From Antrihabitans auranticaus (GTDB taxonomy: Bacteria; Actinomycetota; Actinomycetes; Mycobacteriales; Mycobacteriaceae), in the NCBI RefSeq assembly GCF_016481275.1, contig NZ_JAEMNW010000002.1, positions 62,001 to 126,000 of the forward strand: a stretch of DNA of 64,000 bases, written 5' to 3'. Under the pieces are notes generated by a model. It was not told the DNA's origin. It did no database searches and was given only the letters and a program-made list of their open reading frames with translations. Below are positions 1 to 64,000 of this stretch, in pieces. The translations under genes and the position numbers were made by a program. Positions within the stretch are counted from its first letter, which is position 1, and every line of letters begins with the position of its first letter.

Positions 1-510
1 GGCGGGGATGCGCCCCTCGAGGAAGGCCCGGGCGTAGATGCCGGGGGAGGCGTGGCCCTGGATGAAGATCTGGTCGCCGCCGCCGGGATGGTCTTTGCCG
101 CGGAAGAAGTGGTTGAAACCGACCTCGTAGAGCGACGACGACGACGCGTAGGTCGAGATATGGCCGCCGACCCCGACGCCGGGGCGTTGCGCGCGGTGCA
201 CCATGACGGCTGCGTTCCAGCGGATCCATGCCCGGTAGCGGCGCTCGACGTCCTCATCACCGGGGAACGCTGGTTCGCTCTCGGTGGGGATGGTGTTCAC
301 GTAGTCGGTCGACGTCAGGGCGGGAATCGAGACGCGGTTCTCGCCGGCTCGCTCGAGCAGGCGCAGCATGAGGTAGCGGGCACGCTCGGAACCGGAATGT
401 TGCAGGAGGTTGTCGAGCGATTCGAGCCACTCGTCGGTTTCCTCAGGATCCAGGTCGGTCAGGTAGGACGCGACGCCTTCTCGGCTGAGCTGGGTGACAT
501 CGATCGACAT
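1..510 (-). CDS. aceE: Pyruvate dehydrogenase E1 component, homodimeric type (N-terminal part only)
   Basis: This is the first 170 residues of the thiamine-diphosphate E1 subunit that decarboxylates pyruvate in the pyruvate dehydrogenase complex. The gene runs off the left edge, so only about a fifth of the roughly 900-residue family length is visible. The reading frame contains the AceE-typical stretch [10 protein letters not shown] near residue 28, then [10 protein letters not shown], and [20 protein letters not shown] near residue 125, followed by [20 protein letters not shown]. The start at 510 is preceded by AGGAG; an in-frame ATG at 522 lacks a good ribosome site. It is a housekeeping gene and seems unrelated to the allantoin genes beside it. 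Identification is by recognised family sequence. Confidence 0.95.
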
Positions 511-551
511 GGTGCTCCTCATCCGCGCGGTGGTGGGCGCGTTGCGTTGCC

Positions 552-575
552 CGTCCGCCCGATCGTGGGCGGACG
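552..575. terminator. Hairpin between the racemase-like gene and aceE
   Basis: A perfect 9-bp inverted repeat, CGTCCGCCC / GGGCGGACG, with a 6-nt loop lies 20 bases past the racemase-like stop. There is no T-tract, which is common for actinobacterial terminators. It probably ends the permease-racemase transcript ahead of aceE. Confidence 0.6.
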
Positions 576-594
576 AGCGTGTGGGGATACTGCG

Positions 595-1335
595 TTACGG
601 CTGCGTCGAGTAGACGGTGCTGATCGGCCAGCCGCTGATCCTCTTCGGACGCGGCGTTGCGTACGTGCGGACCTTCGAGGTCGAAAGATGCATCGAGACA
701 AGGGATTCGGCGAGTGAAACCGCGGCGCTGACGCCGTCGATGACGGGAACCCCGCACCGTTGCTGGATCCGTTCGTCGAGTCCGGCCATTCCGCCGCACC
801 CGAGACAGATCACTTCGGCGCGATCGTCACGTACTGCCTTCTCGGCCTCGGCGACAATCGCCGCGACCGCTTGTTCCGGATCTTCTTCCAGCGTCAGCAC
901 CGAAACATCACTGGCACGTACCGACGCACACCGAGTATACAGTCCGGCGAGCGTCAGCCTGTCTTCGATCATGGGGACCGTGCGATCCAAAGTTGTTACT
1001 ACCGAGTAACTTCGGCCGATCAACATTGCGACGATGGCTGCCGCCTCGGTGATGTCCACGACTGGAACGTCCAGTAACTCCTGCAGACCTTCGCGGCCGT
1101 GTTCGCCGAATCCGGCCTGGATTACAGCGTCGAACGGTTCGGTGTATGTGCTCACTGCGTCCATTACCGCGACTGCGGCGAGGTGGCTCTCGAAATTGCC
1201 CTCGACCGACTCGGCGCCGAATCGCGGTGTGAGTGCGACGATCTCGGTGCCGGGGCGCGCGGCGAGCTGGGCCTGCCTGCCGATGGCTTCGGTCATCGAT
1301 TCGGTCGTATTGACATTGACGACAAGAATTTTCAT
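595..1335 (-). CDS. Asp/Glu/hydantoin (allantoin) racemase family protein, first catalytic Cys replaced
   Basis: This 246-residue protein belongs to the Asp/Glu/hydantoin racemase family, whose members next to allantoin genes usually interconvert (R)- and (S)-allantoin. It begins with the family strand MKILVVNVNTTESMT and keeps the second catalytic cysteine in CLGCGGM (Cys180). At the first catalytic position, where hydantoin racemases have a Cys near residue 76, this protein has Gly75 in QAGFGEHG. A two-base racemization mechanism would therefore be impaired; a single-Cys arrangement is known from arylmalonate decarboxylase in the same superfamily. It lies 42 bases downstream of the NCS1 permease gene and is probably co-transcribed with it. 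Family assignment is firm, the exact reaction is not. Confidence 0.85.
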   Translation of the reverse strand: MKILVVNVNTTESMTEAIGRQAQLAARPGTEIVALTPRFGAESVEGNFESHLAAVAVMDAVSTYTEPFDAVIQAGFGEHGREGLQELLDVPVVDITEAAAIVAMLIGRSYSVVTTLDRTVPMIEDRLTLAGLYTRCASVRASDVSVLTLEEDPEQAVAAIVAEAEKAVRDDRAEVICLGCGGMAGLDERIQQRCGVPVIDGVSAAVSLAESLVSMHLSTSKVRTYATPRPKRISGWPISTVYSTQP

Positions 1336-1377
1336 GATATCTCCGACGGTTGCTGTTGCAGCAGAGGTGGTTTCGAA

Positions 1378-2892
1378 TCAGTGGACGCTTGCTACGGCAA
1401 TCGATTCACCGGACACGTCCTCGAAAGTCGCCTTGCGATCGGCGAGCATGAAGTAGATCATCGCGCCGAGGCCGGCGCCGATGAACCATGCGAAGGCGGC
1501 GAGCGAGGCGAGCGCGGGTGTGAACGCGATCAGCAGCGACAGCGCCGCAGCGGGGACGAACGCCGCGATCGCACGCGGGTTGATGCCGTGCCGGTAGTGG
1601 TAGGCACCCGACGGCTCGTCGGTGTACAGCTCGGGGACGTTGATCTTGGCGCGTCGGATGAGCCAGTAGTCGGCGATGATGATGCCGAACAGCGGGCCGA
1701 GCAACGCACCCAGGCCGCCGAGGAAGTAGTTGATCACGACCGGGCTGTTGTACAGGTTCCACGGCAGGATCACCAGGCCGATGACGGCGCTGACCAGTCC
1801 GGCCCGTGCAAAGTTGAGGTGCTTGGGGAAGAGGTTGGTCAGCGCGTAGATCGGCGCGACGAAGTTGGCCATCAGGTTCACCGCGATGGTCAGGATCAGC
1901 AGTGCGAGCGATGCGATGACGAGGAGGAACGTATTGGGAATCGAGTGGACGATGTCGGCCGGGCTGGCGACGATCTGGCCGTTGATCTTGAACTGCCCCC
2001 CGGCCATCGCGACGACGATCACGCCGAAGAAGAGGACGTTGATCGGGATGCCCCAGAAGTTGCCCTTGAAGATGGAGCTACGGGCCTTGCACGCACGGGT
2101 GAAGTCGCAGAAGTTGAGGACGAAGGTCGCATAGATCGAGACCCAGAGTGCGGCGCCGGCGAAGATCTCCCGCCACATGACGCCGCCGGTGAGGTGGTCG
2201 GGCGTCGACCACGCAATCGAACCGCCGGCTTCGACGACTACCCAGATGGCGAGTGCGGCCATCGTCACCAGGATGATCGGGCCGGCGAAGGCCTCGTACT
2301 TGCGGATCATGTCCATGCCGTGCTGGACGACGATCGTCTGCACCAGCCAAAGGGTTGCGAAGGTGATCCAGCCGAGAGTCGAGAGACCGAGGATCGAGTT
2401 CTGGTCCATGCTCTCCAGGCCGGGTGCCACTGCGATCAGCAGTACGCGCAGAACGAGGGATGCGAGAAAGGTCTGGATACCGAACCAGACGATGGCGACG
2501 CCACCTCGGATCAGGGACGCGAGTTGCGCGCCGCGGACGCCGAAAGCGATCCGGGCCATGACCGGGAAGGGGATCCCCGTCTTGTGGCCCATGTATCCGG
2601 AAATCGTCAACAGCACGAACAGCAGCGCTGAACCGATGCCGAGCGCGAGCAGAATTTGCCAGCCGCCGAGGCCGAGGGCGAAAAGGCCGAGAGCGAACCC
2701 GTAGTTGCCGAGGCTGTGTACGTCGTTCGCCCAGAGGGTGAAGATGCTGTAGCCGCTCCAGCGGCGGCCCTCGGTCTTGGTGGGTGCGAGATCGATATTG
2801 TAGAGCCGCGAACTGAGTGGGTGTGGCTCGGGCGCCGTGGTCGCGGTCACGGTGTCGAGCCGTTTCTGGGCGCGGGGTTGATCGATGAGCAT
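1378..2892 (-). CDS. NCS1-family nucleobase/allantoin/hydantoin permease
   Basis: A 504-residue inner-membrane symporter of the nucleobase:cation symporter-1 family (relatives: PucI, AllP, Mhp1), with about 12 hydrophobic segments. It is recognised by the N-terminal sequence NIDLAPTKTEGRRWSGYSIF followed by LWANDVHSLGNYGFALGLF, by RIAFGVRGAQLASLIRGGVA in the substrate-site region, and by GPLFGIIIADYWLIRRAKIN near the C-terminus. Its place directly upstream of the racemase-like gene and beside allantoinase points to allantoin or a related ureide or hydantoin as cargo. A palindromic operator shared with the catabolic operon lies 65 bases upstream of its start, so regulation by the IclR-type protein at 13134 is expected. 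The precise substrate is inferred from context. Confidence 0.93.
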   Translation of the reverse strand: MLIDQPRAQKRLDTVTATTAPEPHPLSSRLYNIDLAPTKTEGRRWSGYSIFTLWANDVHSLGNYGFALGLFALGLGGWQILLALGIGSALLFVLLTISGYMGHKTGIPFPVMARIAFGVRGAQLASLIRGGVAIVWFGIQTFLASLVLRVLLIAVAPGLESMDQNSILGLSTLGWITFATLWLVQTIVVQHGMDMIRKYEAFAGPIILVTMAALAIWVVVEAGGSIAWSTPDHLTGGVMWREIFAGAALWVSIYATFVLNFCDFTRACKARSSIFKGNFWGIPINVLFFGVIVVAMAGGQFKINGQIVASPADIVHSIPNTFLLVIASLALLILTIAVNLMANFVAPIYALTNLFPKHLNFARAGLVSAVIGLVILPWNLYNSPVVINYFLGGLGALLGPLFGIIIADYWLIRRAKINVPELYTDEPSGAYHYRHGINPRAIAAFVPAAALSLLIAFTPALASLAAFAWFIGAGLGAMIYFMLADRKATFEDVSGESIAVASVH

Positions 2893-2956
2893 CGGATAGT
2901 CGGTCCTTGCGTGATGCGGCGGTGCGTCGCGGTGGTTGGTTCTATTTCGGTGCTAA

Positions 2957-2992
2957 TTCCGTATTGTGGAAATCAAATTCCGTTGATTGTCT
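2957..2992. promoter_or_regulatory. IclR/AllR-type operator upstream of the NCS1 permease
   Basis: TTCCGTATTGTGGAA at 2957-2971 is an imperfect copy of the 15-bp palindrome found near 10620 and 12961. A second half-site TTCCG starts exactly 21 bases later (2978). It sits in the 162-base gap between the permease start and the allantoinase stop, which otherwise shows no gene. The binding protein is inferred to be the IclR regulator at 13134. Confidence 0.7.
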
Positions 2993-3054
2993 CAAGTGTG
3001 ACCCAGGTAACAGGGTTGGTCAAGGGTTGATCGAGGGCGATACCCAACTAGGGG

Positions 3055-4407
3055 TCAGGCCGTCCCGCGGGTCAGCAACCGCCCGCGCGGTGCCTCGTCG
3101 AGGTCGATTCGAGACCCGGCAAGCCAGGTACTGCGGACGACACCTGCGAGGGGCAGGCCGTCGTAGGCGCTGATCGGATTCTTGTGTTGAAGCTGCTTCG
3201 CGTCGACGACAAATGCCTGGTCGGGAGCGAAGACGACGAAGTCGGCCGCGTAGCCGAGAGCGATATGGCCCTTGGTTGTGAAGCCGACCTGACGGGCTGG
3301 ATTCTCTGCCATCCACGCAACGACGTCCAGCAGGCTGTGCCCGCGGCGACGCGCTTCCGTCCAGATCGCGGGCAAGCCGAGTTGCAATGATGCGATGCCA
3401 CCCCAGGCGACCCCGAAATCACCGATGTCGAACCGCTTCAGTTCCTCGGTGCACGGCGAATGGTCCGACACGATGCAATCGATGACACCGTCGCGCAAGC
3501 CCTGCCACAGCAGTTCGCGGTTCGATGCTTCTCTGATCGGCGGACAGCACTTGAATTGCGTTGCACCCGAACGGATTCCTTCGGCAACGAAGGACAGATA
3601 GTGCGGACAGGTTTCGACGGTGAGCCGCACACCGTCGTTTCGCGCGGAGGCAATCATCGGCAGGGCGTCGGAGCTCGACAGGTGCAGGATGTGCACTCGG
3701 CAACCGGTCCAGCGGGCAAGTTCGATGACTTCGGCTATTGCCAGGTTCTCAGCGCCCCGCGGCCGTGAGGCGAGGAAATCGGAGTAGCGCTCACCTTGCG
3801 GGGACGGTGCACGATCGATGCTGTGCGCGTCCTCGGCATGCACGATCATCAGCGCGCCGAAGGATGCGATCTCACGGAGCGCAACTTCCAGTTCCTGCGG
3901 ATTCAGGGGCGGGAACTCGTCGACTCCGGAATGCAGTAGGAAGCACTTGAAGCCGAACACGCCGGCGTCGTGCAAACCCCGCAGTTCGGAGACGTTGCCG
4001 GGAATCGCACCGCCCCAGAACCCGACGTCGACATAGGCCTGATCGGACGCGACCTTCTGCTTGATCTCCAGCGCGGAGACGTCGACCGTCGCCGGAATGC
4101 TGTTGAGCGGCATGTCGACGATTGTCGTCACACCGCCCGCGGCGGCGGCCCGTGTTGCACTCGCAAAGCCTTCCCATTCGGTGCGGCCGGGCTCGTTGAC
4201 GTGCACGTGGGTGTCGACCAGTCCGGGCATCAGCACCTCGTCTGTGCCGAGGTCGATCGTTTCGCGCGCCTCGAGCGCCGAGTCGAGTGGCTCGATCGCG
4301 ACGATCTTGCCGTCCCGGATACCGATGCACCGCGCAACTTCGCCGGCTGCCGTGATCACACGCGGTGCGCGGAAGATCAGGTCGAGGGGTGCGTTCGGAT
4401 CACTCAT
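3055..4407 (-). CDS. allB: Allantoinase
   Basis: A 450-residue cyclic amidohydrolase that opens the hydantoin ring of allantoin to give allantoate. The binuclear metal site is visible: His67 and His69 in DTHVHVNEPGRTEWEGF, the lysine expected to be carbamylated (Lys154 in FGFKCFLLHS), VHAED, HILHLSS, and the C-terminal SDHSPC aspartate. The start at 4407 (MSDPN) was preferred over an ATG nine codons upstream because it leaves the usual 8-base overlap with the end of the allantoicase gene and removes an Arg-rich leader. It is the last gene of the long operon that begins at 10594. Catalytic residues are complete, so an active enzyme is expected. Confidence 0.96.
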   Translation of the reverse strand: MSDPNAPLDLIFRAPRVITAAGEVARCIGIRDGKIVAIEPLDSALEARETIDLGTDEVLMPGLVDTHVHVNEPGRTEWEGFASATRAAAAGGVTTIVDMPLNSIPATVDVSALEIKQKVASDQAYVDVGFWGGAIPGNVSELRGLHDAGVFGFKCFLLHSGVDEFPPLNPQELEVALREIASFGALMIVHAEDAHSIDRAPSPQGERYSDFLASRPRGAENLAIAEVIELARWTGCRVHILHLSSSDALPMIASARNDGVRLTVETCPHYLSFVAEGIRSGATQFKCCPPIREASNRELLWQGLRDGVIDCIVSDHSPCTEELKRFDIGDFGVAWGGIASLQLGLPAIWTEARRRGHSLLDVVAWMAENPARQVGFTTKGHIALGYAADFVVFAPDQAFVVDAKQLQHKNPISAYDGLPLAGVVRSTWLAGSRIDLDEAPRGRLLTRGTA

Positions 4408-5458
4408 CGGTCTCGTCCGTCGAAATCGTCGCACGGTGGTCGGCGGGCAGTCCGCCCCACCAGCGTTGGTGGGCCTGCGTCAGCGCGTCCGCGTCGAGTT
4501 CGCCGAACAGCCGGAGTCGGGACAGTCCGCCGTCGGGGTAGACGTCGAGCCGCAGGTGGGTCGCTGCGTTGGCGCTGTCGAGCAAGAAGCGATGCCGCGT
4601 ATCGGGCTGGACCGCCGTGCGGGCGAGCACGTCGAACCAGGCGTCTGCATCGTCGAGGCTCGCCTTGCGAGTGTCGATGGCGCGCAACGATACCCAGCCC
4701 GGCGCATTGCCGACGTAGTAGCTCGTGTCGATCTCGACATGGCGTGGATGCCCGGCTGCCGCGAGTTCGAATACTGCGAAATCGTTGCCACCGCCACGGC
4801 GCCGGGAGTTCTCCCAGCCTTCGCCCATATTGCGTGCGCGGCCGGGGAGGATGATGTTGGCGGGGGATGCGTAGAAGGCATCAGAGCAGTCCACGAGCTG
4901 TCCGCCGTTCTCCGCGGCAAGGAGATCCACTGTGCCGCCGAGGAATCGGGGATCGGGGACAACCTCACCGTGTACTCGCAACCGTGCGACGCCACCGTCG
5001 GGGTAGATCGACAGGCGCACGTGGGTCCAGCGGTGCCGATCGGTGACGGCGTAGGCGTTGGCCTTGTCGCCTTCTGCCGGTGACTTCTCGACGATGGTGT
5101 GCCACTGTGCATTTGCGAGTTCGTCGATCGAGGGATAGCCCTCGACCGATGCCGCTTCGATCGAGACGAACGGTGGGTAGTTGCCCTTGAAGTAGGCGGT
5201 ATCGACAACGACGCCGTGGACGATGCCGGCCGCGCCGAGCCGAACGATCGCCCAGTCGTGCCCCTCGTCGCGCCGGCGCCGGGTCTCCCAGCCGTCGTAC
5301 ACCTTGCCCTTGTGGCCGAACTCGTTCGGATCGAAGAAGGGAGCTTCCGGACGAATCAGATTCTCGCGCTGCGCGAACAGCTCGTCGTTGGCTGCCGTGA
5401 CGCTGCCACCGAGGGCACGCGACGCAAGGTCGGGCAGGCCTGTGAATTGAAGTGTCAT
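4400..5458 (-). CDS. alc: Allantoicase
   Basis: A 352-residue enzyme that hydrolyses allantoate to ureidoglycolate and urea. It shows the family's two homologous beta-sandwich domains: KVYDGWETRRRRDEGHDWAI with VDTAYFKGNYPP in the first half, and MGEGWENSRRRGGGNDFAVF with IDTSYYVGNAPG in the second. The length is normal. It overlaps the allantoinase start by 8 bases and the glycerate kinase stop by 4, so the three are translationally coupled. Its product, ureidoglycolate, needs a lyase to release glyoxylate for the Gcl branch; no recognisable AllA-type lyase is in the window. Confidence 0.95.
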   Translation of the reverse strand: MTLQFTGLPDLASRALGGSVTAANDELFAQRENLIRPEAPFFDPNEFGHKGKVYDGWETRRRRDEGHDWAIVRLGAAGIVHGVVVDTAYFKGNYPPFVSIEAASVEGYPSIDELANAQWHTIVEKSPAEGDKANAYAVTDRHRWTHVRLSIYPDGGVARLRVHGEVVPDPRFLGGTVDLLAAENGGQLVDCSDAFYASPANIILPGRARNMGEGWENSRRRGGGNDFAVFELAAAGHPRHVEIDTSYYVGNAPGWVSLRAIDTRKASLDDADAWFDVLARTAVQPDTRHRFLLDSANAATHLRLDVYPDGGLSRLRLFGELDADALTQAHQRWWGGLPADHRATISTDETDE

Positions 5459-6618
5459 GATGCGGCTCCTGTCGCTTGGTGGTGCTGTCGCGTGCTGCGG
5501 GTGTGTTCGGTTTCTTCGACGATTCGAGGGCCTAGCTCGCGCAGTAGTGCCGCGGCGTTGGCGATCGAGGTTTGCGGGTCGGGCTCGAGGTCGGAAAGTG
5601 TGTAGGCAGCTGCGATTCCGGCTCGGTGCAGCTGTTCGTCGTCGAGCAGGCTGCGCCCGGCGACGGCGAGTACCGGTGTGCCGCGGCGTCGGGCGGCGGC
5701 CGCAACGCCGGCAGGTGCTTTGCCGTGCAGAGTCTGCGCGTCGAGGCAGCCTTCGCCGGTGATCACGAGATCGGCTTCCGCCAAACGGCTTTCGAAGTCG
5801 ACGAGCTCGAGGACCAGCTCGATGCCTGGGCGCGGAACGGCGCTCAGCGCCGCGAAGAGTGCAAGGCCGGTACCGCCTGCCGCGCCCGCGCCCGGGGTCT
5901 CGGATTCGTCCCGACCGACCGCGTCGGCCACCACGTGCGCCCAGTTGGTCATCGCTATCTCCAGCACGGCGAGGTCGCTCGCGGTGGCGCCCTTCTGCGG
6001 TCCGTACACCGTGGTGGCACCGTCCGGACCGAGAAGCGGGTTGTCGACGTCGCAGGCGACGCGAAGGCGCGCATTCGCCAGCGCGGGGTGTAGTTGCGTC
6101 AGGTCGAGGCGAGCCGCTCTCAGCAATTGCCCGCCGCCGCGGCCGACGTCCATTCCCTCGGAGTCACAGATTCGCGCTCCGAGTGCCTGGAGGAGACCGG
6201 CTCCGCCATCGGTCGACGAGCTGCCGCCGATCCCGATGACGATGTCTCGGGCCCCGTGGTCGAGGGCATGCGCGATCATCGTGCCGAGTCCGAAGGTGCT
6301 GGCGCCCAATGGATCCGGAATCGAGCCGGGTAGCGCGGACAGACCGACCACCGAGGCGAGTTCGACGACCGCGCGGTCGCCGTCGACCGCGTAGGCTGCG
6401 ACAAGCGGCCGACCGGTCGGGCCGGTCGCGGCGACGCCGACCCGAGTCCAGCCGGTGGCGACGGCAGCCGCCACCGTGCCGTCACCGCCGTCTGCTATCG
6501 GGAGTTGGGTTGCGGTCCAACCACGTCCGGCGTCGGTGATCCCCAACGCCAACGCTTCGGCGACCTGAGCCGCGGTCAGCGACCCTTTGAACTTGTCCGG
6601 GGCGATGAGCGCGTGCAT
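5455..6618 (-). CDS. glxK: Glycerate kinase
   Basis: A 387-residue kinase that phosphorylates D-glycerate, the last step of the glyoxylate-to-glycerate route, feeding carbon into lower glycolysis. It begins with the family signature APDKFKGSLTAAQVAEAL and contains PIADGGDGTVAAAV, GIGGSSSTDGGAGLLQALGA near residue 125, and ITGEGCLDAQT near the C-terminus, all typical of the GarK/GlxK family. It lies 2 bases downstream of gcl and overlaps the allantoicase start by 4 bases. Whether the product is 2- or 3-phosphoglycerate cannot be read from the sequence. Confidence 0.95.
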   Translation of the reverse strand: MHALIAPDKFKGSLTAAQVAEALALGITDAGRGWTATQLPIADGGDGTVAAAVATGWTRVGVAATGPTGRPLVAAYAVDGDRAVVELASVVGLSALPGSIPDPLGASTFGLGTMIAHALDHGARDIVIGIGGSSSTDGGAGLLQALGARICDSEGMDVGRGGGQLLRAARLDLTQLHPALANARLRVACDVDNPLLGPDGATTVYGPQKGATASDLAVLEIAMTNWAHVVADAVGRDESETPGAGAAGGTGLALFAALSAVPRPGIELVLELVDFESRLAEADLVITGEGCLDAQTLHGKAPAGVAAAARRRGTPVLAVAGRSLLDDEQLHRAGIAAAYTLSDLEPDPQTSIANAAALLRELGPRIVEETEHTRSTRQHHQATGAAS

Positions 6619-6620
6619 GG

Positions 6621-8408
6621 CTAGTCCAGCAACATGAGTGCGGTCGGTGCGTCGTCGCGCTGCACGGCGAGCTGTTCGAACTCGGCGACGTTGTCCAGTT
6701 CGGTTCCCATCGCGATGTTGGTGACCTTCTCCAGAATCACCTCGACGACAACCGGCACCCGGTGTTCGTCGGCCAGTTCGCGTGCGCGACGCAGCGCTCC
6801 GGCGATCTCGGCTGGGTCGCTGACCCGGATTGCCTTGCAGCCCATGCCTTCGGCGACTCGGACGTGGTCGACGCCGTAGCCCTTCGCGGCGATCATGGAG
6901 TCGTCGGCGTTGATGTTGTCGAAGCCGAGCTGGACGCAGAAGTCCATGTCGAACGCCCGCTGCGCCTGCCGGATGAGGCCGAGGTAGGAGTTGTTCACGA
7001 CGACGTGGATGTAGGGCAGATTGAACTGCGCGCCGACCGCCAACTCTTCGATCATGAACTGGAAGTCGTAATCGCCGGACAGTGCAACGACTTTCGCGGT
7101 GGGATCGGCCGTCAGGACACCGAGGGTTGCGGGGATGGTCCAGCCCAGCGGTCCCGCTTGCCCGCAGTTGATCCAGTTACGCGCCTTGTAGACGTGCAGG
7201 AACTGGCCGCCGGCGATCTGGGAGAGCCCGATCGTGCTGACGTAGCGGGTGTCGCGCCCGAACGCGCGGTTCATCTCTTCGTACACACGTTGCGGCTTCA
7301 CCGGGATGTCGTCGTAGTGTGTCTTGCGCTGCATGGTGCGTTTGCGCTCGGCGCACTCGGCGACCCAGGTGGAGTAGTCGGGCAGCGTGCCCGCGGCCTT
7401 GCGCTCCTTCGCGACCTCGATCATCTGCTCGAGTGCCGCCTTTGCGTCGGAGACGATGCCGTACTCGGGGGCGAACACGCGACCGATCTGGGTGGGCTCG
7501 ATATCGACGTGCACGAACGTGCGGCCCTTGCGGTAGGTGTCCAGTCCGCCCGTATGCCTGTTGGCCCAACGGTTTCCGATGCCGATGACGAAATCGGATG
7601 CGAGCATGGAAGCGTTGCCGTACCGGGTCGCGGTCTGCAACCCCACCATGCCCGCCGCCAGACGGTGATCGTCGGGAACGATGCCCCAGCCCATGAGCGT
7701 CGGCACCACCGGAACGTTCAGTAATTCGGCGAGTTCGACGAGTTGGTCCTCGCCACCGGCGTTGATGATGCCGCCGCCCGCGACGATGAGCGGGCGCTGC
7801 GATGCGGTCAGCATGTCCAGGGCCTTTGCGGCTTGCCTGCGCGTCGCCGCCGGCTTGTAGACAGGCAGCGGTTCGTACGTGTCAGGGTCGAAGTCGATCT
7901 CGGCCAGCTGAACGTCGATCGGCAGGTCGATGAGGACCGGTCCCGGCCGTCCCGATCGCATCAGGTGAAATGCCTGCTGGAAAGCGCCGGGGACCTGTGC
8001 GGGTTCGAGCACCGTCATCGCCATCTTGGTGACGGGCTTCGCGATCGAGGAGATGTCGACGGCCTGAAAATCTTCCTTGTGCAGCCGTGCGACGGGTGCC
8101 TGGCCCGTGATGGCGAGGATCGGAATCGAATCCGCCATGGCCGAATACAGCCCGGTGATCATGTCCGTGCCCGCGGGTCCGGAGGTGCCGATGCAGATGC
8201 CGATGTTGCCGAACTTGGCGCGGGTGTAACCCTCCGCCATGTGTGAGGCGCCCTCGACGTGGCGGGCAAGCACATGCTTGATGCCACCGTGGGCACGCAT
8301 CGCGGCGTAGAAGGGATTGATCGCCGCGCCTGGTAGACCGAAGGTCTGCGTGGCTCCTTCCAGTTCCAGAATCTTCACGGCCGCGTCGGCGGCCCGCATT
8401 TTGGGCAT
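6621..8408 (-). CDS. gcl: Glyoxylate carboligase (tartronate-semialdehyde synthase)
   Basis: A 595-residue thiamine-diphosphate enzyme that joins two glyoxylates into tartronate semialdehyde with loss of CO2. The N-terminal ThDP-fold domain has [16 protein letters not shown]: valine replaces the glutamate found in most ThDP enzymes, the hallmark of Gcl. The cofactor motif [12 protein letters not shown] followed by [10 protein letters not shown] lies near residue 440. Length and order (pyrimidine-binding, central, pyrophosphate-binding domains) are normal. It sits between the reductase and kinase genes that act immediately after it. Confidence 0.97.
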
Positions 8409-8451
8409 GACAAATCTCCGTCTATCGAAAAAGGTTTGAGTGAAGGGGGAT

Positions 8452-9336
8452 TCAGTTGGCTTCGCGGCCGGACAGCCGCTCTACGCCGCGGAAGAGCCCG
8501 GAATGATCGAGTCCGCCGTCGCCGTTTGCGCGAGCAGACGCCATGAGCTGTGCGAGGACCGCGCCGAGCGGTACGACGACGCCGGCTTCGCGTGCCGCGG
8601 CGGTAACGATGCCGAGGTCTTTGTGGTGCAGGTCGATCCGGAAGCCGGGGTCGAAGTTCCGGTCGAGCATCTTCTGCGCTTTCTGGTTGAGCACAGCCGA
8701 TCCGGCGAGGCCGCCGCCGAGGACCTTGACGGCAGCGTCGGTGTCGACGCCGTATGCCTCGAGGAACACGATCGCCTCGGCGAGCAGTTGGATGTTGCCC
8801 GCGACGATGAGCTGGTTGGCAGCCTTGACCGTCTGCCCCGAGCCGCTCGGGCCGACGTGCACGATCGTCTTGCCGACCGCTTCGAGTACAGGCTTTGCGC
8901 GCTCGAAGTCGGCAGCCGCACCGCCGACCATGATGGAGAGGGCGGCGTTGATCGCGCCTGGCTCGCCGCCGGACACGGGAGCATCGAGCAGCGCGAAGCC
9001 GCGTTCGGTCGCCTGATCGGCCAATTGCGTCGTGACGTCGGGACGGATGCTCGAGAAGTCGATGATCAGCGTGCCGGGCTGCGCGTTCTCGAAGACGCCG
9101 TCGGGTCCGGTGAGAACTGCCTCGACGTCGGGGGAATCCGGCACCATGACGGCGACCACATCGGCGTCGGCGACTGCTTTCGCGATCGAGTCGGCCTCGC
9201 TACCACCGGCTTTCACGAGGTCGGCGCCCCTGTCGGGTGTGCGGTTGTAGCCGGTTACCCGGTGGCCGGCCGTGGCGAGGTTCACGGCCATGGGGCTGCC
9301 CATGATGCCGAGACCGATGAATGCGATTGTGCTCAT
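8452..9336 (-). CDS. glxR: 2-hydroxy-3-oxopropionate (tartronate semialdehyde) reductase
   Basis: A 294-residue beta-hydroxyacid dehydrogenase that reduces tartronate semialdehyde to D-glycerate. It has the Rossmann motif [15 protein letters not shown] at the N-terminus, the substrate-binding motif [11 protein letters not shown] near residue 120, and the catalytic lysine in [14 protein letters not shown]. The start at 9336 follows GAGGAGAATTCCCA; an ATG 17 codons upstream would overlap the hyi stop and adds a non-conserved leader, so it was not used. The gene lies between hyi and gcl, as in other glyoxylate-utilisation operons. Confidence 0.95.
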
Positions 9337-9362
9337 TGGGAATTCTCCTCGTAGGTGTGGGC

Positions 9363-10166
9363 TCAGGCGGTGAAGCCGGGCAGCCAATCGAAAGTGTCGG
9401 GGCGGGTCGCCTTGTACTCGAGGCTGATGTAGCCGTCGTAGCCGTTGGCCGCCAACTGCTTCAGGTAGCGCTGTAAATCGATCTCGCCGGTGCCGGGTTC
9501 GCCGCGGCCGGGCGAATCTGCGATCTGGACGTGGCCGATGCGGTCCGCGTAGGTGTCCAGCGCGGCTGCGACATCGTCTCCGTTGACGTCGAGGTGGTAC
9601 AGGTCGGCGAGCAGGCGAAGGTCGGTTACGCCGTGGTCCCGCTCGACCGTCTCGATGACTGCGACGGCGTCGCGTGCGTGCTTCAGCGGGTACGCGGGCG
9701 CACCGCTCACCGGCTCCACCAGGACAACGCCACCGATTCGCGCCGCCGCCTTGCCGGCCCTCGCCAGGTTCTCGGCTGCGATCGCATCCTGCTCTGCCGG
9801 GTCGATGCCGTCGATCCTGTTGCCGTACAGGGCATTGAATCCTCTGGTCCCCAGTCGCGCACCGATTCCGACCGTGACGTCGATGTTGTCACGGAACTCA
9901 GCGGCGGTCGCTGGGTTGGAGAGCAGGCCGCGGTCGCCCGCGGGCATGTTTCCGGCCGCGAAGTTCAGGCCTGTGAGCGCAACCCCCGCGTTCTCGATGG
10001 CGGCGACGAACGCGTCGACCTCCTGATCTGCAGGTACGGCGGTTTCGAACGGCCACCAGAACTCGACTGCGCCGAAACCTGCGTCGCGCGCAGCCTGGGG
10101 GCGCTGCAGCAACGGGAGATCGGTGAGCAGAATCGAGCAGTTGACTGTGTAGGCGCGAGTGTCCAT
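9363..10166 (-). CDS. hyi: Hydroxypyruvate isomerase
   Basis: A 267-residue TIM-barrel isomerase that interconverts hydroxypyruvate and tartronate semialdehyde. It starts with YTVNCSILLTDLPLLQRP and contains GFGAVEFWWPF, LTGLNFAAGNMPAGDRGLL, VLVEPVSGAPAYPL with a metal-ligand glutamate, LLADLYHLDVNGDD, GHVQIADSPGRGEPGTGEID and a C-terminal YISLEYKAT, all typical of Hyi. It is second in the operon, downstream of the standalone allophanate-hydrolase-like gene and 26 bases upstream of glxR. Confidence 0.95.
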   Translation of the reverse strand: MDTRAYTVNCSILLTDLPLLQRPQAARDAGFGAVEFWWPFETAVPADQEVDAFVAAIENAGVALTGLNFAAGNMPAGDRGLLSNPATAAEFRDNIDVTVGIGARLGTRGFNALYGNRIDGIDPAEQDAIAAENLARAGKAAARIGGVVLVEPVSGAPAYPLKHARDAVAVIETVERDHGVTDLRLLADLYHLDVNGDDVAAALDTYADRIGHVQIADSPGRGEPGTGEIDLQRYLKQLAANGYDGYISLEYKATRPDTFDWLPGFTA

Positions 10167-10201
10167 GTCGTGTCTTGCCTTTCGAGATTGTGGCGGTCGG
10201 T

Positions 10202-10594
10202 TCAGGAGGGTTCCGGGAGGCCGCGGTACTTGCGCCAGCCGCCGTGCTCGGTGATCTCGGTGAGCTGGTCGGGGATCGACTCGAGATAGCCCGGCCGGAG
10301 CCCGACCGCCAGTACCGACCTGCCGTCGTCGAGCTTGATGACCGTCAGTTCGAGTTCGGCCGGCTCGTCCGGAAGGAAATCGGTCCGGATGTTGTCCATC
10401 GGCACGTCGTACAGCTCGCCCTCGATGGACGCGCCGCCGTCCTCGGTCAGCAGCAGTGCGGGGAATTCGTCGCGCACGGAGAAGAACCGGTAGATCGGAG
10501 CAGTGCGTACCGCGCCCACGAACTTGTGCTGCGCCACGTTGTGGTGCAGGTTGCCGCCCCGCATTGCGCCGCCGTTGCAGAACAACTCCGCCAT
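10202..10594 (-). CDS. Standalone AtzF C-terminal-like / gamma-glutamylcyclotransferase-fold protein
   Basis: A 130-residue protein and the first gene of the allantoin/glyoxylate operon. It resembles the small C-terminal domain of allophanate hydrolases and amidase-linked GGCT-fold proteins: an N-terminal FCNGGAMRGGNLHHNVAQ, a central IEGELYDVP, and a final EITEHGGWRKYRG. It has no amidase domain, signal peptide or membrane segment. The start at 10594 is preceded by GAGGG; longer upstream extensions read through the operator and are unlikely. Its position suggests a role in ureide breakdown, possibly the ureidoglycolate step for which no other gene is seen, but that is a hypothesis. The reaction is unknown. 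Confidence 0.8.
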   Translation of the reverse strand: MAELFCNGGAMRGGNLHHNVAQHKFVGAVRTAPIYRFFSVRDEFPALLLTEDGGASIEGELYDVPMDNIRTDFLPDEPAELELTVIKLDDGRSVLAVGLRPGYLESIPDQLTEITEHGGWRKYRGLPEPS

Positions 10595-10619
10595 CTCAGG
10601 TCCCTCTTTCTTCGCTAAC

Positions 10620-10655
10620 TTCCATATTATGGAAGTAATATTTCGTTTAGTGGTA
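10620..10655. promoter_or_regulatory. AllR-type operator of the main allantoin operon
   Basis: TTCCATATTATGGAA at 10620-10634 is a perfect 15-bp palindrome (7 + 1 + 7), centred 33 bases upstream of the first operon gene. A weaker half-site TTTCG starts 21 bases later (10641), and TGGTA at 10651-10655 would complete a degenerate second site. The same palindrome occurs at 12961. Confidence 0.8.
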
Positions 10656-10718
10656 TTAGTGAACCGCGTCACGCACGGTTTGTCAAGCCTGATTCGGCGA
10701 TTCGTCCCACGAATGGAG

Positions 10719-10748
10719 ACGGGCGCCGACCATGCGGTCGGCGCCCGT
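10719..10748. terminator. Strong hairpin downstream of the nucleoside phosphorylase
   Basis: A perfect 13-bp stem, ACGGGCGCCGACC / GGTCGGCGCCCGT, with a 4-nt ATGC loop lies 19 bases past the phosphorylase stop. No T-run follows. It separates the dctA-phosphorylase transcript from the operator and promoter of the allantoin operon. Confidence 0.75.
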
Positions 10749-10767
10749 GGTACTTCGAAACCTATTC

Positions 10768-11541
10768 TCATACAGAAGAATTGGCTCCAGCGTGTGTAGA
10801 GTCCAGCGCCACGGCAACTTGCAGCAGCGCCTGCCTCAGGCGCTTTGTCTTGCTGTCGAGAACCTCGCTGACCAACTCCTGGGTGACCGGCCATGGCGTG
10901 TCCGGGATCACGTCGTGGTCGGTCACGAGGGCCACGCACGTGTAGCTGACGCCGAGCTCGGCCGCCAGGGCAGCTTCGGGGTAGGGAGTTTGGCTCACCA
11001 GATCCCAGCCCTGTGCCGCGTACCAGCGGGACTCTGCGCGGGTCGAGTAGCGCGGACCGCGGATCGCGACGAGCGTGCCGCCGTCGTTGACGATCCAGCC
11101 GTTGCTTCGGAGGGCTTGGACCACCGCCCGGCGGCCCGCGAGCGGAAATGGGTCGCCGAAGCTGAGATGTACGTCCTGGTCGTCGTGGAACGTGTCGTCC
11201 GTGCGACCGGTTCTGTCGACGAGTTGGTCCGGCACGACGATCGAACCCACACCGATCGCGGGCCGCAGCGATCCGCAGGGTGTCGGCGCCAGAATGGTCC
11301 GGACACCGAGGCTGTGCAGTGCCCAGATGTTCGCGCGCGCGTTGATGCGGTGCGGCGGAATCGTCCGGTGCCGGCCGGTTCTGGTCAGGTAGGCGACGCG
11401 ATGCCCGTCCGACTTTCCGAGAACGATTGTGTCGGAGCATGATCCGTACGGCGTATCGACGGCAACTTCTTCGACGTCGTCGAGCAACCCGTAGTAGCCC
11501 CAGGTGCCGAGAACGGCAACGTGCACATCGGAGTCAGGCAT
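10768..11541 (-). CDS. MTAP/PNP-family nucleoside phosphorylase
   Basis: A 257-residue trimeric-type phosphorylase that cleaves purine nucleosides with phosphate. Visible motifs include VAVLGTWGYYG at the N-terminus, YLTRTGRHRTIPPHRINARA (phosphate- and sugar-site residues), RTILAPTPCGSLRP, GTLVAIRGPRYSTRAESRWY and VALVTDHDVIP. The sequence is nearer the S-methyl-5'-thioadenosine phosphorylase branch than the hexameric DeoD branch, so 6-oxopurine nucleosides or methylthio-nucleosides are possible substrates. It overlaps the dctA stop by 8 bases and would supply bases to purine catabolism. Substrate choice is uncertain. Confidence 0.88.
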   Translation of the reverse strand: MPDSDVHVAVLGTWGYYGLLDDVEEVAVDTPYGSCSDTIVLGKSDGHRVAYLTRTGRHRTIPPHRINARANIWALHSLGVRTILAPTPCGSLRPAIGVGSIVVPDQLVDRTGRTDDTFHDDQDVHLSFGDPFPLAGRRAVVQALRSNGWIVNDGGTLVAIRGPRYSTRAESRWYAAQGWDLVSQTPYPEAALAAELGVSYTCVALVTDHDVIPDTPWPVTQELVSEVLDSKTKRLRQALLQVAVALDSTHAGANSSV

Positions 11542-12940
11542 TGCGCACCGCCAGTTCTGCCTCGACGGGACGGCTGGTCTTGGTCAATTCGACCGGTGCC
11601 GTGTCGGTTTCGTGTCCGGGGTGCGGATGCGACGCGACGTCATCGGGATCGTCCGGCACGATTCCCCGGTCGAGTACCGCGTGCATCTTGTCGGTATCGA
11701 GCATGCCGACCCACTTGGCGACCACGAAGGTCGCAAGGCAGTTGCCGAGCAGGTTCGTGAAGACCCGCATGGAGTCCATCAAGCGGTCCGCGCCGAGTAG
11801 CAGGGCAACCGCGGCAACGGGGAACGCGCCGATCGCGGCGGCCGTGGCCGACAGTGCGACGAATGCGGATCCCGGGACGCCGGCCATACCCTTCGAGCTG
11901 AGGATGAGGATGCCCATGATCGTGATCTGTTCGCCCAGGCTGAGATCCACGCCGACGGCTTGGGCGAGGAACATCATGGCCAGCGACAAATAGATGGCAG
12001 CACCATCGAGATTGAAGGAGTACCCGGTCGGGACTACGAGGCCCACCACCGCGCGATCGCAACCGGCGTTGTCGAGCTTCTTGATGATTCGCGGCATGAC
12101 CGCTTCGGATGACCCGGTACCGAGTGCCAGCATGAACTCTTCGCGGCAGTACTTCACGAACTTCCACGCGTTGACGCCCGTGAGCAGTTTGACGACCAGC
12201 GAGAGACCGATGATGAACACCAGTGCGGCGCCGTAGCAGGCCAGGATGAGGATGCCGAACGACTTCAGCGAACCGGCACCGTAATTGCCGACGGTGAAGG
12301 CCATCGCGCCGAACGCGCCGAGGGGTGCCAGGTACATGATGTAGCCGACGATCCGGAAGATGACGTGCAGCGCTTGATCGATGACGTCCATCAAGATCGG
12401 CGGCGCCGACTCGCTGTAGGAGGCAAGCGCAACGCCGAAGAGTACGGAGAAGAGCAGAACCTGGAGCAGGCTGTTCTGGGCGAACGCGTCGAACACGCTG
12501 GTCGGAATGATGTTCATGACGAAGTCGACGCCTCCGGGCAGGTGGGCGCCGTGCGTCTTCTCGTCTAGGGCGGTTGTATCGAGGGTCGCCGGGTCGATGT
12601 TCAAACCGTGGCCGGGGTGGACCAGGTTGCCGACCAGGAGGCCGAGCCCGAGTGCGCAGGTAGTCGCTCCCATGAACCACAGCAGCGCTTTGCCGCCGAT
12701 CTGGCCCAGCGCCTTCATGCTGCCTACCTTGGCGATCCCGGTGACGATCACCAGGAAGATCAGCGGCGCGACGACCATCTTGATCAACTTGATGAAACCT
12801 TCGCCGAGGGGCCGACAGTGATCGGCGAGCCCGGGGAAGACGATGCCGGTGGTAATGCCGGCGACGATGCCTATCAGGACTTGGACGAACAGACTCTTAT
12901 ACCAGCGCCGCGGTTTCGCGGTGGTTTCGACTGTGGACAC
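11534..12940 (-). CDS. dctA: DctA-type dicarboxylate/cation symporter
   Basis: About 468 residues with many membrane segments, of the dicarboxylate/amino acid:cation symporter family (SDF). Family features are RPLGEGFIKLIKMVVAPLIF near residue 45, VTGIAKVGSMKALG, GTGSSEAVMPRIIKKLD (serine-rich re-entrant loop), VPTGYSFNLDGAAIYLSLA and SSKGMAGVPGSAFVAL. It imports C4-dicarboxylates or related acids. The GTG at 12940 was chosen because GGAGAGG sits 6 bases upstream; an in-frame ATG at 12955 is possible but lies almost inside the operator at 12961. A purine/allantoin-type operator here suggests the true cargo may be a product or relative of ureide metabolism. Confidence 0.92.
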   Translation of the reverse strand: MSTVETTAKPRRWYKSLFVQVLIGIVAGITTGIVFPGLADHCRPLGEGFIKLIKMVVAPLIFLVIVTGIAKVGSMKALGQIGGKALLWFMGATTCALGLGLLVGNLVHPGHGLNIDPATLDTTALDEKTHGAHLPGGVDFVMNIIPTSVFDAFAQNSLLQVLLFSVLFGVALASYSESAPPILMDVIDQALHVIFRIVGYIMYLAPLGAFGAMAFTVGNYGAGSLKSFGILILACYGAALVFIIGLSLVVKLLTGVNAWKFVKYCREEFMLALGTGSSEAVMPRIIKKLDNAGCDRAVVGLVVPTGYSFNLDGAAIYLSLAMMFLAQAVGVDLSLGEQITIMGILILSSKGMAGVPGSAFVALSATAAAIGAFPVAAVALLLGADRLMDSMRVFTNLLGNCLATFVVAKWVGMLDTDKMHAVLDRGIVPDDPDDVASHPHPGHETDTAPVELTKTSRPVEAELAVRNA

Positions 12941-12960
12941 GAAGTACCTCTCCATCGGAC

Positions 12961-12996
12961 TTCCATATTATGGAAGTTAAATTCCATTACTAATAT
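12961..12996. promoter_or_regulatory. AllR-type operator upstream of dctA
   Basis: TTCCATATTATGGAA at 12961-12975 is identical to the palindrome at 10620. A second TTCCA starts 21 bases later (12982), the same offset seen at the other two sites. It lies in the gap between dctA and the divergent IclR regulator gene. Confidence 0.8.
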
Positions 12997-13081
12997 AGTG
13001 GTCCGCATCACATGGAGTGTCAAGGCCGAAGTCGCTACGACCACTGGGCACGCGGCAGCGCTATCGTCATACGATTAGGTA

Positions 13082-13096
13082 ATTCCGCTAGTCGGA
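13082..13096. promoter_or_regulatory. Candidate autoregulatory operator of the IclR regulator
   Basis: TTCCGCTAGTCGGAA has 5-bp arms TTCCG/CGGAA with the same 15-bp overall spacing as the three allantoin-locus palindromes. It ends 37 bases before the regulator start, so it could mediate autoregulation. The centre differs from the other sites, so confidence is lower. Confidence 0.5.
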
Positions 13097-13133
13097 AGTC
13101 GGATTGCCTCTCGGGGCGGGAAAGGAAGTATCG

Positions 13134-13904
13134 ATGGCCGCGATACCGAACCAAGGCGGCGGCGTGCAGTCCGTCGACCGCGCCTTCGACATCCTCGAGA
13201 TCATGGCGGCCGCAGGGGGATCGATCGCACTCAGCGAGCTCGCCGAAACCGCAGGATTGCCGCTCCCGACAATCCATCGGCTGACTCGATCGCTCGTCTC
13301 GCGCGGATATGTGCGACAGCTGCCTTCGCGAAAGTATGCGCTGGGGCCGAAGCTGATTCGGCTGGGGGAGAGTGCGACGCAGCTGATCGGTGCCTGGTCG
13401 CGCCCACACCTGTCCGACCTCGTCCGGGCCACCGGCGAGACCGCCAACATGGCTGTCCTCGACGGCACCGCCGCCGTATACGTCGCACAGGTGCCGTCGG
13501 AACATTCGATGCGCATGTTCACCGAGGTCGGCAAGCGGGTCTACACCCATTGCACCGGTGTCGGCAAAGCGCTTCTTGCGCAACTTCCCGACGACTCGGT
13601 CCGCAGCATCGTGGCGCGGGCGGGTATGCCCCGGCAGACGCCGAATACGCACACCGATCCCGATTCGCTGATCACCGACCTCGGTGTCATCCGCCAGCGT
13701 GGATACGCGATCGACGAGGGTGAGCAGGAGATCGGGGTTCGGTGCTTCTCGGTGCCGGTGCCCAACGCGCCGACGCCCACCGCGATCTCGGTGTCGGGAC
13801 CGGCGGCGCGTGTCACCGTCGAATCGGCGGACCACATCGTGCCCCTGCTCAAGCGAGTCGCCAAGGAACTCGCGACCGAATTCGACACCAACGCTGCACT
13901 GTAA
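13134..13904 (+). CDS. allR: IclR-family regulator of the allantoin locus
   Basis: A 256-residue IclR-type regulator. The N-terminal winged helix-turn-helix spans roughly residues 10-70 (GGVQSVDRAFDILEIM, then LSELAETAGLPLPTIHRLTR), and the C-terminal effector domain contains YTHCTGVGKALLAQL, GYAIDEGEQEIGVRCFSVPV and PTAISVSGPAARV. The start at 13134 follows AAAGGAAG; the upstream extension would cross the candidate operator. It is divergent from dctA. By analogy with AllR proteins it probably represses the permease, dctA and allantoin operons until a ureide or glyoxylate-type effector binds. Confidence 0.9.
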   Translation: MAAIPNQGGGVQSVDRAFDILEIMAAAGGSIALSELAETAGLPLPTIHRLTRSLVSRGYVRQLPSRKYALGPKLIRLGESATQLIGAWSRPHLSDLVRATGETANMAVLDGTAAVYVAQVPSEHSMRMFTEVGKRVYTHCTGVGKALLAQLPDDSVRSIVARAGMPRQTPNTHTDPDSLITDLGVIRQRGYAIDEGEQEIGVRCFSVPVPNAPTPTAISVSGPAARVTVESADHIVPLLKRVAKELATEFDTNAAL

Positions 13905-13974
13905 TCTGCGGTCGAGGCCGAAGAACTGAAACGTGTTCTTGTTTATCGACGGTGCTTGGAGAATGCTGCTAGGC

Positions 13975-14448
13975 ATGGACCTGGTCGCACTCGAAGAAAT
14001 CCGCAGACTCAAGTACCGATACGCCCGTGCCCTCGATCTCAAGCGGTGGGACGAGTTCGCGGACGTCTTCACGGTCGACGCCGTCGCCGAATACGGCACG
14101 CGCGCACTCTCCGAGCCGCTGACCCTGACAGGCCGCGCGGCGATCGTTTCGTTCATGCGCAAGGCCTTGGGAAACGGCATCATCACCGTCCACATGATGA
14201 CTCAGCCGGAAATCGAGATCGATGGTGAGACAGCCACGGGGACTTGGTGTTTCGAGGACACAGTGATCGCACACGAGCAGCGGGTGATGATCAAAGGCTC
14301 GGCGTACTACGACGACGTCTACCGCCGTGAAGACGGGATCTGGCGCATCGCGCGCACTGGCTATGTGCGCACCTGGGAGGCGTCGGTCTCGTTCGACGAC
14401 ATGCCAAGCTTCAACCTGCTGGCGAATCGCTGGGCAACTGCCGGGTGA
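13975..14448 (+). CDS. SnoaL-like (NTF2-fold) protein
   Basis: About 157 residues with the NTF2/SnoaL cone fold: EEIRRLKYRYARALDLKRWDEF at the N-terminus, VFTVDAVAEYGTRAL, a central HMMTQPEIEIDGETATGTWC and a C-terminal YYDDVYRREDGIWRIARTGY. Proteins of this group are small ligand-binding proteins or isomerases/dehydratases found next to degradation genes. It lies 70 bases after the IclR regulator and could share its transcript. Starts at 13963 and 13933 (GTG) are also in frame; 13975 was chosen by similarity to the usual N-terminus. No catalytic residues can be assigned. Confidence 0.75.
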   Translation: MDLVALEEIRRLKYRYARALDLKRWDEFADVFTVDAVAEYGTRALSEPLTLTGRAAIVSFMRKALGNGIITVHMMTQPEIEIDGETATGTWCFEDTVIAHEQRVMIKGSAYYDDVYRREDGIWRIARTGYVRTWEASVSFDDMPSFNLLANRWATAG

Positions 14449-14467
14449 TCCACCCGGTCGCTCGACG

Positions 14468-15745
14468 CTAGCGCTCGCTGAGGACCGTATCGCCTAGGAG
14501 TTGGCAAAGCAGCAGTGCAACTTCGACGTCGAGGCGATCGTCGTCGATCGCTCTACCGCGGCGTTGCACGGCTCGACCGACCCGATATCGCACGGTGTTG
14601 AAATGCAGATGCAACTCGGCTGCCGAAGCCTTGAAACTCGAACCGGTCCGCAAGAACGTCCGCAGGGTCTCGCGCAATCGGTCGTCCTGCTCGGTTATCG
14701 ATGCGAGCGGGCCGAGCACCTCGCGCACCCAACGACGTGCGGTTTCGACATTTTCGCCGAGTAGGCCGGCGAGCAGTATGCCGGGGTCACCTGCTTCGAT
14801 CACGCGGTCGGCGCGCGCATGGTTGTTCAATGCAACACTGCGCGCTTCGAGCGCCTGCTGGTGCGAACGGCGGAATCCCGCCAAGCCGGCCAGCGGGCGG
14901 CCGATGGAAACGAACGGCGAATCGTCGGCTGCGGCGACGATTTCGCGGATTCGGGCCGACGCGTCCGGTGATTTGTCGATCGGAAACGGAATCCATGCCC
15001 AAGCGGTCAATCTGTCGGCCGGAATGTACAAGCACGCTTCTCGGTCCCCGACCGACGCGGCGAGCCGTTGAATGAATTGCTCCAGCAGAACTGTTTCGTT
15101 GCCTGCGGGAGATTCGTCGCACCAGGCGACCAACGCCAGATGTACCCGCCGGAGCGGGTACTGAATGAGCATCGTCATCGCGTCGATGTCGTTGTCGCCG
15201 CCCTCCAAGAGGTCGCGGACGTGTGACGCACGAACGTAATTGCGGCTGCCGTGCCATCGGTCGCGTTCATCGTGGTAGGTGGTGATGACGCGCTGCGATA
15301 TCCAATCGATGTAATCGAAAGTGTCGGCTGTGAGCCGGTCTGTCACGTCGAGCGCAGACTCCGCATCCAGCCCGCATTTTCGGATTTCGCTGAGCATCGT
15401 TTCGAGAACCGTTTGGTGCCCGATTCGATATGCCCGCACCAAGACATTTGCCGGTATATCGCGCTGCGCGAGGCGTCGCGCATATTCGAGGGCAAGGCTG
15501 GGCGGTTCGATCTGATTCAGTGGGATGCCGTTGCGTATCGCCGCGAAGATTGTCTCGATATTCGCTGTCACCGTATCGCTGAGCATGGCCATCAGCTGCG
15601 GATCTTCGCGCAGCTCGGCGATCTCGCCGACCAGGACCCGTTTCGTGCGCGCGGTAACTTCGACAAGTCGCTCCTGCAGCCTGCCGATGATCTCGACGAC
15701 CGTCGCGTTCGCCGACGCGTCGCGCTTCTGATCGCTGTCCGCCAT
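14468..15745 (-). CDS. PucR/CdaR-type transcriptional regulator (GGDEF-like + C-terminal HTH)
   Basis: A 425-residue regulator. The middle has RADRVIEAGDPGILLAGLLGENVE, and the C-terminus carries the PucR-type helix-turn-helix around LRTFLRTGSSFKASAAELHL and HFNTVRYRVGRAVQ. The N-terminal half resembles the uncharacterised all-alpha sensor region of actinobacterial PucR proteins (YARRLAQRDIPANVLVRAYR). The start at 15745 (MADSDQ) was used because the further upstream frame is a low-complexity Arg-rich extension. It is divergent from another PucR-type gene at 16019. Its target may be the acyl-CoA ligase/P450 genes or the neighbouring purine genes. Confidence 0.88.
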   Translation of the reverse strand: MADSDQKRDASANATVVEIIGRLQERLVEVTARTKRVLVGEIAELREDPQLMAMLSDTVTANIETIFAAIRNGIPLNQIEPPSLALEYARRLAQRDIPANVLVRAYRIGHQTVLETMLSEIRKCGLDAESALDVTDRLTADTFDYIDWISQRVITTYHDERDRWHGSRNYVRASHVRDLLEGGDNDIDAMTMLIQYPLRRVHLALVAWCDESPAGNETVLLEQFIQRLAASVGDREACLYIPADRLTAWAWIPFPIDKSPDASARIREIVAAADDSPFVSIGRPLAGLAGFRRSHQQALEARSVALNNHARADRVIEAGDPGILLAGLLGENVETARRWVREVLGPLASITEQDDRLRETLRTFLRTGSSFKASAAELHLHFNTVRYRVGRAVQRRGRAIDDDRLDVEVALLLCQLLGDTVLSER

Positions 15746-16018
15746 GGTCGGAGAGTAGCCCCATCGAGCTCCGCAGATCACAAGTTTGCGACGGCACCGG
15801 CGCTGCTGACCGACTGATACAGCATCGAACTTGTAGCCGCGATACAACAGTCGGCTGAAAGTTGGTAGGTCGGGTACATCGCGACGCCGACGTGCGCGCC
15901 GTAACGTTCTGCACGGTTGCAAATGCGAAATGCATTCGTAAACAAGCTATTTCGGAATCGATCGGCGCAGTGCGACATCTACAGGTACAGCCCACCACAC
16001 GAAGAGGTTCAGAACGCC

Positions 16019-17314
16019 ATGTCGAAACCTGGCTCTTTCGGTCCGCAGCGGCGCCCCCATGCCAGTACGCACCGGGACAGGCGAGCGGCGTCGTCGCCCG
16101 TTGCGTTGGCCGGCGCGCTCGGCACTCGCGACGAAGTAGGTGACAGTCAGATGGGCGACAGCAGGGAGGTTCGGCAGTTGATCCGCGATCGGAACGTCCT
16201 GATCGAGTCGTTGTTCGCTGAACAGGACACGCTCGTCGAACGAGTTCGCGCGGCTCTCGGGGTCGAGCATTCGGTCAATCGCAGGGTGCGATCCGACGAA
16301 CTCCACAACGACATGGCACGCGATGTCGTGCGGATCCTGTCCGCTGCTCGTGGTGGTCGTGCTGTCGTCAACGGCGACGATGTTGCCGACCTCGCAATCG
16401 CCGGCGAGGCATGGGCGCGCCAGGGGGTTCCCGTCGACGAGATGTTGCGCGCCTGGCAGATCGGTGTCGAGGTTGTGGTCGGCCACGTTCGCGATCTCGG
16501 TCGGCGGCTCGGCGTCGAGGATGCCGACCTCCTCGAGTTCGTCTCGTCAGCGCTGGCGTGGTCGGACATCGCCGTCGTCACAGCTGCAAAGGGGCACCGG
16601 ACAGCTGAGATAGCCCTCGCGATCGCGGAAGAAGAGCGGCGCGCCGGGTTCGTGCGGGGTGTGCTCTTCGGGACGGTGCCGGCGTCTGATCTGCGCGTGA
16701 CTGCGGAGGCCCACGGGATCGATCCGACCCGTGAGTACGTCGCGATCAGAGCACGCCTCGCCGACGGTGTGAATCAGCGAAAGCTGGAGCAGCAATTAGG
16801 TTTTCATGATTCATCGCAGCGCAGGCAGGGGCTGTGCGCGCTGGTGGACGGCGCAATCGCCGGATTCCTGAGTGAGCCACCGTCGACAATCGGCGACGGT
16901 CTGGCCGGAGTCGGCGCGCCGCGGCCGCTGAAGTACGTTGCAGAGTCCTACCGGCAGGCGACGCGCGCTTTGATGACGGTGCAGGCGTGCGGTCTGCACG
17001 GGGCACACGATCTCGAGTCGCTCGGCCTACGGGCAGCGGTCGCCATGGACAGCGACGTCAGCGACATCATTCGCGCGCGCTACCTCGATCCACTGTCGCC
17101 AGGGGACTCGGCCCGGGAACTAATCGCGACCGTCCGGGCGTACCTCGCATGTGACATGCACGTCGAGCGCACGGCAACACGATTGTTCGTGCATCAGAAC
17201 ACTGTTCGGTACAGGCTTGCCCGCTTCGAGGAGTTGACCGGTGCGTCGCTACGCGAGACGCAGGTGATCGTCGAAGTGTGGTGGGCGATCGCACTTTCGG
17301 AGATGAGTTTGTAG
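16019..17314 (+). CDS. PucR/CdaR-type transcriptional regulator
   Basis: Up to 431 residues, with the same architecture as its divergent neighbour: an N-terminal all-alpha domain (VDEMLRAWQIGVEVVVGHVR), a central GGDEF-like region with SLGLRAAVAMDSDV-type sequence, and a C-terminal HTH, RAYLACDMHVERTATRLFVH then QNTVRYRLARFEELTG. The first 44 residues are weakly family-like, and a start at 16151 (MGDSRE) preceded by AGGTG is a real alternative. It lies upstream of, and in the same direction as, the acyl-CoA ligase, P450, reductase and oxygenase genes, so it is a good candidate for their regulator. Confidence 0.85.
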   Translation: MSKPGSFGPQRRPHASTHRDRRAASSPVALAGALGTRDEVGDSQMGDSREVRQLIRDRNVLIESLFAEQDTLVERVRAALGVEHSVNRRVRSDELHNDMARDVVRILSAARGGRAVVNGDDVADLAIAGEAWARQGVPVDEMLRAWQIGVEVVVGHVRDLGRRLGVEDADLLEFVSSALAWSDIAVVTAAKGHRTAEIALAIAEEERRAGFVRGVLFGTVPASDLRVTAEAHGIDPTREYVAIRARLADGVNQRKLEQQLGFHDSSQRRQGLCALVDGAIAGFLSEPPSTIGDGLAGVGAPRPLKYVAESYRQATRALMTVQACGLHGAHDLESLGLRAAVAMDSDVSDIIRARYLDPLSPGDSARELIATVRAYLACDMHVERTATRLFVHQNTVRYRLARFEELTGASLRETQVIVEVWWAIALSEMSL

Positions 17315-17315
17315 T

Positions 17316-17355
17316 CGGAGCCAATCCGGGGCGCACATTCTCGGAATGGGCTCCG
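17316..17355. terminator. Possible terminator after the second PucR gene
   Basis: CGGAGCC at 17316-17322 pairs with GGCTCCG at 17349-17355, and weaker inner pairing (ATCCG with CGGAAT) extends the hairpin. It begins 2 bases after the regulator stop. This would isolate the ligase operon from the regulator transcript. Confidence 0.4.
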
Positions 17356-17454
17356 TAGTGGTTCGACTATGCGGTTACCAGACTTGGTCGCACAGTTCGC
17401 GCTGCGCGCGAATCCTACCCACGCACTTGCCACCGAGGATCGAGGAGGAACTCA

Positions 17455-18948
17455 GTGACCAATTTGTCGCTCAATTTGATCGAATCCGCTCGCCGCCGAC
17501 CGGACGAGATCGTGCTTCGTCTGGACGAAGCCGAGGTTTCGTTCGCAAACCTCGACGCGGCGAGTGCGGGCCTCGCGGGTCTGCTGGTGGCGCGTGGTCT
17601 GCGTCCGGGCGACAGGGTCGGCATCATGCTCCCCAACGTTCCGTACTTCGCCATCGTGTACTACGGCGTACTGCGGGCGGGCGGCGTTGTCGTGCCGATG
17701 AACGTGTTGTTGAAGGAGCGCGAAACCGCTTTCCACCTCTCGGATTCGGCTGCGTCCTTCATCTTTGCGTGGCCTGCCTTCGCACTCGCCGCTCTGGCCG
17801 GTGCCGACGCGGTGGGTGCCGAGTGCGTGCTCGTCACACCCGGCGACTTCGAAGAACTGATTGCCGCGGCAGATCCCGTCGACGAACCGGTTGCCCGGTC
17901 CGACAGCGACACCGCCGTAATTCTCTACACGTCGGGCACAACGGGAACGCCCAAAGGCGCGGAGCTCACGCACGCCAATCTGCGCGGCAACGTCGCGGTT
18001 GTCGTGGACATGGTCGGGCTGACCGAGTCGGACGTGATCCTGGGTGCACTGCCGCTGTTCCATGCGTTCGGACAGACGGCCGGCCTCAACGCGGCTGTCG
18101 CCGCGGGTAGTTGCCTCACCCTGATCCCGCGTTTCACCCCTGAGAAGGCACTCCAGATCATCGAACGCGACGGCGTAACCGTATTCGAAGGTGTCCCGAC
18201 GATGTTCGCTGCGATGCTGCACTGCAACGCACGAACGTCGGCAAAATCGTTGCGGCTCTGCATTTCCGGTGGGGCCGCGCTACCGGTCGATGTAATGCGC
18301 GGCTTCGAGGAAGCCTTCGGCTGCGCAGTGCTCGAAGGCTACGGGCTGAGCGAGACCTCGCCCGTTGCGTCCTTCAATCACCCAGGCCGCGAACGTAAAC
18401 CCGGATCCATCGGTACGCCGGTGGCGGGCGTCGAGATGAAGTTGCTGACCCCGAACGACGAAGGGATAGGAGAGATCGCAATCCGCGGCGCCAATGTGAT
18501 GAAGGGGTACTGGAACTGCCCTGACGCAACAGCTTCCGCGATAGACGCCGAGGGCTGGTTTCGTACTGGAGACCTCGCTCGATGCGACGCTGAGGGCTAC
18601 TACTTCATCGTCGACCGGTCCAAGGACATCATCATCCGCGGCGGCTTCAACGTGTACCCGCGCGAAATCGAAGAAGTCCTGTACGGCCACCCGGCGGTCC
18701 GTGAAGCCGCTGTGCTCGGCGTGCCGGATGACCTGCTGGGCAACGAGATCGGCGCCGCCGTCGCGTTGATTCCAGGTTCCGAGGAGGACGCGCCGGGCAT
18801 CCGTGAGTTCGTCCGCGAGCGGGTTGCTGCCTACAAGTACCCGCGCCACATCTGGTTCGTCGACGAGCTGCCGAAGGGCCCCAGCGGCAAGATCCTCAAG
18901 CGCGAAATCGCAATTCCCGTCAAGGCATCCGGCCCCGTGCGTGGTTAG
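17455..18948 (+). CDS. AMP-forming acyl-CoA ligase
   Basis: A 497-residue member of the ANL superfamily that adenylates a carboxylic acid and transfers it to CoA. Motifs run in the expected order: ILYTSGTTGTPKGAELTH (P-loop, near residue 160), EGYGLSETSPVASF (near 300), GWFRTGDLARCDAEGYYFIV, DRSKDIIIRGGFNVYPREIE, and the catalytic lysine near the C-terminus in PKGPSGKILKREI. The GTG start at 17455 has GGAGGAAC just upstream. It heads a likely operon with P450, reductase and Rieske genes and could activate an acid made by those oxygenases, or prime the imported substrate. Chain length or aromatic preference is not readable. Confidence 0.93.
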   Translation: MTNLSLNLIESARRRPDEIVLRLDEAEVSFANLDAASAGLAGLLVARGLRPGDRVGIMLPNVPYFAIVYYGVLRAGGVVVPMNVLLKERETAFHLSDSAASFIFAWPAFALAALAGADAVGAECVLVTPGDFEELIAAADPVDEPVARSDSDTAVILYTSGTTGTPKGAELTHANLRGNVAVVVDMVGLTESDVILGALPLFHAFGQTAGLNAAVAAGSCLTLIPRFTPEKALQIIERDGVTVFEGVPTMFAAMLHCNARTSAKSLRLCISGGAALPVDVMRGFEEAFGCAVLEGYGLSETSPVASFNHPGRERKPGSIGTPVAGVEMKLLTPNDEGIGEIAIRGANVMKGYWNCPDATASAIDAEGWFRTGDLARCDAEGYYFIVDRSKDIIIRGGFNVYPREIEEVLYGHPAVREAAVLGVPDDLLGNEIGAAVALIPGSEEDAPGIREFVRERVAAYKYPRHIWFVDELPKGPSGKILKREIAIPVKASGPVRG

Positions 18949-19008
18949 GGAGTCCAGGGACACCCCAACCGCGCACAAGGGCGCAGCCCCCTACAGAAAG
19001 AGGAAACG

Positions 19009-20247
19009 ATGAGCAATGTCGACGTGCAAGACCTCTCGACGATCGATCTGGCAGAACCGAGTGTCTGGGACGATGGCCCGCCCTACGAACTGTTTGCGCG
19101 CATGCAACGCGAAGATCCTGTCCACTTCAGCCCGCAGCGCGTAGCGCCGGACGAGGGCGGCTTCTGGTCCATCACTCGTTTCGACGACGTGCGAGCGGTC
19201 AGTCGCGACCATAGGACGTTCTCCTCGGAGCTACGCGGGATCCTGAACGTCGACGACATCGGCGTACCACTGGATGTCCAACGGTTGCAGCTGATTTCGA
19301 TGGACCCGCCCCGGCATGACAGGCTCAAGGCGCTTGTCATCAAAGCATTCACGCCGCAGCGCGTCGCCGAGCACGAGGACGCCGTCAAGCAGATCATCGG
19401 CGGCGTGCTCGATCAGGTCGCCGACCGGGACCGCTTCGACCTCGTTGCCGACGTTGCGCGTCCGATCCCGGCCCGCGTGATCGGCTCGTTCCTCGGGACG
19501 CCGCCGGAAGACGACGATCAACTGGTGCAGTGGACGAACGTGTTCACCGCATTCGAGGACCCGGAGATTCGTGAACAGTGGACAGACACCGCCGCGGTCT
19601 TCACCGAGATCATCGAATACGTCAACAAGCAGATCGCGCTCCGCCGCGACACCCCGGGCGGAGACCTGGTGACCGCGATGATGAACGCCGAGGTGGATGG
19701 GGAGAAGCTCAACGAGTTCGAACTCGCAACCTTCTTCATCCTTTTGATGTCCGCGGGCAACGACTCGACGAGGGCAACCTACAGCGCGACGATGCTCGAA
19801 CTGTTGCGCAATCGCGAGCAGTTCGACCAATTGCGGGAGAACCCCGACCTGATCGAGGCCGCGGTCGAAGAAGGTCTGCGCTGCTTCCCGGCCTTCGCGT
19901 TCATGGCTCGTGCGGCAACCCAGGATGTGGAGTTGCACGGCAAGCAGATCAAACAGGGTGACCGATTGCTGTTGTGGTACTTGGCATCCAATCGTGACGA
20001 AGCGGCGTTCGAGAATCCGCACAAGTTCGACATCACCCGGCCCGGACTCGCCGACAAGCACCAAGCATTCGGCGGTCGGGGCAAGCATTTCTGCCTCGGT
20101 GCCAACCTCGCCCGCATGGAGCTGAAACTGTGGATTGCGCAGACACTGGAGCGGTTCCCCGACCTCACGTTGGATGGTGAGCCGAATCGTGTGCGCGCGC
20201 TGTTCCTGAATCAATACAACTCGATCCCTGTACGCCGCGGATCCTGA
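19009..20247 (+). CDS. Cytochrome P450
   Basis: A 412-residue soluble bacterial P450. It has the heme-ligand signature FGGRGKHFCLGANLARME with Cys362, the K-helix E288-x-x-R291, and the I-helix AGNDSTR at 249-255. The overall type resembles the CYP124/125/142 group that oxidises sterol side chains and branched lipids, but at the acid-alcohol pair it has Asp252-Ser253 where those enzymes usually have Glu/Asp-Thr. It lies 60 bases after the CoA ligase and 10 bases before a flavin/[2Fe-2S] reductase that could supply electrons. Substrate is unknown; a steroid, terpenoid or aromatic ether are all possible. Confidence 0.93.
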   Translation: MSNVDVQDLSTIDLAEPSVWDDGPPYELFARMQREDPVHFSPQRVAPDEGGFWSITRFDDVRAVSRDHRTFSSELRGILNVDDIGVPLDVQRLQLISMDPPRHDRLKALVIKAFTPQRVAEHEDAVKQIIGGVLDQVADRDRFDLVADVARPIPARVIGSFLGTPPEDDDQLVQWTNVFTAFEDPEIREQWTDTAAVFTEIIEYVNKQIALRRDTPGGDLVTAMMNAEVDGEKLNEFELATFFILLMSAGNDSTRATYSATMLELLRNREQFDQLRENPDLIEAAVEEGLRCFPAFAFMARAATQDVELHGKQIKQGDRLLLWYLASNRDEAAFENPHKFDITRPGLADKHQAFGGRGKHFCLGANLARMELKLWIAQTLERFPDLTLDGEPNRVRALFLNQYNSIPVRRGS

Positions 20248-20257
20248 AGGCACCACG

Positions 20258-21232
20258 ATGACTCAGCCAGCCAAAAGTGCTTATCGTGAAGTCGAGGTCG
20301 ACCTCGAGGTGCGACGTCGTGAAGTCGCCGCCGATGGGGTGCTCACCCTCACGCTCGCGGACCCCACGGGAGCAGACCTGCCTGAATGGGCGCCAGGAGC
20401 ACACATCGATCTCATGCTGGAGCCGAATCTGGTCCGTCAGTATTCGCTGTGCGGCACAACGGCAGACCGTGCCGAATGGCAGGTCGGCGTCCTGCGCGAT
20501 CCGGAGAGTCGCGGCGGATCCCAGTATGTCCACGACAAGCTGCACGAGGGTGACAAAGTACGAGTTCGAGGGCCGCGCAACCACTTTCCTTTGGTCGGAG
20601 CACGGCGCTATGTCTTCATCGCGGGCGGCATCGGCATCACGCCGATCAAGGCGATGATCGATGCGGTCGTTGCCACACAAGCTGATTGGCACCTGTATTA
20701 CGGGGGCCGGTCGCGCTCGACGATGGCATTTCTCGACGCGCTCGAACAGCACGGCGAGCGGGTGTCCGTTTTCCCGCACGATGTCGCGGGCAGACTCGAT
20801 CTCAGCGAGATACTGGGGCAGCCGGCCGGCGATACGCTCGTCTACTCCTGTGGTCCGGGAGGTCTCCTGACGGCCGTCGAGGAGGCGTGCCGAAGCTGGC
20901 CCGATGGCACTCTGCACATAGAGCGGTTTGCGGCAAAGGAGTTCGACGGCGGTCCCGAGGGTGACAGCGAGTTCGTTGTCGAGTGTCAAAGCACAGGCGT
21001 GAGTGTGACTGTGCCACCGGACAAATCGATCTACGACGCGCTCGAAGACGCAGGCGTCGACGTTCTCGGGTCGTGCATGGAAGGCGTGTGCGGGACCTGC
21101 GAGTGCGATGTGCTCGAGGGCGAACCCGACCACCGGGACTCGGTGCTGAACGATGCCGAAAAGGCGAAGAATCAATCGATCATGATCTGTGTTTCGCGAT
21201 CACGTTCCGAAAGGTTGGTGCTGGACATATGA
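20258..21232 (+). CDS. Phthalate-dioxygenase-reductase-type FMN/[2Fe-2S] oxidoreductase
   Basis: A 324-residue single-chain electron-transfer protein. The order is flavin domain (RQYSLCG near residue 63), NAD-binding domain (FIAGGIGITPIKAMI near 123 and YSCGPGGLLTAVEEAC near 205), then a C-terminal plant-type ferredoxin with C-x4-C-x2-C in GSCMEGVCGTCECDVLEG. This domain order defines the PDR/VanB family. It passes electrons from NADH to an oxygenase; the next gene, overlapping by 4 bases, is a Rieske oxygenase, the natural partner, though the upstream P450 could be served as well. Confidence 0.94.
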   Translation: MTQPAKSAYREVEVDLEVRRREVAADGVLTLTLADPTGADLPEWAPGAHIDLMLEPNLVRQYSLCGTTADRAEWQVGVLRDPESRGGSQYVHDKLHEGDKVRVRGPRNHFPLVGARRYVFIAGGIGITPIKAMIDAVVATQADWHLYYGGRSRSTMAFLDALEQHGERVSVFPHDVAGRLDLSEILGQPAGDTLVYSCGPGGLLTAVEEACRSWPDGTLHIERFAAKEFDGGPEGDSEFVVECQSTGVSVTVPPDKSIYDALEDAGVDVLGSCMEGVCGTCECDVLEGEPDHRDSVLNDAEKAKNQSIMICVSRSRSERLVLDI

Positions 21233-22251
21233 GGGCCAACTATCCGTTCAACTGCTGGTACGTCGCCGCAACGAGTGCCGAGGTGGGGGCTGGACTGTTC
21301 GCTCGCCGCATGCTCGGAAAGCACGTCCTGCTGTATCGGCAAGAGTCGGGCGAGGTCGTCGCCATGGAAGATCGCTGTGCGCATCGGCCGCACCCGCTGT
21401 CGACCGGTCGGCGGCATGGAGATCGAGTAGCTTGCGCGTACCACGGGTTCGAATACGACCCGGACGGACGCCTGGTCGACGTTCCGTCGCAGGAGAACGT
21501 GCCGCCCGGCGTGCGTGTGCGCACGTACCCGGTTCGCGAACAGTCGCCGTTCGTCTGGGTCTGGCTAGGGGAACCCGGTGCCGCCGAGCTGCGCTTGCCA
21601 CCGCGGCTTTCGTGGCTGGGTGCGGACGACTGGCCCAGCTCTATGGACACATTCCGCGTCGAGGCCAACTATCTGCTGCTGCATGAGCACTACCTGGATC
21701 TGACGAATGTGTTCCACATGCACCCTGATGCCGTGCCACCGGACCTCCACGCGCTGCCCGCTCTGGACGAAGTCGAGGTTTCGGAGAGATCGGTGTCCTA
21801 TTCGCGGTTGACGACTGCAACGCGTCCGGCGGCATGGGAGAAGGATGTGACCGGGGTAGCGGCCGAAGAGCGAACAGCACGCCTCGAAGAAGGGTCGTTC
21901 GTATCACCCGGCCTGCATGTCCAGCGTTATGTCGTCGATCCGCACGGCGAGCGCCCGTACACGGTGCTGCGGATTCAGGGATTTACGCCCGAGTCCGAAG
22001 GCGTGACGCACGCTTTCGTTCGTATCGCCCGAGACTTTGCGACAAGTGATTCCGCGGTGACCGCATACCTGCAGCAAATGTTTCACGAGATGGCGGTGCG
22101 GGATTGCGCCGCCCTCGAAACAATGCAAATTCGAATCGATGAAGAAACCGAACCGCGCCGCAATATCAATGTCAAGGCTGACCGTGCCGCGTTGCGGGCA
22201 CGCAGGATTTCCCGCGACATGGTCGACGAGGAGTCCGGATTCAGTATCTAG
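21229..22251 (+). CDS. VanA-type Rieske non-heme iron oxygenase subunit, atypical iron site
   Basis: A 340-residue oxygenase subunit of the vanillate O-demethylase / aromatic ring-hydroxylating group. The Rieske cluster ligands are Cys50 and His52 (DRCAHRPHP) and Cys69 and His72 (CAYHGFEYD). In the catalytic domain the usual D-L-x-H-x4-H motif reads DLTNVFHMH: Asn160 occupies the position of the first iron-ligand histidine, with histidines at 163 and 165. The start codon overlaps the reductase stop (ATGA). O-demethylation or hydroxylation of an aromatic or sterol-like substrate is plausible, but the altered motif makes function uncertain. Confidence 0.9.
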   Translation: MRANYPFNCWYVAATSAEVGAGLFARRMLGKHVLLYRQESGEVVAMEDRCAHRPHPLSTGRRHGDRVACAYHGFEYDPDGRLVDVPSQENVPPGVRVRTYPVREQSPFVWVWLGEPGAAELRLPPRLSWLGADDWPSSMDTFRVEANYLLLHEHYLDLTNVFHMHPDAVPPDLHALPALDEVEVSERSVSYSRLTTATRPAAWEKDVTGVAAEERTARLEEGSFVSPGLHVQRYVVDPHGERPYTVLRIQGFTPESEGVTHAFVRIARDFATSDSAVTAYLQQMFHEMAVRDCAALETMQIRIDEETEPRRNINVKADRAALRARRISRDMVDEESGFSI

Positions 22252-22383
22252 CGCGCAATTCGGTTGCGGTAGAAACGAAGTCAGGATAGATCGGCTTAGT
22301 CCGGCGGGAAACAGTCGCCATTGTTGCACCGTTCCGAGCTGGAATGGGGCGAAACGGCACACCGAATACTACGAGGAAGTACA

Positions 22384-22403
22384 TGTTGGAGCGCACTCCA
22401 ACA
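22384..22403. promoter_or_regulatory. Perfect 8-4-8 palindrome in the mce upstream region
   Basis: TGTTGGAG and CTCCAACA flank a CGCA centre, about 200 bases upstream of the first mce-operon gene. The 351-base gap 22252-22602 holds no convincing gene; it also contains the AT-rich palindrome TTTTCGAAAA at 22513-22522. The 20-bp element could be a TetR- or GntR-type operator, or a short terminator after the Rieske gene. It does not match the KstR consensus I know. Confidence 0.45.
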
Positions 22404-22602
22404 GGGGTCGGAAATCTTCGGGGAACGCTCCGTTGTCCGACGTGCGCACCGGCGGAAGACTCACGGTAGGAACGCCAATGCGTGCGGCTCGAATTCAACT
22501 GAGCCTTGCCATTTTTCGAAAATTCTCCAGGAGAGTGGGCATGTCCCTCAGGTCGATTTCGCCGCATTGCGAACGAATCGTTTATGCGTCGGAACGCAGA
22601 CG

Positions 22603-23094
22603 ATGAAGTCAGTAGGAGTGACCAAGCAGTCGTGGTTGCTGCGCGGGCTCGCGTTGGCTGGCGTACTGGTTGTGGTCAGGATCGTGATGGGCGCTCTGGT
22701 CGAGGCGTCGCCGGAGCATGGCACCGCGGTACGGATGGTCGGTCTTCTCATAGTCGTCGGCGTCTCGGCGACGTGGGGCTTCGTCGATGGAAAACGCGAT
22801 CGACGCAACCACCCGGATCCCGATCACGGCGGCACCGATCTCGTGATGATGTGGATGTTCGCAGCGATCGTCGCGGGACTCTCCGCCGGTCTCGTCTGCT
22901 GGATCCTCGGGAAACTGGGGTTGAACATGGGCGACAACTCGTTGTTCTTCGAACTCGTTTCCGGTGCGTCCTGGTCGCTCCTGCTAGTTCTCGTCGGTGC
23001 GCTGGCCGGAAAGGTGCTCGGCGCAAAGACAGCCCAGCGGTCACTCCCCGAAATACACCACGTGTCGCCCTCATCGACCGCAGCCGAAAGGTAG
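22603..23094 (+). CDS. B-4DMT-like four-helix membrane protein
   Basis: A 163-residue membrane protein with four hydrophobic segments: about residues 10-30 (LLRGLALAGVLVVVRIVMGA), 42-58, 80-103 and 118-138. It resembles the B-4DMT family, small actinobacterial relatives of drug/metabolite transporters commonly encoded just before mce operons. It ends 4 bases before the first YrbE gene and is presumably co-transcribed. Its role in lipid import is not known. The start is uncertain because no strong ribosome site precedes 22603. Confidence 0.8.
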   Translation: MKSVGVTKQSWLLRGLALAGVLVVVRIVMGALVEASPEHGTAVRMVGLLIVVGVSATWGFVDGKRDRRNHPDPDHGGTDLVMMWMFAAIVAGLSAGLVCWILGKLGLNMGDNSLFFELVSGASWSLLLVLVGALAGKVLGAKTAQRSLPEIHHVSPSSTAAER

Positions 23095-23098
23095 CCGA

Positions 23099-23875
23099 AT
23101 GCCCGCCATCTCTACCGCCCTCATGAAACCCCTTGGGGCGATGGGGGAGTTCTTCGCCCTCTCGGCGGACGCGTTTCGTGGAATGGCCGTGTGGCCGTTT
23201 CAATGGCGCGAGTTCCTCGATCAGTGCTGGTTCATCGTGCGAGTGTCATTGGTCCCGACATTGCTTGTGGCGCTGCCGTTTACGGCCTTAATCAGTTTCA
23301 CGTTCAACATCCTTGCGGCGGAGTTCGGCGCCTCGGACGTGGCGGGCGCGGGTGCGACCCTGGGCGCGGTCACGCAGGTTGGACCGGTGGTCACGGTGCT
23401 CGTCGTCGCCGGCGCCGGCGCAACCGCGATTTGTGCCGACCTCGGTTCACGCACGATCCGCGAGGAGATAGACGCAATGGAGGTGCTCGGCATCGATCCG
23501 ATCGTGCGACTCGTTTCGCCACGCGTGCTTGCCTCGATGCTGGTTGCGCTGCTGCTCAACGCGCTGGTCTGCGCCATCGGCATCGTCGGCAGTTTCGTCT
23601 TCTCGGTGTTCTTTCAGAACGTCACCCCCGGCGCATTCGTGGACGGCATTCCGCTGCTCACCGGGTTGCCCGAGTTGGTGATCTCGGAGGTGAAGGCAGG
23701 GGCCTTCGGATTGATCGCGGCGTTGATCGCGTGTTATCGCGGGCTGACCGTGAAGGGCGGGCCGAAGAGCGTCGGGCAGGCCGTCAACGAGACGGTCGTT
23801 TACGCCTTCATGGCGTTGTTCGTCGTGAACGTTGTTATGACCGCCATCGGCATCAAGATGACAGCAGGTAGATAA
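23099..23875 (+). CDS. yrbEA: YrbE/MlaE-family ABC permease, first of pair
   Basis: A 258-residue integral membrane permease of the Mce importer. It has five to six hydrophobic segments and the MlaE-family coupling motif REEIDAMEVLGIDPIVRLVS near residue 125, which contacts the MceG ATPase. LNALVCAIGIVGSFVFSVFF and the terminal FVVNVVMTAIGIKM are membrane helices. Together with the next gene it forms the heterodimeric channel in the inner membrane that receives substrate from the Mce tunnel. The ATG at 23099 gives the standard N-terminus; the stop overlaps the next start by one base. Confidence 0.95.
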   Translation: MPAISTALMKPLGAMGEFFALSADAFRGMAVWPFQWREFLDQCWFIVRVSLVPTLLVALPFTALISFTFNILAAEFGASDVAGAGATLGAVTQVGPVVTVLVVAGAGATAICADLGSRTIREEIDAMEVLGIDPIVRLVSPRVLASMLVALLLNALVCAIGIVGSFVFSVFFQNVTPGAFVDGIPLLTGLPELVISEVKAGAFGLIAALIACYRGLTVKGGPKSVGQAVNETVVYAFMALFVVNVVMTAIGIKMTAGR

Positions 23876-24744
23876 TGACAATTGCCATCAGGCGTGGGGC
23901 TAGCCTCGACCAGTTTCGGACGAAAAGCGTTGCACGCGCGAAGAGTTCGAAGAAATCTCTCGACGAGATCGGGCGCCAGGCGGTGTTCTACCGCAATGCC
24001 GTTCTGGAGATTCCGATCGCGTTGATGCATTACCGGCGCGAGACGATTCGGTTGGTCGCCGAGGTCGCGCTCGGATCGGGGGCGCTCGCGCTGATCGGCG
24101 GCACTGTCGTGATCTGCGGATTCCTGACGCTGTCCGCGGGCGCGGTTGTGGCGCTGCAGGGATATGCGTCGCTCGGTGACATCGGTGTCGAAGCGCTGAC
24201 CGGCTTTTTCGCGGCGTATGTGAACGTTCGCATTGCGGCTCCCGTCATCGCGGGTGTCGGACTGGCCGCGACCATCGGTGCCGGCGCGACAGCGCAATTG
24301 GGTGCTATGCGGATCTCGGAGGAGATCGACGCGCTCGAGGTCATGGGTGTGCGGTCGGTCCCGTACCTGGCGTCCACACGAATCGTTGCGGGCATGATCG
24401 CGATCATCCCGATCTACGGCGTTGCAGTCGTCGCCTCGTTCATTGCCAGCCGCACGATCACCGTCGTCGTATGGGGGCAGTCGGGCGGGGTCTACGACCA
24501 CTACTTCACCTCCTTCCTTGTGCCTACGGACCTGCTCTGGTCGTTCCTGCAAGCGATTCTGATGGGACTGGTCGTCATGCTCATCCACACGTACTTCGGC
24601 TACAACGCTTCCGGCGGACCCGCCGGTGTGGGGGAGGCCGTCGGGCGTGCAGTACGCGCGTCGCTCGCCGCCGTCGTCTTCGTGACCCTTGCCGTTTCCC
24701 TGGCCGTCTACGGCGTGTCGGGCAACTTCAACTTCGCCGGATGA
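23875..24744 (+). CDS. yrbEB: YrbE/MlaE-family ABC permease, second of pair
   Basis: A 289-residue permease, partner of the preceding YrbE. The first 60 residues are a basic cytoplasmic leader, followed by membrane helices and the coupling motif SEEIDALEVMGVRSVPYLAS near residue 145. YNASGGPAGVGEAVGRAVRA near the C-terminus is typical of this subunit. Start and stop codons overlap both neighbours (TAATG and ATGA), so expression is tightly coupled to the Mce subunits. Confidence 0.95.
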   Translation: MTIAIRRGASLDQFRTKSVARAKSSKKSLDEIGRQAVFYRNAVLEIPIALMHYRRETIRLVAEVALGSGALALIGGTVVICGFLTLSAGAVVALQGYASLGDIGVEALTGFFAAYVNVRIAAPVIAGVGLAATIGAGATAQLGAMRISEEIDALEVMGVRSVPYLASTRIVAGMIAIIPIYGVAVVASFIASRTITVVVWGQSGGVYDHYFTSFLVPTDLLWSFLQAILMGLVVMLIHTYFGYNASGGPAGVGEAVGRAVRASLAAVVFVTLAVSLAVYGVSGNFNFAG

Positions 24745-25928
24745 GCGGCCGGCGTCAGCGGCGTGCGCAGAGCCAGCCGCATTACACATTGGACGGAGTT
24801 CTCTTCATCCTGTCGTTGGTGCTGGTCGCAGCGTTCGTCGCGTTCCAGTTCCGCGGCACCTTCATCAAGAGCGTCGACGTCGACCTCCTGGCACCACGTT
24901 CCGGCCTGAATCTCGAACCGGGAACTCGAGTGAAGATGCTCGATGTTCAGGTCGGCCGCGTGGCGAAGGTCGAGGAGGTCGACGGCTACGCCAAGGTCGA
25001 GCTCGACCTTTTCCCGGAGCAGGTCGACGCGATCCCGGTCAACGTGGCGGCCTCGCTCGACTCGACAACTGTTTTCGGGGCGAAGTACGTCAATCTCACA
25101 CTGCCGAAGGATGCTTCGGAGACGAAGATCGGGAACGGCGACACCATCGATGCCCGCAACATCACACCTGAGCTGAACACTCTCTTCGAGCGCCTGACCA
25201 CGGTGCTGCGGGCAGTATCACCGGAAGACCTCAACGCAACCCTCACAGCTGTGGCGGATGCGTTCCGGGACCGGGGCGAACAGGTCGGCAACACGCTGGT
25301 CGCAGCGGACTCGTACCTCAATGCGCTGCGGCCGAGTCTGGACAATTTGCAGCGTGACCTCGTCGGTACAGCCGATGTGGCCGACATCTACGCGGACGCC
25401 GCGCCAAGCCTGCTGAGCAGCGTCGAATCGCTGACGACGACAGGTTCCACGATTCTCGAAAAGGCGGACGACTTGGACCGGTTCCTGCTTGCCGCAATCG
25501 ATTTCGGCAACTCCGGTAGCACTGTTCTGAACGACAACGAAGCGGTGGTCGCGATCTTGCTGCGCAATCTTGTGCCGACAACTGAACTGCTGGAGGAGTA
25601 TTCGCCCGAATTCCCCTGCTTCTTCCAGGGCGTGGACGAGGCACGCGCAGGCGTCGAGCAGGTCGTCGGTGGCACGGTGCCCGGCTTCAACATCAGCGGC
25701 ACGCTACTTGCCGGCGATATGCCCTACCGGTATCCGCGCGACGTTCCGAAGGTTGCCGCCAGCGGTGGTCCGGCCTGCGGCCGACTGCCGTCGGTGAATG
25801 TCGCGGACGGTCCGGCACCGTACGTGGTGACCGACACGGGAGTGAACCCGTTCGCGCCGAACGGGCGGCCCGCACAGCTCAACGTCCTCGACTTCATGTT
25901 GTACGGCGTTCCGGGAGGCCTGCGATGA
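24741..25928 (+). CDS. mceA: Mce family protein A
   Basis: A 395-residue Mce subunit. One N-terminal membrane anchor (LFILSLVLVAAFVAFQF, residues about 21-37) is followed by the MlaD/Mce domain (LLAPRSGLNLEPGTRVKMLD through LDSTTVFGAKYVNLTL), an alpha-helical needle region to about residue 270, and a C-terminal domain with paired cysteines (FPCFFQG and GPACGRLP). The six Mce subunits assemble into a hydrophobic tunnel across the periplasm that carries lipids to the permease. It follows YrbEB with an ATGA overlap. Confidence 0.95.
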   Translation: MSGRRQRRAQSQPHYTLDGVLFILSLVLVAAFVAFQFRGTFIKSVDVDLLAPRSGLNLEPGTRVKMLDVQVGRVAKVEEVDGYAKVELDLFPEQVDAIPVNVAASLDSTTVFGAKYVNLTLPKDASETKIGNGDTIDARNITPELNTLFERLTTVLRAVSPEDLNATLTAVADAFRDRGEQVGNTLVAADSYLNALRPSLDNLQRDLVGTADVADIYADAAPSLLSSVESLTTTGSTILEKADDLDRFLLAAIDFGNSGSTVLNDNEAVVAILLRNLVPTTELLEEYSPEFPCFFQGVDEARAGVEQVVGGTVPGFNISGTLLAGDMPYRYPRDVPKVAASGGPACGRLPSVNVADGPAPYVVTDTGVNPFAPNGRPAQLNVLDFMLYGVPGGLR

Positions 25929-26938
25929 AGACTGCGATCAAGTTCGGACTGTTCGGGGTCGCGATGGTGGTGGTACTCGTCTTGCTCGTACTGGTGCTCG
26001 GCCAGATCCGTCTCGACAGTAGGACCGAGTATCAGGCCGATTTCGCGGATGCCTCGGGTATCAAGGCGGGTCAGGTGGTCCGCATCGCCGGTGTCGACGT
26101 CGGCCGCGTGTCCGCGGTAGATGTGGCAGGCCGTGAGGCGCATGTGACGTTCGACGTGGTGGACAACGTCCGGATCACGCCGGACGCCACCCTTCAGGTG
26201 CGCTACCAGAACCTGCTCGGCGACCGGTATCTCGAAATCACAAACGGTGCAGACATTGCCGATCCCATGACCGAAGGCGGGACATTTCCCGTCGAACAGA
26301 CCAAGTCCGCGCTGGATATCGACGCGTTGCTGGGTGGCCTTGCGCCGCTTACCCGATCGCTGGAACCCGCGCAGGTCGACCGGCTTTCGGGCGAATTGCT
26401 GCAAGTTCTGCAGGGCCAGGGCGGAACCGTCACCGGCCTGCTGCAGCAGGTTGCAGCGCTGACGAGCCAGCTTGCAGATCGGGATGCGTTGATCGGCGCC
26501 GTCATCACCAACCTGGGCACCGTGTTGCAGACAGTCGGTGACGAGAGCGGCGCGCTGTCGAGCATCATCGATCAACTGCAGCAACTTGTGACGAGGTTGT
26601 CCGAACAGGGCGCGCCGATATCCGACGCGCTGGTCCGGATCAACAGCGGATCCGCGACCGTTGCCGACCTGCTGCTCGACGATCGGCCCGCGATCGCCGG
26701 CGACATCGCAGAATTGAACAGGACCGCAACGGTTCTCGATGACGGTCGCGCTCAGGTCGAGGCAGTGCTCACACAACTGCCCGAGGCGTACCAACGGCTC
26801 AGCCGCCTCGGGTCCTACGGCAGCTTCTTCAACTTCTATCTGTGCGCCGTGACGATCGAGGTCGACGGGCCCGGTGGAGCGCCGATCATCGCCAAACTCG
26901 TTCAGCAGCAACAAGGCAGGTGTGTGACTCCGCAATGA
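25925..26938 (+). CDS. mceB: Mce family protein B
   Basis: A 337-residue Mce subunit with an N-terminal membrane anchor (residues about 7-27, LLVLVLGQI), the MlaD domain containing ASGIKAGQVVRIAGVDVGRV and YQNLLGDRYLEI, then a long alpha-helical section rich in Gln and Leu (VLQGQGGTVTGLLQQVAALT). The C-terminal region has FFNFYLCAVTIEVDG and a final cysteine near QQGRCVTPQ. Shorter than MceA and MceD, as is usual. It overlaps both neighbours by 4 bases. Confidence 0.95.
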   Translation: MKTAIKFGLFGVAMVVVLVLLVLVLGQIRLDSRTEYQADFADASGIKAGQVVRIAGVDVGRVSAVDVAGREAHVTFDVVDNVRITPDATLQVRYQNLLGDRYLEITNGADIADPMTEGGTFPVEQTKSALDIDALLGGLAPLTRSLEPAQVDRLSGELLQVLQGQGGTVTGLLQQVAALTSQLADRDALIGAVITNLGTVLQTVGDESGALSSIIDQLQQLVTRLSEQGAPISDALVRINSGSATVADLLLDDRPAIAGDIAELNRTATVLDDGRAQVEAVLTQLPEAYQRLSRLGSYGSFFNFYLCAVTIEVDGPGGAPIIAKLVQQQQGRCVTPQ

Positions 26939-27975
26939 AAACCTTCGAGAAGGACAAGAGCACCCGAGCTGGGCTGATAGGGCTTGTCGTCATTGCCGCT
27001 ACGGTTGCGGCGGTGTCGAACTACGACAACCTCTTCTTCATCGACTCCGACCACGAGGTGAAGGCGGTCTTCGCTGACGCCGGTGGCATCAAGACCGGCG
27101 ACAAAGTCGAATTCGTCGGCGTAAACGTCGGGAACGTCAGCGAGATCGACTTGCGCGGCACCGATGTCGTGGTCACGATGTCGGTCCGCGACGATCTGGA
27201 TCTGGGGTCCGCGCCGCGTGCGGAGATGCGCACCCGTGCCGTGCTCGGGGCCAAGTCGATCGTGCTGGTGCCGAGCAGCGACGATGGTCGGTTCGATTCC
27301 GACGTGGCGATACCGATCGACCGCACTCGAACTCCGTACGACCTGCCGACCGAACTCGGAAATCTCGCGGCAAACGTCGAGGACATCAACACCGACCAGT
27401 TGTCCGATGCGTTGCGTGCGACGTCGGATGTGCTCGCAGAGACCGCACCCGAGGTGCACACTGCACTCGACGGTGTGGCGCGCCTGTCGGACACGCTCGG
27501 ATCGCGCGACGAGGCGCTGAAAGGTCTGCTGAAGGACGGCGCCGCGGTGACGGGCGTGCTGGCAGAGCGCCGCAGTCAGATCAATTCTCTCGTTGTCGAC
27601 GGCAACACCCTGTTTGCCGAGATCGACGCCCGTCGAGCAGCGCTCGACTCGCTGACCACGAACTTGTCCGCTGTGGCCTACCAGATCAGCGGACTCGTCG
27701 CCGACAACAGAGAGCAATTGGCGCCCACCCTCGAACGCGTCAACCGCGTGCTGGAACAGCTTTCGCGAAACAGGGCCAATCTGGAGTCGGCCATTCCGGG
27801 GTTGGCAAACTACGCCCGCACCTTGAACGAAGCCCTCGGCAGCGGACCGTTCTTCCAGGCCTACGTCGCCAACCTCCTTCCCGGCCAGTTCATTCAGCCG
27901 TTCATCGACGCAGCGCTGGGTGATGGCCGCGTCCCCGCCCCGCCCGCCAATCCCATCACGGACGGACCACGATGA
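26935..27975 (+). CDS. mceC: Mce family protein C
   Basis: A 346-residue Mce subunit. The N-terminus KDKSTRAGLIGLVVIAATVA carries the anchor, followed by the MlaD domain (FADAGGIKTGDKVEFVGVNV, MRTRAVLGAKSIVLVP) and a helical region with LSDALRATSDVLAETAPEVH and repeated NRVLEQLSRNRANLE heptads. The C-terminus ends in a conserved QAYVANLLPGQFIQPFIDAA block and a short Pro-rich tail. Position third of six fits the standard mce order. Confidence 0.95.
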   Translation: MKTFEKDKSTRAGLIGLVVIAATVAAVSNYDNLFFIDSDHEVKAVFADAGGIKTGDKVEFVGVNVGNVSEIDLRGTDVVVTMSVRDDLDLGSAPRAEMRTRAVLGAKSIVLVPSSDDGRFDSDVAIPIDRTRTPYDLPTELGNLAANVEDINTDQLSDALRATSDVLAETAPEVHTALDGVARLSDTLGSRDEALKGLLKDGAAVTGVLAERRSQINSLVVDGNTLFAEIDARRAALDSLTTNLSAVAYQISGLVADNREQLAPTLERVNRVLEQLSRNRANLESAIPGLANYARTLNEALGSGPFFQAYVANLLPGQFIQPFIDAALGDGRVPAPPANPITDGPR

Positions 27976-29267
27976 GCATGAACCGCAAGACGATTTCGAT
28001 TGCCGCTGGTGCCGCCATCCTCGCGTTCCTGGCGTTGCTCACCTACGTCATCGTCCCCAAGCTGACGACGAAGACAGTCACCGCGTATTTTCCTGCAGCA
28101 GTGGGACTTTTCCCAGGCGACGCGGTCCGGATCCTCGGCGTCGACGTCGGCACCGTGCAGAAGATCGAGCCGGAAGGCACCCGTGTCGCGGTCGAGATGC
28201 GGCTCGACAAGAAGTGGGAGCTGCCCGCCGACGTGCAGGCCGTGATCCTCGCACCGACCCTGGTGACGACCCGGTTCGTCCAGTTGACGCCGGCCTACAC
28301 CGGCGGTCCGACCCTCGACGACGGGGGCACCATCCCCGAGGACCACACCGCGATGCCAGTGGAGTGGGACGTCATAAAGGAACAGCTCACGCGGCTGACG
28401 AAAACCCTTGGTCCCCAGGGTGAAAGCGGCAACCTCGAACAGGGGACGCTGGGTACCTTCGTTTCCGACGCCGCCGACAACGCACGCGGCAACGGCGAGA
28501 CCCTGCACGAAACTCTCGACAAGCTGGCTCGGACGACGACCGCTCTCTCGGACGGACGCTCCGACTTGTTTGCTGTGGTCAGGAACCTGTCGCTGCTCGT
28601 CGATGCGCTGGCTCAAAGCCACGACCAGATCGTCCAATTCAACGGCCACCTGGCGTCGGTGACACAGTTGCTCGGCGACAGCGAGACCGCGCTCGGCGAC
28701 TCGGTCGCCGATCTCGATCGAGCGGTCATCGACATCGCCGAGTTCGTTCGCGACAACAAGGACGGAATCGGAACTGCCGTAAACGAACTGGGCGCCGCGA
28801 CACAGGCGTTGGTCGACAAACGCCGCGATCTCGAACAGGTCTTTCACGTCGCTCCGACAGCGCTGGTCAACCTCGGCAACATCTACCAGCCCGCACAGAA
28901 CGCACTCACTGCGGCGCCGGTGCTGTCCAACACCGCAAACCCGGTTCAGTTCATCTGTGGCGCGATCGCCGGCGCTGGTGAACAAGGCGCAGAGGAAGCG
29001 ACCAACCTATGCATCCAGTACCTCGGCCCGCTGTTGAAGACGCTGGCGTTCAACTACATTCCGCTCGGCACCGTGATCGGCAACTCCGTCGGTGCTCTTC
29101 CCGACCAAATCGTCTACAGCGAACCAGGATTGGCGGGTCCGATCCAGACCGGCGGCGATTCACAGCTGCGGATTCCGCCCGCGCCACCGGTGCTGCCTGG
29201 CCTGCCAGGTTTGCTCCTGCCCGGTCTGCCGGCACTCCCGGCACTTCCCGGAGCAGGTCCGCGATGA
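27972..29267 (+). CDS. mceD: Mce family protein D
   Basis: A 431-residue Mce subunit: membrane anchor at about residues 8-28, MlaD domain with FPGDAVRILGVDVGTVQKIE and APTLVTTRFVQLTP, a helical section ending near residue 300, then NIYQPAQNALTAAPVLSNTA and a paired-cysteine segment (FICGAIAG, NLCIQYLG). The last 45 residues are a Pro/Leu/Gly-rich tail with repeated LPGLP-type units, a common feature of MceD that may reach the cell wall. It overlaps MceC and MceE by 4 bases each. Confidence 0.95.
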   Translation: MSMNRKTISIAAGAAILAFLALLTYVIVPKLTTKTVTAYFPAAVGLFPGDAVRILGVDVGTVQKIEPEGTRVAVEMRLDKKWELPADVQAVILAPTLVTTRFVQLTPAYTGGPTLDDGGTIPEDHTAMPVEWDVIKEQLTRLTKTLGPQGESGNLEQGTLGTFVSDAADNARGNGETLHETLDKLARTTTALSDGRSDLFAVVRNLSLLVDALAQSHDQIVQFNGHLASVTQLLGDSETALGDSVADLDRAVIDIAEFVRDNKDGIGTAVNELGAATQALVDKRRDLEQVFHVAPTALVNLGNIYQPAQNALTAAPVLSNTANPVQFICGAIAGAGEQGAEEATNLCIQYLGPLLKTLAFNYIPLGTVIGNSVGALPDQIVYSEPGLAGPIQTGGDSQLRIPPAPPVLPGLPGLLLPGLPALPALPGAGPR

Positions 29268-30391
29268 CCGCACTGGCACGGAAATCGACTGTTGTGGCTT
29301 GTGGATTCGCGCTCGCCGCGACCTTGACCGGCTGCGGCTGGACCGGGCTCAACCAATTCGCGCTTCCCGGTGCGGCGGGGTCGGGCGAGGGGGCGTGGAC
29401 CGTCGAGATCGAAATGCCCGACGTCACAACCTTGACCGAGAACGCACGGGTCCGCGTAGACGACGTCAACGTCGGAACCGTCCGCAGCATCGAGGTCGAG
29501 AACGACCACGCGCTGGTCACAGTCTCGCTGAACGAGGGAGTGACCCTCCCGGCAAACGCGACGGCCAAGATCGGGTCGACCAGTTTGCTCGGTTCCGCAC
29601 ACCTCGAACTGCTCTCGCCGGACAGTCCTCAGGGTGAACTGCACGACGGCGACCGGATTCCGCTGGATCGAGGCGGTGCATATCCGACCACGGAGCAGAC
29701 TCTTTCGACATTGTCGTTCCTGCTCAACGGCGGGGATATCGGCAAACTCGAGGAGATCAACCGGGAAGTCGGCCAGGCGTTGCTCGGCCGCGAAGACATC
29801 GTTCGCAACCTGCTCAGCAACGTCGAGGACTTCACTAGTCGTCTCAACGATCAGCGCGACGACATCATTCGTGCGCTCGCAGGTCTGGACCGCTTCTCGA
29901 AAGTCGTTGCCGACGATCGTGATGTGGTCGAGAACGGTCTTCGCACTCTCGGTCCCGCACTGACCGAATTGAACGAACAGCGCGACAACCTCAGCAACGC
30001 GCTGCTTGCGATCGGAAACTTCGCAGACGCTGCGGACCGGGTGATCACAGGCAGCCGAGAGGAACTCGACACGAACCTGCGTGCGCTCGAACCGACGCTG
30101 CGGGGATTGGCAGATGCGGGACCTGCGTTGCCGTCGTCGCTGTCGTTTCTGCTGACCATTCCGTTCCCGATGAACACCTACAAGAACGCGATGCAGGGTG
30201 ACTACGCGAACCTGTTCCTGAACCTTGACCTCACGACGGCGCGGGTCGACCGCGCTCTGCTCACAGGAACTCCCGCGGCGGGCCAGTTGGCATCCCTCGG
30301 CGGGCTCATCGGGCAGCTGCCGCCGATCCCGCCGATCGTGGGTAATCCGCTGATCACTCCGTTGAACGTGCCAGGGCAAGGTGACAACTGA
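29264..30391 (+). CDS. mceE: Mce family lipoprotein E (LprK-like)
   Basis: A 375-residue Mce subunit with a type II signal peptide: a basic start, a hydrophobic core and the lipobox L21-T-G-C24, so Cys24 should be lipid-modified, anchoring it to the outer leaflet of the plasma membrane. The Mce domain follows (VRVDDVNVGTVRSIEVEN, IGSTSLLGSAHLELLSP), then helical repeats (LSNVEDFTSRLNDQRDDIIR) and a C-terminal block LTIPFPMNTYKNAMQGDYAN typical of MceE. Confidence 0.96.
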   Translation: MTALARKSTVVACGFALAATLTGCGWTGLNQFALPGAAGSGEGAWTVEIEMPDVTTLTENARVRVDDVNVGTVRSIEVENDHALVTVSLNEGVTLPANATAKIGSTSLLGSAHLELLSPDSPQGELHDGDRIPLDRGGAYPTTEQTLSTLSFLLNGGDIGKLEEINREVGQALLGREDIVRNLLSNVEDFTSRLNDQRDDIIRALAGLDRFSKVVADDRDVVENGLRTLGPALTELNEQRDNLSNALLAIGNFADAADRVITGSREELDTNLRALEPTLRGLADAGPALPSSLSFLLTIPFPMNTYKNAMQGDYANLFLNLDLTTARVDRALLTGTPAAGQLASLGGLIGQLPPIPPIVGNPLITPLNVPGQGDN

Positions 30392-31593
30392 TGCTTCTCA
30401 CGAAATTCGTTCGCTACCAATTGATTGCGTTCGCGATCATCGCCGTGGTTTCCATCGCGTGGATAGCTGTGTCCTACATGCGCGTGCCGTCCATGCTCGG
30501 GCTCGGCCGCAACACCGTGGAACTGGTCCTGCCTTCGGGCGGCGGGCTCTACCCGAAGTCGAATGTGACCTACCGCGGCGTTCACGCCGGTGTGGTGAAC
30601 GGTCTGCGGATCGAGGGGGATCAGGTGGTCGTCACGATGTATCTCGACAGCGACCTCGACATCCCCAAGGACGGCCTCCTTGCCGAAGTGCACAGCAGGT
30701 CTGCGATCGGTGAGCAGTACATCGAACTGCTGCCGCAAACAGACTTGGGTCCCTACCTCGCCGACGGCGACCGCATCGACAGCACACTGCTTCCCACCTC
30801 TACCGCCGAGTTGGTCGACACGCTCGACGTCGCGTTGCAGGACGTACCGCGTGAGGACCTGAAGTCGTTGATCGACGAGAGCGGCGCAGCGTTCACCAAC
30901 TCCGGAAGCGACCTGCAGCAAATCCTCGACGGATTGGACAAGTTCCTGCAAGAGGGGCAGCAGAACCTCGCTCCGACGCTGAACTTGATCGACAACGGGG
31001 GTCCGTTGCTGGACACGCAGGTCGAATCGGCCGACAACATCCGTGCTTGGACCGGCTATCTGGACTCGATCACATCCTCGGTCGCGGCCAACGACGCTTC
31101 CGTCCGCGGACTGTTCGTCAACGGTGCCTCGGCGGGTGCGGAGGCGACCGACCTGTTCGACCGGATCGCGCCGAACCTGCCCACGGCCTTGGGAAACCTG
31201 GACTCCGTCGCCGACGTGCTGCGGATCTACAACATGAGCCTCGAACAGATCCTCGTGGTCTATCCGCCGCTCGCAGCGGGTGCGCAGAGCATCGTGCGGG
31301 GTTCGAAACCAGGGATGGTCAATCTAGACTTCAACCTCGACATCAATGCTCCGCCACCGTGTTTGACCGGCTTCGTGCCGCCCGACCAGCGGCGGTCACC
31401 GGCTGATGCGACGGTCATCGACAGTCAGACATCGAACTACTGCGCAGTTGCCGAAGACGACCCGTACGTCGTCCGTGGTGCCCGCAATCTCCCGTGTCTG
31501 GACGTACCCGGCGTGCGTGCTCCCGACGTCGACGCGTGCCGTGCAGGCGGCGCCGCGCCGCTCGGCACGAATCCGTGGATCGGAGGCCCATGA
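30391..31593 (+). CDS. mceF: Mce family protein F
   Basis: A 400-residue Mce subunit, last of the six. It has an anchor at residues about 10-30, the MlaD domain (GLYPKSNVTYRGVHAGVVNG, RSAIGEQYIELLPQ), a helical needle region and a C-terminal domain with cysteines in PPPCLTGFVPPDQRRSP, SNYCAVAED, NLPCLDVPG and DACRAGG. The cysteine pattern suggests disulfides in the outermost part of the tunnel. The start overlaps the MceE stop (TGATG). Confidence 0.95.
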   Translation: MLLTKFVRYQLIAFAIIAVVSIAWIAVSYMRVPSMLGLGRNTVELVLPSGGGLYPKSNVTYRGVHAGVVNGLRIEGDQVVVTMYLDSDLDIPKDGLLAEVHSRSAIGEQYIELLPQTDLGPYLADGDRIDSTLLPTSTAELVDTLDVALQDVPREDLKSLIDESGAAFTNSGSDLQQILDGLDKFLQEGQQNLAPTLNLIDNGGPLLDTQVESADNIRAWTGYLDSITSSVAANDASVRGLFVNGASAGAEATDLFDRIAPNLPTALGNLDSVADVLRIYNMSLEQILVVYPPLAAGAQSIVRGSKPGMVNLDFNLDINAPPPCLTGFVPPDQRRSPADATVIDSQTSNYCAVAEDDPYVVRGARNLPCLDVPGVRAPDVDACRAGGAAPLGTNPWIGGP

Positions 31594-31642
31594 CACCAGG
31601 GTTTCGATCCGACCAACCGCTCACACGACCCGAAGGCCCCAC

Positions 31643-32158
31643 ATGAAACTCCTCCCAGACGCGCTGCGGCGCGTGCTCACCCGGTCGAACGTGCTCGCGT
31701 TCGTGCTCATCGCAGTCGCGGTGACCTTCACCGCGCTGGCCGGCGCACAACTACGCGATCATCACGACGCCGAAGAGGCGCTGGCAAACGACGCAGCGAT
31801 CCTCAGTGCCGCCAACTCGGGGGTCACCGCGATGATCTCGGTCCGCGACAATTCGGCTGCCGACGATGTCGCAAAGGTTCTCGACCAGTCCACCGGTGCC
31901 TTCAAGGCAGATTTCGAGCAGCGCTCGGAGTCGTTCATCAGTGTCGTTCAGGAAGCGAAGGTCGTCACGCAGGGCGAAGTAGTCGCTTCGGGAATCGAGT
32001 CTCGCGACGGGGATTCCGCGACAGTGCTGGTGTCGGCGACCTCGACGGTCAGCAACGCGGCGGGTGCGGACAACGAAACGCGGAGCTGGCGGCTGCGCGT
32101 CACGATGACCGATGACGACGGCGCCTACAAGATGTCGAACGTGGAGTTTGTGGCATGA
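31643..32158 (+). CDS. Mce-associated membrane protein, first
   Basis: A 171-residue protein with one N-terminal membrane helix (NVLAFVLIAVAVTFTALAGA, about residues 16-35) and an extracytoplasmic NTF2-like domain containing DDVAKVLDQSTGAFKADFEQ and SATVLVSATSTVSN. Mam proteins stabilise Mce complexes in mycobacteria. It begins 49 bases after mceF and its stop overlaps the next Mam start. Assignment rests on fold type and position. Confidence 0.88.
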   Translation: MKLLPDALRRVLTRSNVLAFVLIAVAVTFTALAGAQLRDHHDAEEALANDAAILSAANSGVTAMISVRDNSAADDVAKVLDQSTGAFKADFEQRSESFISVVQEAKVVTQGEVVASGIESRDGDSATVLVSATSTVSNAAGADNETRSWRLRVTMTDDDGAYKMSNVEFVA

Positions 32159-32730
32159 AAATTCAAGAACTGGAAGCAGAAACGCTGGACATCGATGAAA
32201 GCGTCTCGGCCGCAGCGGATTCTCCTGCACCTGCGCGCGAGGGCAACCGGGGAAAGGTGGTCCGCGCAGTCTGCGCAGTACTGGCGGTAGCCGCCGTCGG
32301 TGCCTGGGCATTGCTGTTCTTCGCCGTCCGGCCCGACGACAGCGCGCTGGCACCCGACCGCCAGCAGGCTGCCGTCGACGCTGCCGCAGACGCGGCGGTC
32401 GCGATTCTGACCTACAAGTCCGACACCGTCGACGCAGACCTCGCAGCGGCGGACAGTCTGGTCACCGGCACCTTCGGCGACTACTACCGGACCTTCACCC
32501 GTGACGTCGTCGCACCGGCCGCCAAGGAGAAGAACATCAGCACGACAGCTTCGGTTGTCGGCAAAGCGATTTCGGAGTTCAGCGCAGACAGGGCAGTCGT
32601 CGTTGTCTTCCTGAACCAGGCCACGACCACGGCGGACGTCGCGCAACCCGCCGCGACCACAACCACCATCCGCATCGAAGTCGAACGCCACGGCGATGCC
32701 TGGCTCGTATCCAAATTCGACCCGGCATGA
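32155..32730 (+). CDS. Mce-associated membrane protein, second
   Basis: A 191-residue paralogue of the previous gene. An acidic cytoplasmic N-terminus of about 35 residues precedes one membrane helix (VCAVLAVAAVGAWALLFFAV, about 39-58); the outer domain has AILTYKSDTVDADLAAADSL, VTGTFGDYYRTFTRDVV, ISTTASVVGKAISEFSADRA and a final DAWLVSKFDPA. These are standard Mam features. It overlaps the first Mam gene by 4 bases, and a 28-codon ORF follows 19 bases later. Confidence 0.9.
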   Translation: MKIQELEAETLDIDESVSAAADSPAPAREGNRGKVVRAVCAVLAVAAVGAWALLFFAVRPDDSALAPDRQQAAVDAAADAAVAILTYKSDTVDADLAAADSLVTGTFGDYYRTFTRDVVAPAAKEKNISTTASVVGKAISEFSADRAVVVVFLNQATTTADVAQPAATTTTIRIEVERHGDAWLVSKFDPA

Positions 32731-32749
32731 CCACACAAGGACGCCTGAC

Positions 32750-32836
32750 ATGATCATCGACCTCGTCGAACCCATCGAGTTCATTGTGAAAGCGATTGCC
32801 TACCTACTGTTCCGCGGGCAGTTGCCACCGGCGTAG
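32750..32836 (+). CDS. 28-residue hydrophobic micropeptide in the mce operon
   Basis: A short frame beginning MIIDLVEPIEFIVKAIAYL and ending RGQLPPA, then TAG. The first 21 residues form a plausible single amphipathic or membrane helix with an acidic start and a basic end (LLFRG). AAGGA lies 9 bases upstream of the ATG, and its stop TAG is part of the TAGGAGG ribosome site of the next gene, suggesting translational coupling. It fills a gap that otherwise has no gene in a tightly packed operon. No homologue is known to me; a membrane micropeptide that modulates the Mce complex is a guess. Confidence 0.55.
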   Translation: MIIDLVEPIEFIVKAIAYLLFRGQLPPA

Positions 32837-32845
32837 GAGGTTCGG

Positions 32846-33103
32846 ATGAACGTGGACGATCCACGGCACGGAACGATAAACGGCTACATCAATCTCGGCT
32901 GCCGATGCTCGATGTGCCGCGACGCCAACCGAATCCGGCATGCGCACTACATCAATCGGCTGCGCGCCGAAGGCAGAACCATAGGGCGGCACGGTAGTAG
33001 CGCCGCATACGAAAGCGGTTGCCGCTGTGTGCATTGCACGCTGGCGAACACGCTCAAGGGGCGAGCGCGACGGCGACGCGCCCTGCAACGGACAAGCCGA
33101 TGA
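32846..33103 (+). CDS. 85-residue duplicated GCRC-x2-C small protein (phage-type)
   Basis: A small, very basic protein made of two copies of one motif: HGTINGYINLGCRCSMCRDA at about residues 8-27 and HGSSAAYESGCRCVHCTLAN at about 49-68, each with HG, an aromatic Tyr and GCRC-x2-C. The motif pattern is familiar from small proteins of actinophages and suggests a pair of zinc-binding knuckles. The C-terminus is Arg-rich, which would suit nucleic-acid binding. It has an ideal ribosome site (TAGGAGG, 5-base gap). Its position between Mam genes and mceG is unexpected. Function unknown. Confidence 0.8.
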   Translation: MNVDDPRHGTINGYINLGCRCSMCRDANRIRHAHYINRLRAEGRTIGRHGSSAAYESGCRCVHCTLANTLKGRARRRRALQRTSR

Positions 33104-33124
33104 CCTATTGCGAAAGGAAAATAC

Positions 33125-34147
33125 ATGGGCGTCGAAGTCAGAACTGAAGGCATTACCAAGTCCTTCGGCCGCCAGAACATTTGGCAGAACGTAACTCTGA
33201 CCCTCCCGCCCGGGGAGATCAGCCTGATGGTCGGCCCGTCGGGCACCGGTAAGTCGGTGTTCCTGAAGTCGCTGATCGGCCTGCTGAAGCCGGAAGAAGG
33301 CTCGATCTACATCGACGGTACCGACGTCACGACGTGTTCGAGCAAGGAACTCTACGAGATCCGCAAACTGTTCGGGGTCCTGTTCCAGGACGGTGCACTG
33401 TTCGGGTCGATGAGCCTGTTCGACAACGTGGCATTTCCGTTGCGGGAGCACACGAAGAAGTCCGAGTCCGACATCAAGCGGATCGTGATGGAGAAGATGG
33501 AACTGGTCGGACTGCAGGGTGCCGAGCACAAGCTGCCGGGCGAGATTTCGGGCGGTATGCGCAAGCGTGCCGGCCTCGCGCGAGCGCTGGTGCTGGACCC
33601 GCAGATCATTCTGGTCGACGAGCCCGACTCCGGGTTGGACCCGGTGCGCACGACCTATATTTCACAGTTGTTTCTCGACATCAATGCGCAGATAGACGCG
33701 ACATTCCTGATTGTTTCCCACAACATCAACCTGGCCCGTACGGTGCCGGATAATATCGGGATGTTGTTTCGTCGCAACTTGGTGATGTTCGGACCGCGTG
33801 AAGTGTTGCTGACCAGTGACGAGCCGGTCGTGCGGCAGTTTCTGAACGGTCGGATGATCGGTCCGATCGGTATGTCGGAGGAGAAGGACGAAGCGCAGAT
33901 GGCGCAGGAGCAGGCACTCGTGGATGCCGGGCACCACGCTGGTGGTGTCGAGGAGGTCGGCGGCATCGTGCCGCAGATGGTCGCGACTCCCGGCATGCCG
34001 GAACGCACTGCGATTACGCGCCGCCAGAACCGCGTTCGCGAAATCCTGCACACCCTGCCTCCGGCAGCGCAGGCGGCAATTCGAGAATCCCTGGACGGCG
34101 AGACGGCTGTGCTTTCCGGTACCACGAGCTCTTACCGAGGCGAATAG
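33125..34147 (+). CDS. mceG: Mce transporter ATPase MceG/Mkl (MlaF family)
   Basis: A 340-residue ABC ATPase that powers Mce lipid import. Walker A is GPSGTGKS (37-44), the signature is SGGMRKRAGLARAL, and Walker B with the D-loop is IILVDEPDSGLDPVRT. After the nucleotide-binding domain comes the actinobacterial MceG extension with GRMIGPIGMSEEKDEAQMAQ, ATPGMPERTAITRRQNRVRE and ILHTLPPAAQAAI. All catalytic motifs are intact. In mycobacteria mceG is a single unlinked gene shared by several mce operons; here it lies inside the operon. Start 33125 follows GAAAGGAAAATAC. Confidence 0.96.
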   Translation: MGVEVRTEGITKSFGRQNIWQNVTLTLPPGEISLMVGPSGTGKSVFLKSLIGLLKPEEGSIYIDGTDVTTCSSKELYEIRKLFGVLFQDGALFGSMSLFDNVAFPLREHTKKSESDIKRIVMEKMELVGLQGAEHKLPGEISGGMRKRAGLARALVLDPQIILVDEPDSGLDPVRTTYISQLFLDINAQIDATFLIVSHNINLARTVPDNIGMLFRRNLVMFGPREVLLTSDEPVVRQFLNGRMIGPIGMSEEKDEAQMAQEQALVDAGHHAGGVEEVGGIVPQMVATPGMPERTAITRRQNRVREILHTLPPAAQAAIRESLDGETAVLSGTTSSYRGE

Positions 34148-34180
34148 CCGAAAGTATTTGCCGCACAGGAGGTAACAACC

Positions 34181-35374
34181 ATGTCGGAGCATTCGCGTCC
34201 TTTCGTTATCAGGGTCGCGTCGCGCGCGAGTGCTCGAGACACACGAACGCACGAACCGCGTCCGGTTCCTGAGCCGCCGCCCAGTCAAGATCCAGAGCCA
34301 CGGCCGAATCCAGAGCCACGGCCGAATCCAGAGCCACGGTCGGTGCGAGATTCGGTCGACGGTGCGATGCACGACCTCGGCGCGCTCGCCGATGCGGTCG
34401 GCGATCAAGTTCGCCCGGTTGCGTCGTTCGCGGTGGAAACGGCCGACAGCATCGTCTCGGCGGTGGAGTCCGCCAGATCTGCGGGCGCGAGCATCTGGAA
34501 GGCGCTCAACGTGTTGAGCGATCGAGCGCGCTCGGACGATCATGCGGAGCCGTCTGCGGAAGATGTCGCGCCCGCAGTCGATCTCGCTGCGGGTGCGGCC
34601 TCCGATGCGATCAGCTCCGCCGAATCGGCTCGCAGTGCCGGGAACGGAATCTGGAAGATGCTCAACGACGTTCGGCGCGACCCGCTGAGTGCGGCAGGCG
34701 GGGTTCTCGACCCCCTTCGCCGTGTCTCCGAACCTGCTGTCGTGAAGAACGTCGTGACGACGGTCGGTGGGCTGTCGACCGGTTTGACGGCGGGAATACT
34801 CGGTTCGGACGAGGATCTTCGTGCCGTCGGCAACAAGCTGATCGCGCTTTCGCAGAAGCCTCACTACGAGGCCGGGGGCCGCCATCCCGCGTTTTCGCAC
34901 ATCCTGCATCAGCTCAATCCGGACGAGGCCCGGATGCTGCGGTTTTTGGCAAAGGCCGGCGTGCAGCCGGCGATCGATATTCGTACCAAGACCCTGTTCC
35001 AGATCGGGTCCGAGCGGCTGGCCGGCGGAATCAACATGATTGCCGAGATGGCCAGTTGCCGCTGGCCCGAACACAATCAGCAATACCTATCGAACCTCAA
35101 TCGACTGGGGCTCGTCGTGTTTTCCAAAGAGCCCGTCGATGATTTCCGTCGTTATGCGTTGCTCGAGGTGCAACCACGTGCGATGGAAGCGATCGAAACG
35201 GTCAAGTCAGCGATCACTATCTACCGCAGCATTTATCTTTCGGGATTCGGAAAGCAATTCTGCGATGTCTGCTTCGACCTGACGGGCTACACGGCGGGTG
35301 GCTGGGACAAAGACGAACGAGGCGACAAAATGATCGGCTCCGGACCGCCCGCACCGCGCAAGCACAGTCACTGA
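34181..35374 (+). CDS. Abi-alpha/DUF4393-like protein with internal repeats
   Basis: A 397-residue protein with three parts. Residues about 1-60 are Pro/Glu/Arg-rich with PEPRPN units. Residues about 85-175 contain two copies of an amphipathic helix (SAVESARSAGASIWKALN and SSAESARSAGNGIWKMLN). The C-terminal half (HPAFSHILHQLNPDEARMLR, IAEMASCRWPEHNQQYLSNL, NRLGLVVFSKEP, ITIYRSIYLSGFGKQFCDVC) resembles the Abi-alpha (DUF4393) family, which includes abortive-infection proteins. It has an AGGAGG site and follows mceG by 33 bases. Actinobacterial members near mce genes may have a membrane-linked role rather than phage defence; function unknown. Confidence 0.7.
   Translation: MSEHSRPFVIRVASRASARDTRTHEPRPVPEPPPSQDPEPRPNPEPRPNPEPRSVRDSVDGAMHDLGALADAVGDQVRPVASFAVETADSIVSAVESARSAGASIWKALNVLSDRARSDDHAEPSAEDVAPAVDLAAGAASDAISSAESARSAGNGIWKMLNDVRRDPLSAAGGVLDPLRRVSEPAVVKNVVTTVGGLSTGLTAGILGSDEDLRAVGNKLIALSQKPHYEAGGRHPAFSHILHQLNPDEARMLRFLAKAGVQPAIDIRTKTLFQIGSERLAGGINMIAEMASCRWPEHNQQYLSNLNRLGLVVFSKEPVDDFRRYALLEVQPRAMEAIETVKSAITIYRSIYLSGFGKQFCDVCFDLTGYTAGGWDKDERGDKMIGSGPPAPRKHSH
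34292..34340 (+). repeat. 18-bp tandem repeat inside the Abi-alpha-like gene
   Basis: CCAGAGCCACGGCCGAAT is repeated head to tail from 34292, with two exact copies and a third that diverges after 12 bases. It encodes the PEPRPN units of the N-terminal linker. Being 18 bp it keeps frame, so copy number could vary between strains without disrupting the gene. Confidence 0.85.
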
Positions 35375-35413
35375 CTCCCGGGTACTCAACGTCGACAGAT
35401 ATCGAGAGATGAG

Positions 35414-36838
35414 ATGACCAATCTAGCAGCGGGGGTTTTCCTCAATTGGGAGGAGCTGACCGGGCAGTCGAAGTTCGTCGTCGACCTTGTCAGCGTGCCG
35501 ATCTTCAGCGCCATCGCCGGTCTCATAACGAACTGGACCGGCGTGATCATGCTGTTCGCACCCGTTCATTTCACAGGCTTCTATGTGCCCGGACTCAAGA
35601 AGGTGTTTCCCTTTCTGCCGCGCAAGTTGCAGATCTTGCCGACATTCGCGCCGAACGGGATCCTCGGTTTCCAGGGCTTCATTCCATGTCGTGCCGAAAA
35701 GATGTCGAGTCTGATCGTCGACAAATCCATTGCCCGCATCGGCGGCATCGGCGACTTCTACAACGAGTTGGAGCCGGAGACCCTCGCCGACAGCATTGCC
35801 AGGGCTGCCCGACCAGACATACGCAGGTTGACCACCGAAGTGATCGAGAAACAGCATCCACAACTGTGGCGGTCGTTACCGCAACCGTTGAAGGAACAGG
35901 TCATGCGCACGGTGGACGCCGAATTGCCTGCAATATCGCGGCGGGCCTTCAAGAAGATCGGCGAGAACATCGATCAACTGCTCGACGTGAAGTTGATGAC
36001 GGTGAACTATCTGCGAAAGCGGCCCGACGTACTCGTCGACATCATCAAGGGAATGGCCGTACCGGAACTCCGCTTCATGGTTCGGATCGGTCTCATGGGT
36101 TTCCCGTTCGGCATTCTGTTGGCGCTGTGGCTGTCGTTCCTGCACTACAGCAGTGACCACGTGAAGCACGCGCACGAACTCGATCCCAGTGCGGCATATA
36201 TTGCTCTGCCGGGATTCCTCACCTCGATCCTGCATTTCCTTCCCGCGTGGTTGTGGGTGCTCGTCGGTGCGGCTCTCATCGGCATCATCGTGAACATCAT
36301 CGCGATCAAGGTGGTGTTCGAACCTGGCGAGCCACAACCTCGTTACAAATATCTCTGGAAGCAGGGTCTGTTTGCGCAACGTCAGCACGAGGCCGCTGCG
36401 GAACTCGCGCAGATGTTGTCGCTGCAAGTGCTGACAGTGTCGAATTTCGCCGACGAGTTGCTCAACGGCGCCGGTGCGGACAAGACCCGTGCATACGTCG
36501 AGGAGGCCGTCGCGGAGGAGGCCGAGCGCATCCTCGGCCCGGTGCTGCTCGTGGCCCGCAATTCGTTCGGTGTGGTCGATGTCGTCGGCCTCGAGAAAGG
36601 CGCGAGCGCCGCCGTCGTCGACTTTGCGCCCAATGTGTTCTACGAGCCCGAATTCAACAAGGAGAAAGCAAAGAAGATCGATGCCTTCGCGACCGAGAAA
36701 TTTCGCGAACTGCCGCCGGACGAATTCGGCGAAATGCTTTACTCCGCCATCGAACAGGATGCCTGGCTGCTTTACGCGCACGGTGGACTGCTCGGCATTC
36801 TGGTCGGCGCCATGCACATCCTGATCTTCGGAGCCTGA
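35414..36838 (+). CDS. DUF445-like membrane protein
   Basis: A 474-residue membrane protein. The N-terminal membrane segment, IFSAIAGLITNWTGVIMLFA, and the following PNGILGFQGFIPCRAEKMSS match the DUF445 pattern (TNW-x2-MLF-x-P, later FQG-x-IP). Two central helices flank residues 225-300, and the second, LIGIIVNIIAIKVVFEPGEP, looks like a repeat of the first, followed by QGLFAQRQHEAAAELAQML. A final helix ends the protein. It appears to be a duplicated DUF445 unit. It is 39 bases after the Abi-alpha-like gene and likely part of the same transcript. Biochemical role unknown. Confidence 0.78.
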   Translation: MTNLAAGVFLNWEELTGQSKFVVDLVSVPIFSAIAGLITNWTGVIMLFAPVHFTGFYVPGLKKVFPFLPRKLQILPTFAPNGILGFQGFIPCRAEKMSSLIVDKSIARIGGIGDFYNELEPETLADSIARAARPDIRRLTTEVIEKQHPQLWRSLPQPLKEQVMRTVDAELPAISRRAFKKIGENIDQLLDVKLMTVNYLRKRPDVLVDIIKGMAVPELRFMVRIGLMGFPFGILLALWLSFLHYSSDHVKHAHELDPSAAYIALPGFLTSILHFLPAWLWVLVGAALIGIIVNIIAIKVVFEPGEPQPRYKYLWKQGLFAQRQHEAAAELAQMLSLQVLTVSNFADELLNGAGADKTRAYVEEAVAEEAERILGPVLLVARNSFGVVDVVGLEKGASAAVVDFAPNVFYEPEFNKEKAKKIDAFATEKFRELPPDEFGEMLYSAIEQDAWLLYAHGGLLGILVGAMHILIFGA

Positions 36839-36871
36839 CATACACGATCCCCATCGAGAGGACCGCAACAC

Positions 36872-37660
36872 ATGAACGGCTATTCGAGGATCGTCGTCGG
36901 ATCCGATGGATCCGCCCTCGCCCGGGATGCAGTGGCGGTCGCCGGTGTGCTCGCCATGCGGATGTCGCTACCCGTCACTGCCGTGACGGCGTGGAAGTCG
37001 GAGCTGGCCGTGCCGGGTGCGCGAGAACTGCCGTGGGCGGAGCTCACGACACAAGGTGCCGACGTGGACCTGAGCGGGGCTGGAGTTCGGGGTGTGGTCC
37101 GGGTCGAGGCCAACGGCGATCCAGCCGAGTCGTTGATCGAAGTCGCGACCGGAGACGGAGATGCACTCCTCGTCGTCGGTGCGCAGGGGCTGAGCAGTGC
37201 AACGAGCCGGCTTACTGGCAGCACGTCGAATCAGTTGTCGCACAACAGCCCGGTCGACGTCCTGTTCGTTCGCAAACGCATTGCGGCATTCGAATCGATT
37301 GCGCTGGCGACCGACGGATCGGAGACCTCGCTGCGTGCTGTGAGCCGCGGCTACGCGTTTGCCGCCGCGCTCGGCGCCGGCGTCACGCTGGTGACTGTCG
37401 CTGCCTCGGTCAGTGCGGGGGACGAACTGCTCGAGAAGGTCGCAGCGCAGCTCGCGGTCGAGCATCCGGAGTCGTCGGTGCAGCGACGCGCCTTCACTGG
37501 CAGCGCGGCGGACGTGCTCGCGAGCGACACGGGGGAGTACGACGTGCTGGTGCTCGGCAACCGCGGAATGAGTGGGTTCGCACGGGTTCTCGGCTCGACG
37601 GCAAACACGATCACGCACCGGGCGGCGACAAATCTGCTGCTTGTGAATACCACGCATTGA
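36872..37660 (+). CDS. Tandem-domain universal stress protein
   Basis: A 262-residue cytoplasmic protein with two USP domains, about residues 1-134 and 137-262. Each has the ATP-binding pattern G-x2-G-x9-G-[ST]: GAQGLSSATSRLTGSTSN in the first and GNRGMSGFARVLGSTANT in the second. N-terminal VVGSDGSALARDAV and ALATDGSETSLRAV are the paired nucleotide loops. Likely an ATP-binding USP of the mycobacterial type, linked to stress or dormancy. It follows the DUF445-like gene by 33 bases and may be the last gene of the mce transcript. Confidence 0.92.
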   Translation: MNGYSRIVVGSDGSALARDAVAVAGVLAMRMSLPVTAVTAWKSELAVPGARELPWAELTTQGADVDLSGAGVRGVVRVEANGDPAESLIEVATGDGDALLVVGAQGLSSATSRLTGSTSNQLSHNSPVDVLFVRKRIAAFESIALATDGSETSLRAVSRGYAFAAALGAGVTLVTVAASVSAGDELLEKVAAQLAVEHPESSVQRRAFTGSAADVLASDTGEYDVLVLGNRGMSGFARVLGSTANTITHRAATNLLLVNTTH

Positions 37661-37770
37661 CCCAGCCTGCTGCTTCCGAAACGAGTAACTAACTAGCCGG
37701 TCGGCACCTCTTCGCGGAGGCCGGTTCGGACGAGTATCGATGCACACGACCAATCCAGGAAGGAGACCGC

Positions 37771-38676
37771 ATGGCCGGCAACCTGTCGATTGCGACGATC
37801 GCGGTCCCGCGCCCGATCGTGCGGGGTCTCGTGCGCGTCGCGCTTCGGCCGACGTTGAGCCCGGCAGTGCCGGTTCGTACGCAGCGCCGGTTGCTCGACG
37901 TGCTGGGTCGCGTCTCGATCCTTCCGCGCGACACGATCGTCAGCGAAGTGCGGTTGGGTCACCGTCCGGCCGAACGGATCGAAGTGCCGGGGTCCGACTC
38001 GTCGAGATCGGTGCTGTACTTGCACGGCGGCGGCTACACCGTCGGCTCCCGCACAACGCATCGCGCACTAGCGGCTCATCTGGCCGCAGCGGCCGGTGCG
38101 ACGGTGTTCGTACTCGACTATCGGCTTGCGCCCGAAGACCCGTTCCCCGCCGCGCTGGAAGATGCGGTCGATGCCTACGACGCCCTGTTGGCCAGTGGTT
38201 CCCGGCCGGAACAGCTTGCCGTCGCCGGCGATTCCGCGGGCGGTGGCCTCGCAATCGCGTTGGCGCTGCGGATCCGCGACACCGGCCGGCCGCAGCCGGC
38301 AGCGCTCGCTCTGGCGTCGCCGTGGACCGACTTGACGCTCGCCGACGTCGCAGACGATCGTCGCGATCCGATGCTCACCGTCGATTGGTTGCGGTCTTGT
38401 GCTGTCCGCTATGCCGGTGTCGATCGGGCACTACCCGAGGTGTCGCCGCTGCGCGCGGACCTGAATGGGTTGCCGCCCATGGTGGTACACGGTTCGGCTG
38501 ACGAGATCCTCCTGCCGTCCATCGAGCGTTTCGTCGAACGCGCCAGATCCGCCGGGGTCCGAGCGCGGTATCGCCGACTGCCGGACCTGTGGCACGTCGC
38601 GCACCTGCATGCGGGACTGATGACCGCGGCCACGGATGCGGTCGGTGATCTGGGCGAGTTCCTGCGGCAGCAATGA
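37771..38676 (+). CDS. HSL-family alpha/beta hydrolase (esterase/lipase)
   Basis: A 301-residue carboxylesterase of the hormone-sensitive-lipase group. The oxyanion-hole motif is LYLHGGGYTVGS, the nucleophile elbow is GDSAGGG, and the Asp and His of the triad are expected in VHGSADEILLPS and DLWHVAHLH. YRLAPEDPFPAALEDAVDAY is typical of the family. It hydrolyses short acyl esters. A good ribosome site (AAGGAG) precedes 37771. It is separated from the USP gene by 110 bases and converges on the TetR gene with 10 bases between stops. Confidence 0.93.
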   Translation: MAGNLSIATIAVPRPIVRGLVRVALRPTLSPAVPVRTQRRLLDVLGRVSILPRDTIVSEVRLGHRPAERIEVPGSDSSRSVLYLHGGGYTVGSRTTHRALAAHLAAAAGATVFVLDYRLAPEDPFPAALEDAVDAYDALLASGSRPEQLAVAGDSAGGGLAIALALRIRDTGRPQPAALALASPWTDLTLADVADDRRDPMLTVDWLRSCAVRYAGVDRALPEVSPLRADLNGLPPMVVHGSADEILLPSIERFVERARSAGVRARYRRLPDLWHVAHLHAGLMTAATDAVGDLGEFLRQQ

Positions 38677-38686
38677 CGGCGGGGTG

Positions 38687-39301
38687 TTATTCGAGATAGG
38701 CGACGATCGCGTTGGTGAGACCTCGCCGCGCGAGTTCGAGATCGGTGTAGGTGCCCAACTGCTTTTCGGACGTGATGCCGCGCATCGCCCCGGGCAGAAA
38801 GGCGGCAACTTCGGCGATTCGTTCCGGTTCGACATCGAGGTCGGCGAACGCGCGTCGGCACGTGTCGAGCCAATCTTGTCCCCACGCAACGAATTCCGCT
38901 GCAGTGCGCGGGTATTGCCGTTCGAGTTCTGCACGTTCGCGCGGCAGTGCCGCCCGCAGGTTCTCGATGGCACGGGAATCGGTGGCTGTCAGTCCGGCGT
39001 ACATGTTGTCGACGATCGCTGCGACCCGCTGCCGCAATGGAGTGTCGGCTGCCACGTCGACAGGGAAGTCGCCGCGTCGTTCGGCGGTGTGATGCAGGAC
39101 CGCGGCCCAGAAGCCGTCGATATCGCCGAACTGATACTTCACCGTTCCCCACGTTGCCCCGATGTCTTTGGCGATCCGGTTCCCGGACGCAGCTCCGGGG
39201 TCGCCGGACGCCAAGGATCGGAGCGCAGATTCGAGCATCGACTCCCGCGTTGCGATCCCACGCTTGTTGCTGCGTCGACCGGCGACGCCCGCATCAGTCA
39301 T
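38687..39301 (-). CDS. TetR-family regulator
   Basis: A 204-residue regulator with an N-terminal TetR helix-turn-helix (ATRESMLESALRSLASGD, then NRIAKDIGATWGTVKYQFGD) and an all-alpha ligand domain. It is divergent from the Rieske oxygenase gene at 39384, with 82 bases between starts containing two short palindromes. It most likely represses the Rieske / DapB-like / alkylsulfatase operon until an inducer binds. The effector cannot be predicted. Confidence 0.9.
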   Translation of the reverse strand: MTDAGVAGRRSNKRGIATRESMLESALRSLASGDPGAASGNRIAKDIGATWGTVKYQFGDIDGFWAAVLHHTAERRGDFPVDVAADTPLRQRVAAIVDNMYAGLTATDSRAIENLRAALPRERAELERQYPRTAAEFVAWGQDWLDTCRRAFADLDVEPERIAEVAAFLPGAMRGITSEKQLGTYTDLELARRGLTNAIVAYLE

Positions 39302-39336
39302 GTCCCGAATGTTAGTGGAGCAGGTGGCTCAGTTTC

Positions 39337-39374
39337 ATAGAACCCTCTATTGTTTTTTCGTAGAAGGCACTACG
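39337..39374. promoter_or_regulatory. Candidate TetR operators between the divergent genes
   Basis: Two short palindromes lie in the 82-base intergenic region: ATAGAACCCTCTAT at 39337-39350 and CGTAG-N6-CTACG at 39359-39374. The second ends 9 bases before the oxygenase start, where it would overlap the ribosome site. A T-rich stretch lies between them. Binding by the adjacent TetR protein is an inference from position. Confidence 0.45.
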
Positions 39375-39383
39375 ATTCCGGCT

Positions 39384-40370
39384 ATGGCGAAGACCCCGCT
39401 GCCGATGAACCCGACGGGCTGGTTTCAGGTCGCGTGGTCGGCCGAGGTCGGGGTCGGCGAGGTACGCAGGATGAAGTACTTCGACACCGAGCTGATCGCG
39501 TGGCGGTCGGCGACCGGCGAGGTAGCCGTGATGGACGCCTTCTGCGAGCATCTGGGCGCGCATCTCGGGTACGGGGGTCACGTCGAGGGGGACCGGATCG
39601 TCTGTCCCTTCCACGGCTGGGAGTGGAATCGCGAGGGCCGCAACGTATGTGTCCCTTACGAAAAGCACCCGAACAAGGGACGTCGCATCCGCAGCTATCC
39701 GGTAGCCGAACTCAACGAGTCGATCTTCATGTGGCACGACGTCCACGGGGGAGCACCGTACTTCGACGTTCCGGATGTACGCGCCGGCTTCGACGACGGT
39801 CGTGGTCCCGCCGATTACTACCCGGCCTATCCCACGGGCGTTCTCTTCGAGCAGCAGTTGGAATTACACCCGCAGTACGTGCTCGAGAACGGCGTCGACT
39901 TCGCGCATTTCAAGTACGTCCACAAGGTTCCGATCGTTCCTGTCTTCACCCGCCACGACTTCGATCGGCCCGTCTCGTATGTCGATTTCACGATCACCTT
40001 CGACGACTCGACCGTCTCGGCCGCGGACATCAACAGCGGAGTGCAGGCGATCAATGCCGGGCTCGGCGTCGCCGCCACCAAGAGTTGGGGAATGATCGAC
40101 AACCGCACGATGTCATGCGTGACGCCGGTCGACGACTCCACATCCGACGTGCGATTCACCGTATGGATCGGGCGCGTTGCCGGGGGCGACGGTCCTGAAC
40201 CACCCTCGCGGGCAAAGTATCTGGCACAGGCGGTCATCGATCAGTTCGTCGCCGACATCCACATCTGGAAGCATCAGCGCTACTCCGACCCGCCGGCACT
40301 CTCGCGCGCGGAGTACAAGGGCTTCAACGCAATTCGCGAATGGGCAACGCAGTTCTATCCCGCCAACTGA
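39384..40370 (+). CDS. KshA-like Rieske oxygenase
   Basis: A 328-residue oxygenase component. Rieske ligands are Cys54/His56 (FCEHLGAH) and Cys74/His77 (CPFHGWEWN). The catalytic iron motif N-x2-D-x2-H-x4-H is intact: Asn169, Asp172, His175, His180 in ENGVDFAHFKYVH. The sequence around YPVAELNESIFMWHD resembles 3-ketosteroid 9-alpha-hydroxylase oxygenase (KshA) and related cholesterol-type Rieske enzymes, but similarity is partial, so a steroid is only one possibility. It needs an external reductase; the KshB-like protein at 57428 is a candidate. First gene of an operon with the DapB-fold and alkylsulfatase genes. Confidence 0.9.
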   Translation: MAKTPLPMNPTGWFQVAWSAEVGVGEVRRMKYFDTELIAWRSATGEVAVMDAFCEHLGAHLGYGGHVEGDRIVCPFHGWEWNREGRNVCVPYEKHPNKGRRIRSYPVAELNESIFMWHDVHGGAPYFDVPDVRAGFDDGRGPADYYPAYPTGVLFEQQLELHPQYVLENGVDFAHFKYVHKVPIVPVFTRHDFDRPVSYVDFTITFDDSTVSAADINSGVQAINAGLGVAATKSWGMIDNRTMSCVTPVDDSTSDVRFTVWIGRVAGGDGPEPPSRAKYLAQAVIDQFVADIHIWKHQRYSDPPALSRAEYKGFNAIREWATQFYPAN

Positions 40371-40387
40371 GGAAGGTCGCTACCGCC

Positions 40388-41500
40388 ATGAGCACTCGAA
40401 AGCCGATCCGTGTTTTCCAGGTCGCCACAGGCAACGTCGGCACCGAAATGATCAAACGGATCGGCAACCACAGCGATCTGGAGTTGGTCGGGTTACATTG
40501 CTACACAACCGAAAAGGTCGGCCGCGATGCGGGCGAAATCGCTGGGCTCGCGCCGATCGGCGTACTCGCAACAGGAACGGTCGAGGAGATAGTCGCTGCG
40601 CAGCCTGACGTCGTGACGTTTCATGGCGTGTTTCCGGACGAGGCACTCTACGAGCGTGTGCTCGAGGCCGGGATAAACATCGTCACGACCGCCGACTGGA
40701 TCACCGGTCACCATCGCGATCAGAACCACCCGCACCCGTCGGGCAGGAAGACGACCGAGGTGCTCGCGGCTGCGTGCCTGCGGGGCGGCTCGACGTTCTA
40801 CGGCACCGGGATGAATCCCGGACTCTGCCAAATTCTCGGCGTCGCACATTCAGCCGACGTCGCCGAGATCGAGAACGTGACCGTCATCGAATCGGTCGAC
40901 GTTTCGTGTCACCACTCGGTGGAGACATGGAAAGAGGTCGGGTACGGGCGGCCGATCGACGACCCCACGATCCCCGGCTCGCTGGAGAAGTACACCCGCG
41001 TCTTCTCCGACAGCGTGTACATGATGGCGGACTGCTTCGGTCTCGAGCTCGACGAGGTGAAGTTCTCCTACGAGCTAGGTGCGTGCACGAAGGACGTCGA
41101 CCTAGGGTGGTATCAGATGCCCAAGGGGTCGCTGGGTGCGAATTACATCAAGTACCAGGGGATGGTAGACGGTGTTCCCCTCGTGGAATCCCATCTCGAA
41201 TGGCAAATGACGCCGCACACCGAGCCGAGCTGGAACATCAAGGGCTGCTACATCACCCAGATCAAGGGCGACCCGTGTATCTACAGCAAGCACATGATCA
41301 TTCCCAAGCCCGGTATACGTCTTGACAACCCGGAGGACTTCGCCGCCATCGGAATGACCGTGACCGGTCTGCCGGCGTTGAACTCCATCCGGTCCGTGGT
41401 CGATGCTGCGCCCGGAATCCTGACGAGTGCGGACATGCCGCTGCGCGGATTCGCCGGTCGATTTGCGCGGGCGCGCCGAGATCCGAACATACGGGGTTGA
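40388..41500 (+). CDS. DapB-fold NAD(P)H-dependent dehydrogenase-like protein
   Basis: A 370-residue protein with an N-terminal Rossmann fold (RVFQVATGNVGTEMIKRI) and features of dihydrodipicolinate-reductase-like proteins, such as EAGINIVTTADWITGHH and STFYGTGMNPGLCQILGVAH. Relatives include 2,4-diaminopentanoate dehydrogenase-type enzymes, and many uncharacterised actinobacterial members sit in steroid or lipid catabolic clusters. A true DapB is about 250 residues, so this longer protein is not the lysine-pathway enzyme. It lies 17 bases after the Rieske gene. Substrate unknown. Confidence 0.82.
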   Translation: MSTRKPIRVFQVATGNVGTEMIKRIGNHSDLELVGLHCYTTEKVGRDAGEIAGLAPIGVLATGTVEEIVAAQPDVVTFHGVFPDEALYERVLEAGINIVTTADWITGHHRDQNHPHPSGRKTTEVLAAACLRGGSTFYGTGMNPGLCQILGVAHSADVAEIENVTVIESVDVSCHHSVETWKEVGYGRPIDDPTIPGSLEKYTRVFSDSVYMMADCFGLELDEVKFSYELGACTKDVDLGWYQMPKGSLGANYIKYQGMVDGVPLVESHLEWQMTPHTEPSWNIKGCYITQIKGDPCIYSKHMIIPKPGIRLDNPEDFAAIGMTVTGLPALNSIRSVVDAAPGILTSADMPLRGFAGRFARARRDPNIRG

Positions 41501-41533
41501 TTTCGGCGCCAATCCCTCGCAGAGTGACTATTC

Positions 41534-43429
41534 ATGACGATCAACGAAGACGTCGCCCCTTCGATTGCGGCGGCCAATGCTGAGATGGCGAAGACACTCG
41601 AATCCGCCGATGCTGCGGATCTGGCCGATGCCGAGCGGGGGTTCATCGCTGCGCTGAGTCCGGGTGTCGTGCAGTCGGCAGACGGAACTGTCGTGTGGGA
41701 CAACGACTCCTACGATTTTCTGAACGGGCCGTGTCCGCCGACTGTGAATCCGAGCCTGTGGCGCCAGTCCGGCTTGGCCGCCAAGCAGGGACTCTTCGAA
41801 GTTACGGACCGGATCTACCAGATCCGTGGACTCGATCTGTCAAACATGACCCTCGTCGAGGGCGACTCCGGCGCCATCGTCATAGATCCGCTCATCTCGG
41901 CCGAAACGGCAGCGGCCGGACTCGCGCTCTATCGCGAGCACCGCGGGGACCGGCCCGTGACCGCGGTGATCTACACGCACTCCCACATCGACCACTTCGG
42001 CGGTGTCAAGGGCGTCACCACGACAGAGGACGTGACGGCGGGTCGCTGCGAAATCATTGCTCCCGCAGGTCTGGTCGAGCATGCCGTGGCGGAGAACGTC
42101 TACGCAGGCACCGCTATGGGTCGCCGTGCGGCGTATATGTACGGCGCCGCTCTGCCCGTCGGCCCTCGCGGCGCGGTCGGAGCGGGCCTCGGACAGACCA
42201 CGTCGACCGGCACGCCCACACTCATCACGCCCACTCTGAACATATCGACGACCGGCCAGATCGAGACCGTCGACGGGGTTCGCATCGAGTTCCAGATGAC
42301 GCCGGGTACCGAGGCGCCGTCGGAGATGAACTTTCACTTTCCGGACCTCCGGGCGTTGTGCATGGCCGAGAACGCAACGCACACACTGCACAACCTGCTG
42401 ACGCTGCGCGGTGCGCTGGTCCGCGATCCGCATGTGTGGTCGCGATATCTCACCGAGTCCATCAACCGGTACGCAGCAAAGTCGGACGTACTTTTCGCGT
42501 CGCATCACTGGCCCACCTGGGGTACCGAACGCCTCACAGAGTTCCTCGCGTTGCAGCGGGATCTTTACGGCTACCTCCACGATCAGACCCTGCGACGAAT
42601 CAATCAGGGCTACACCGGGATCGAGATCGCCGAGGACATCGTGCTGCCGCCGGCGCTGACTGCCGCGTGGCACACGCATGGCTACTACGGTTCGGTCAGT
42701 CACAACGTGAAAGCGATCTATCAGCGCTATATGGGCTGGTTCGACGGCAACCCGGCGCACCTGTGGGAGCACCCGCCCGTCGAGTCTGCAAAGCGGCATG
42801 TCGAGTTCATGGGCGGCTCAGCGGAAGTGCTACGCAAAGCCCGACAGTCGTTCGCGGACGGCGATTTCCGGTGGACAGCGCAGGTCGTCAACTACGTCGT
42901 GTTTGCCGAACCCGACAACGCCGAAGCGAAAGCGCTGCAGGCGGACACATTGGAGCAACTCGGATTCGGCGCGGAGAACGGGCCGTGGCGCAACTTCTAC
43001 CTCACCGGCGCATACGAGCTCCGGCACGGGTCGGTGGGCACGCCGACGGAAGCGAATGCCCCCGATATACTCGCCGAGCTGTCGGTCGAGCAGGTTTTCG
43101 ACGCGATGTCGCTGCGCGTCGACGGACAGAGCGCGTGGTCGGCGCACATCGTCATCGATTGGCACATCACCGACGAGAACGTCGTGTATCGCATGCAGCT
43201 ACGCAACGGCTTGCTCGTGCACTGGGTGCTGGAGGGTGAATCGGGTTCTCCTGATGCCACTTTCACGCTGACTCGGCAAATGTTGATCAGGGTACTGTTC
43301 GGCGGCTTGGACCTCGAGAAGGCGATCGCAGAAGGCCACCTGACCGTTGCAGGTGACATCGCGAAACTAGCCGCGCTTGCCGGATACTTTGACAATCCGG
43401 ATCCGGGCTTTGCGATCGTGACTCCTTAG
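41534..43429 (+). CDS. SdsA1-type alkylsulfatase (metallo-beta-lactamase fold)
   Basis: A 631-residue zinc hydrolase of the linear primary-alkylsulfatase family. The metal motif T-H-S-H-I-D-H-F-G-G starts at residue 148, and MAENATHTLHNL and FASHHWPTWG supply further ligands. A dimerisation segment follows (HGYYGSVSHNVKAIYQRYMG), then a C-terminal SCP2-like domain (WHITDENVVYRMQLRNGLLV) that binds the lipid chain. It cleaves sulfate from alkyl (possibly sterol or terpene) sulfates to give alcohols. The protein has no signal peptide, unlike Pseudomonas SdsA1, so it should act in the cytoplasm. Third gene of the Rieske operon. Confidence 0.94.
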   Translation: MTINEDVAPSIAAANAEMAKTLESADAADLADAERGFIAALSPGVVQSADGTVVWDNDSYDFLNGPCPPTVNPSLWRQSGLAAKQGLFEVTDRIYQIRGLDLSNMTLVEGDSGAIVIDPLISAETAAAGLALYREHRGDRPVTAVIYTHSHIDHFGGVKGVTTTEDVTAGRCEIIAPAGLVEHAVAENVYAGTAMGRRAAYMYGAALPVGPRGAVGAGLGQTTSTGTPTLITPTLNISTTGQIETVDGVRIEFQMTPGTEAPSEMNFHFPDLRALCMAENATHTLHNLLTLRGALVRDPHVWSRYLTESINRYAAKSDVLFASHHWPTWGTERLTEFLALQRDLYGYLHDQTLRRINQGYTGIEIAEDIVLPPALTAAWHTHGYYGSVSHNVKAIYQRYMGWFDGNPAHLWEHPPVESAKRHVEFMGGSAEVLRKARQSFADGDFRWTAQVVNYVVFAEPDNAEAKALQADTLEQLGFGAENGPWRNFYLTGAYELRHGSVGTPTEANAPDILAELSVEQVFDAMSLRVDGQSAWSAHIVIDWHITDENVVYRMQLRNGLLVHWVLEGESGSPDATFTLTRQMLIRVLFGGLDLEKAIAEGHLTVAGDIAKLAALAGYFDNPDPGFAIVTP

Positions 43430-43462
43430 AAGGGCGGTCGGCTCGCTGGGCACGCCCGTTTG

Positions 43463-43487
43463 GCCCGTCACCGTGGTGGTGACGGGC
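43463..43487. terminator. Bidirectional hairpin between convergent genes
   Basis: A perfect 10-bp stem, GCCCGTCACC / GGTGACGGGC, with a 5-nt loop lies between the alkylsulfatase stop (43429) and the DUF222/HNH stop (43506). It can act on both strands. Confidence 0.75.
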
Positions 43488-43505
43488 TGAGCGGGCTTGG
43501 GTTGG

Positions 43506-44912
43506 CTAGAAGGGTGGCGGTTCGTAGTCGCCCGCGTTTTGGGCTCGTTCGGTGCGGGTGCGGGCTTCGTGTTGCTGGATTCTGGTGCGTTGCTTGGGGT
43601 CCGGTGCCGTGTCGGGGATCGGGCGGTCGGGTTCGGTCCCGCCCAGGAGTGGGATCGGACCGGTTTCCGCGACCGGATAGGTCTTCCCGTGCGGGGAGGT
43701 GATCGACAGTGTCCCGTCCTCGCCTTTGGTGAGGTCCCACCCGCCGAAGGTCTTGCCGCGGTGGTGTTTGCGGCAGAACGGACCCAAATTCTGCGTCGTG
43801 GTCGGGCCACCCGCACCGGGGTTGTCATGGTTGTACGGGTCGCGATGATCCAGATCGCAGTCCCACGCCGGCACATCGCAGTTCGGGAACATGCACGACC
43901 CCCACAACGCGCGCACATAGTCCTGGACCTGTTCGGAGGGTCGGTACCCGTCGATAGAGTCGGAAGGTTCGGTGAGTGGCCGAATCGTGGCGGTGGCCGC
44001 GATGTCGCGGGCCTGGTCGGCGTCGATGATCCCGAACCCGTCCAACCAGCCCGGCTGCTCACTCGTCCCGTCCATGGTGGCGCGGGTGGCGATGACGTGC
44101 ACCAACGCCTTCCGCCCCACCTTCGATGCGCCCGCCACCGTGCAGGCCTCGCGCCCGCATTCGCAAGCCAGGTGGGACTCGCCTTTACTCAGCGCGATCA
44201 ACGCATCCGCCTTGCGGGCCGCAAAGGTTCGCGGATCCTGTTTGCAGACCGCTTTCGCCATTTCCCCGATCCGACCCGACAGGAACATCGCATCCGCCGC
44301 CGGCAACGACCCGGCCAGTTCGGCCATCCCGTCTTGCCCGGGACCGACCCACACATGACGCCCCGTGGTCGCGGCTTCGCGGCGGGTGCGCAACCCGTCG
44401 GCGTCGACCTGCGCGATCACTTTGTCGATCACACCGCGCAGGCGGTGACTGGTCAACGGTGCCCGACCGTCCAACGCGGCGGCCAGGATGCGGCGTTCGA
44501 CCTCTTTGAGGTGCTCCTCGGCGACATTGCGGGTGGCGTTGACGATGATCTTCACCCGGTACAGATCCAGATCACCGCGGGCGAACGCAGCCCACACGTT
44601 CGGTAACCGGGTGATCAGGTTGTGCCCGATGTCGATCAACGCCGATGCCCCCGCCGACGTGATCGTCAACGCAGCCGACAGTTCGGCTTCGGCGGCGTCC
44701 CAGGGGTCGATCGATGACACCGGATCAGGATCGGTGGGTGCCTCGTCGAGGCAGCGGTGAAACACCGCCGCCGCATAGGCATGCGTGTGCGCGGACACGG
44801 CAGCTTCGAACCGGTGCAAGACGGCGGCGGTGTCGACCAGTGCCGGGATCGGCGCGGCGGCGGGGTCGGGTAACCCGGCCCCGGTGAGCGACTGCAGCAG
44901 CTGTTCGAACAT
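43506..44912 (-). CDS. DUF222 / HNH endonuclease domain protein (13E12 family)
   Basis: A 468-residue protein with an N-terminal helical DUF222 domain (about residues 15-330) and a C-terminal HNH nuclease domain: SCMFPNCDVPAWDCDLDHRD, PYNHDNPGAGGPTTTQNLGP, FCRKHHRGKTFGGWD, with the paired cysteines and His-Asn-His residues in place. A Pro/Arg-rich tail follows. The family is abundant and multicopy in Mycobacteriales and includes REP13E12 proteins tied to phage attachment sites. The long GC-rich C-terminus differs in codon use from its neighbours, consistent with acquisition. Probably a selfish or mobile-associated gene. Confidence 0.92.
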   Translation of the reverse strand: MFEQLLQSLTGAGLPDPAAAPIPALVDTAAVLHRFEAAVSAHTHAYAAAVFHRCLDEAPTDPDPVSSIDPWDAAEAELSAALTITSAGASALIDIGHNLITRLPNVWAAFARGDLDLYRVKIIVNATRNVAEEHLKEVERRILAAALDGRAPLTSHRLRGVIDKVIAQVDADGLRTRREAATTGRHVWVGPGQDGMAELAGSLPAADAMFLSGRIGEMAKAVCKQDPRTFAARKADALIALSKGESHLACECGREACTVAGASKVGRKALVHVIATRATMDGTSEQPGWLDGFGIIDADQARDIAATATIRPLTEPSDSIDGYRPSEQVQDYVRALWGSCMFPNCDVPAWDCDLDHRDPYNHDNPGAGGPTTTQNLGPFCRKHHRGKTFGGWDLTKGEDGTLSITSPHGKTYPVAETGPIPLLGGTEPDRPIPDTAPDPKQRTRIQQHEARTRTERAQNAGDYEPPPF

Positions 44913-45015
44913 ACTTGCTATTCTATTCGAAACCTGTTGATATAGCTAGGGTTACATCAACCGAAACAGGTGGGAATATATGGACGTGCAGACTGGCGGG
45001 ACCGAATTTCAAGTC

Positions 45016-46623
45016 CTACGGACTCCCCGGCAACGTCCGCTCTTCGTAGTCCAACTCGCGGCGCAGTTTGCGCAGGTCCGAGTCCGGCAATCGCCCGGAA
45101 TCGCGCCAGCGCAACAGTTCCTGGCGCTGCGCTTCGATCACTTCGTGCCTTGCCGTGATCGCATCCTCGTAGCCTTGCGGCCAGCTTATTGCGCCATCGG
45201 GCGATTCCACCATCGAGTCGATGCGTCGCTGATACCGCTCTGTGCGCGCAGTGAGGTTGGCGCGCAACCCATCTGCGAGCGCAGGGCTGATGCGGTCTTG
45301 TACGAGGAGGTCGTCGACGGCGACCAGCGCCGCACCGATCGCGGCCAGCCGAGCGTTGTTCCGCAACTGTTCCTCCTCTGCCGCGTTCGCCCGCACCCCG
45401 AGGATGCGGAGCAGGGGAGCGAACGTAAGGCCTTGTCCGACAAGCGTTACCAACACAACGACGTACGTACAGAACAGCAGCAGATCTCGATCGGGAAAGG
45501 CTTCGCCGGCCTCGGTTGTGAGCGGCACCGCGAAAATCGCTGCAAGGCTCATGACGCCCCGAGTTCCTGCCCAGCTCAGCGCGAGCAGTTCGCGGCCGCC
45601 AAGCCTCTCGCCCGGCGCCTCACCGAGCCGAGCATGGAACCAAGCCGGGACCCACTGCGTGAACAGCAACCACATAGGCCGCAACAACAGAACCGCCGCG
45701 ACCGTCACCACCGCGGCAGTAATCACCGTGCTCGGCTCTCGACCTTGCAGGCCGCGCAGCATGTCCGGCAGCTGTTGCCCGATCAGCAGAAAGATGAAGC
45801 CCTCCAACAGGAATGCGACAAAACTCCACACCGCACCCGTTTGCAGCCGAGACGCTCCCGTCTCTGCCCGCCCCGCATCGTGACCGATCATCAGGCCGGC
45901 CACGACGACCGCGAGAATTCCCGACGCATGGATCTCCTCCGCGACCAAGTAGGTCACGAACGGCACTGCCAGCGACACCGCGTTTCCAATCAGGGGATCG
46001 TTGAACAAGGGCCGCAACGCGCGGATGAGCAGCGCGATCGCAGCTCCCACGGCGAGGCCGCCGATAACGGCAAGCACAAAGCTTCCTGACGCAGCGGCCC
46101 ACGAGAATCCGCCGCCGACCGCCGCCGCGACGGCGACCTGATAGGTCGTGAGCGCCGTCGCGTCGTTGAGCAGGCCCTCGCCCTCGATCAGCACGCTCAG
46201 TCGCGGCGGCATTCCAGCCCGCCGGCCGACCGACAGCGCTGCGACCGGGTCCGGGGGCGCGATCGCCGCGCCGAGGACGATGCCGACTGCAAGGGGCATG
46301 CCCGGAACCACCAGCGCGACAAGCGCACCTGTCGCGAACGCGGTGAGCATAACGAGCAACACCGATAAGCTCACTATGGGCCGAAGGTTCCCCCTTATCG
46401 CCAGTAGGCTCGAGCCGCGCGCAGTGCTGTAGAGCAGCGGTGGAAGCACCAGGACCAGCACAACTTCCGGGTCCAGCTGCAGTTTGGGCCCTGGCAGGAC
46501 CGCATACACCAGACCAGCGAGCGTGAGCAGGATCGAGAACGGCACTCCTGTCCGTTCGCCGACACCGCGTGCCAGCACGATGACCGCCAGCATTGCCGCT
46601 ACGAACCACACTTGCCCCACCAT
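45016..46623 (-). CDS. CPA1-family Na+/H+ antiporter
   Basis: A 535-residue exchanger with about 12 membrane helices and a cytoplasmic tail of about 130 residues rich in charged helices. Motifs: GAAIAPPDPVAALSVGRRAG, LIEGEGLLNDATALTTYQVA with the transport-site Asn-Asp, and ALSWAGTRGVMSLAAIFAVP. The family exports Na+ (or K+) for protons to control pH and salt. It is divergent from the DUF1345 gene with 56 bases between starts, which must hold both promoters. Confidence 0.94.
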   Translation of the reverse strand: MVGQVWFVAAMLAVIVLARGVGERTGVPFSILLTLAGLVYAVLPGPKLQLDPEVVLVLVLPPLLYSTARGSSLLAIRGNLRPIVSLSVLLVMLTAFATGALVALVVPGMPLAVGIVLGAAIAPPDPVAALSVGRRAGMPPRLSVLIEGEGLLNDATALTTYQVAVAAAVGGGFSWAAASGSFVLAVIGGLAVGAAIALLIRALRPLFNDPLIGNAVSLAVPFVTYLVAEEIHASGILAVVVAGLMIGHDAGRAETGASRLQTGAVWSFVAFLLEGFIFLLIGQQLPDMLRGLQGREPSTVITAAVVTVAAVLLLRPMWLLFTQWVPAWFHARLGEAPGERLGGRELLALSWAGTRGVMSLAAIFAVPLTTEAGEAFPDRDLLLFCTYVVVLVTLVGQGLTFAPLLRILGVRANAAEEEQLRNNARLAAIGAALVAVDDLLVQDRISPALADGLRANLTARTERYQRRIDSMVESPDGAISWPQGYEDAITARHEVIEAQRQELLRWRDSGRLPDSDLRKLRRELDYEERTLPGSP

Positions 46624-46679
46624 GCAGAAATCATTGCGCGGGTGCCGTCCGACCGGGGTGGTATCGCTAAGGTCGGCTC

Positions 46680-47315
46680 ATGAGGACGCTGCTACCGCAC
46701 TCGGCGCTGGGCAGGCTCGTTCGTGCGGTCATCGGTGGCACGCTGATCGGAGTAGGCGTCGGCACCGTCGCGGGTGTCGCGATCGGAGTTCTGTCGGGAA
46801 TAACCGGCACCGCAACTCTTTTCGTCCTCGCGGGCTGGCTGACGCTTTTGCCGATGGATTCGGACAGCACGGTCCGGCACGCGGGACGCGAGAACTTTCG
46901 GCCCGTCGTCGATGAACTCGTTGTGGTCTGCGCGGCCTTGGGTGGCTTGGTCGGCGTCGTACTCCTCCTGCTGTTGGGCAGTTCAGGTAACGGGCGGGCA
47001 GCGGCGGCCATCGCTGTGGGCGCAGTGGCGATGTCCTGGGCCGGGCTCCACCTCATGTACGCGGCACGCTACGCCTACCTGTATTACGCGGGCACCACTG
47101 GCGGAATCGATTTCAACTCCGACGATCCACCGGCGTATCGCGACTTCTTCTACTTCAGCTACAACCTCGGGATGACGTACCAGGTTTCGGACACCGGCGT
47201 CTCCAGTACGACGATCCGGTCCGTCGCCCTTCGACATTGCCTGCTGTCCTACGCCTTCGGGACGGTCATCCTTGCGACCACCATCAACCTCGTCACCGGA
47301 ATAGTCACCGGCTGA
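46680..47315 (+). CDS. DUF1345 membrane protein
   Basis: A 211-residue membrane protein with about five hydrophobic segments, beginning [20 protein letters not shown]. The family block is [20 protein letters not shown] followed by [20 protein letters not shown] and [20 protein letters not shown], typical of DUF1345. Function is not established; its position opposite a Na+/H+ antiporter suggests a link to ion or membrane stress but does not prove it. Confidence 0.9.
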
Positions 47316-47429
47316 CCGATGAGGTGTTGTGTGCGATAGTCGGTAACGGTAAGCCGTTGTTCGACGAATCACACATAGACCGGCAGGGCACCGTCGCTCG
47401 CTCAACTACCGAACGCGAGGAGAGATGTG

Positions 47430-47573
47430 GTGTCCGATTACAGTGCCGAAGAATGCGAATCTCTGACACAGGCCCTGGTCAAGTTGGGTTTGGATGGGCG
47501 TGAGGCAGCCGCGATAGCAGCTGACTTCGTCGAACGGGTAGCTCGTAGAACGAATCCGAACACGGCCGCCTGA
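47430..47573 (+). CDS. 47-residue acidic/helical small protein
   Basis: A small frame with a GTG start at 47430 and a near-ideal ribosome site (GAGGAGAG) 7 bases upstream. The product begins with Ser-Asp-Tyr-Ser and is largely helical, with CESLTQALVKLGLDGREAAA and ADFVERVARR. The leucine/alanine pattern resembles a short three-helix or UBA-like fold, but no family is recognised. It lies 115 bases after DUF1345 and 84 bases before the lipoprotein gene. Confidence 0.55.
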   Translation: MSDYSAEECESLTQALVKLGLDGREAAAIAADFVERVARRTNPNTAA

Positions 47574-47657
47574 TTCGAGTCCGTCTGCATCTAGACGAGT
47601 ACCGGCGCACTCCATAGTCTTGTTGATTCCACCAGGTCTCGACATCGAAGGTCGCCG

Positions 47658-48203
47658 ATGCACAAGTTCGTGTTCGCAGGCATGCTCGCTCTAGCGCTCG
47701 TCGGCTGTTCGTCGAACAGTGGTTCCGACACGACGACGACAAGTGTCACCTCGGCGGGGTCGTCCGCATCGACGACGGCGCCGGGGTCGTCCACAACCTC
47801 GGCCTCTGCGCCGGCGAGTCCGATCGCACCCGCGACGAGGACAGCACCGCCGCGCACACCGGCCGGCCAAGTTCCGAATCAGGTCCCGGGGCCGAACCCG
47901 GCGCCGCCCGGCGTGGATCTGGGCCCGTGCGAGGGTCGCCCCGACCCGTGCAACCCCGCAGACCCGGTGCCGCCGGGTGTCGATCTGGGCCCATGCGAGG
48001 GCATGCCGGACCCGTGTGACCCTGCAAACCCGGTGCCGCCGGGTGTCGATCTCGGGCCGTGCGAAGGTGCGCCGGACCCCTGCAACCCGGCTGACCCCGC
48101 AGGTCCGGGCATCGACTTGGGGCCGTGCGAAGGTGCACCGGACCCGTGTGTGCCCGCAGGCATAATTCCGCCCGCTATCGAAAACGGCGAAGCGGCTGGG
48201 TAA
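47658..48203 (+). CDS. Secreted lipoprotein with four 22-residue repeats
   Basis: A 181-residue protein with a type II signal peptide and lipobox L14-V-G-C17, so Cys17 should be acylated and the protein anchored outside the membrane. Residues about 18-80 are a Ser/Thr/Ala/Pro-rich linker. Residues 83-170 are four 22-residue repeats of the form [PG]PG[VI]DLGPCEGxPDPC, each with two cysteines and several acidic residues. A short tail follows. The start has GAAGG 6 bases upstream. The repeats could bind a cation such as calcium or form a disulfide-linked rod in the cell wall; no family is recognised. Confidence 0.85.
   Translation: MHKFVFAGMLALALVGCSSNSGSDTTTTSVTSAGSSASTTAPGSSTTSASAPASPIAPATRTAPPRTPAGQVPNQVPGPNPAPPGVDLGPCEGRPDPCNPADPVPPGVDLGPCEGMPDPCDPANPVPPGVDLGPCEGAPDPCNPADPAGPGIDLGPCEGAPDPCVPAGIIPPAIENGEAAG
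47904..48167 (+). repeat. Four 66-bp tandem coding repeats
   Basis: Four in-frame 66-bp units encode the repeated motif of the lipoprotein. The central three are closest to each other; the last is the most diverged. Recombination between them could change copy number. Confidence 0.85.
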
Positions 48204-48388
48204 ATCGGACGGCCGAGCTCTGGTGAGGGTGCGCGATTTCGCCGGATGTTCTTGCAGAAGTGCTCATTTCCGCAATCATTCGCCGCTGAAAGTACATACT
48301 CAGTACTGCGACGCCTCCGGCAGGATCGCCGTCACGGATAGGCGCGCGCCGTTTCTCAATGACCGCGAGTCCGATCTTGGAGGTTTCG

Positions 48389-50008
48389 ATGCCAGCTGCC
48401 GATCTCGTCATTCTCGGTAACGTTCTGACCGTCGACGACGCACGACCGACAGCAGAGGCAGTCGCCGTGAGCGAAGGCCGAATTGTGGCAGTCGGGGACC
48501 GGGCGGATGTGGAGAGCTGGATCGGATCCGACACCGAAGTCGTCGAGCTCGGTGACGCCTGCGTCATGCCAGGTTTGGTGGAAGCACACGGCCACCCATT
48601 GATGGAGGCCGTCGTTCTGTCCGACAGGATGGTCGACATCCGTCCGGTGACCATTCGTTCGGCGACCGAGGTTGTCGAGGCCGTGCGGAAAGAGGTCGAG
48701 AAGCGCGGTGCCGACGGGGCCTATCTGATCGGCTGGGATGGGTTGCTGCAGCACGGACTACCGGAGCCGACACTGCAATGGCTCGACGAAATGTCGCCGG
48801 ACGCGCCGCTCGTCATCATGCACAACTCGGGCCACCTCGCGTACTTCAACTCGGCTTCCGGTCGCCAGGCCGGATTGACCAGGGACACACCGGATCCGAA
48901 GGGCGCCGAATACGGTCGGGACGCGAACGGCGAACTCAACGGCACCGCCTACGAAACCGGGGCCGTCTTCACTGTCGCCGCGCCTGCACTTGCCGACCCC
49001 GCGCAGTTCCCGCGGTTCCTGCGCGCAGAATGCGCTCGGTTGAACAAGGCCGGGCTCACGACTTGCTCGGAGATGGCGTTCAACCCGAGCTTTCGGCCGG
49101 TCCTCGAACAGATGGGCGCGGCAGGGGCGCTGACAGTTCGCTTCCGTACCTACGAGATTTCGACGCCGGAAATGGCGACAGAAGCACAGCCGGTCAACGG
49201 TGACGACCTGGTCCGCCAGGTCGGAATCAAGATCTGGTGGGACGGGTCGCCGTGGGTCGGCAACATCGACCTGTCGTTCCCGTACATGGATACCGACGAA
49301 ACGCGCACGATCGGCGTCGAACCCGGATCGTGTGGACATGCCAACTACACGAAGGAACAGCTCGTAGAGATCGTCAACACATACTTCCCGCTCGGATGGC
49401 CCCTTGCCTGCCACGTCATGGGGGACAGGGGAGTCGACACGGTTCTCGACGTGTACGAAGATCTGCTTCGAAATCACCCACGTGAGGATCACCGGTTGCG
49501 CCTCGAACACTGTTCGACGATGCGGCCCGACCAGTTCGAGCGCGCAGCGAAACTGGGCGTCACGTGCAGCTTCTTCGTCGACCAGATCCATTACTGGGGT
49601 GACGTTCTAGTGGACGGACTCTTCGGTGAGGATCGCGGCGGGCATTGGATGGCGACCAAGTCGGCCTTGGATGCCGGACTGAAGATCTCGTTGCACAACG
49701 ACCCGCCTGTCACTCCCGAGGAACCGCTACGCAACATGAGCGTTGCCATCACGCGTACTGCACCGAGCGGGCGGGTGCTGGCACCCGAAGAGTGCTTGAC
49801 AGTCGAGCAAGCGATTCGCGCCCAGACCATCGACGCGGCGTGGCAGTTGTTCGCCGACGACATCATCGGGTCGCTCGAGGTCGGTAAGTACGCGGACATG
49901 GTTGTCCTGGCCTCCGACCCGCGCACTGTACCGCCGGAGACGATCGCCGACCTCGAGGTCCGCTCGACGTACCTCGCAGGGAAGTTGGTCTACAGCGCCC
50001 AGGCCTAG
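48389..50008 (+). CDS. YtcJ-type amidohydrolase
   Basis: A 539-residue metal-dependent amidohydrolase. The first metal motif is VEAHGHP near residue 68 (H-x-H); others are VMHNSGHLAYFNS, CHVMGDRGVDTVLDV and LRLEHCSTMRPDQ, with a final metal Asp likely in SLHNDPPV. The C-terminal segment GSLEVGKYADMVVLASDP is the standard beta-sandwich end. Members hydrolyse amides or act on unknown substrates. The ATG at 48389 has GGAGG 5 bases before it, which decides the start over an in-frame ATG at 48359. The 185 bases upstream hold no other gene. Confidence 0.92.
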   Translation: MPAADLVILGNVLTVDDARPTAEAVAVSEGRIVAVGDRADVESWIGSDTEVVELGDACVMPGLVEAHGHPLMEAVVLSDRMVDIRPVTIRSATEVVEAVRKEVEKRGADGAYLIGWDGLLQHGLPEPTLQWLDEMSPDAPLVIMHNSGHLAYFNSASGRQAGLTRDTPDPKGAEYGRDANGELNGTAYETGAVFTVAAPALADPAQFPRFLRAECARLNKAGLTTCSEMAFNPSFRPVLEQMGAAGALTVRFRTYEISTPEMATEAQPVNGDDLVRQVGIKIWWDGSPWVGNIDLSFPYMDTDETRTIGVEPGSCGHANYTKEQLVEIVNTYFPLGWPLACHVMGDRGVDTVLDVYEDLLRNHPREDHRLRLEHCSTMRPDQFERAAKLGVTCSFFVDQIHYWGDVLVDGLFGEDRGGHWMATKSALDAGLKISLHNDPPVTPEEPLRNMSVAITRTAPSGRVLAPEECLTVEQAIRAQTIDAAWQLFADDIIGSLEVGKYADMVVLASDPRTVPPETIADLEVRSTYLAGKLVYSAQA

Positions 50009-50009
50009 G

Positions 50010-50221
50010 CCGGTCATCCCGATGGCGGTGACGGCCGCGCCATAGGTCAGCAGAACCCCGACTGCTCCGCCGGCGTGTCCGATGCCGTCGGGAAGTGCGA
50101 ATCCGGTTTGTGCGGGTCAGCAGGGCGGCGAATGCGCCGATTGCGAGCAACGTTGGCGAGTTGTGCGAGCTGAGTGTTCGGTTTCGAGATTGGGTCTTGC
50201 GCTCTCGATGGGAGTGGTCAT
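50010..50221 (-). pseudogene. Decayed fragment of a small membrane-protein gene
   Basis: On the minus strand, an ATG at 50221 opens MTTPIESARPNLETEHSART, then a shifted frame reads LLAIGAFAALLTRTNRI, then another shifted frame reads GGAVGVLLTYGAAVTAIGMT. The second and third stretches are hydrophobic and look like consecutive membrane helices, but they lie in different frames, and no continuous frame spans them. This suggests a gene broken by at least two small indels and truncated at the amidohydrolase end. The rest of the 276-base gap (50009-50284) is explained by this and the palindrome at 50253. Confidence 0.45.
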
Positions 50222-50252
50222 ACAGTCACTCAAACCCGAACTACTGGTACTG

Positions 50253-50267
50253 GGTACTCCTGGTACC
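50253..50267. promoter_or_regulatory. GGTAC-N5-GTACC palindrome upstream of a small ORF
   Basis: GGTACTCCTGGTACC is a 15-bp interrupted palindrome ending 17 bases before the start at 50285. GGTAC occurs three times within 21 bases (50246, 50253, 50262). It may be an operator, but no regulator can be matched. Confidence 0.35.
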
Positions 50268-50284
50268 GATCAGAGGTAGCTGAA

Positions 50285-50497
50285 GTGAACGTACTGAGCG
50301 AAATGGCCGCACTCGCGTTCGGTCGTCCGTCGCCGGACGCCGACGACGAAACAGTTGCGGCCTGGTACGAGGCGAAGGCGCGCTTGCATCAACACCTAGC
50401 CGAGCAAGGCGGACCCGAAAGTGTTCGCGAGCGCGCGATCGCGGGCAAGGCGTACGAACGTTCGCGGCAGCTACGCGCCAAGCTCGAAGTCGCCTGA
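50285..50497 (+). CDS. Small helical protein, 70 residues
   Basis: A 70-residue protein starting at GTG with AGAGG 8 bases upstream. The sequence is helical and charged (DETVAAWYEAKARLHQHLAE, RAIAGKAYERSRQLRAKLEV), without a signal peptide or membrane helix. It is convergent with the TetR gene at 50507 with 9 bases between stops. No family is recognised. Confidence 0.65.
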   Translation: MNVLSEMAALAFGRPSPDADDETVAAWYEAKARLHQHLAEQGGPESVRERAIAGKAYERSRQLRAKLEVA

Positions 50498-50506
50498 CAG
50501 CAGCGG

Positions 50507-51151
50507 CTATTCGGTGACGAGCAGGCTCCGCGCAACCGTGACGCACGACTCCACGTACCGTCGTCGTTCGGCAGCCGTGGTCAGCTCGTTTCTGAGCATT
50601 CGAACGCCGGCGCCGAGCGAGACGCCGACCAAAACATGCGCGATGAACTCGAAATCGAGGTCTGCGCGAATTCGGCCCGCGTCGGCATTGTGGCGCAGCA
50701 TCAACGCGGCGGTGGTTTCCAGTGCGCCGGACAGGCCCAGGAGCCGCTGCCTGATCTCCTCGTCCTGAAAGCCGTCCAACAACGTAGAAACGACGTGGGG
50801 ATGCTCGTCGACAAGCGTGAACAGGCTCGAGATCAGCCCGCGGATGCCGTTCTCGAGATCGTCGAACGTCCGGACTTCCGACCACCCGGTCGAGTTGGTG
50901 ATCAGAGTGGTGACCTGCTCGAGTGCCGTGTCGACCACTCCGTCGAAGACGTCCTTCTTGCTGTCGAAGTATTGATAGAACGTGCCTTTGCCCAGTCCGG
51001 CACGGTCGGTGATGTCGGAGATGCCCGCCTTCGTGTACCCGATGTCGGCAAACACTTCGGTAGCTGCGGCGATGAGATCGGCACGGCGACGCGCGGTGAG
51101 TTCGGGGTCGACGGGCCGTCCGATACGGCGACGCGCTGCGGTTGTCACCAC
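50507..51151 (-). CDS. TetR-family regulator of the oxidative island
   Basis: A 214-residue regulator. The N-terminal HTH (ADLIAAATEVFADIGYTKAG, ISDITDRAGLGKGTFYQYFD) is typical TetR; the C-terminal domain is helical. It is divergent from the metal-dependent hydrolase operon that starts at 51265, the usual arrangement of a local repressor and its target. It probably responds to a substrate or intermediate of the Baeyer-Villiger pathway. Confidence 0.92.
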   Translation of the reverse strand: MVTTAARRRIGRPVDPELTARRRADLIAAATEVFADIGYTKAGISDITDRAGLGKGTFYQYFDSKKDVFDGVVDTALEQVTTLITNSTGWSEVRTFDDLENGIRGLISSLFTLVDEHPHVVSTLLDGFQDEEIRQRLLGLSGALETTAALMLRHNADAGRIRADLDFEFIAHVLVGVSLGAGVRMLRNELTTAAERRRYVESCVTVARSLLVTE

Positions 51152-51185
51152 CGAAGTCTATCGCCACGAAAGATCGCGCCACCCA

Positions 51186-51214
51186 TTGACGACTGACGCG
51201 GCGGTCGATAAAGT
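51186..51214 (+). promoter_or_regulatory. Candidate sigma70-type promoter of the hydrolase/BVMO operon
   Basis: TTGACG at 51186-51191 and TAAAGT at 51209-51214 are separated by 17 bases. GCGGCG and CGCCGC flank the -10 region with an 11-base centre and could be a weak operator. It lies about 50 bases upstream of the first gene. Confidence 0.5.
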
Positions 51215-51264
51215 CGCCGCAGATAGAAGACCTCCCAGACAACGACGCCAGGGGATTGGTAAAT

Positions 51265-52137
51265 ATGTGCGCAGCAACAGCACCCGCCACGACGACCACC
51301 GCGTATCCGCGAGTCAGGCGAATCAGGTTTCCGTTCGGAGCAGCGAAATCCTCAGACCGGTATTTCGTCGAGAACGACATCGTCTTCAGCCACTTCATCG
51401 CCGGCCTTTCCGGCGGTTTCCCGTCCGGCGAGGAAGGCTTCATCCGGTCGGTTCGGCGCTTTGCCGACCAGATCACCGATCCGGTGTTGAAAAAGCGCGT
51501 CGCAGCGTTCATCGGCCAGGAAGCAATGCACGGCCGTGAACATCGCCAACTCAACGACCGTTTGATCGAGCTCGGGTATCCGATCGCGTGGCTCGACACC
51601 GAAAAGTACAAGGAGCGAATGATCCGGACCGAGAACCGGTTCAGCGGATTTGTCCATCTGGCAGTCACTGCCGCCGCCGAGCACTACACCGCCGTGTTGG
51701 CCGAGCGCGTCCTCAGTAGCCCTGAGATCCAAGCGATTCCAGGCGAAGCGGAGGTCTGGAACCTGCTGAACTGGCACGCGCTGGAGGAGCTGGAACACAA
51801 GTCCGTTGCTTTCGACGTCTACCGCGCGGTCGGCGGATCGGAGTTCACCCGCATCGCAACGATGTTCGTGTTGTTCGCATTGACGACGCCGTTCGTACTC
51901 AGCAGCCTGGCGGTATCGATCGCGTCCGATCCGCATGCCCGCACGCGCCCGCTAACGGTGGTTCGCCAGACGTGGAACCTGCTTCGCGGACCCATGTTCC
52001 GTGGCCTGATGCCAGAGCTGGCCAAGTACATGAAGCCCGGATTTCACCCCGATGACATCGACACCAATGCCCTACTCCAACAGTGGCAGGCCGAATTGTT
52101 CGGCGCCGAAGGCACTCTCGTCGACCACCTCAAATAG
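51265..52137 (+). CDS. COG3687-type metal-dependent hydrolase, copy 1
   Basis: A 290-residue protein of the predicted metal-dependent hydrolase family (PF10118). It begins with RIRFPFGAAKSSDRYFVEND, then GGFPSGEEGFIRSVRRFADQ, FIGQEAMHGREHRQLN, TAAAEHYTAVLAE and LLNWHALEELEHKSVAFDVY. The repeated E-x2-H type motifs imply a ferritin-like di-iron site. The next gene is a close paralogue. Members are found beside Baeyer-Villiger monooxygenases in actinobacteria; the reaction is not established. The ATG at 51265 was chosen; a TTG three codons upstream is possible. Confidence 0.88.
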   Translation: MCAATAPATTTTAYPRVRRIRFPFGAAKSSDRYFVENDIVFSHFIAGLSGGFPSGEEGFIRSVRRFADQITDPVLKKRVAAFIGQEAMHGREHRQLNDRLIELGYPIAWLDTEKYKERMIRTENRFSGFVHLAVTAAAEHYTAVLAERVLSSPEIQAIPGEAEVWNLLNWHALEELEHKSVAFDVYRAVGGSEFTRIATMFVLFALTTPFVLSSLAVSIASDPHARTRPLTVVRQTWNLLRGPMFRGLMPELAKYMKPGFHPDDIDTNALLQQWQAELFGAEGTLVDHLK

Positions 52138-52170
52138 CCAGCTCGATCATCCGCTCCGAAAGGGCATGCC

Positions 52171-53073
52171 ATGGTTGCCTTGCACCACACAGACTCGAAG
52201 CTCGCATCGTTATCGAATTCGGCACCACCGAAGGTGCGCCGCATGCGATTCCGGTTCGGGGATCCCGAGCCGATCAAGAAGTACTTCATCGAAGACGATT
52301 TCGTCATGAGTCACCTGATCGCGCTGCTGTCGGGAAGCTTTCCGCCCGGCGAGGAGTCGTTCATTCGATCGGTGCGCCGGTTCGCCGGTGAGATAACCGA
52401 TCCCGTGCTGAAGAAGCGCGTTGCCGGCTTCATCGGCCAGGAAGCGGTGCACGGCCAACAGCATCGTGAGCTCAATCAGCAACTCGTCGAACTGGGCTAT
52501 CCGTTGGTGCGGTTGCTGGCGTTCGAACCCGATTCGAGGATCGAACGCCTTGTCGTACGCCTCGAAAACGTGCTGCCGCGTGCGGTGCATCTCGCATTCA
52601 CAGCCGCGGCCGAGCACTACACAGCGACCATGGCGGTGAAGATACTTGCCGACGAGGATCTACGTGCCATCCCGGGAGATCCGGAGATCTGGAATCTGCT
52701 CGATTGGCACGCCTATGAGGAACTCGAACACAAGTCGGTTGCGTTCGACGTCTTCCGTGCGACCGGGGGATCGGAACGGACGCGCATCGCGACGATGGCA
52801 TTCCTCTACTACGCCATGATCCCGTTCTTGACTGCGGCAGTGCTGGTTTCGATCGCCACCGACCCCGCCGCATGGCGGCCGATCAAGGTCGCACGGCAAA
52901 CGATCGGGTTGTTCCGCGGGCCGTTGCTACGCGGCCTCATGCCGGAACTTCGGGTGTACATGAAACGCGGCTTCCACCCCGACGACGTCGACACCAGCGC
53001 GCTACTCGAGCAATGGCAGCGGCAACTGTTCGGGACCGACGCCGGCTCTCTCGTCGATCGGGTGAAGAGATGA
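52171..53073 (+). CDS. COG3687-type metal-dependent hydrolase, copy 2
   Basis: A 300-residue tandem paralogue of the preceding gene, with the same motifs: RMRFRFGDPEPIKKYFIEDD, GSFPPGEESFIRSVRRFAGE, FIGQEAVHGQQHRELNQQLV, TAAAEHYTATMAV and LLDWHAYEELEHKSVAFDVF. All candidate metal ligands are conserved in both copies, so neither appears dead. It is 33 bases after copy 1 with AAAGGG before the ATG, and overlaps the monooxygenase start by 4 bases. The duplication may allow two substrates or a heteromer. Confidence 0.88.
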   Translation: MVALHHTDSKLASLSNSAPPKVRRMRFRFGDPEPIKKYFIEDDFVMSHLIALLSGSFPPGEESFIRSVRRFAGEITDPVLKKRVAGFIGQEAVHGQQHRELNQQLVELGYPLVRLLAFEPDSRIERLVVRLENVLPRAVHLAFTAAAEHYTATMAVKILADEDLRAIPGDPEIWNLLDWHAYEELEHKSVAFDVFRATGGSERTRIATMAFLYYAMIPFLTAAVLVSIATDPAAWRPIKVARQTIGLFRGPLLRGLMPELRVYMKRGFHPDDVDTSALLEQWQRQLFGTDAGSLVDRVKR

Positions 53074-54617
53074 CCCTCGACTCCAGCAGACCTGACCACG
53101 AGGTCGTCGTCATCGGGGCCGGCTTCGGCGGGATCGGAACCGGTGTGGCCCTGCAGCGACAGGGCATTCACGACTTCGTCATCGTCGACAAGTGGGATCA
53201 GGTCGGCGGCACTTGGCACGCCAACACCTATCCCGGTGTGGCCGTCGACATTCCGTCGTTCATCTACAGCTTCTCCTACGAGCAGCGCGGCGACTGGTCG
53301 CGTATCTTCGCTCCGGGCAGTGAGTTACGTGACTATGCCGACGACCTCGTCGACAAGTACGGGCTTCGCGAGAAGCTCCGGCTGAACACCACGATCGTCG
53401 CCGCAGTTTTCGACGAAGCCAACAGTTTGTGGCGACTCACCACCGACGGCGGACACGAAATCACCGGGCGGTACGTGGTGATGGCTGTCGGTGGCCTGGA
53501 ACGACCGAAGATGCCCGACATCGAAGGGCTCGACGACTATGCCGGCACGGTCATGCATACCGCGATGTGGGACCACGACGTCGCGCTCGCGGGTAAGCGC
53601 GTCGCCGTAATCGGCACCGGCGCAACAGCGTTGCAACTGATTCCGGCTGTTGTCGACGAAACGGAACACATGACGGTATTTCAGCGCACGCCGATCTGGG
53701 TGTTCCCGAAGAACGATGCGGCGGTGGGGCCGGTCTGGCGGCAGATCCTGAACCGCAAGCCGTTGCGCTCCATGGTTCGATTGGCCGGCACCGTGGCAAC
53801 CGAGATCTCGATGAGCGGCATGGTCGCCGGCCCGGCGTGGCTCACCGATACGTCACGTCGCCTTGCGGAGATACCCGTGCGCCGGTGGATGCGAAGGCAG
53901 ATCGAAGATCCCGTGTTGCGGGACAAGCTCACTCCAACTTACGGACTGGGCTGCAAGCGGCCGTCGATGTCGAACGACTATCTGAAGACGTTCAACCGTT
54001 CCGACGTCAGTCTCGTCACCGACTCGATCGAACGGATCACGGAAAAGGGTGTCCGTACCGTCGACGGTGTCGAACACGAGATCGACGTCCTGATCTGTGC
54101 CACAGGCTTCAAGCTGTGGGACAGGGGCTCGACGCCACCGTTCCCGGTGCGCGGTCGCGACGGAGTGGATCTGGGAGAGTTCTGGGACACCAATCGATTC
54201 CAGGCCTATCAGGGCGTTTCGGTGCCCGGTTTTCCGAACGTCTTCACCATCACGGGTCCGTACGGGTTCGTGCTGGGCTCCTACATCTGGATGATCGAGG
54301 CGACCGCGGCACACCTGAGCCGGACGATTGCCGAGGCCAAGAAACGCAACGCCGACATTGTGGAAATCCGTCGCGAAGCCCACGACGAGTACTTCCGCAA
54401 ATGCCTGCAACGACAGGAGAAGAATTTCCTCTTCACGCCCACCTGCGAGGGGTCGAATACCTACTACATCGACAACCACGGTGACTCGCCGTTCCGTCCC
54501 ACTACGCACGGCGAAATGTATTGGCAAAACCGGCATTTCGATCTCGATGTGTATCGATACACCGCTAGTTCCCCGAAACCCGCCGAGGTCGTCACGGCCG
54601 CCAAGGAGTCCGCGTGA
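53070..54617 (+). CDS. Flavin-containing (Baeyer-Villiger-type) monooxygenase 1
   Basis: A 515-residue class B flavoprotein monooxygenase. The FAD Rossmann motif is GAGFGGIG (16-23), DQVGGTWHANTYPGVAVDIP is the family-type FAD site, the fingerprint is YAGTVMHTAMWD at 157-168 (the usual first Phe is Tyr), and the NADPH Rossmann motif is GTGATA near 182. It inserts oxygen next to a ketone to give an ester or lactone, or oxidises a heteroatom. It is co-translated with the hydrolase paralogues before it and an SDR after it. In content (BVMO + SDR + hydrolase) it resembles the mycobacterial mymA-type operon. Confidence 0.93.
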   Translation: MTLDSSRPDHEVVVIGAGFGGIGTGVALQRQGIHDFVIVDKWDQVGGTWHANTYPGVAVDIPSFIYSFSYEQRGDWSRIFAPGSELRDYADDLVDKYGLREKLRLNTTIVAAVFDEANSLWRLTTDGGHEITGRYVVMAVGGLERPKMPDIEGLDDYAGTVMHTAMWDHDVALAGKRVAVIGTGATALQLIPAVVDETEHMTVFQRTPIWVFPKNDAAVGPVWRQILNRKPLRSMVRLAGTVATEISMSGMVAGPAWLTDTSRRLAEIPVRRWMRRQIEDPVLRDKLTPTYGLGCKRPSMSNDYLKTFNRSDVSLVTDSIERITEKGVRTVDGVEHEIDVLICATGFKLWDRGSTPPFPVRGRDGVDLGEFWDTNRFQAYQGVSVPGFPNVFTITGPYGFVLGSYIWMIEATAAHLSRTIAEAKKRNADIVEIRREAHDEYFRKCLQRQEKNFLFTPTCEGSNTYYIDNHGDSPFRPTTHGEMYWQNRHFDLDVYRYTASSPKPAEVVTAAKESA

Positions 54618-55504
54618 AGCTCAACAGTCGCCAACCCCGCGTCGTCGTCGTTACCGGCGCCGGCAGCGGGATCGGCCGTGCCACCGCAATCCGGTTTGCT
54701 CGCGCGGGAGCGCACGTCGTTGCCTCCGATCTCGACTTGGATACTGCCTCCTCGACGGTCGCGATGATTCGCGCCAAGGGCCACAACGCAAGTCCGGCGC
54801 AGCTGGACGTCACAGATCCCGAGGCCTGGGAACAATTCGCGCTCGACGTGCACGCCGAGTACGGGGTGCCGGACGTGCTCGTCAACAACGCCGGAATCAT
54901 GGTCGGCGGAGCATTCGTCGATCTCGAACCCAAGGATTGGGACCTGCAGCTTCGGGTGAATTTGATGGGGGTCGTGCACGGATGCCGAACCTTCGGGAAG
55001 CTGATGATCGACGGTGGCGCCGGCGGGCACATCGTCAACATCGCCTCGGCGGCGGCGTTGACTCCGATTGCCACGTTCCCCGCGTACTCGGTGTCGAAAG
55101 CCGGGGTGAAGATGCTGTCGGAGTGCCTGCGGCTCGAGTTCGGTCCGAAAGGCATCGGTGTCAGCGCGATCTGTCCGGGCGTCATCAACACCAACATCGG
55201 CAAGCACGCGACGCTGGTCGGCGTCGACGACGAACTTGTCCAGCGCGGGCTGCAGATCAGCGAGCAGATCCAGGAGTTCGCGGCCAAGCTTCCGTTCTCG
55301 CCGATGAGCCCGGATCTCGTGGCGCGCGCTGCTCAACGTGCGGTGCGCTACGACCTCGCCGTCGTCCCTGTTCGAACCGAAGCCTGGTTGGGCTACTTCA
55401 TGGGCCGCATTGCCCCTGGAGTGAACCGCAACATGGGCCGGGCGTTCACCACAGACAGGCTGGAGGCTCTCGGCGCCCGGATCTTGATCGGGGCAGACAG
55501 GTGA
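54614..55504 (+). CDS. Short-chain dehydrogenase/reductase (operon member)
   Basis: A 296-residue SDR. The cofactor motif is VTGAGSGIGRAT near the N-terminus with Asp (ASDLDLD) after the second strand, favouring NAD(H). NNAG and the catalytic Tyr-x3-Lys (FPAYSVSKAGVKM) are intact. A C-terminal extension of about 50 residues (LGYFMGRIAPGVNRNMGRAF) is longer than in a minimal SDR and may bind membrane or a hydrophobic substrate. The GTG start overlaps the monooxygenase stop. It probably makes the ketone used by the monooxygenase from an alcohol. Confidence 0.92.
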   Translation: MKLNSRQPRVVVVTGAGSGIGRATAIRFARAGAHVVASDLDLDTASSTVAMIRAKGHNASPAQLDVTDPEAWEQFALDVHAEYGVPDVLVNNAGIMVGGAFVDLEPKDWDLQLRVNLMGVVHGCRTFGKLMIDGGAGGHIVNIASAAALTPIATFPAYSVSKAGVKMLSECLRLEFGPKGIGVSAICPGVINTNIGKHATLVGVDDELVQRGLQISEQIQEFAAKLPFSPMSPDLVARAAQRAVRYDLAVVPVRTEAWLGYFMGRIAPGVNRNMGRAFTTDRLEALGARILIGADR

Positions 55505-56382
55505 CGGCTCGTCGCGCGTATCGGTTTCACCGCGAACCGGGTTGCTGGCTGCACGTCTCCGAGTGGGGTCCGGCAGTCGCGGATGTGACAGTCGTTCTCG
55601 CCCATGGCTGGTCGCTGTCGCATCAGTCATGGGAAGACGTCGCGGAGCTGTTGGTCACCGCCAACCCTGCCCTCCGCGTCGTTGCATACGACCACCGTGG
55701 ACACGGGAAATCGGCGCGTGCTCGTGCCAGCCTGGAATTGCTCGCGGACGACCTCGCAGCACTGCTCACGGACCTCGTGCCGACCGGGTCGGTAGTACTG
55801 GGTGGGCACTCGATGGGCGGCATGACGATCATGACTCTTGCCGAGCGAGCGCCGGCTGTGATCCGCGAGCGGTGTGTGGGTGCCGCGTTCGTCGCCACCA
55901 GTTCGGGCGATCTACCGGCCGGCGGCCGCGCACTGCTTCGTTTCGCCCGTTTTCGGGCGTTCGTGGCATGGCTCATCACGCACACCCGCCCGCCGAGCCG
56001 GCCGCTGTTCCTGGTTCGGCAGTTCAATCGATTCGGGATGTTCGGGTCGCATCCGCGCCGCCACGATATGAACCGGGTCGTGCACCAGTCCGCGATGGCT
56101 TCGCGCGTGGCGGTGGCAGATATGGGGCTGTCCATGTATGGACACAACCGGTACAGCGTTCTGCGCGAGTTTGCCGAGATCGATACGGTGGTCATGGTCG
56201 GGTCACGCGACACGATCACCCCGGCTAGGTACTCGCGTGTGCTCGCGACAGGCCTGCCGCATGCGCGGCTGCTCGAGTTTCCCGGCGCGGGCCACCAATT
56301 GCCCTACGAGCGCCGCGAGCAGGTGGCGTCCCAGCTGCTCACGCTGGCCGAGAACGTGCGACTGCCGAGCGAGGTCGCGTAG
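55501..56382 (+). CDS. Alpha/beta hydrolase (operon member)
   Basis: A 293-residue hydrolase. The oxyanion-hole motif is VVLAHGWSLSHQSWEDVAEL, the nucleophile elbow is GGHSMGGMTI, and the acid and His are expected around MVGSRDTITP and FPGAGHQLPYE. Such enzymes cleave the esters or lactones that Baeyer-Villiger monooxygenases produce. The GTG start overlaps the SDR stop by 4 bases, so it belongs to the same operon. An Arg/Pro-rich lid region (LITHTRPPSRPLF) lies before residue 170. Confidence 0.9.
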   Translation: MTARRAYRFHREPGCWLHVSEWGPAVADVTVVLAHGWSLSHQSWEDVAELLVTANPALRVVAYDHRGHGKSARARASLELLADDLAALLTDLVPTGSVVLGGHSMGGMTIMTLAERAPAVIRERCVGAAFVATSSGDLPAGGRALLRFARFRAFVAWLITHTRPPSRPLFLVRQFNRFGMFGSHPRRHDMNRVVHQSAMASRVAVADMGLSMYGHNRYSVLREFAEIDTVVMVGSRDTITPARYSRVLATGLPHARLLEFPGAGHQLPYERREQVASQLLTLAENVRLPSEVA

Positions 56383-57425
56383 TGGCCGGGCGGGCACACG
56401 AGGTCCGCGTCCTGGATGTGGTCGAGGAAACCGCGGATGCGGTGACGCTCGTCCTCGACATACCGCACGAGGTCGCGGACCGGTTCACCTATGCGTGCGG
56501 GCAGTTCCTGACGGTGCGGGTGCCCAGCACGACGTCGGGCTCGGTCGCCCGCTGTTACTCACTGTGCAGCAGTCCCGATCGCGATGGTCCGCCGGCGATA
56601 ACTATCAAACGGACGCCCGCGGGATTCGCCTCGAACTGGTTGTGTGACAACGTCGTAGCCGGCGATGCACTGACCGTTCTGGAGCCTGCGGGCACCTTCG
56701 GGCCGCGCAGCTTGGACCGTGATGTGCTGTTGTGCGCAGCGGGCAGCGGTGTCACGCCGATCCTGTCGATCACCAAGTCGGTCCTCGCTGCCGGATCAGC
56801 GAATGTCGCCGTGCTGTATGCCAATCGGGACCGAGAGTCGGTGATCTTCGCAGCCGAGTTCGACGAGTTGGTCCGCGCATATCCGGGCCGACTGACCGTG
56901 CGGCACTGGCTCGAAACCGAACGCGGACTCCCAACCGAAGCAGGTGTCGCCGAACTTGTCGGGCAGTGGGCGTTCGACGACGTGTATCTCTGCGGCCCAG
57001 CAGGATTCATGACAGTCGTTCAGTCCGCCTTGAAGGATCTGGGAGTATCCGACAAGCGGGTGCATCGGGAGGAGTACCGATCGCTCGTGGACAACCCCTT
57101 CGAGACGGCGCAGGTGACGCAGCCGACTCGAAGCAGCAGTTCGAGCGGGCATCCGCTGCTCGAAGTCGAAATCGATGGCCGGCGGCTCACTCTGGAATGG
57201 CCGAAGGACCGAACGTTGCTCGACGTTCTGCTTGCCCACGGCATCGACGCACCCTACGTCTGTCGCGAGTCTGCGTGCGGCACATGTGTGTGCTCGGTCC
57301 GCAAGGGCCGCACCCGGATGCTGCTCAACGAGTCCCTGATCGACGACGAAATAGAAATGGGTCTCACGCTCGCGTGTCAGAGCCTGCCCGAAACCGAAGA
57401 GGTCTACATCGCATTCGACCAGTAG
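56382..57425 (+). CDS. KshB-like ferredoxin-NAD(P)H reductase with C-terminal [2Fe-2S]
   Basis: A 347-residue electron-transfer protein: FAD domain (ARCYSLCSSPDRDGPP), NAD domain (CAAGSGVTPILSITKS, YLCGPAGFMTVVQSALKDLG), then a plant-type ferredoxin domain at about 255-347 with CRESACGTCVC and a final Cys in TLACQSLP. This order matches KshB and HmpX-type reductases (FAD-NAD-[2Fe-2S]). It has no oxygenase in its own operon, so its partner is elsewhere, or it serves the di-iron-type hydrolases. It ends 2 bases from the stop of a convergent homologue. Confidence 0.92.
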   Translation: MAGRAHEVRVLDVVEETADAVTLVLDIPHEVADRFTYACGQFLTVRVPSTTSGSVARCYSLCSSPDRDGPPAITIKRTPAGFASNWLCDNVVAGDALTVLEPAGTFGPRSLDRDVLLCAAGSGVTPILSITKSVLAAGSANVAVLYANRDRESVIFAAEFDELVRAYPGRLTVRHWLETERGLPTEAGVAELVGQWAFDDVYLCGPAGFMTVVQSALKDLGVSDKRVHREEYRSLVDNPFETAQVTQPTRSSSSSGHPLLEVEIDGRRLTLEWPKDRTLLDVLLAHGIDAPYVCRESACGTCVCSVRKGRTRMLLNESLIDDEIEMGLTLACQSLPETEEVYIAFDQ

Positions 57426-57427
57426 GG

Positions 57428-58477
57428 CTAGAACTCGATCCTGACGTGGTCTGTGCTCGGCCGCGATTGGCACGCGAGAATGTAGCCGTTGGCGATATCT
57501 TCGGGGTCGAGTACCTGACAGTTTCCCAGCTCGACCCTGCCTTCGACCACGGTGCATGCGCACGATCCGCATTCGCCTTCGCGACACGAGTACGGCACGT
57601 CGAGACCTTTGGCGAGCATGATGTCGACGAGTGTTCGCGTGCGTGGCCAGACCAGGCGGTGCGATTCGCCGTCGAGTTCGACATCGACCGTGGCGGCGTC
57701 GGTTTCGTCCGCGGGCGGGTCGACGGGGTCCTCGGAAAACGGGTCGCCCGCAAGAGAATTGAAGGCTTCGGCATGCACTCGTTCGCGCGGCACACCGATG
57801 CTTGTCAACGCGTCCCGTGCCGCCGCCATGAACGGTGCGGGCCCGCACATGAACGACTCGTACTCGCCGAACGGTGCGATCAAAGAGGCGAGTTGCTCGG
57901 GCGCCGGACGACCCTGAATGCTTTCGAGCCAGTGCAACACGGTAAGCCGCGATGGATGCCGTGCCACCAATTCGCGAAGTTCGCCGGCAAAGATCACCGA
58001 CCTCTCGTCGCGGTTGGCGTAGACGAGTACGACAGCGCCCGTGCCCTCTGCGAGCGCGGATTTCAGTATGGACATCACCGGGGTGATGCCACTGCCGGCG
58101 CCGAAGAGCAGGAGATTGTCGTCGAGATTCTTCGGCGTGAATATGCCGGAAGGGGGCAGTACCTCGATGGTGTCGCCGATTCTGACGTTGTCGCAGACCC
58201 AGTTCGATCCGTATCCGTCCACCGTGCGTTTGACGGTGACTTTCGGCAGGCTGTCCGTGAACGGCGAACTCGCCAACGAGTAGCAGCGTGCGACCGATCC
58301 GGTGCGATCACTAGGGATGCGCAGAGTGAGAAACTGCCCGGGCGCATAGCGAAAAAGGCGGCTGTGGTCGTCGGGCACCGCAAACACCAGTGAGCGAGCG
58401 TCGGCAGTCTCTTCGATCACGTCAGAGACTGTGAGCACGATCGAACGAGACGTGCGGGGCCTGTCAACAGTGGTCAT
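57428..58477 (-). CDS. KshB-like reductase, second homologue
   Basis: A 349-residue homologue of its convergent neighbour, with the same domain order: ARCYSLASSPFTDSLPKVTV, GAGSGITPVMSILKSAL, MCGPAPFMAAARDALTSIG and a C-terminal ferredoxin with CREGECGSCACTVVEGRV, a QVLDPEDIANGYILACQSRP block and a final RIEF. This C-terminus is close to 3-ketosteroid 9-alpha-hydroxylase reductase (KshB). The start at 58477 (MTTVDR) has AGGA 9 bases upstream; an upstream ATG adds a non-conserved leader. It is divergent from monooxygenase 2 and could be the electron donor to the KshA-like oxygenase at 39384. Confidence 0.93.
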   Translation of the reverse strand: MTTVDRPRTSRSIVLTVSDVIEETADARSLVFAVPDDHSRLFRYAPGQFLTLRIPSDRTGSVARCYSLASSPFTDSLPKVTVKRTVDGYGSNWVCDNVRIGDTIEVLPPSGIFTPKNLDDNLLLFGAGSGITPVMSILKSALAEGTGAVVLVYANRDERSVIFAGELRELVARHPSRLTVLHWLESIQGRPAPEQLASLIAPFGEYESFMCGPAPFMAAARDALTSIGVPRERVHAEAFNSLAGDPFSEDPVDPPADETDAATVDVELDGESHRLVWPRTRTLVDIMLAKGLDVPYSCREGECGSCACTVVEGRVELGNCQVLDPEDIANGYILACQSRPSTDHVRIEF

Positions 58478-58540
58478 CGCCGCTTTTCCTCTCGTTTTCG
58501 CCACGGGGTAACGGTCGCAGAACAGCAGTGCCACCGGGAG

Positions 58541-58553
58541 AGCGGATTCCGCT
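58541..58553. promoter_or_regulatory. Palindrome in the divergent promoter region
   Basis: AGCGGATTCCGCT is a perfect 13-bp palindrome between the divergent KshB-like and monooxygenase-2 genes. It could be an operator. The other 140 bases of this gap show nothing clear. Confidence 0.35.
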
Positions 58554-58633
58554 GATCGGGACGGTCACAGTCGACGGTCCACTCAACGGGAGCGAGCGGC
58601 CGAAAGTCCGCGCGCCGGACCTAGCGTGCACCC

Positions 58634-60259
58634 ATGGCCAACACAAGCTCTCCCGCTGAGCCCACAGTCGATGTGGTCGTCGTCGGCGCCGGATTCGCAG
58701 GGTTGTATGCGCTCTACCGTCTTCGCGCGCAGGGGTTGTCGGTTCGGGTTTACGAGGCAGGCTCCGACGTCGGCGGGACCTGGTACTGGAATCGCTACCC
58801 CGGCGCGCGGTGCGATGTGGAGAGCGTCGACTACTCGTACTCGTTTTCCGATGAGCTGCAACAGGAATGGGACTGGACGGAGAAGTACGCGTCGCAGCCC
58901 GAGATCTTGCGATACGTCAGGCATGTCGCGGACCGCTTCGACCTGCGCCGCGACATCTGCTTCGACACCAGAGTGCGCGCCGCGCACCTCGACGAAGACG
59001 CGATGCAGTGGACCGTCCAGTCCGACCGCGAAACAGTGACAGCACGGTACTGCGTGTTCGCCACCGGGGCGCTCTCGACAGCAATGACGCCCGACATCCC
59101 GGGGCTCGAGGAGTTCGCCGGCGAAACCCATCACACCGGGCATTGGCCACACGACGGCGTCGACTTCGCAGGCAAGCGCGTCGGTGTCATCGGCACCGGA
59201 TCATCTGGGATCCAGTCGATTCCGATCATCGCTGCCTCGGCCGACCAGGTTTTCGTCTTTCAGCGGAGTGCGAATTACAGCGTGCCTGCCGGCAATACAG
59301 CCATCGACGCGCGGACGCGTGCGCGAGTGAAGGCGAACTATGCAGAACGGCGCCGACTTTCGCGCGAAAGCGGAGGCGGGTCGCCGTACGACGCATATCC
59401 GAAGAAGACGCTGGAGGCGGATCCCGCTGAGCGCAGGGCGGCGTTCGAAGCTCGCTGGCAACTCGGCGGCGTCCTGTTCGGAAAGACGTTTCCCGACCAG
59501 ACGACGGACCCGGCAGCCAACGACGAGGCAAAGGCGTTCGTGGAGGCGAAGATTCGTGAAATCGTCGCCGACACGGCGGTTGCCGAGCTGCTCACCCCGA
59601 AAGACCATCCGATCGGAACGAAGCGGATCTGCACCGACACGGACTACTACCGGACCTTCAACCGCGACAACGTCACCCTGGTCGATTTGCGGTCTGCGCC
59701 GATCGTCGCCATCGACGCCCATGGGGTCGTCACGACTGCGCGACGCTACGACCTCGATGTGCTGATCTTTGCGACCGGCTTCGACGCGATGACGGGGTCG
59801 CTCGATCGAATCGACATCCGGGGCCGAGCGGCGACGACGCTGCGGGATGCGTGGAAAGACGGGCCGCGGACTTATCTCGGCCTCGGCGTGGACGGCTTTC
59901 CGAACATGTTCGTCGTGACCGGTCCCGGGAGTCCGTCGGTGCTGGCGAATATGGTGCTCGGCGCCGAACAGCATGTCGATTGGATTGCCGATTGCCTGGC
60001 CTATGTGGACGAACATGGCTGCACAGCAATCGAAGCCACGCCGGAGGCCGTCGACGATTGGGTCGCCGAATGTAACGAACGCGCTGCCGCGACCCTGTTC
60101 CCAGTTGCCAACTCGTGGTACCTCGGCGCCAATATTCCAGGTAAGCCGCGAGTCTTCATGCCGTTCATCGGTGGGTTCGGGGCCTACGGCAACATTTGCG
60201 CCGAAGTCGCGGCCGCCGGCTACAAGGGATTCAGCGTCATGGCGGGCGATCCCCGATGA
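58634..60259 (+). CDS. Baeyer-Villiger monooxygenase 2 (type I)
   Basis: A 541-residue flavoprotein with the complete type I BVMO fingerprint FAGETHHTGHWP at 161-172. The FAD Rossmann motif is GAGFAGLY, followed by GGTWYWNRYPGARCDVES, and the NADPH Rossmann motif is GTGSSG near 187. A likely catalytic Arg lies in GTKRICTDTDYYRTFNR. This matches cyclohexanone-monooxygenase-like enzymes acting on alicyclic or steroid ketones. It overlaps the next SDR by 4 bases and is divergent from the KshB-like gene. Confidence 0.95.
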   Translation: MANTSSPAEPTVDVVVVGAGFAGLYALYRLRAQGLSVRVYEAGSDVGGTWYWNRYPGARCDVESVDYSYSFSDELQQEWDWTEKYASQPEILRYVRHVADRFDLRRDICFDTRVRAAHLDEDAMQWTVQSDRETVTARYCVFATGALSTAMTPDIPGLEEFAGETHHTGHWPHDGVDFAGKRVGVIGTGSSGIQSIPIIAASADQVFVFQRSANYSVPAGNTAIDARTRARVKANYAERRRLSRESGGGSPYDAYPKKTLEADPAERRAAFEARWQLGGVLFGKTFPDQTTDPAANDEAKAFVEAKIREIVADTAVAELLTPKDHPIGTKRICTDTDYYRTFNRDNVTLVDLRSAPIVAIDAHGVVTTARRYDLDVLIFATGFDAMTGSLDRIDIRGRAATTLRDAWKDGPRTYLGLGVDGFPNMFVVTGPGSPSVLANMVLGAEQHVDWIADCLAYVDEHGCTAIEATPEAVDDWVAECNERAAATLFPVANSWYLGANIPGKPRVFMPFIGGFGAYGNICAEVAAAGYKGFSVMAGDPR

Positions 60260-61056
60260 GTAGGTTGGCGGGTTCGGTTGCGTTCGTCACCGGTGCGGCG
60301 CGTGGGATGGGACGAAGCCACTGTGTCCGGATGGCACAGGAGGGTGCCGACATCATCGCTGTCGACCTCGTGCAGGCGGCCGGCGACCTGGCAGAGACTG
60401 CCGATCTCGTGCGGAACCTGGGCCGCCGTGCGACGACAGCCATTGCCGACGTTCGCGACCCGGCAGCGCTCGAGGCGGCTGTGTCCGACGGTGTTGCCGA
60501 GTTCGGTCGCCTGGATGTGATCGTTGCGAACGCGGGCATCTACGCCGATCTTGCACCGTCGTGGGAACTCTCGGAAGCTGCGTGGCGACGGACTCTCGAC
60601 ATCAACCTCACGGGCGTCTGGCACACCGTGCGGGCTGCGGTGCCGCACCTGTCGGGTGGTGGATCGGTGGTGATCGTCAGCTCGACCAACGGGCTGAAAG
60701 GGGGCGCGAACACTGCTCACTATTCGGCTAGCAAGCATGCAGTCGTCGGACTGGCGCGAACGCTCGCAAACGAGTTGGGAGAGCGCGGTATCCGCGTGAA
60801 CACGGTGCACCCCGGAGCCGTCGGAACGGCCATGATTCGTAACGCCGAGGTCTTCGCGAAGTTGCTACCGGACATCGAAAGCCCCTCGGAGGAAGATGCT
60901 GTCGCGTTGTTTGCCGCGAAGAACCTGCTTCCCGTGCCCTGGGTCGATCCGGTCGACGTGAGCAATGCCGTGCTCTTCCTCGCGTCCGGCGAATCGCGGT
61001 ACGTAACCGGAACACAAATGGTCGTCGATGCCGGCCTGACGCAGAAGGTGATGTGA
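60256..61056 (+). CDS. SDR, possibly mycofactocin-coupled type
   Basis: A 266-residue SDR. The cofactor motif is VTGAARGMGRSHCVRMAQEG, then IADVRD, ANAGIYAD and the catalytic YSASKHAVVG with intact Tyr and Lys. The sequence VPWVDPVDVSNAVLFLASGE and the overall form resemble mycofactocin-coupled SDRs, but the VDIC-type insert after the second strand is missing. It overlaps monooxygenase 2 and the next SDR by 4 bases each. It probably oxidises an alcohol to the ketone used by the monooxygenase. Confidence 0.9.
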   Translation: MSRLAGSVAFVTGAARGMGRSHCVRMAQEGADIIAVDLVQAAGDLAETADLVRNLGRRATTAIADVRDPAALEAAVSDGVAEFGRLDVIVANAGIYADLAPSWELSEAAWRRTLDINLTGVWHTVRAAVPHLSGGGSVVIVSSTNGLKGGANTAHYSASKHAVVGLARTLANELGERGIRVNTVHPGAVGTAMIRNAEVFAKLLPDIESPSEEDAVALFAAKNLLPVPWVDPVDVSNAVLFLASGESRYVTGTQMVVDAGLTQKVM

Positions 61057-61886
61057 CCGTGGGACGTGTCGCTGGGAAGGTTGCGCTTGTCACGGGGGCG
61101 GCGCGGGGGATCGGACGTGCCCAGGCGGTCCGATTCGCGGAGGAAGGGGCCGACATCGTCGCGGTCGACGTGTGCGCGCCGATCGACACTGTGATCATCC
61201 CGCCGGCGACCCGAGCGGACCTCGCGGAGACCGAGCGATTGATTGCCGCAGCGGGTGGCCGAGTGTGCACCTTTGTTGCGGATGTGCGAGATGCCGATGC
61301 GTTGCAGGAGGCGGTAGCCGGCGGTGTAGAACGATTCGGCGGCCTCGACATCGTCTGTGCCACAGCCGGAATCACATCGGCAGGTCCAGCACTCGACTTG
61401 AGCGACGAGGTCTGGCAGACGATGCTCGACGTCAACCTCACCGGCGTATGGCAGACCTGCAAAGCTGCGGCACCGCACCTGATCGCGCGGGGTTCGGGTT
61501 CGATAATCCTGACGAGCTCGATCGCGGGCCTGCGCGGACTGACTGGAGTCGCGCACTACGTCGCAGCGAAGCACGGCGTGGTCGGCTTGATGCGGTCCAT
61601 GGCGAAAGAGTTTGCTGCGCACAATGTCCGCGTCAACTCGGTGCATCCGACGAACGTCGATACGCCGATGATCCAGAACGACCTCGTGCGCCGCGCATTT
61701 CGTCCGGATCTCGCCCAACCGACCCGTGCGGACTTCGCGGCGGCAGCGTCGACGATGAACATGCTGCCGATTCCGTGGGTCGATCCTGTCGACATCGCGA
61801 ACGCGACCCTGTTCCTTGCCTCCGATGAGGCGCGCTACATCACCGCGGTGACCTTGCCTGTCGATGCGGGGAGCACGCAGCGGTAA
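61053..61886 (+). CDS. Mycofactocin-coupled SDR
   Basis: A 277-residue SDR with the extended insert of the mycofactocin-linked family: GADIVAVDVCAPIDTVIIPP followed by RADLAETERLIAAAGG. VTGAARGIGRAQ, VADVRD, ATAGIT and the catalytic YVAAKHGVVGLM are present. In this family NAD(H) is held tightly and re-oxidised through the redox cofactor mycofactocin, so the enzyme oxidises alcohols without free NAD+ turnover. That would imply a mycofactocin system elsewhere in the genome. Confidence 0.88.
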   Translation: MTVGRVAGKVALVTGAARGIGRAQAVRFAEEGADIVAVDVCAPIDTVIIPPATRADLAETERLIAAAGGRVCTFVADVRDADALQEAVAGGVERFGGLDIVCATAGITSAGPALDLSDEVWQTMLDVNLTGVWQTCKAAAPHLIARGSGSIILTSSIAGLRGLTGVAHYVAAKHGVVGLMRSMAKEFAAHNVRVNSVHPTNVDTPMIQNDLVRRAFRPDLAQPTRADFAAAASTMNMLPIPWVDPVDIANATLFLASDEARYITAVTLPVDAGSTQR

Positions 61887-61900
61887 GGCTCCACAGACAC

Positions 61901-61938
61901 CGGCCCTCGTCCGACTGCTTCGGCTCGGACGGGGGCCG
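61901..61938. terminator. Hairpin between the SDR and MCP-hydrolase genes
   Basis: A 14-bp stem with one G-U pair (GGCCCTCGTCCGA / TCGGACGGGGGCC plus outer C-G) encloses a 10-nt loop, 15 bases past the SDR stop. It may terminate, or attenuate, transcription before the next gene. Confidence 0.6.
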
Positions 61939-61971
61939 TATCCAATTCGAGTGCCCAACGAAAGGTAGACC

Positions 61972-62820
61972 ATGACAGCGTCTCTCGATTTCGACGTGAC
62001 CAGCCGAACCGTCACAGGCGAATACGAACTGCACTATCACGAGGCCGGTACCGGCCCGGTTCTGCTCATGCTGCACGGATCGGGGCCGGGCGTGAGCGGT
62101 TGGTCGAACTTTGCCGGCAATTTCCCGGTGTTCGCAGAGCGGTATCGGACGATCATTCTGGACATGCCTGGATTCGGCCGCAGCCCAGCACTGGAGTGGA
62201 ACGATGTGTACCCGCGCGTCGCTGCCGATGCGATCCGCTTCTTCCTCGACGACCTCGGTATCGACCGGGTGGACATCATCGGAAACTCGATGGGCGGCAA
62301 CGTCGCAACCGAGTTTGCCCTGGCACATCCGGCCGGGGTCCGCCGGATGGTGCTGATGGGTCCGGGCGGCCTTGCGGTCAACAGCTTTGCGCCACAGGTC
62401 AGCGAGGGTTCGCGGCGGTTGTTCGAGTTTCTGGCGAACCCGACTCGGGAAGGCATGGTCGCGTGGGTCGACACGATGGTCGGAAATCCGGCAGTTGTGT
62501 CCGACGAACTGATCGACCAGCGCATGGCAAACGCCCTGCAGCCCGGCGCTATTGCCAACACCTTCGCCATTTTCCAGACGTTCTCCGATCCGCGGTTCGC
62601 CGACCGTCCCCAGCTGTGGGCAAGGGCCGCGCAGGTGCAGCAGGAAACGCTGCTGATCTGGGGCCGCGACGATCGGATGCTGCCATACGAGGGCGCGCTC
62701 TTCCCGTTCCGGCAGATGCCGAATGCCGAACTGCACGTGTTCGCCAAGTGCGGGCACTGGGCGCAGATCGAGCGCAAGGCGGAGTTCGAGCGCCTTGCCA
62801 TGGAGTTCTTGGGGCGGTAA
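61972..62820 (+). CDS. Meta-cleavage-product hydrolase-like alpha/beta hydrolase (HsaD/BphD type)
   Basis: A 282-residue hydrolase of the C-C bond hydrolase group. LLMLHGSGPGVSGWSNFAGN is the characteristic oxyanion segment of HsaD, BphD and MhpC. The nucleophile is Ser in IIGNSMGGNVA, the Asp is in WGRDDRMLP and the His in AKCGHWAQIE. These enzymes cut ring-fission products of aromatic or steroid rings. No extradiol dioxygenase is within the window. GAAAGG precedes the ATG. Confidence 0.92.
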   Translation: MTASLDFDVTSRTVTGEYELHYHEAGTGPVLLMLHGSGPGVSGWSNFAGNFPVFAERYRTIILDMPGFGRSPALEWNDVYPRVAADAIRFFLDDLGIDRVDIIGNSMGGNVATEFALAHPAGVRRMVLMGPGGLAVNSFAPQVSEGSRRLFEFLANPTREGMVAWVDTMVGNPAVVSDELIDQRMANALQPGAIANTFAIFQTFSDPRFADRPQLWARAAQVQQETLLIWGRDDRMLPYEGALFPFRQMPNAELHVFAKCGHWAQIERKAEFERLAMEFLGR

Positions 62821-62826
62821 CCCTAG

Positions 62827-62862
62827 GCGCGGTTGGAGAGTCCATAGACTCTCCAACCGCGC
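62827..62862. terminator. Strong bidirectional hairpin
   Basis: A perfect 16-bp stem with a CATA loop lies between the MCP-hydrolase stop (62820) and the convergent SDR stop (62875). The arms are GCGCGGTTGGAGAGTC and its complement. It is the longest perfect stem seen in the window. Confidence 0.85.
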
Positions 62863-62874
62863 ACGGGTGCAAAC

Positions 62875-63663
62875 TCAAGCGTGTGTGCCGCCGTCGATCC
62901 GGATCTCGGTGCCGGTGATGAAAGCGCCATCCTCGGAAACGAGCATGGCAATGACGCCGGCGACCGCCGAAGGGTCACCCATTCCTGCTCCGCCCGACTC
63001 CAGATCGGTCGGCAGGATGGGGGAGAGCTTGCCGAACAGGGTCCAGTCGGCATCTGCCGGAACGTATCCCGGTGTCGCGTCGGTGATCCCGGACTTGATG
63101 CTGCCGGGCGCGACACAGACGGCGCGCAGGCCCGCCTTGCCGTATTCGAGCGACAGTGCGTGCGTGAAGGACTGGATGCCGCCCTTGCTCGCCGCGTAGG
63201 CAGCCATGTACGGGTGCGCAAACGACGCCGACGTCGAACTGAAGTTGACGACCGTACTGCGCGGATTGTCGAGCAACGCGGGTAGCGACTCACGCACCGC
63301 GAGAAAGGTTCCCGTCAAGTTGATGCCGATCACCTGGTTCCACAGTTCGAGACTCGTGTCGCGAGTGTGGGACGCGCGCAGGATGCCCGCGGCATTGACC
63401 AATGCGTCGAGGCCGCCCAGCGCTGCGACGGACTGGCGCACGCCGTCCACGACGGCTGTCTCGTCGCCGATGTTCATCGTCAGGGTGGTCAGGCGGTCGG
63501 CATCCGCGTCAGCCGCGCCTGCCCGAGTCCGAACCAGGCCGTCCGCTGAAACATCGGCTGCGACAACGGCTGCGCCTTCGCGCAGCAGCCGCAACGCCGT
63601 TGCCTGCCCGATTCCAGAGGCGGCTCCGGTCACCAGGATTCTGTAGCCATGCAGTCGGGTCAT
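62875..63663 (-). CDS. SDR
   Basis: A 262-residue classical SDR: VTGAASGIGQATALRLLREG, VNAAGILR, FSSTSASF and the catalytic YAASKGGIQSF (Tyr and Lys intact), with a C-terminal ITGTEIRIDGGTHA. It is 3 bases downstream of the partial SDR at the right edge, so the two form a minus-strand operon. It could oxidise a hydroxyl of a steroid-like or alicyclic intermediate; substrate unknown. Confidence 0.92.
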   Translation of the reverse strand: MTRLHGYRILVTGAASGIGQATALRLLREGAAVVAADVSADGLVRTRAGAADADADRLTTLTMNIGDETAVVDGVRQSVAALGGLDALVNAAGILRASHTRDTSLELWNQVIGINLTGTFLAVRESLPALLDNPRSTVVNFSSTSASFAHPYMAAYAASKGGIQSFTHALSLEYGKAGLRAVCVAPGSIKSGITDATPGYVPADADWTLFGKLSPILPTDLESGGAGMGDPSAVAGVIAMLVSEDGAFITGTEIRIDGGTHA

Positions 63664-63666
63664 GTT

Positions 63667-64000
<334 letters not shown>

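Follow-up and report, generated by a model that had tools for sequence, protein, structure and literature searches.

The mce operon at 22603-37660 of the Antrihabitans sequence analysed here (a stretch of 64,000 nucleotides from a soil actinobacterium, hereafter the window) raises the question of which of the genes gathered around its transporter core belong to the transporter. The preliminary description had read the locus as a self-contained unit encoding a possibly dedicated lipid importer with new auxiliary subunits. All the genes that it named were located in a run of 17 genes on the + strand, with intergenic distances of -4 to 49 bp; the next gene begins 110 bp downstream of 37660. No tRNA genes were found in the 64-kb window, and promoter- and terminator-like sites were not in excess over shuffled sequence.

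The core of the run has the layout of the Mtb-like actinobacterial MCE operons, with a pair of MlaE-type permeases ahead of six MCE-domain proteins. YrbEA (23099..23875) matches MlaE (PF02405, 1.5e-59) and YrbE1A of PDB 8FED (E 1.2e-94), while YrbEB (23875..24744; 84-91% identity to relatives) is named by position. MceA (24741..25928; MlaD plus Mce4_CUP1, TIGR00996), MceB (25925..26938), MceC (26935..27975), MceD (27972..29267), MceE (29264..30391) and MceF (30391..31593; 71-80% in five relatives) all carry an MlaD domain above the cut-off. The Mas-type pair Mam1 (31643..32158) and Mam2 (32155..32730) also lies where it does in Mtb-like operons, a naming that draws on conservation, the place after mceF and similarity to pairs behind other mce operons rather than on a curated model, as the family scan returned nothing above a curated cut-off (a weak VirB8 match at E 0.003 for Mam1, no Pfam match for Mam2). 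According to the available text of the structure preprint (PMC9882608), no Mam proteins were detected in the Mce1 complex after purification, so membership in the operon is no proof of membership in the complex.

Judged from its genes, the transporter encoded at 22603-37660 is a putative ATP-driven lipid uptake system. Gene content, homology, conserved linkage and copy-number pattern lead us to regard it as probably a complete importer of a rare actinobacterial MCE subtype that brings along accessory parts for which the genes usually lie elsewhere. In this proposal the genes would form one transcript, the products would assemble physically with cognate partners, and the MceA-F needle would guide a lipophilic substrate through the cell envelope as far as the YrbEA/YrbEB permease while an MceG dimer hydrolyses ATP. 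The operon-encoded LucB paralog would sit on the transmembrane helix of MceC, its cognate partner, where it would tune or scaffold the complex, and a 28-aa peptide would be a small membrane-associated partner. The imported compound would probably enter a pathway of the neighbouring acyl-CoA synthetase, P450, ferredoxin reductase, VanA-type Rieske oxygenase and esterase; the other three Antrihabitans subtype loci also have homologs (46-85%) of the flanking ferredoxin reductase and VanA-Rieske genes.

The first gene of the run (22603..23094, 163 aa, 4 bp before yrbEA) had been listed as B-4DMT. It scores 145 bits against NF037996 (cut-off 100) and aligns over residues 10-153 with residues 3-145, the four-helix region, of chain K of 8FED (E 8.7e-26). 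This chain is LucB, an accessory subunit placed in Mce1 by cryo-EM density and, in the preprint's own account as available, without an earlier link to MCE transporters (PDB 8FED, PMC9882608). Because the B-4DMT gene is a LucB homolog, the operon is more self-contained than first claimed. In Mce1, the one system for which the contact is described in the available text, LucB binds MceC (PMC9882608); by analogy, the operon LucB is a putative partner of its own MceC.

LucB was single-copy in 226 of 231 LucB-positive family genomes, a count based on at most 13 first-look candidates scored per genome, so that diverged extra copies elsewhere could be missed; full rescoring covered the five multi-copy genomes. 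These five hold eight extra copies, every one inside an mce operon; two of them, scoring 99.2 and 81.1, fall short of the NCBIfam cut-off of 100. The mce-linked LucBs from six operons of the subtype form one starred group. Counted from the N-terminal motif, linked copies tend to a shorter C end (126-174 residues against 146-239 in core copies); in total length the present copy has 163 aa and seven core copies 152-247 aa, three of them above 200, with starts chosen by script. No earlier report of an mce-operon-encoded LucB was found in the LucB/B-4DMT literature as far as it was accessible, most subscription papers lying outside the search.

The operon also encodes an MceG ATPase (33125..34147; PF00005, ABC_tran), which matches MceG of 8FED at E 2.9e-168 and aligns with residues 1-335 of this M. 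smegmatis protein, including the long C-terminal extension. The locus thereby shares with M. smegmatis Mce1 (8FED/8FEE/8FEF) two YrbE and six Mce proteins, an extended MceG and LucB; it differs in that MceG and LucB lie inside the operon together with the micropeptide and a GCRC protein, whereas the mycobacterial MceG and LucB are encoded outside it, according to the available text of PMC9882608. The preliminary description had drawn its contrast with the unlinked MceG of mycobacteria, a comparison that loses its force because the host is an Antrihabitans and linked mkl/mceG genes are published outside mycobacteria: the accessible part of a 2007 survey places mkl/mceG just upstream of one mce operon in every non-mycobacterial mce-bearing Actinomycetales species (PMC1810536). 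Linkage as such is therefore already published, and what differs here is the downstream placement. In mce6 and other operons with an upstream mkl (Casali and Riley 2007), the ATPase is likewise linked to the mce operon, but mkl stands immediately upstream there and mceG follows the Mam genes here; the upstream arrangement occurs twice elsewhere in the same genome.

The genome of the host contains 11 six-gene mce operons, and each of its three MceG genes adjoins an mce operon. Three near-identical genes for 11 operons leave a dedicated ATPase unproven, and the identity of the two paralogs to the operon MceG (94% and 89%), together with the failure of the MceGs of two syntenic operons to group in the tree (at low support), suggests that the ATPase may be interchangeable. 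The two operon MceGs were not accepted as simple orthologs, on the same weak grouping. It is thus conceivable, but rather unlikely, that this is an ordinary MCE importer in which MceG belongs to a shared pool and LucB, the micropeptide and the rest are co-regulated and serve all Mce systems of the cell. Such a view accords with three MceG copies of 89-94% identity serving 11 operons, with the ungrouped MceGs and with the mycobacterial situation, where the available texts describe a shared MceG and a single LucB (PMC9947336, PMC9882608). It is opposed by the LucB data, in which all eight extra copies found are confined to mce operons and the subtype LucBs have diverged as a group of their own, and by the presence of a linked MceG in six of 14 micropeptide-bearing operons within the flanks examined.

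An importer with its own accessory parts, the reading preferred here, can be followed through the relatives of the operon. Its MCE subtype is rare and occurs in Antrihabitans, Nocardia and Rhodococcus. In the YrbEA tree, clade A holds seven rows from window or MceF searches; the seven rows of clade B were found via the micropeptide, which is therefore present in all seven of that clade by construction. Within the flanks examined, the Mam pair and the micropeptide occur in all seven subtype operons, LucB in six and a linked MceG in three; the GCRC gene is found in three, and the Abi_alpha and DUF445-like genes with the adjoining universal stress protein (USP) in two. The R. opacus PD630 operon of the subtype has no linked LucB within the 29 kb examined. 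The accessory genes were accordingly rejected as one conserved set, since GCRC, MceG, Abi_alpha, DUF445-like and USP are missing from most of the seven: the expectation that accessories accompany orthologous operons holds for the Mam pair, the micropeptide and LucB and fails for the others. The Rhodococcus plasmids pRB98 (R. oxybenzonivorans) and pRoPD630_1 (R. opacus PD630) share the micropeptide and a linked MceG, and one mce operon of pRB98 has a linked LucB as here; they differ in that MceG lies upstream, divergent or behind four Mam-type genes. No match to GCRC or Abi_alpha was found in the stretches of pRB98 and pRoPD630_1 examined, and no paper covering the mce operon, MceG and Mam together in Rhodococcus was found in the literature accessible to the search.

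The micropeptide gene (32750..32836, 28 aa) is missing from the gene tables examined. Fourteen copies were found, none farther than 4.6 kb from a core mce gene, and 12 of these were recovered in 8 of 301 family genomes at E 3e-11 or better; seven of the 12 were not seeds of the model, and all seven lie beside mce operons. Copies score at least 85 bits, against 12 bits for the best unrelated frame in the same loci. Among 12 of the 14 copies, the ratio of mean pN to mean pS is 0.28, with pN below pS in 66/66 pairs. An order-wide search of 348 genomes gave strong matches in the own genome only, and four further matches (E 0.007-0.04) are short and partial. On these sequence comparisons, the micropeptide is a true conserved gene family and not a chance ORF; no paper joining an mce operon with a micropeptide was found, most subscription papers being outside the search.

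The extreme shortness of the frame and its position 9 bp ahead of the next gene would also fit an element acting in cis, as a leader or by translational coupling, with a peptide devoid of function in trans. This is unlikely: purifying selection acts on the amino-acid sequence in differing gene positions (after MceG, after Mam2 or divergent from mceG-yrbEA), and no Rfam family matches across 22000-38800. We suggest, tentatively, that the peptide may instead be a new subunit of MCE importers in one actinobacterial branch which, with the operon LucB and MceG, could make up an autonomous cassette mobile between genomes and plasmids.

Downstream lies the GCRC protein (32846..33103), with two C-x-C-x2-C repeats. 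It matches PHROG HNH/HTH families at E about 1e-7 and resembles the zinc motifs of phage HNH proteins; the phage-collection search gave no match at E 1e-3. By its motifs the protein is probably zinc-binding, and it is more likely a nucleic-acid-binding regulator. Candidates for the auxiliary subunits anticipated earlier are the LucB homolog and the mce-tied micropeptide; GCRC is HNH-like and the last three genes form a separate module.

These three genes encode an Abi_alpha protein (34181..35374), a DUF445-like membrane protein (35414..36838) and a tandem USP (36872..37660; PF00582, two stretches). The first reaches 123.8 bits against PF14337 (cut-off 29; 1.1e-35) and also matches PADLOC PDC-S47 (3.7e-16). 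The likeness to both lies in the C-terminal domain of the protein, which differs in being paired here with a membrane protein and a USP; a defence role is putative. As for the DUF445-like label, the gene is present as described, but its PF04286 score of 25.7 bits falls below the cut-off of 33.8; relatives occur in 75/301 family genomes. Structure predictions from two-row alignments gave mean pLDDT values of 39 (DUF445-like) and 37 (Abi_alpha).

Four genomes of the genus contain 22 Abi_alpha copies, 20 of them with a DUF445-like gene at most 1 kb away (three of these partners are only 23-24% alike). Only three copies are near an mce operon, namely those of this operon, its ortholog and one 1.4 kb from another; the other five of the own genome keep a distance of 20 kb or more from every MCE domain, and the remaining 14 have no mce operon within the flanks examined. 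The nearest relative of the Abi_alpha/DUF445-like pair of the window (87/78%) belongs to A. stalactiti, where roughly 19 kb separate it from the mce operon, whereas the syntenic pair is only 79/58% alike. The three genes are thus a separate module, usually away from mce, and more likely a stress module added by recombination. Extension of the importer by this tail, as an import-coupled sensor of membrane integrity or stress, is very unlikely in view of the few mce-linked copies, the distant location in A. stalactiti and the absence of the tail from five of seven subtype operons, even if gene order is identical in two Antrihabitans species and genome G042 carries a third pair, convergent and on the other strand, at a distance of 1.4 kb from an mce operon of a different type. 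In the tree, the DUF445-like copies of the two mce operons do not come out as sisters; they were therefore rejected as simple orthologs, and this could mean repeated recruitment to one place, a point in favour of such an extension.

An actinobacterial MCE importer variant equipped with a LucB and an MceG of its own is new, with presumed cognate pairing, co-transcription and substrate. The finding that the extra LucB copies detected among 231 genomes are all in mce operons provides independent evolutionary support for the tie between LucB and MCE transporters, and the micropeptide is a candidate MCE subunit that was previously overlooked. The operon offers a natural set in which a cognate LucB can be compared with the core LucB, and the cognate MceG with its two paralogs, raising the question of whether these helpers choose their transporter. 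Operon-borne LucB, MceG and micropeptide thereby constitute a natural system for testing helper roles in MCE import.

The mce operon at 22603-37660 of the window comprises, in its first part, a gene for a homolog of LucB (an accessory subunit of Mce1), yrbEA, yrbEB, mceA-F, a pair of Mam genes and a 28-aa ORF, hereafter the micropeptide. After this ORF come genes for a GCRC protein (a small protein with C-x-C-x2-C repeats), MceG, an Abi_alpha protein, a DUF445-like protein and a tandem USP. Intergenic gaps within the operon range from -4 to 49 bp, with 351 bp before it and 110 bp after it; the preliminary description of the operon was right. The host genome (6.5 Mb; the window is positions 62001-126000 of contig C12) contains 68 MCE domains, read from their positions as 11 six-gene operons and two singles. 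The single matches (C19:570512 and C21:269194) are possibly orphan Mce proteins. The nearest named relative of the host is Antrihabitans stalactiti YC2-7, the species of genome G015 in the same genus.

MceF relatives of at least 70% occur in three of 301 family genomes (two copies each in the host and A. stalactiti, one in Rhodococcus oxybenzonivorans) and also in Nocardia rhizosphaerihabitans; a plasmid of R. opacus PD630 carries a 59% relative whose operon joins the same YrbEA clade (100/99). In the flanks examined, all seven operons of this subtype have the Mam pair and the micropeptide, six have LucB, three have the GCRC protein, three have a linked MceG, and two have the Abi/DUF445-like genes with a USP; in another operon a 30% USP-like match lies some 3 kb away from the Mam genes.

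The product of the first gene, annotated B-4DMT, matches chain K of PDB entry 8FED (E 8.7e-26), the sole PDB sequence matched at E up to 1. The extra four-helix subunit is named LucB and equated with MSMEG_3032/Rv2536 in the 8FED preprint (PMC9882608), and PMC9947336 calls Rv2536 both LucB and B-4DMT. The family is present in 231 of the 301 genomes, 226 of which show one copy (at most 13 candidates per genome were scored; full rescoring of the five multi-copy genomes gave the same counts). G044 and G277 have two copies, and the host, A. stalactiti and R. oxybenzonivorans three. All eight extra copies lie inside mce operons. Each three-copy genome contributes two of them; the extra copy of G277 sits 67 bp away from Mam2, and that of G044 has mceF on one side and the Mam pair on the other, on the opposite strand. 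Around seven core copies, from the five multi-copy genomes and two other genomes of the genus, no mce gene was found in the flanks examined (about 9 kb per side; in G277 one side of only 1.2 kb). In the LucB tree, copies from six subtype operons cluster together (96/95), and those of R. oxybenzonivorans contig C2 and G277 make up a second cluster (95/97); the G044 copy is too divergent for placement. Independent events number fewer than eight, because the Antrihabitans copies are related to each other.

A six-copy model of the micropeptide recovered 12 copies in eight of the 301 genomes at E 3e-11 or better, the remaining listed matches having E 0.03 or worse. Seven of the 12 were absent from the model seed, and all seven adjoin mce operons of another clade. 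With those of Nocardia and R. opacus the copies total 14, each with a core mce gene within 4.6 kb; for 13, a Mam gene or MceG is no more than 680 bp away, and the G091 copy is 3.4 kb upstream of yrbEA. In a scan of some 2 Mb of loci, overlapping in part, members scored at least 85 bits and all else at most 12. Most copies have purine-rich sequence upstream of the start, and the stop codon comes no more than one or two codons past the conserved end. For R. opacus and pRB98, the gene tables (incomplete in PLSDB) list no feature at the site. The micropeptide was not found at the neighbouring eight-row clade of the YrbEA tree, nor at G017, G146, G052 or the host's other mce operons. Its best 18-residue segment has a mean hydrophobicity of 0.43-0.60 and a moment of 0.34-0.52; its sequence is suggestive of a short amphipathic or membrane helix.

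The GCRC protein has eight copies in six of the 301 genomes. Three are at subtype mce operons, and one belongs to a PHA-synthase-like cluster, with an MceG 3 kb away. Of the four at other sites, two (L129 and L132) have an apparent cytosine methylase gene within 1 kb, L132 with a Vsr-like gene alongside as well; near the L130 copy a methylase-like fragment lies some 4 kb off, and the last copy has neither such a gene nor such a fragment. These neighbours were named from reading the sequences. The type at methylase loci is possibly a small zinc protein of restriction loci.

Abi_alpha, which matches PADLOC PDC-S47, has 22 copies across four genomes of the genus, two being those of the operon and its A. 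stalactiti ortholog. One more copy (G042, L230), paired with a DUF445-like gene, is convergent to an mce operon of another type at a distance of about 1.4 kb. By coordinates, no MCE domain lies within 20 kb of the host's other five copies, and the remaining 14 have no mce gene in the flanks examined, which are short in places. Judged from coordinates, with two host copies left out, a DUF445-like gene lies within 1 kb of Abi_alpha in 20 of the 22 cases; three of these partners are only 23-24% alike. In the DUF445-like tree, the copies of the window and of the A. stalactiti mce operon are split by a starred branch, and the two were therefore recruited or converted separately. Modules of Abi_alpha, DUF445-like and USP genes have multiplied in Antrihabitans, sometimes to several per 10 kb (L051, L056, L066, L228 and L230).

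Upstream of the operon, 13134-22251 holds two PucR-type regulators, an IclR regulator and an oxidation cluster, the latter consisting by Pfam of an AMP-ligase, a P450, a ferredoxin reductase and a VanA-type Rieske gene; downstream are Abhydrolase_3, a KshA-type Rieske gene and an alkyl sulfatase. A. stalactiti keeps both PucR genes, the ligase, the reductase and the Rieske gene upstream of its operon. The other three Antrihabitans subtype loci all have homologs of the reductase and VanA-type genes (85/81% in the ortholog, 55-56/46-47% in the paralogs) and of the ligase (only 31-32% in the paralogs); of these three loci, only the two paralogous ones have P450 homologs. In R. oxybenzonivorans and Nocardia, the genes ahead of the operon include an esterase and a PucR-type regulator (33-38%). 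This gene context is consistent with uptake of a lipophilic compound that can be oxidised, with no particular one indicated.

The window MceG aligns with M. smegmatis MceG over 1-335. Its two paralogs in the host genome share 94% and 89% identity with it and lie directly upstream of yrbEA in other mce operons; the next ATPase is 35% identical. In the YrbEA tree, the C22 operon stands next to operons with MceG first, from A. stalactiti and G061, and is not separated from them. In A. stalactiti, an MceG (83%) lies on that genome's contig C22 about 10 kb from the mce operon of L181, in a same-strand cluster (L128, 3789-8965) with apparent PHA synthase subunits, a hydrolase and another GCRC protein. 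An MceG-first arrangement is described for non-mycobacterial actinomycetes carrying mce genes by Casali and Riley (PMC1810536), so linkage of MceG to an mce operon is not new. The downstream position is unusual, yet not unique: MceG also follows the Mam genes in L172, from R. oxybenzonivorans pRB98, and in L173, from another Rhodococcus genome. The preliminary description had made MceG the chief reason for interest, and this reason is weaker than supposed. The operon-borne LucB and the micropeptide are stronger grounds for interest than MceG.
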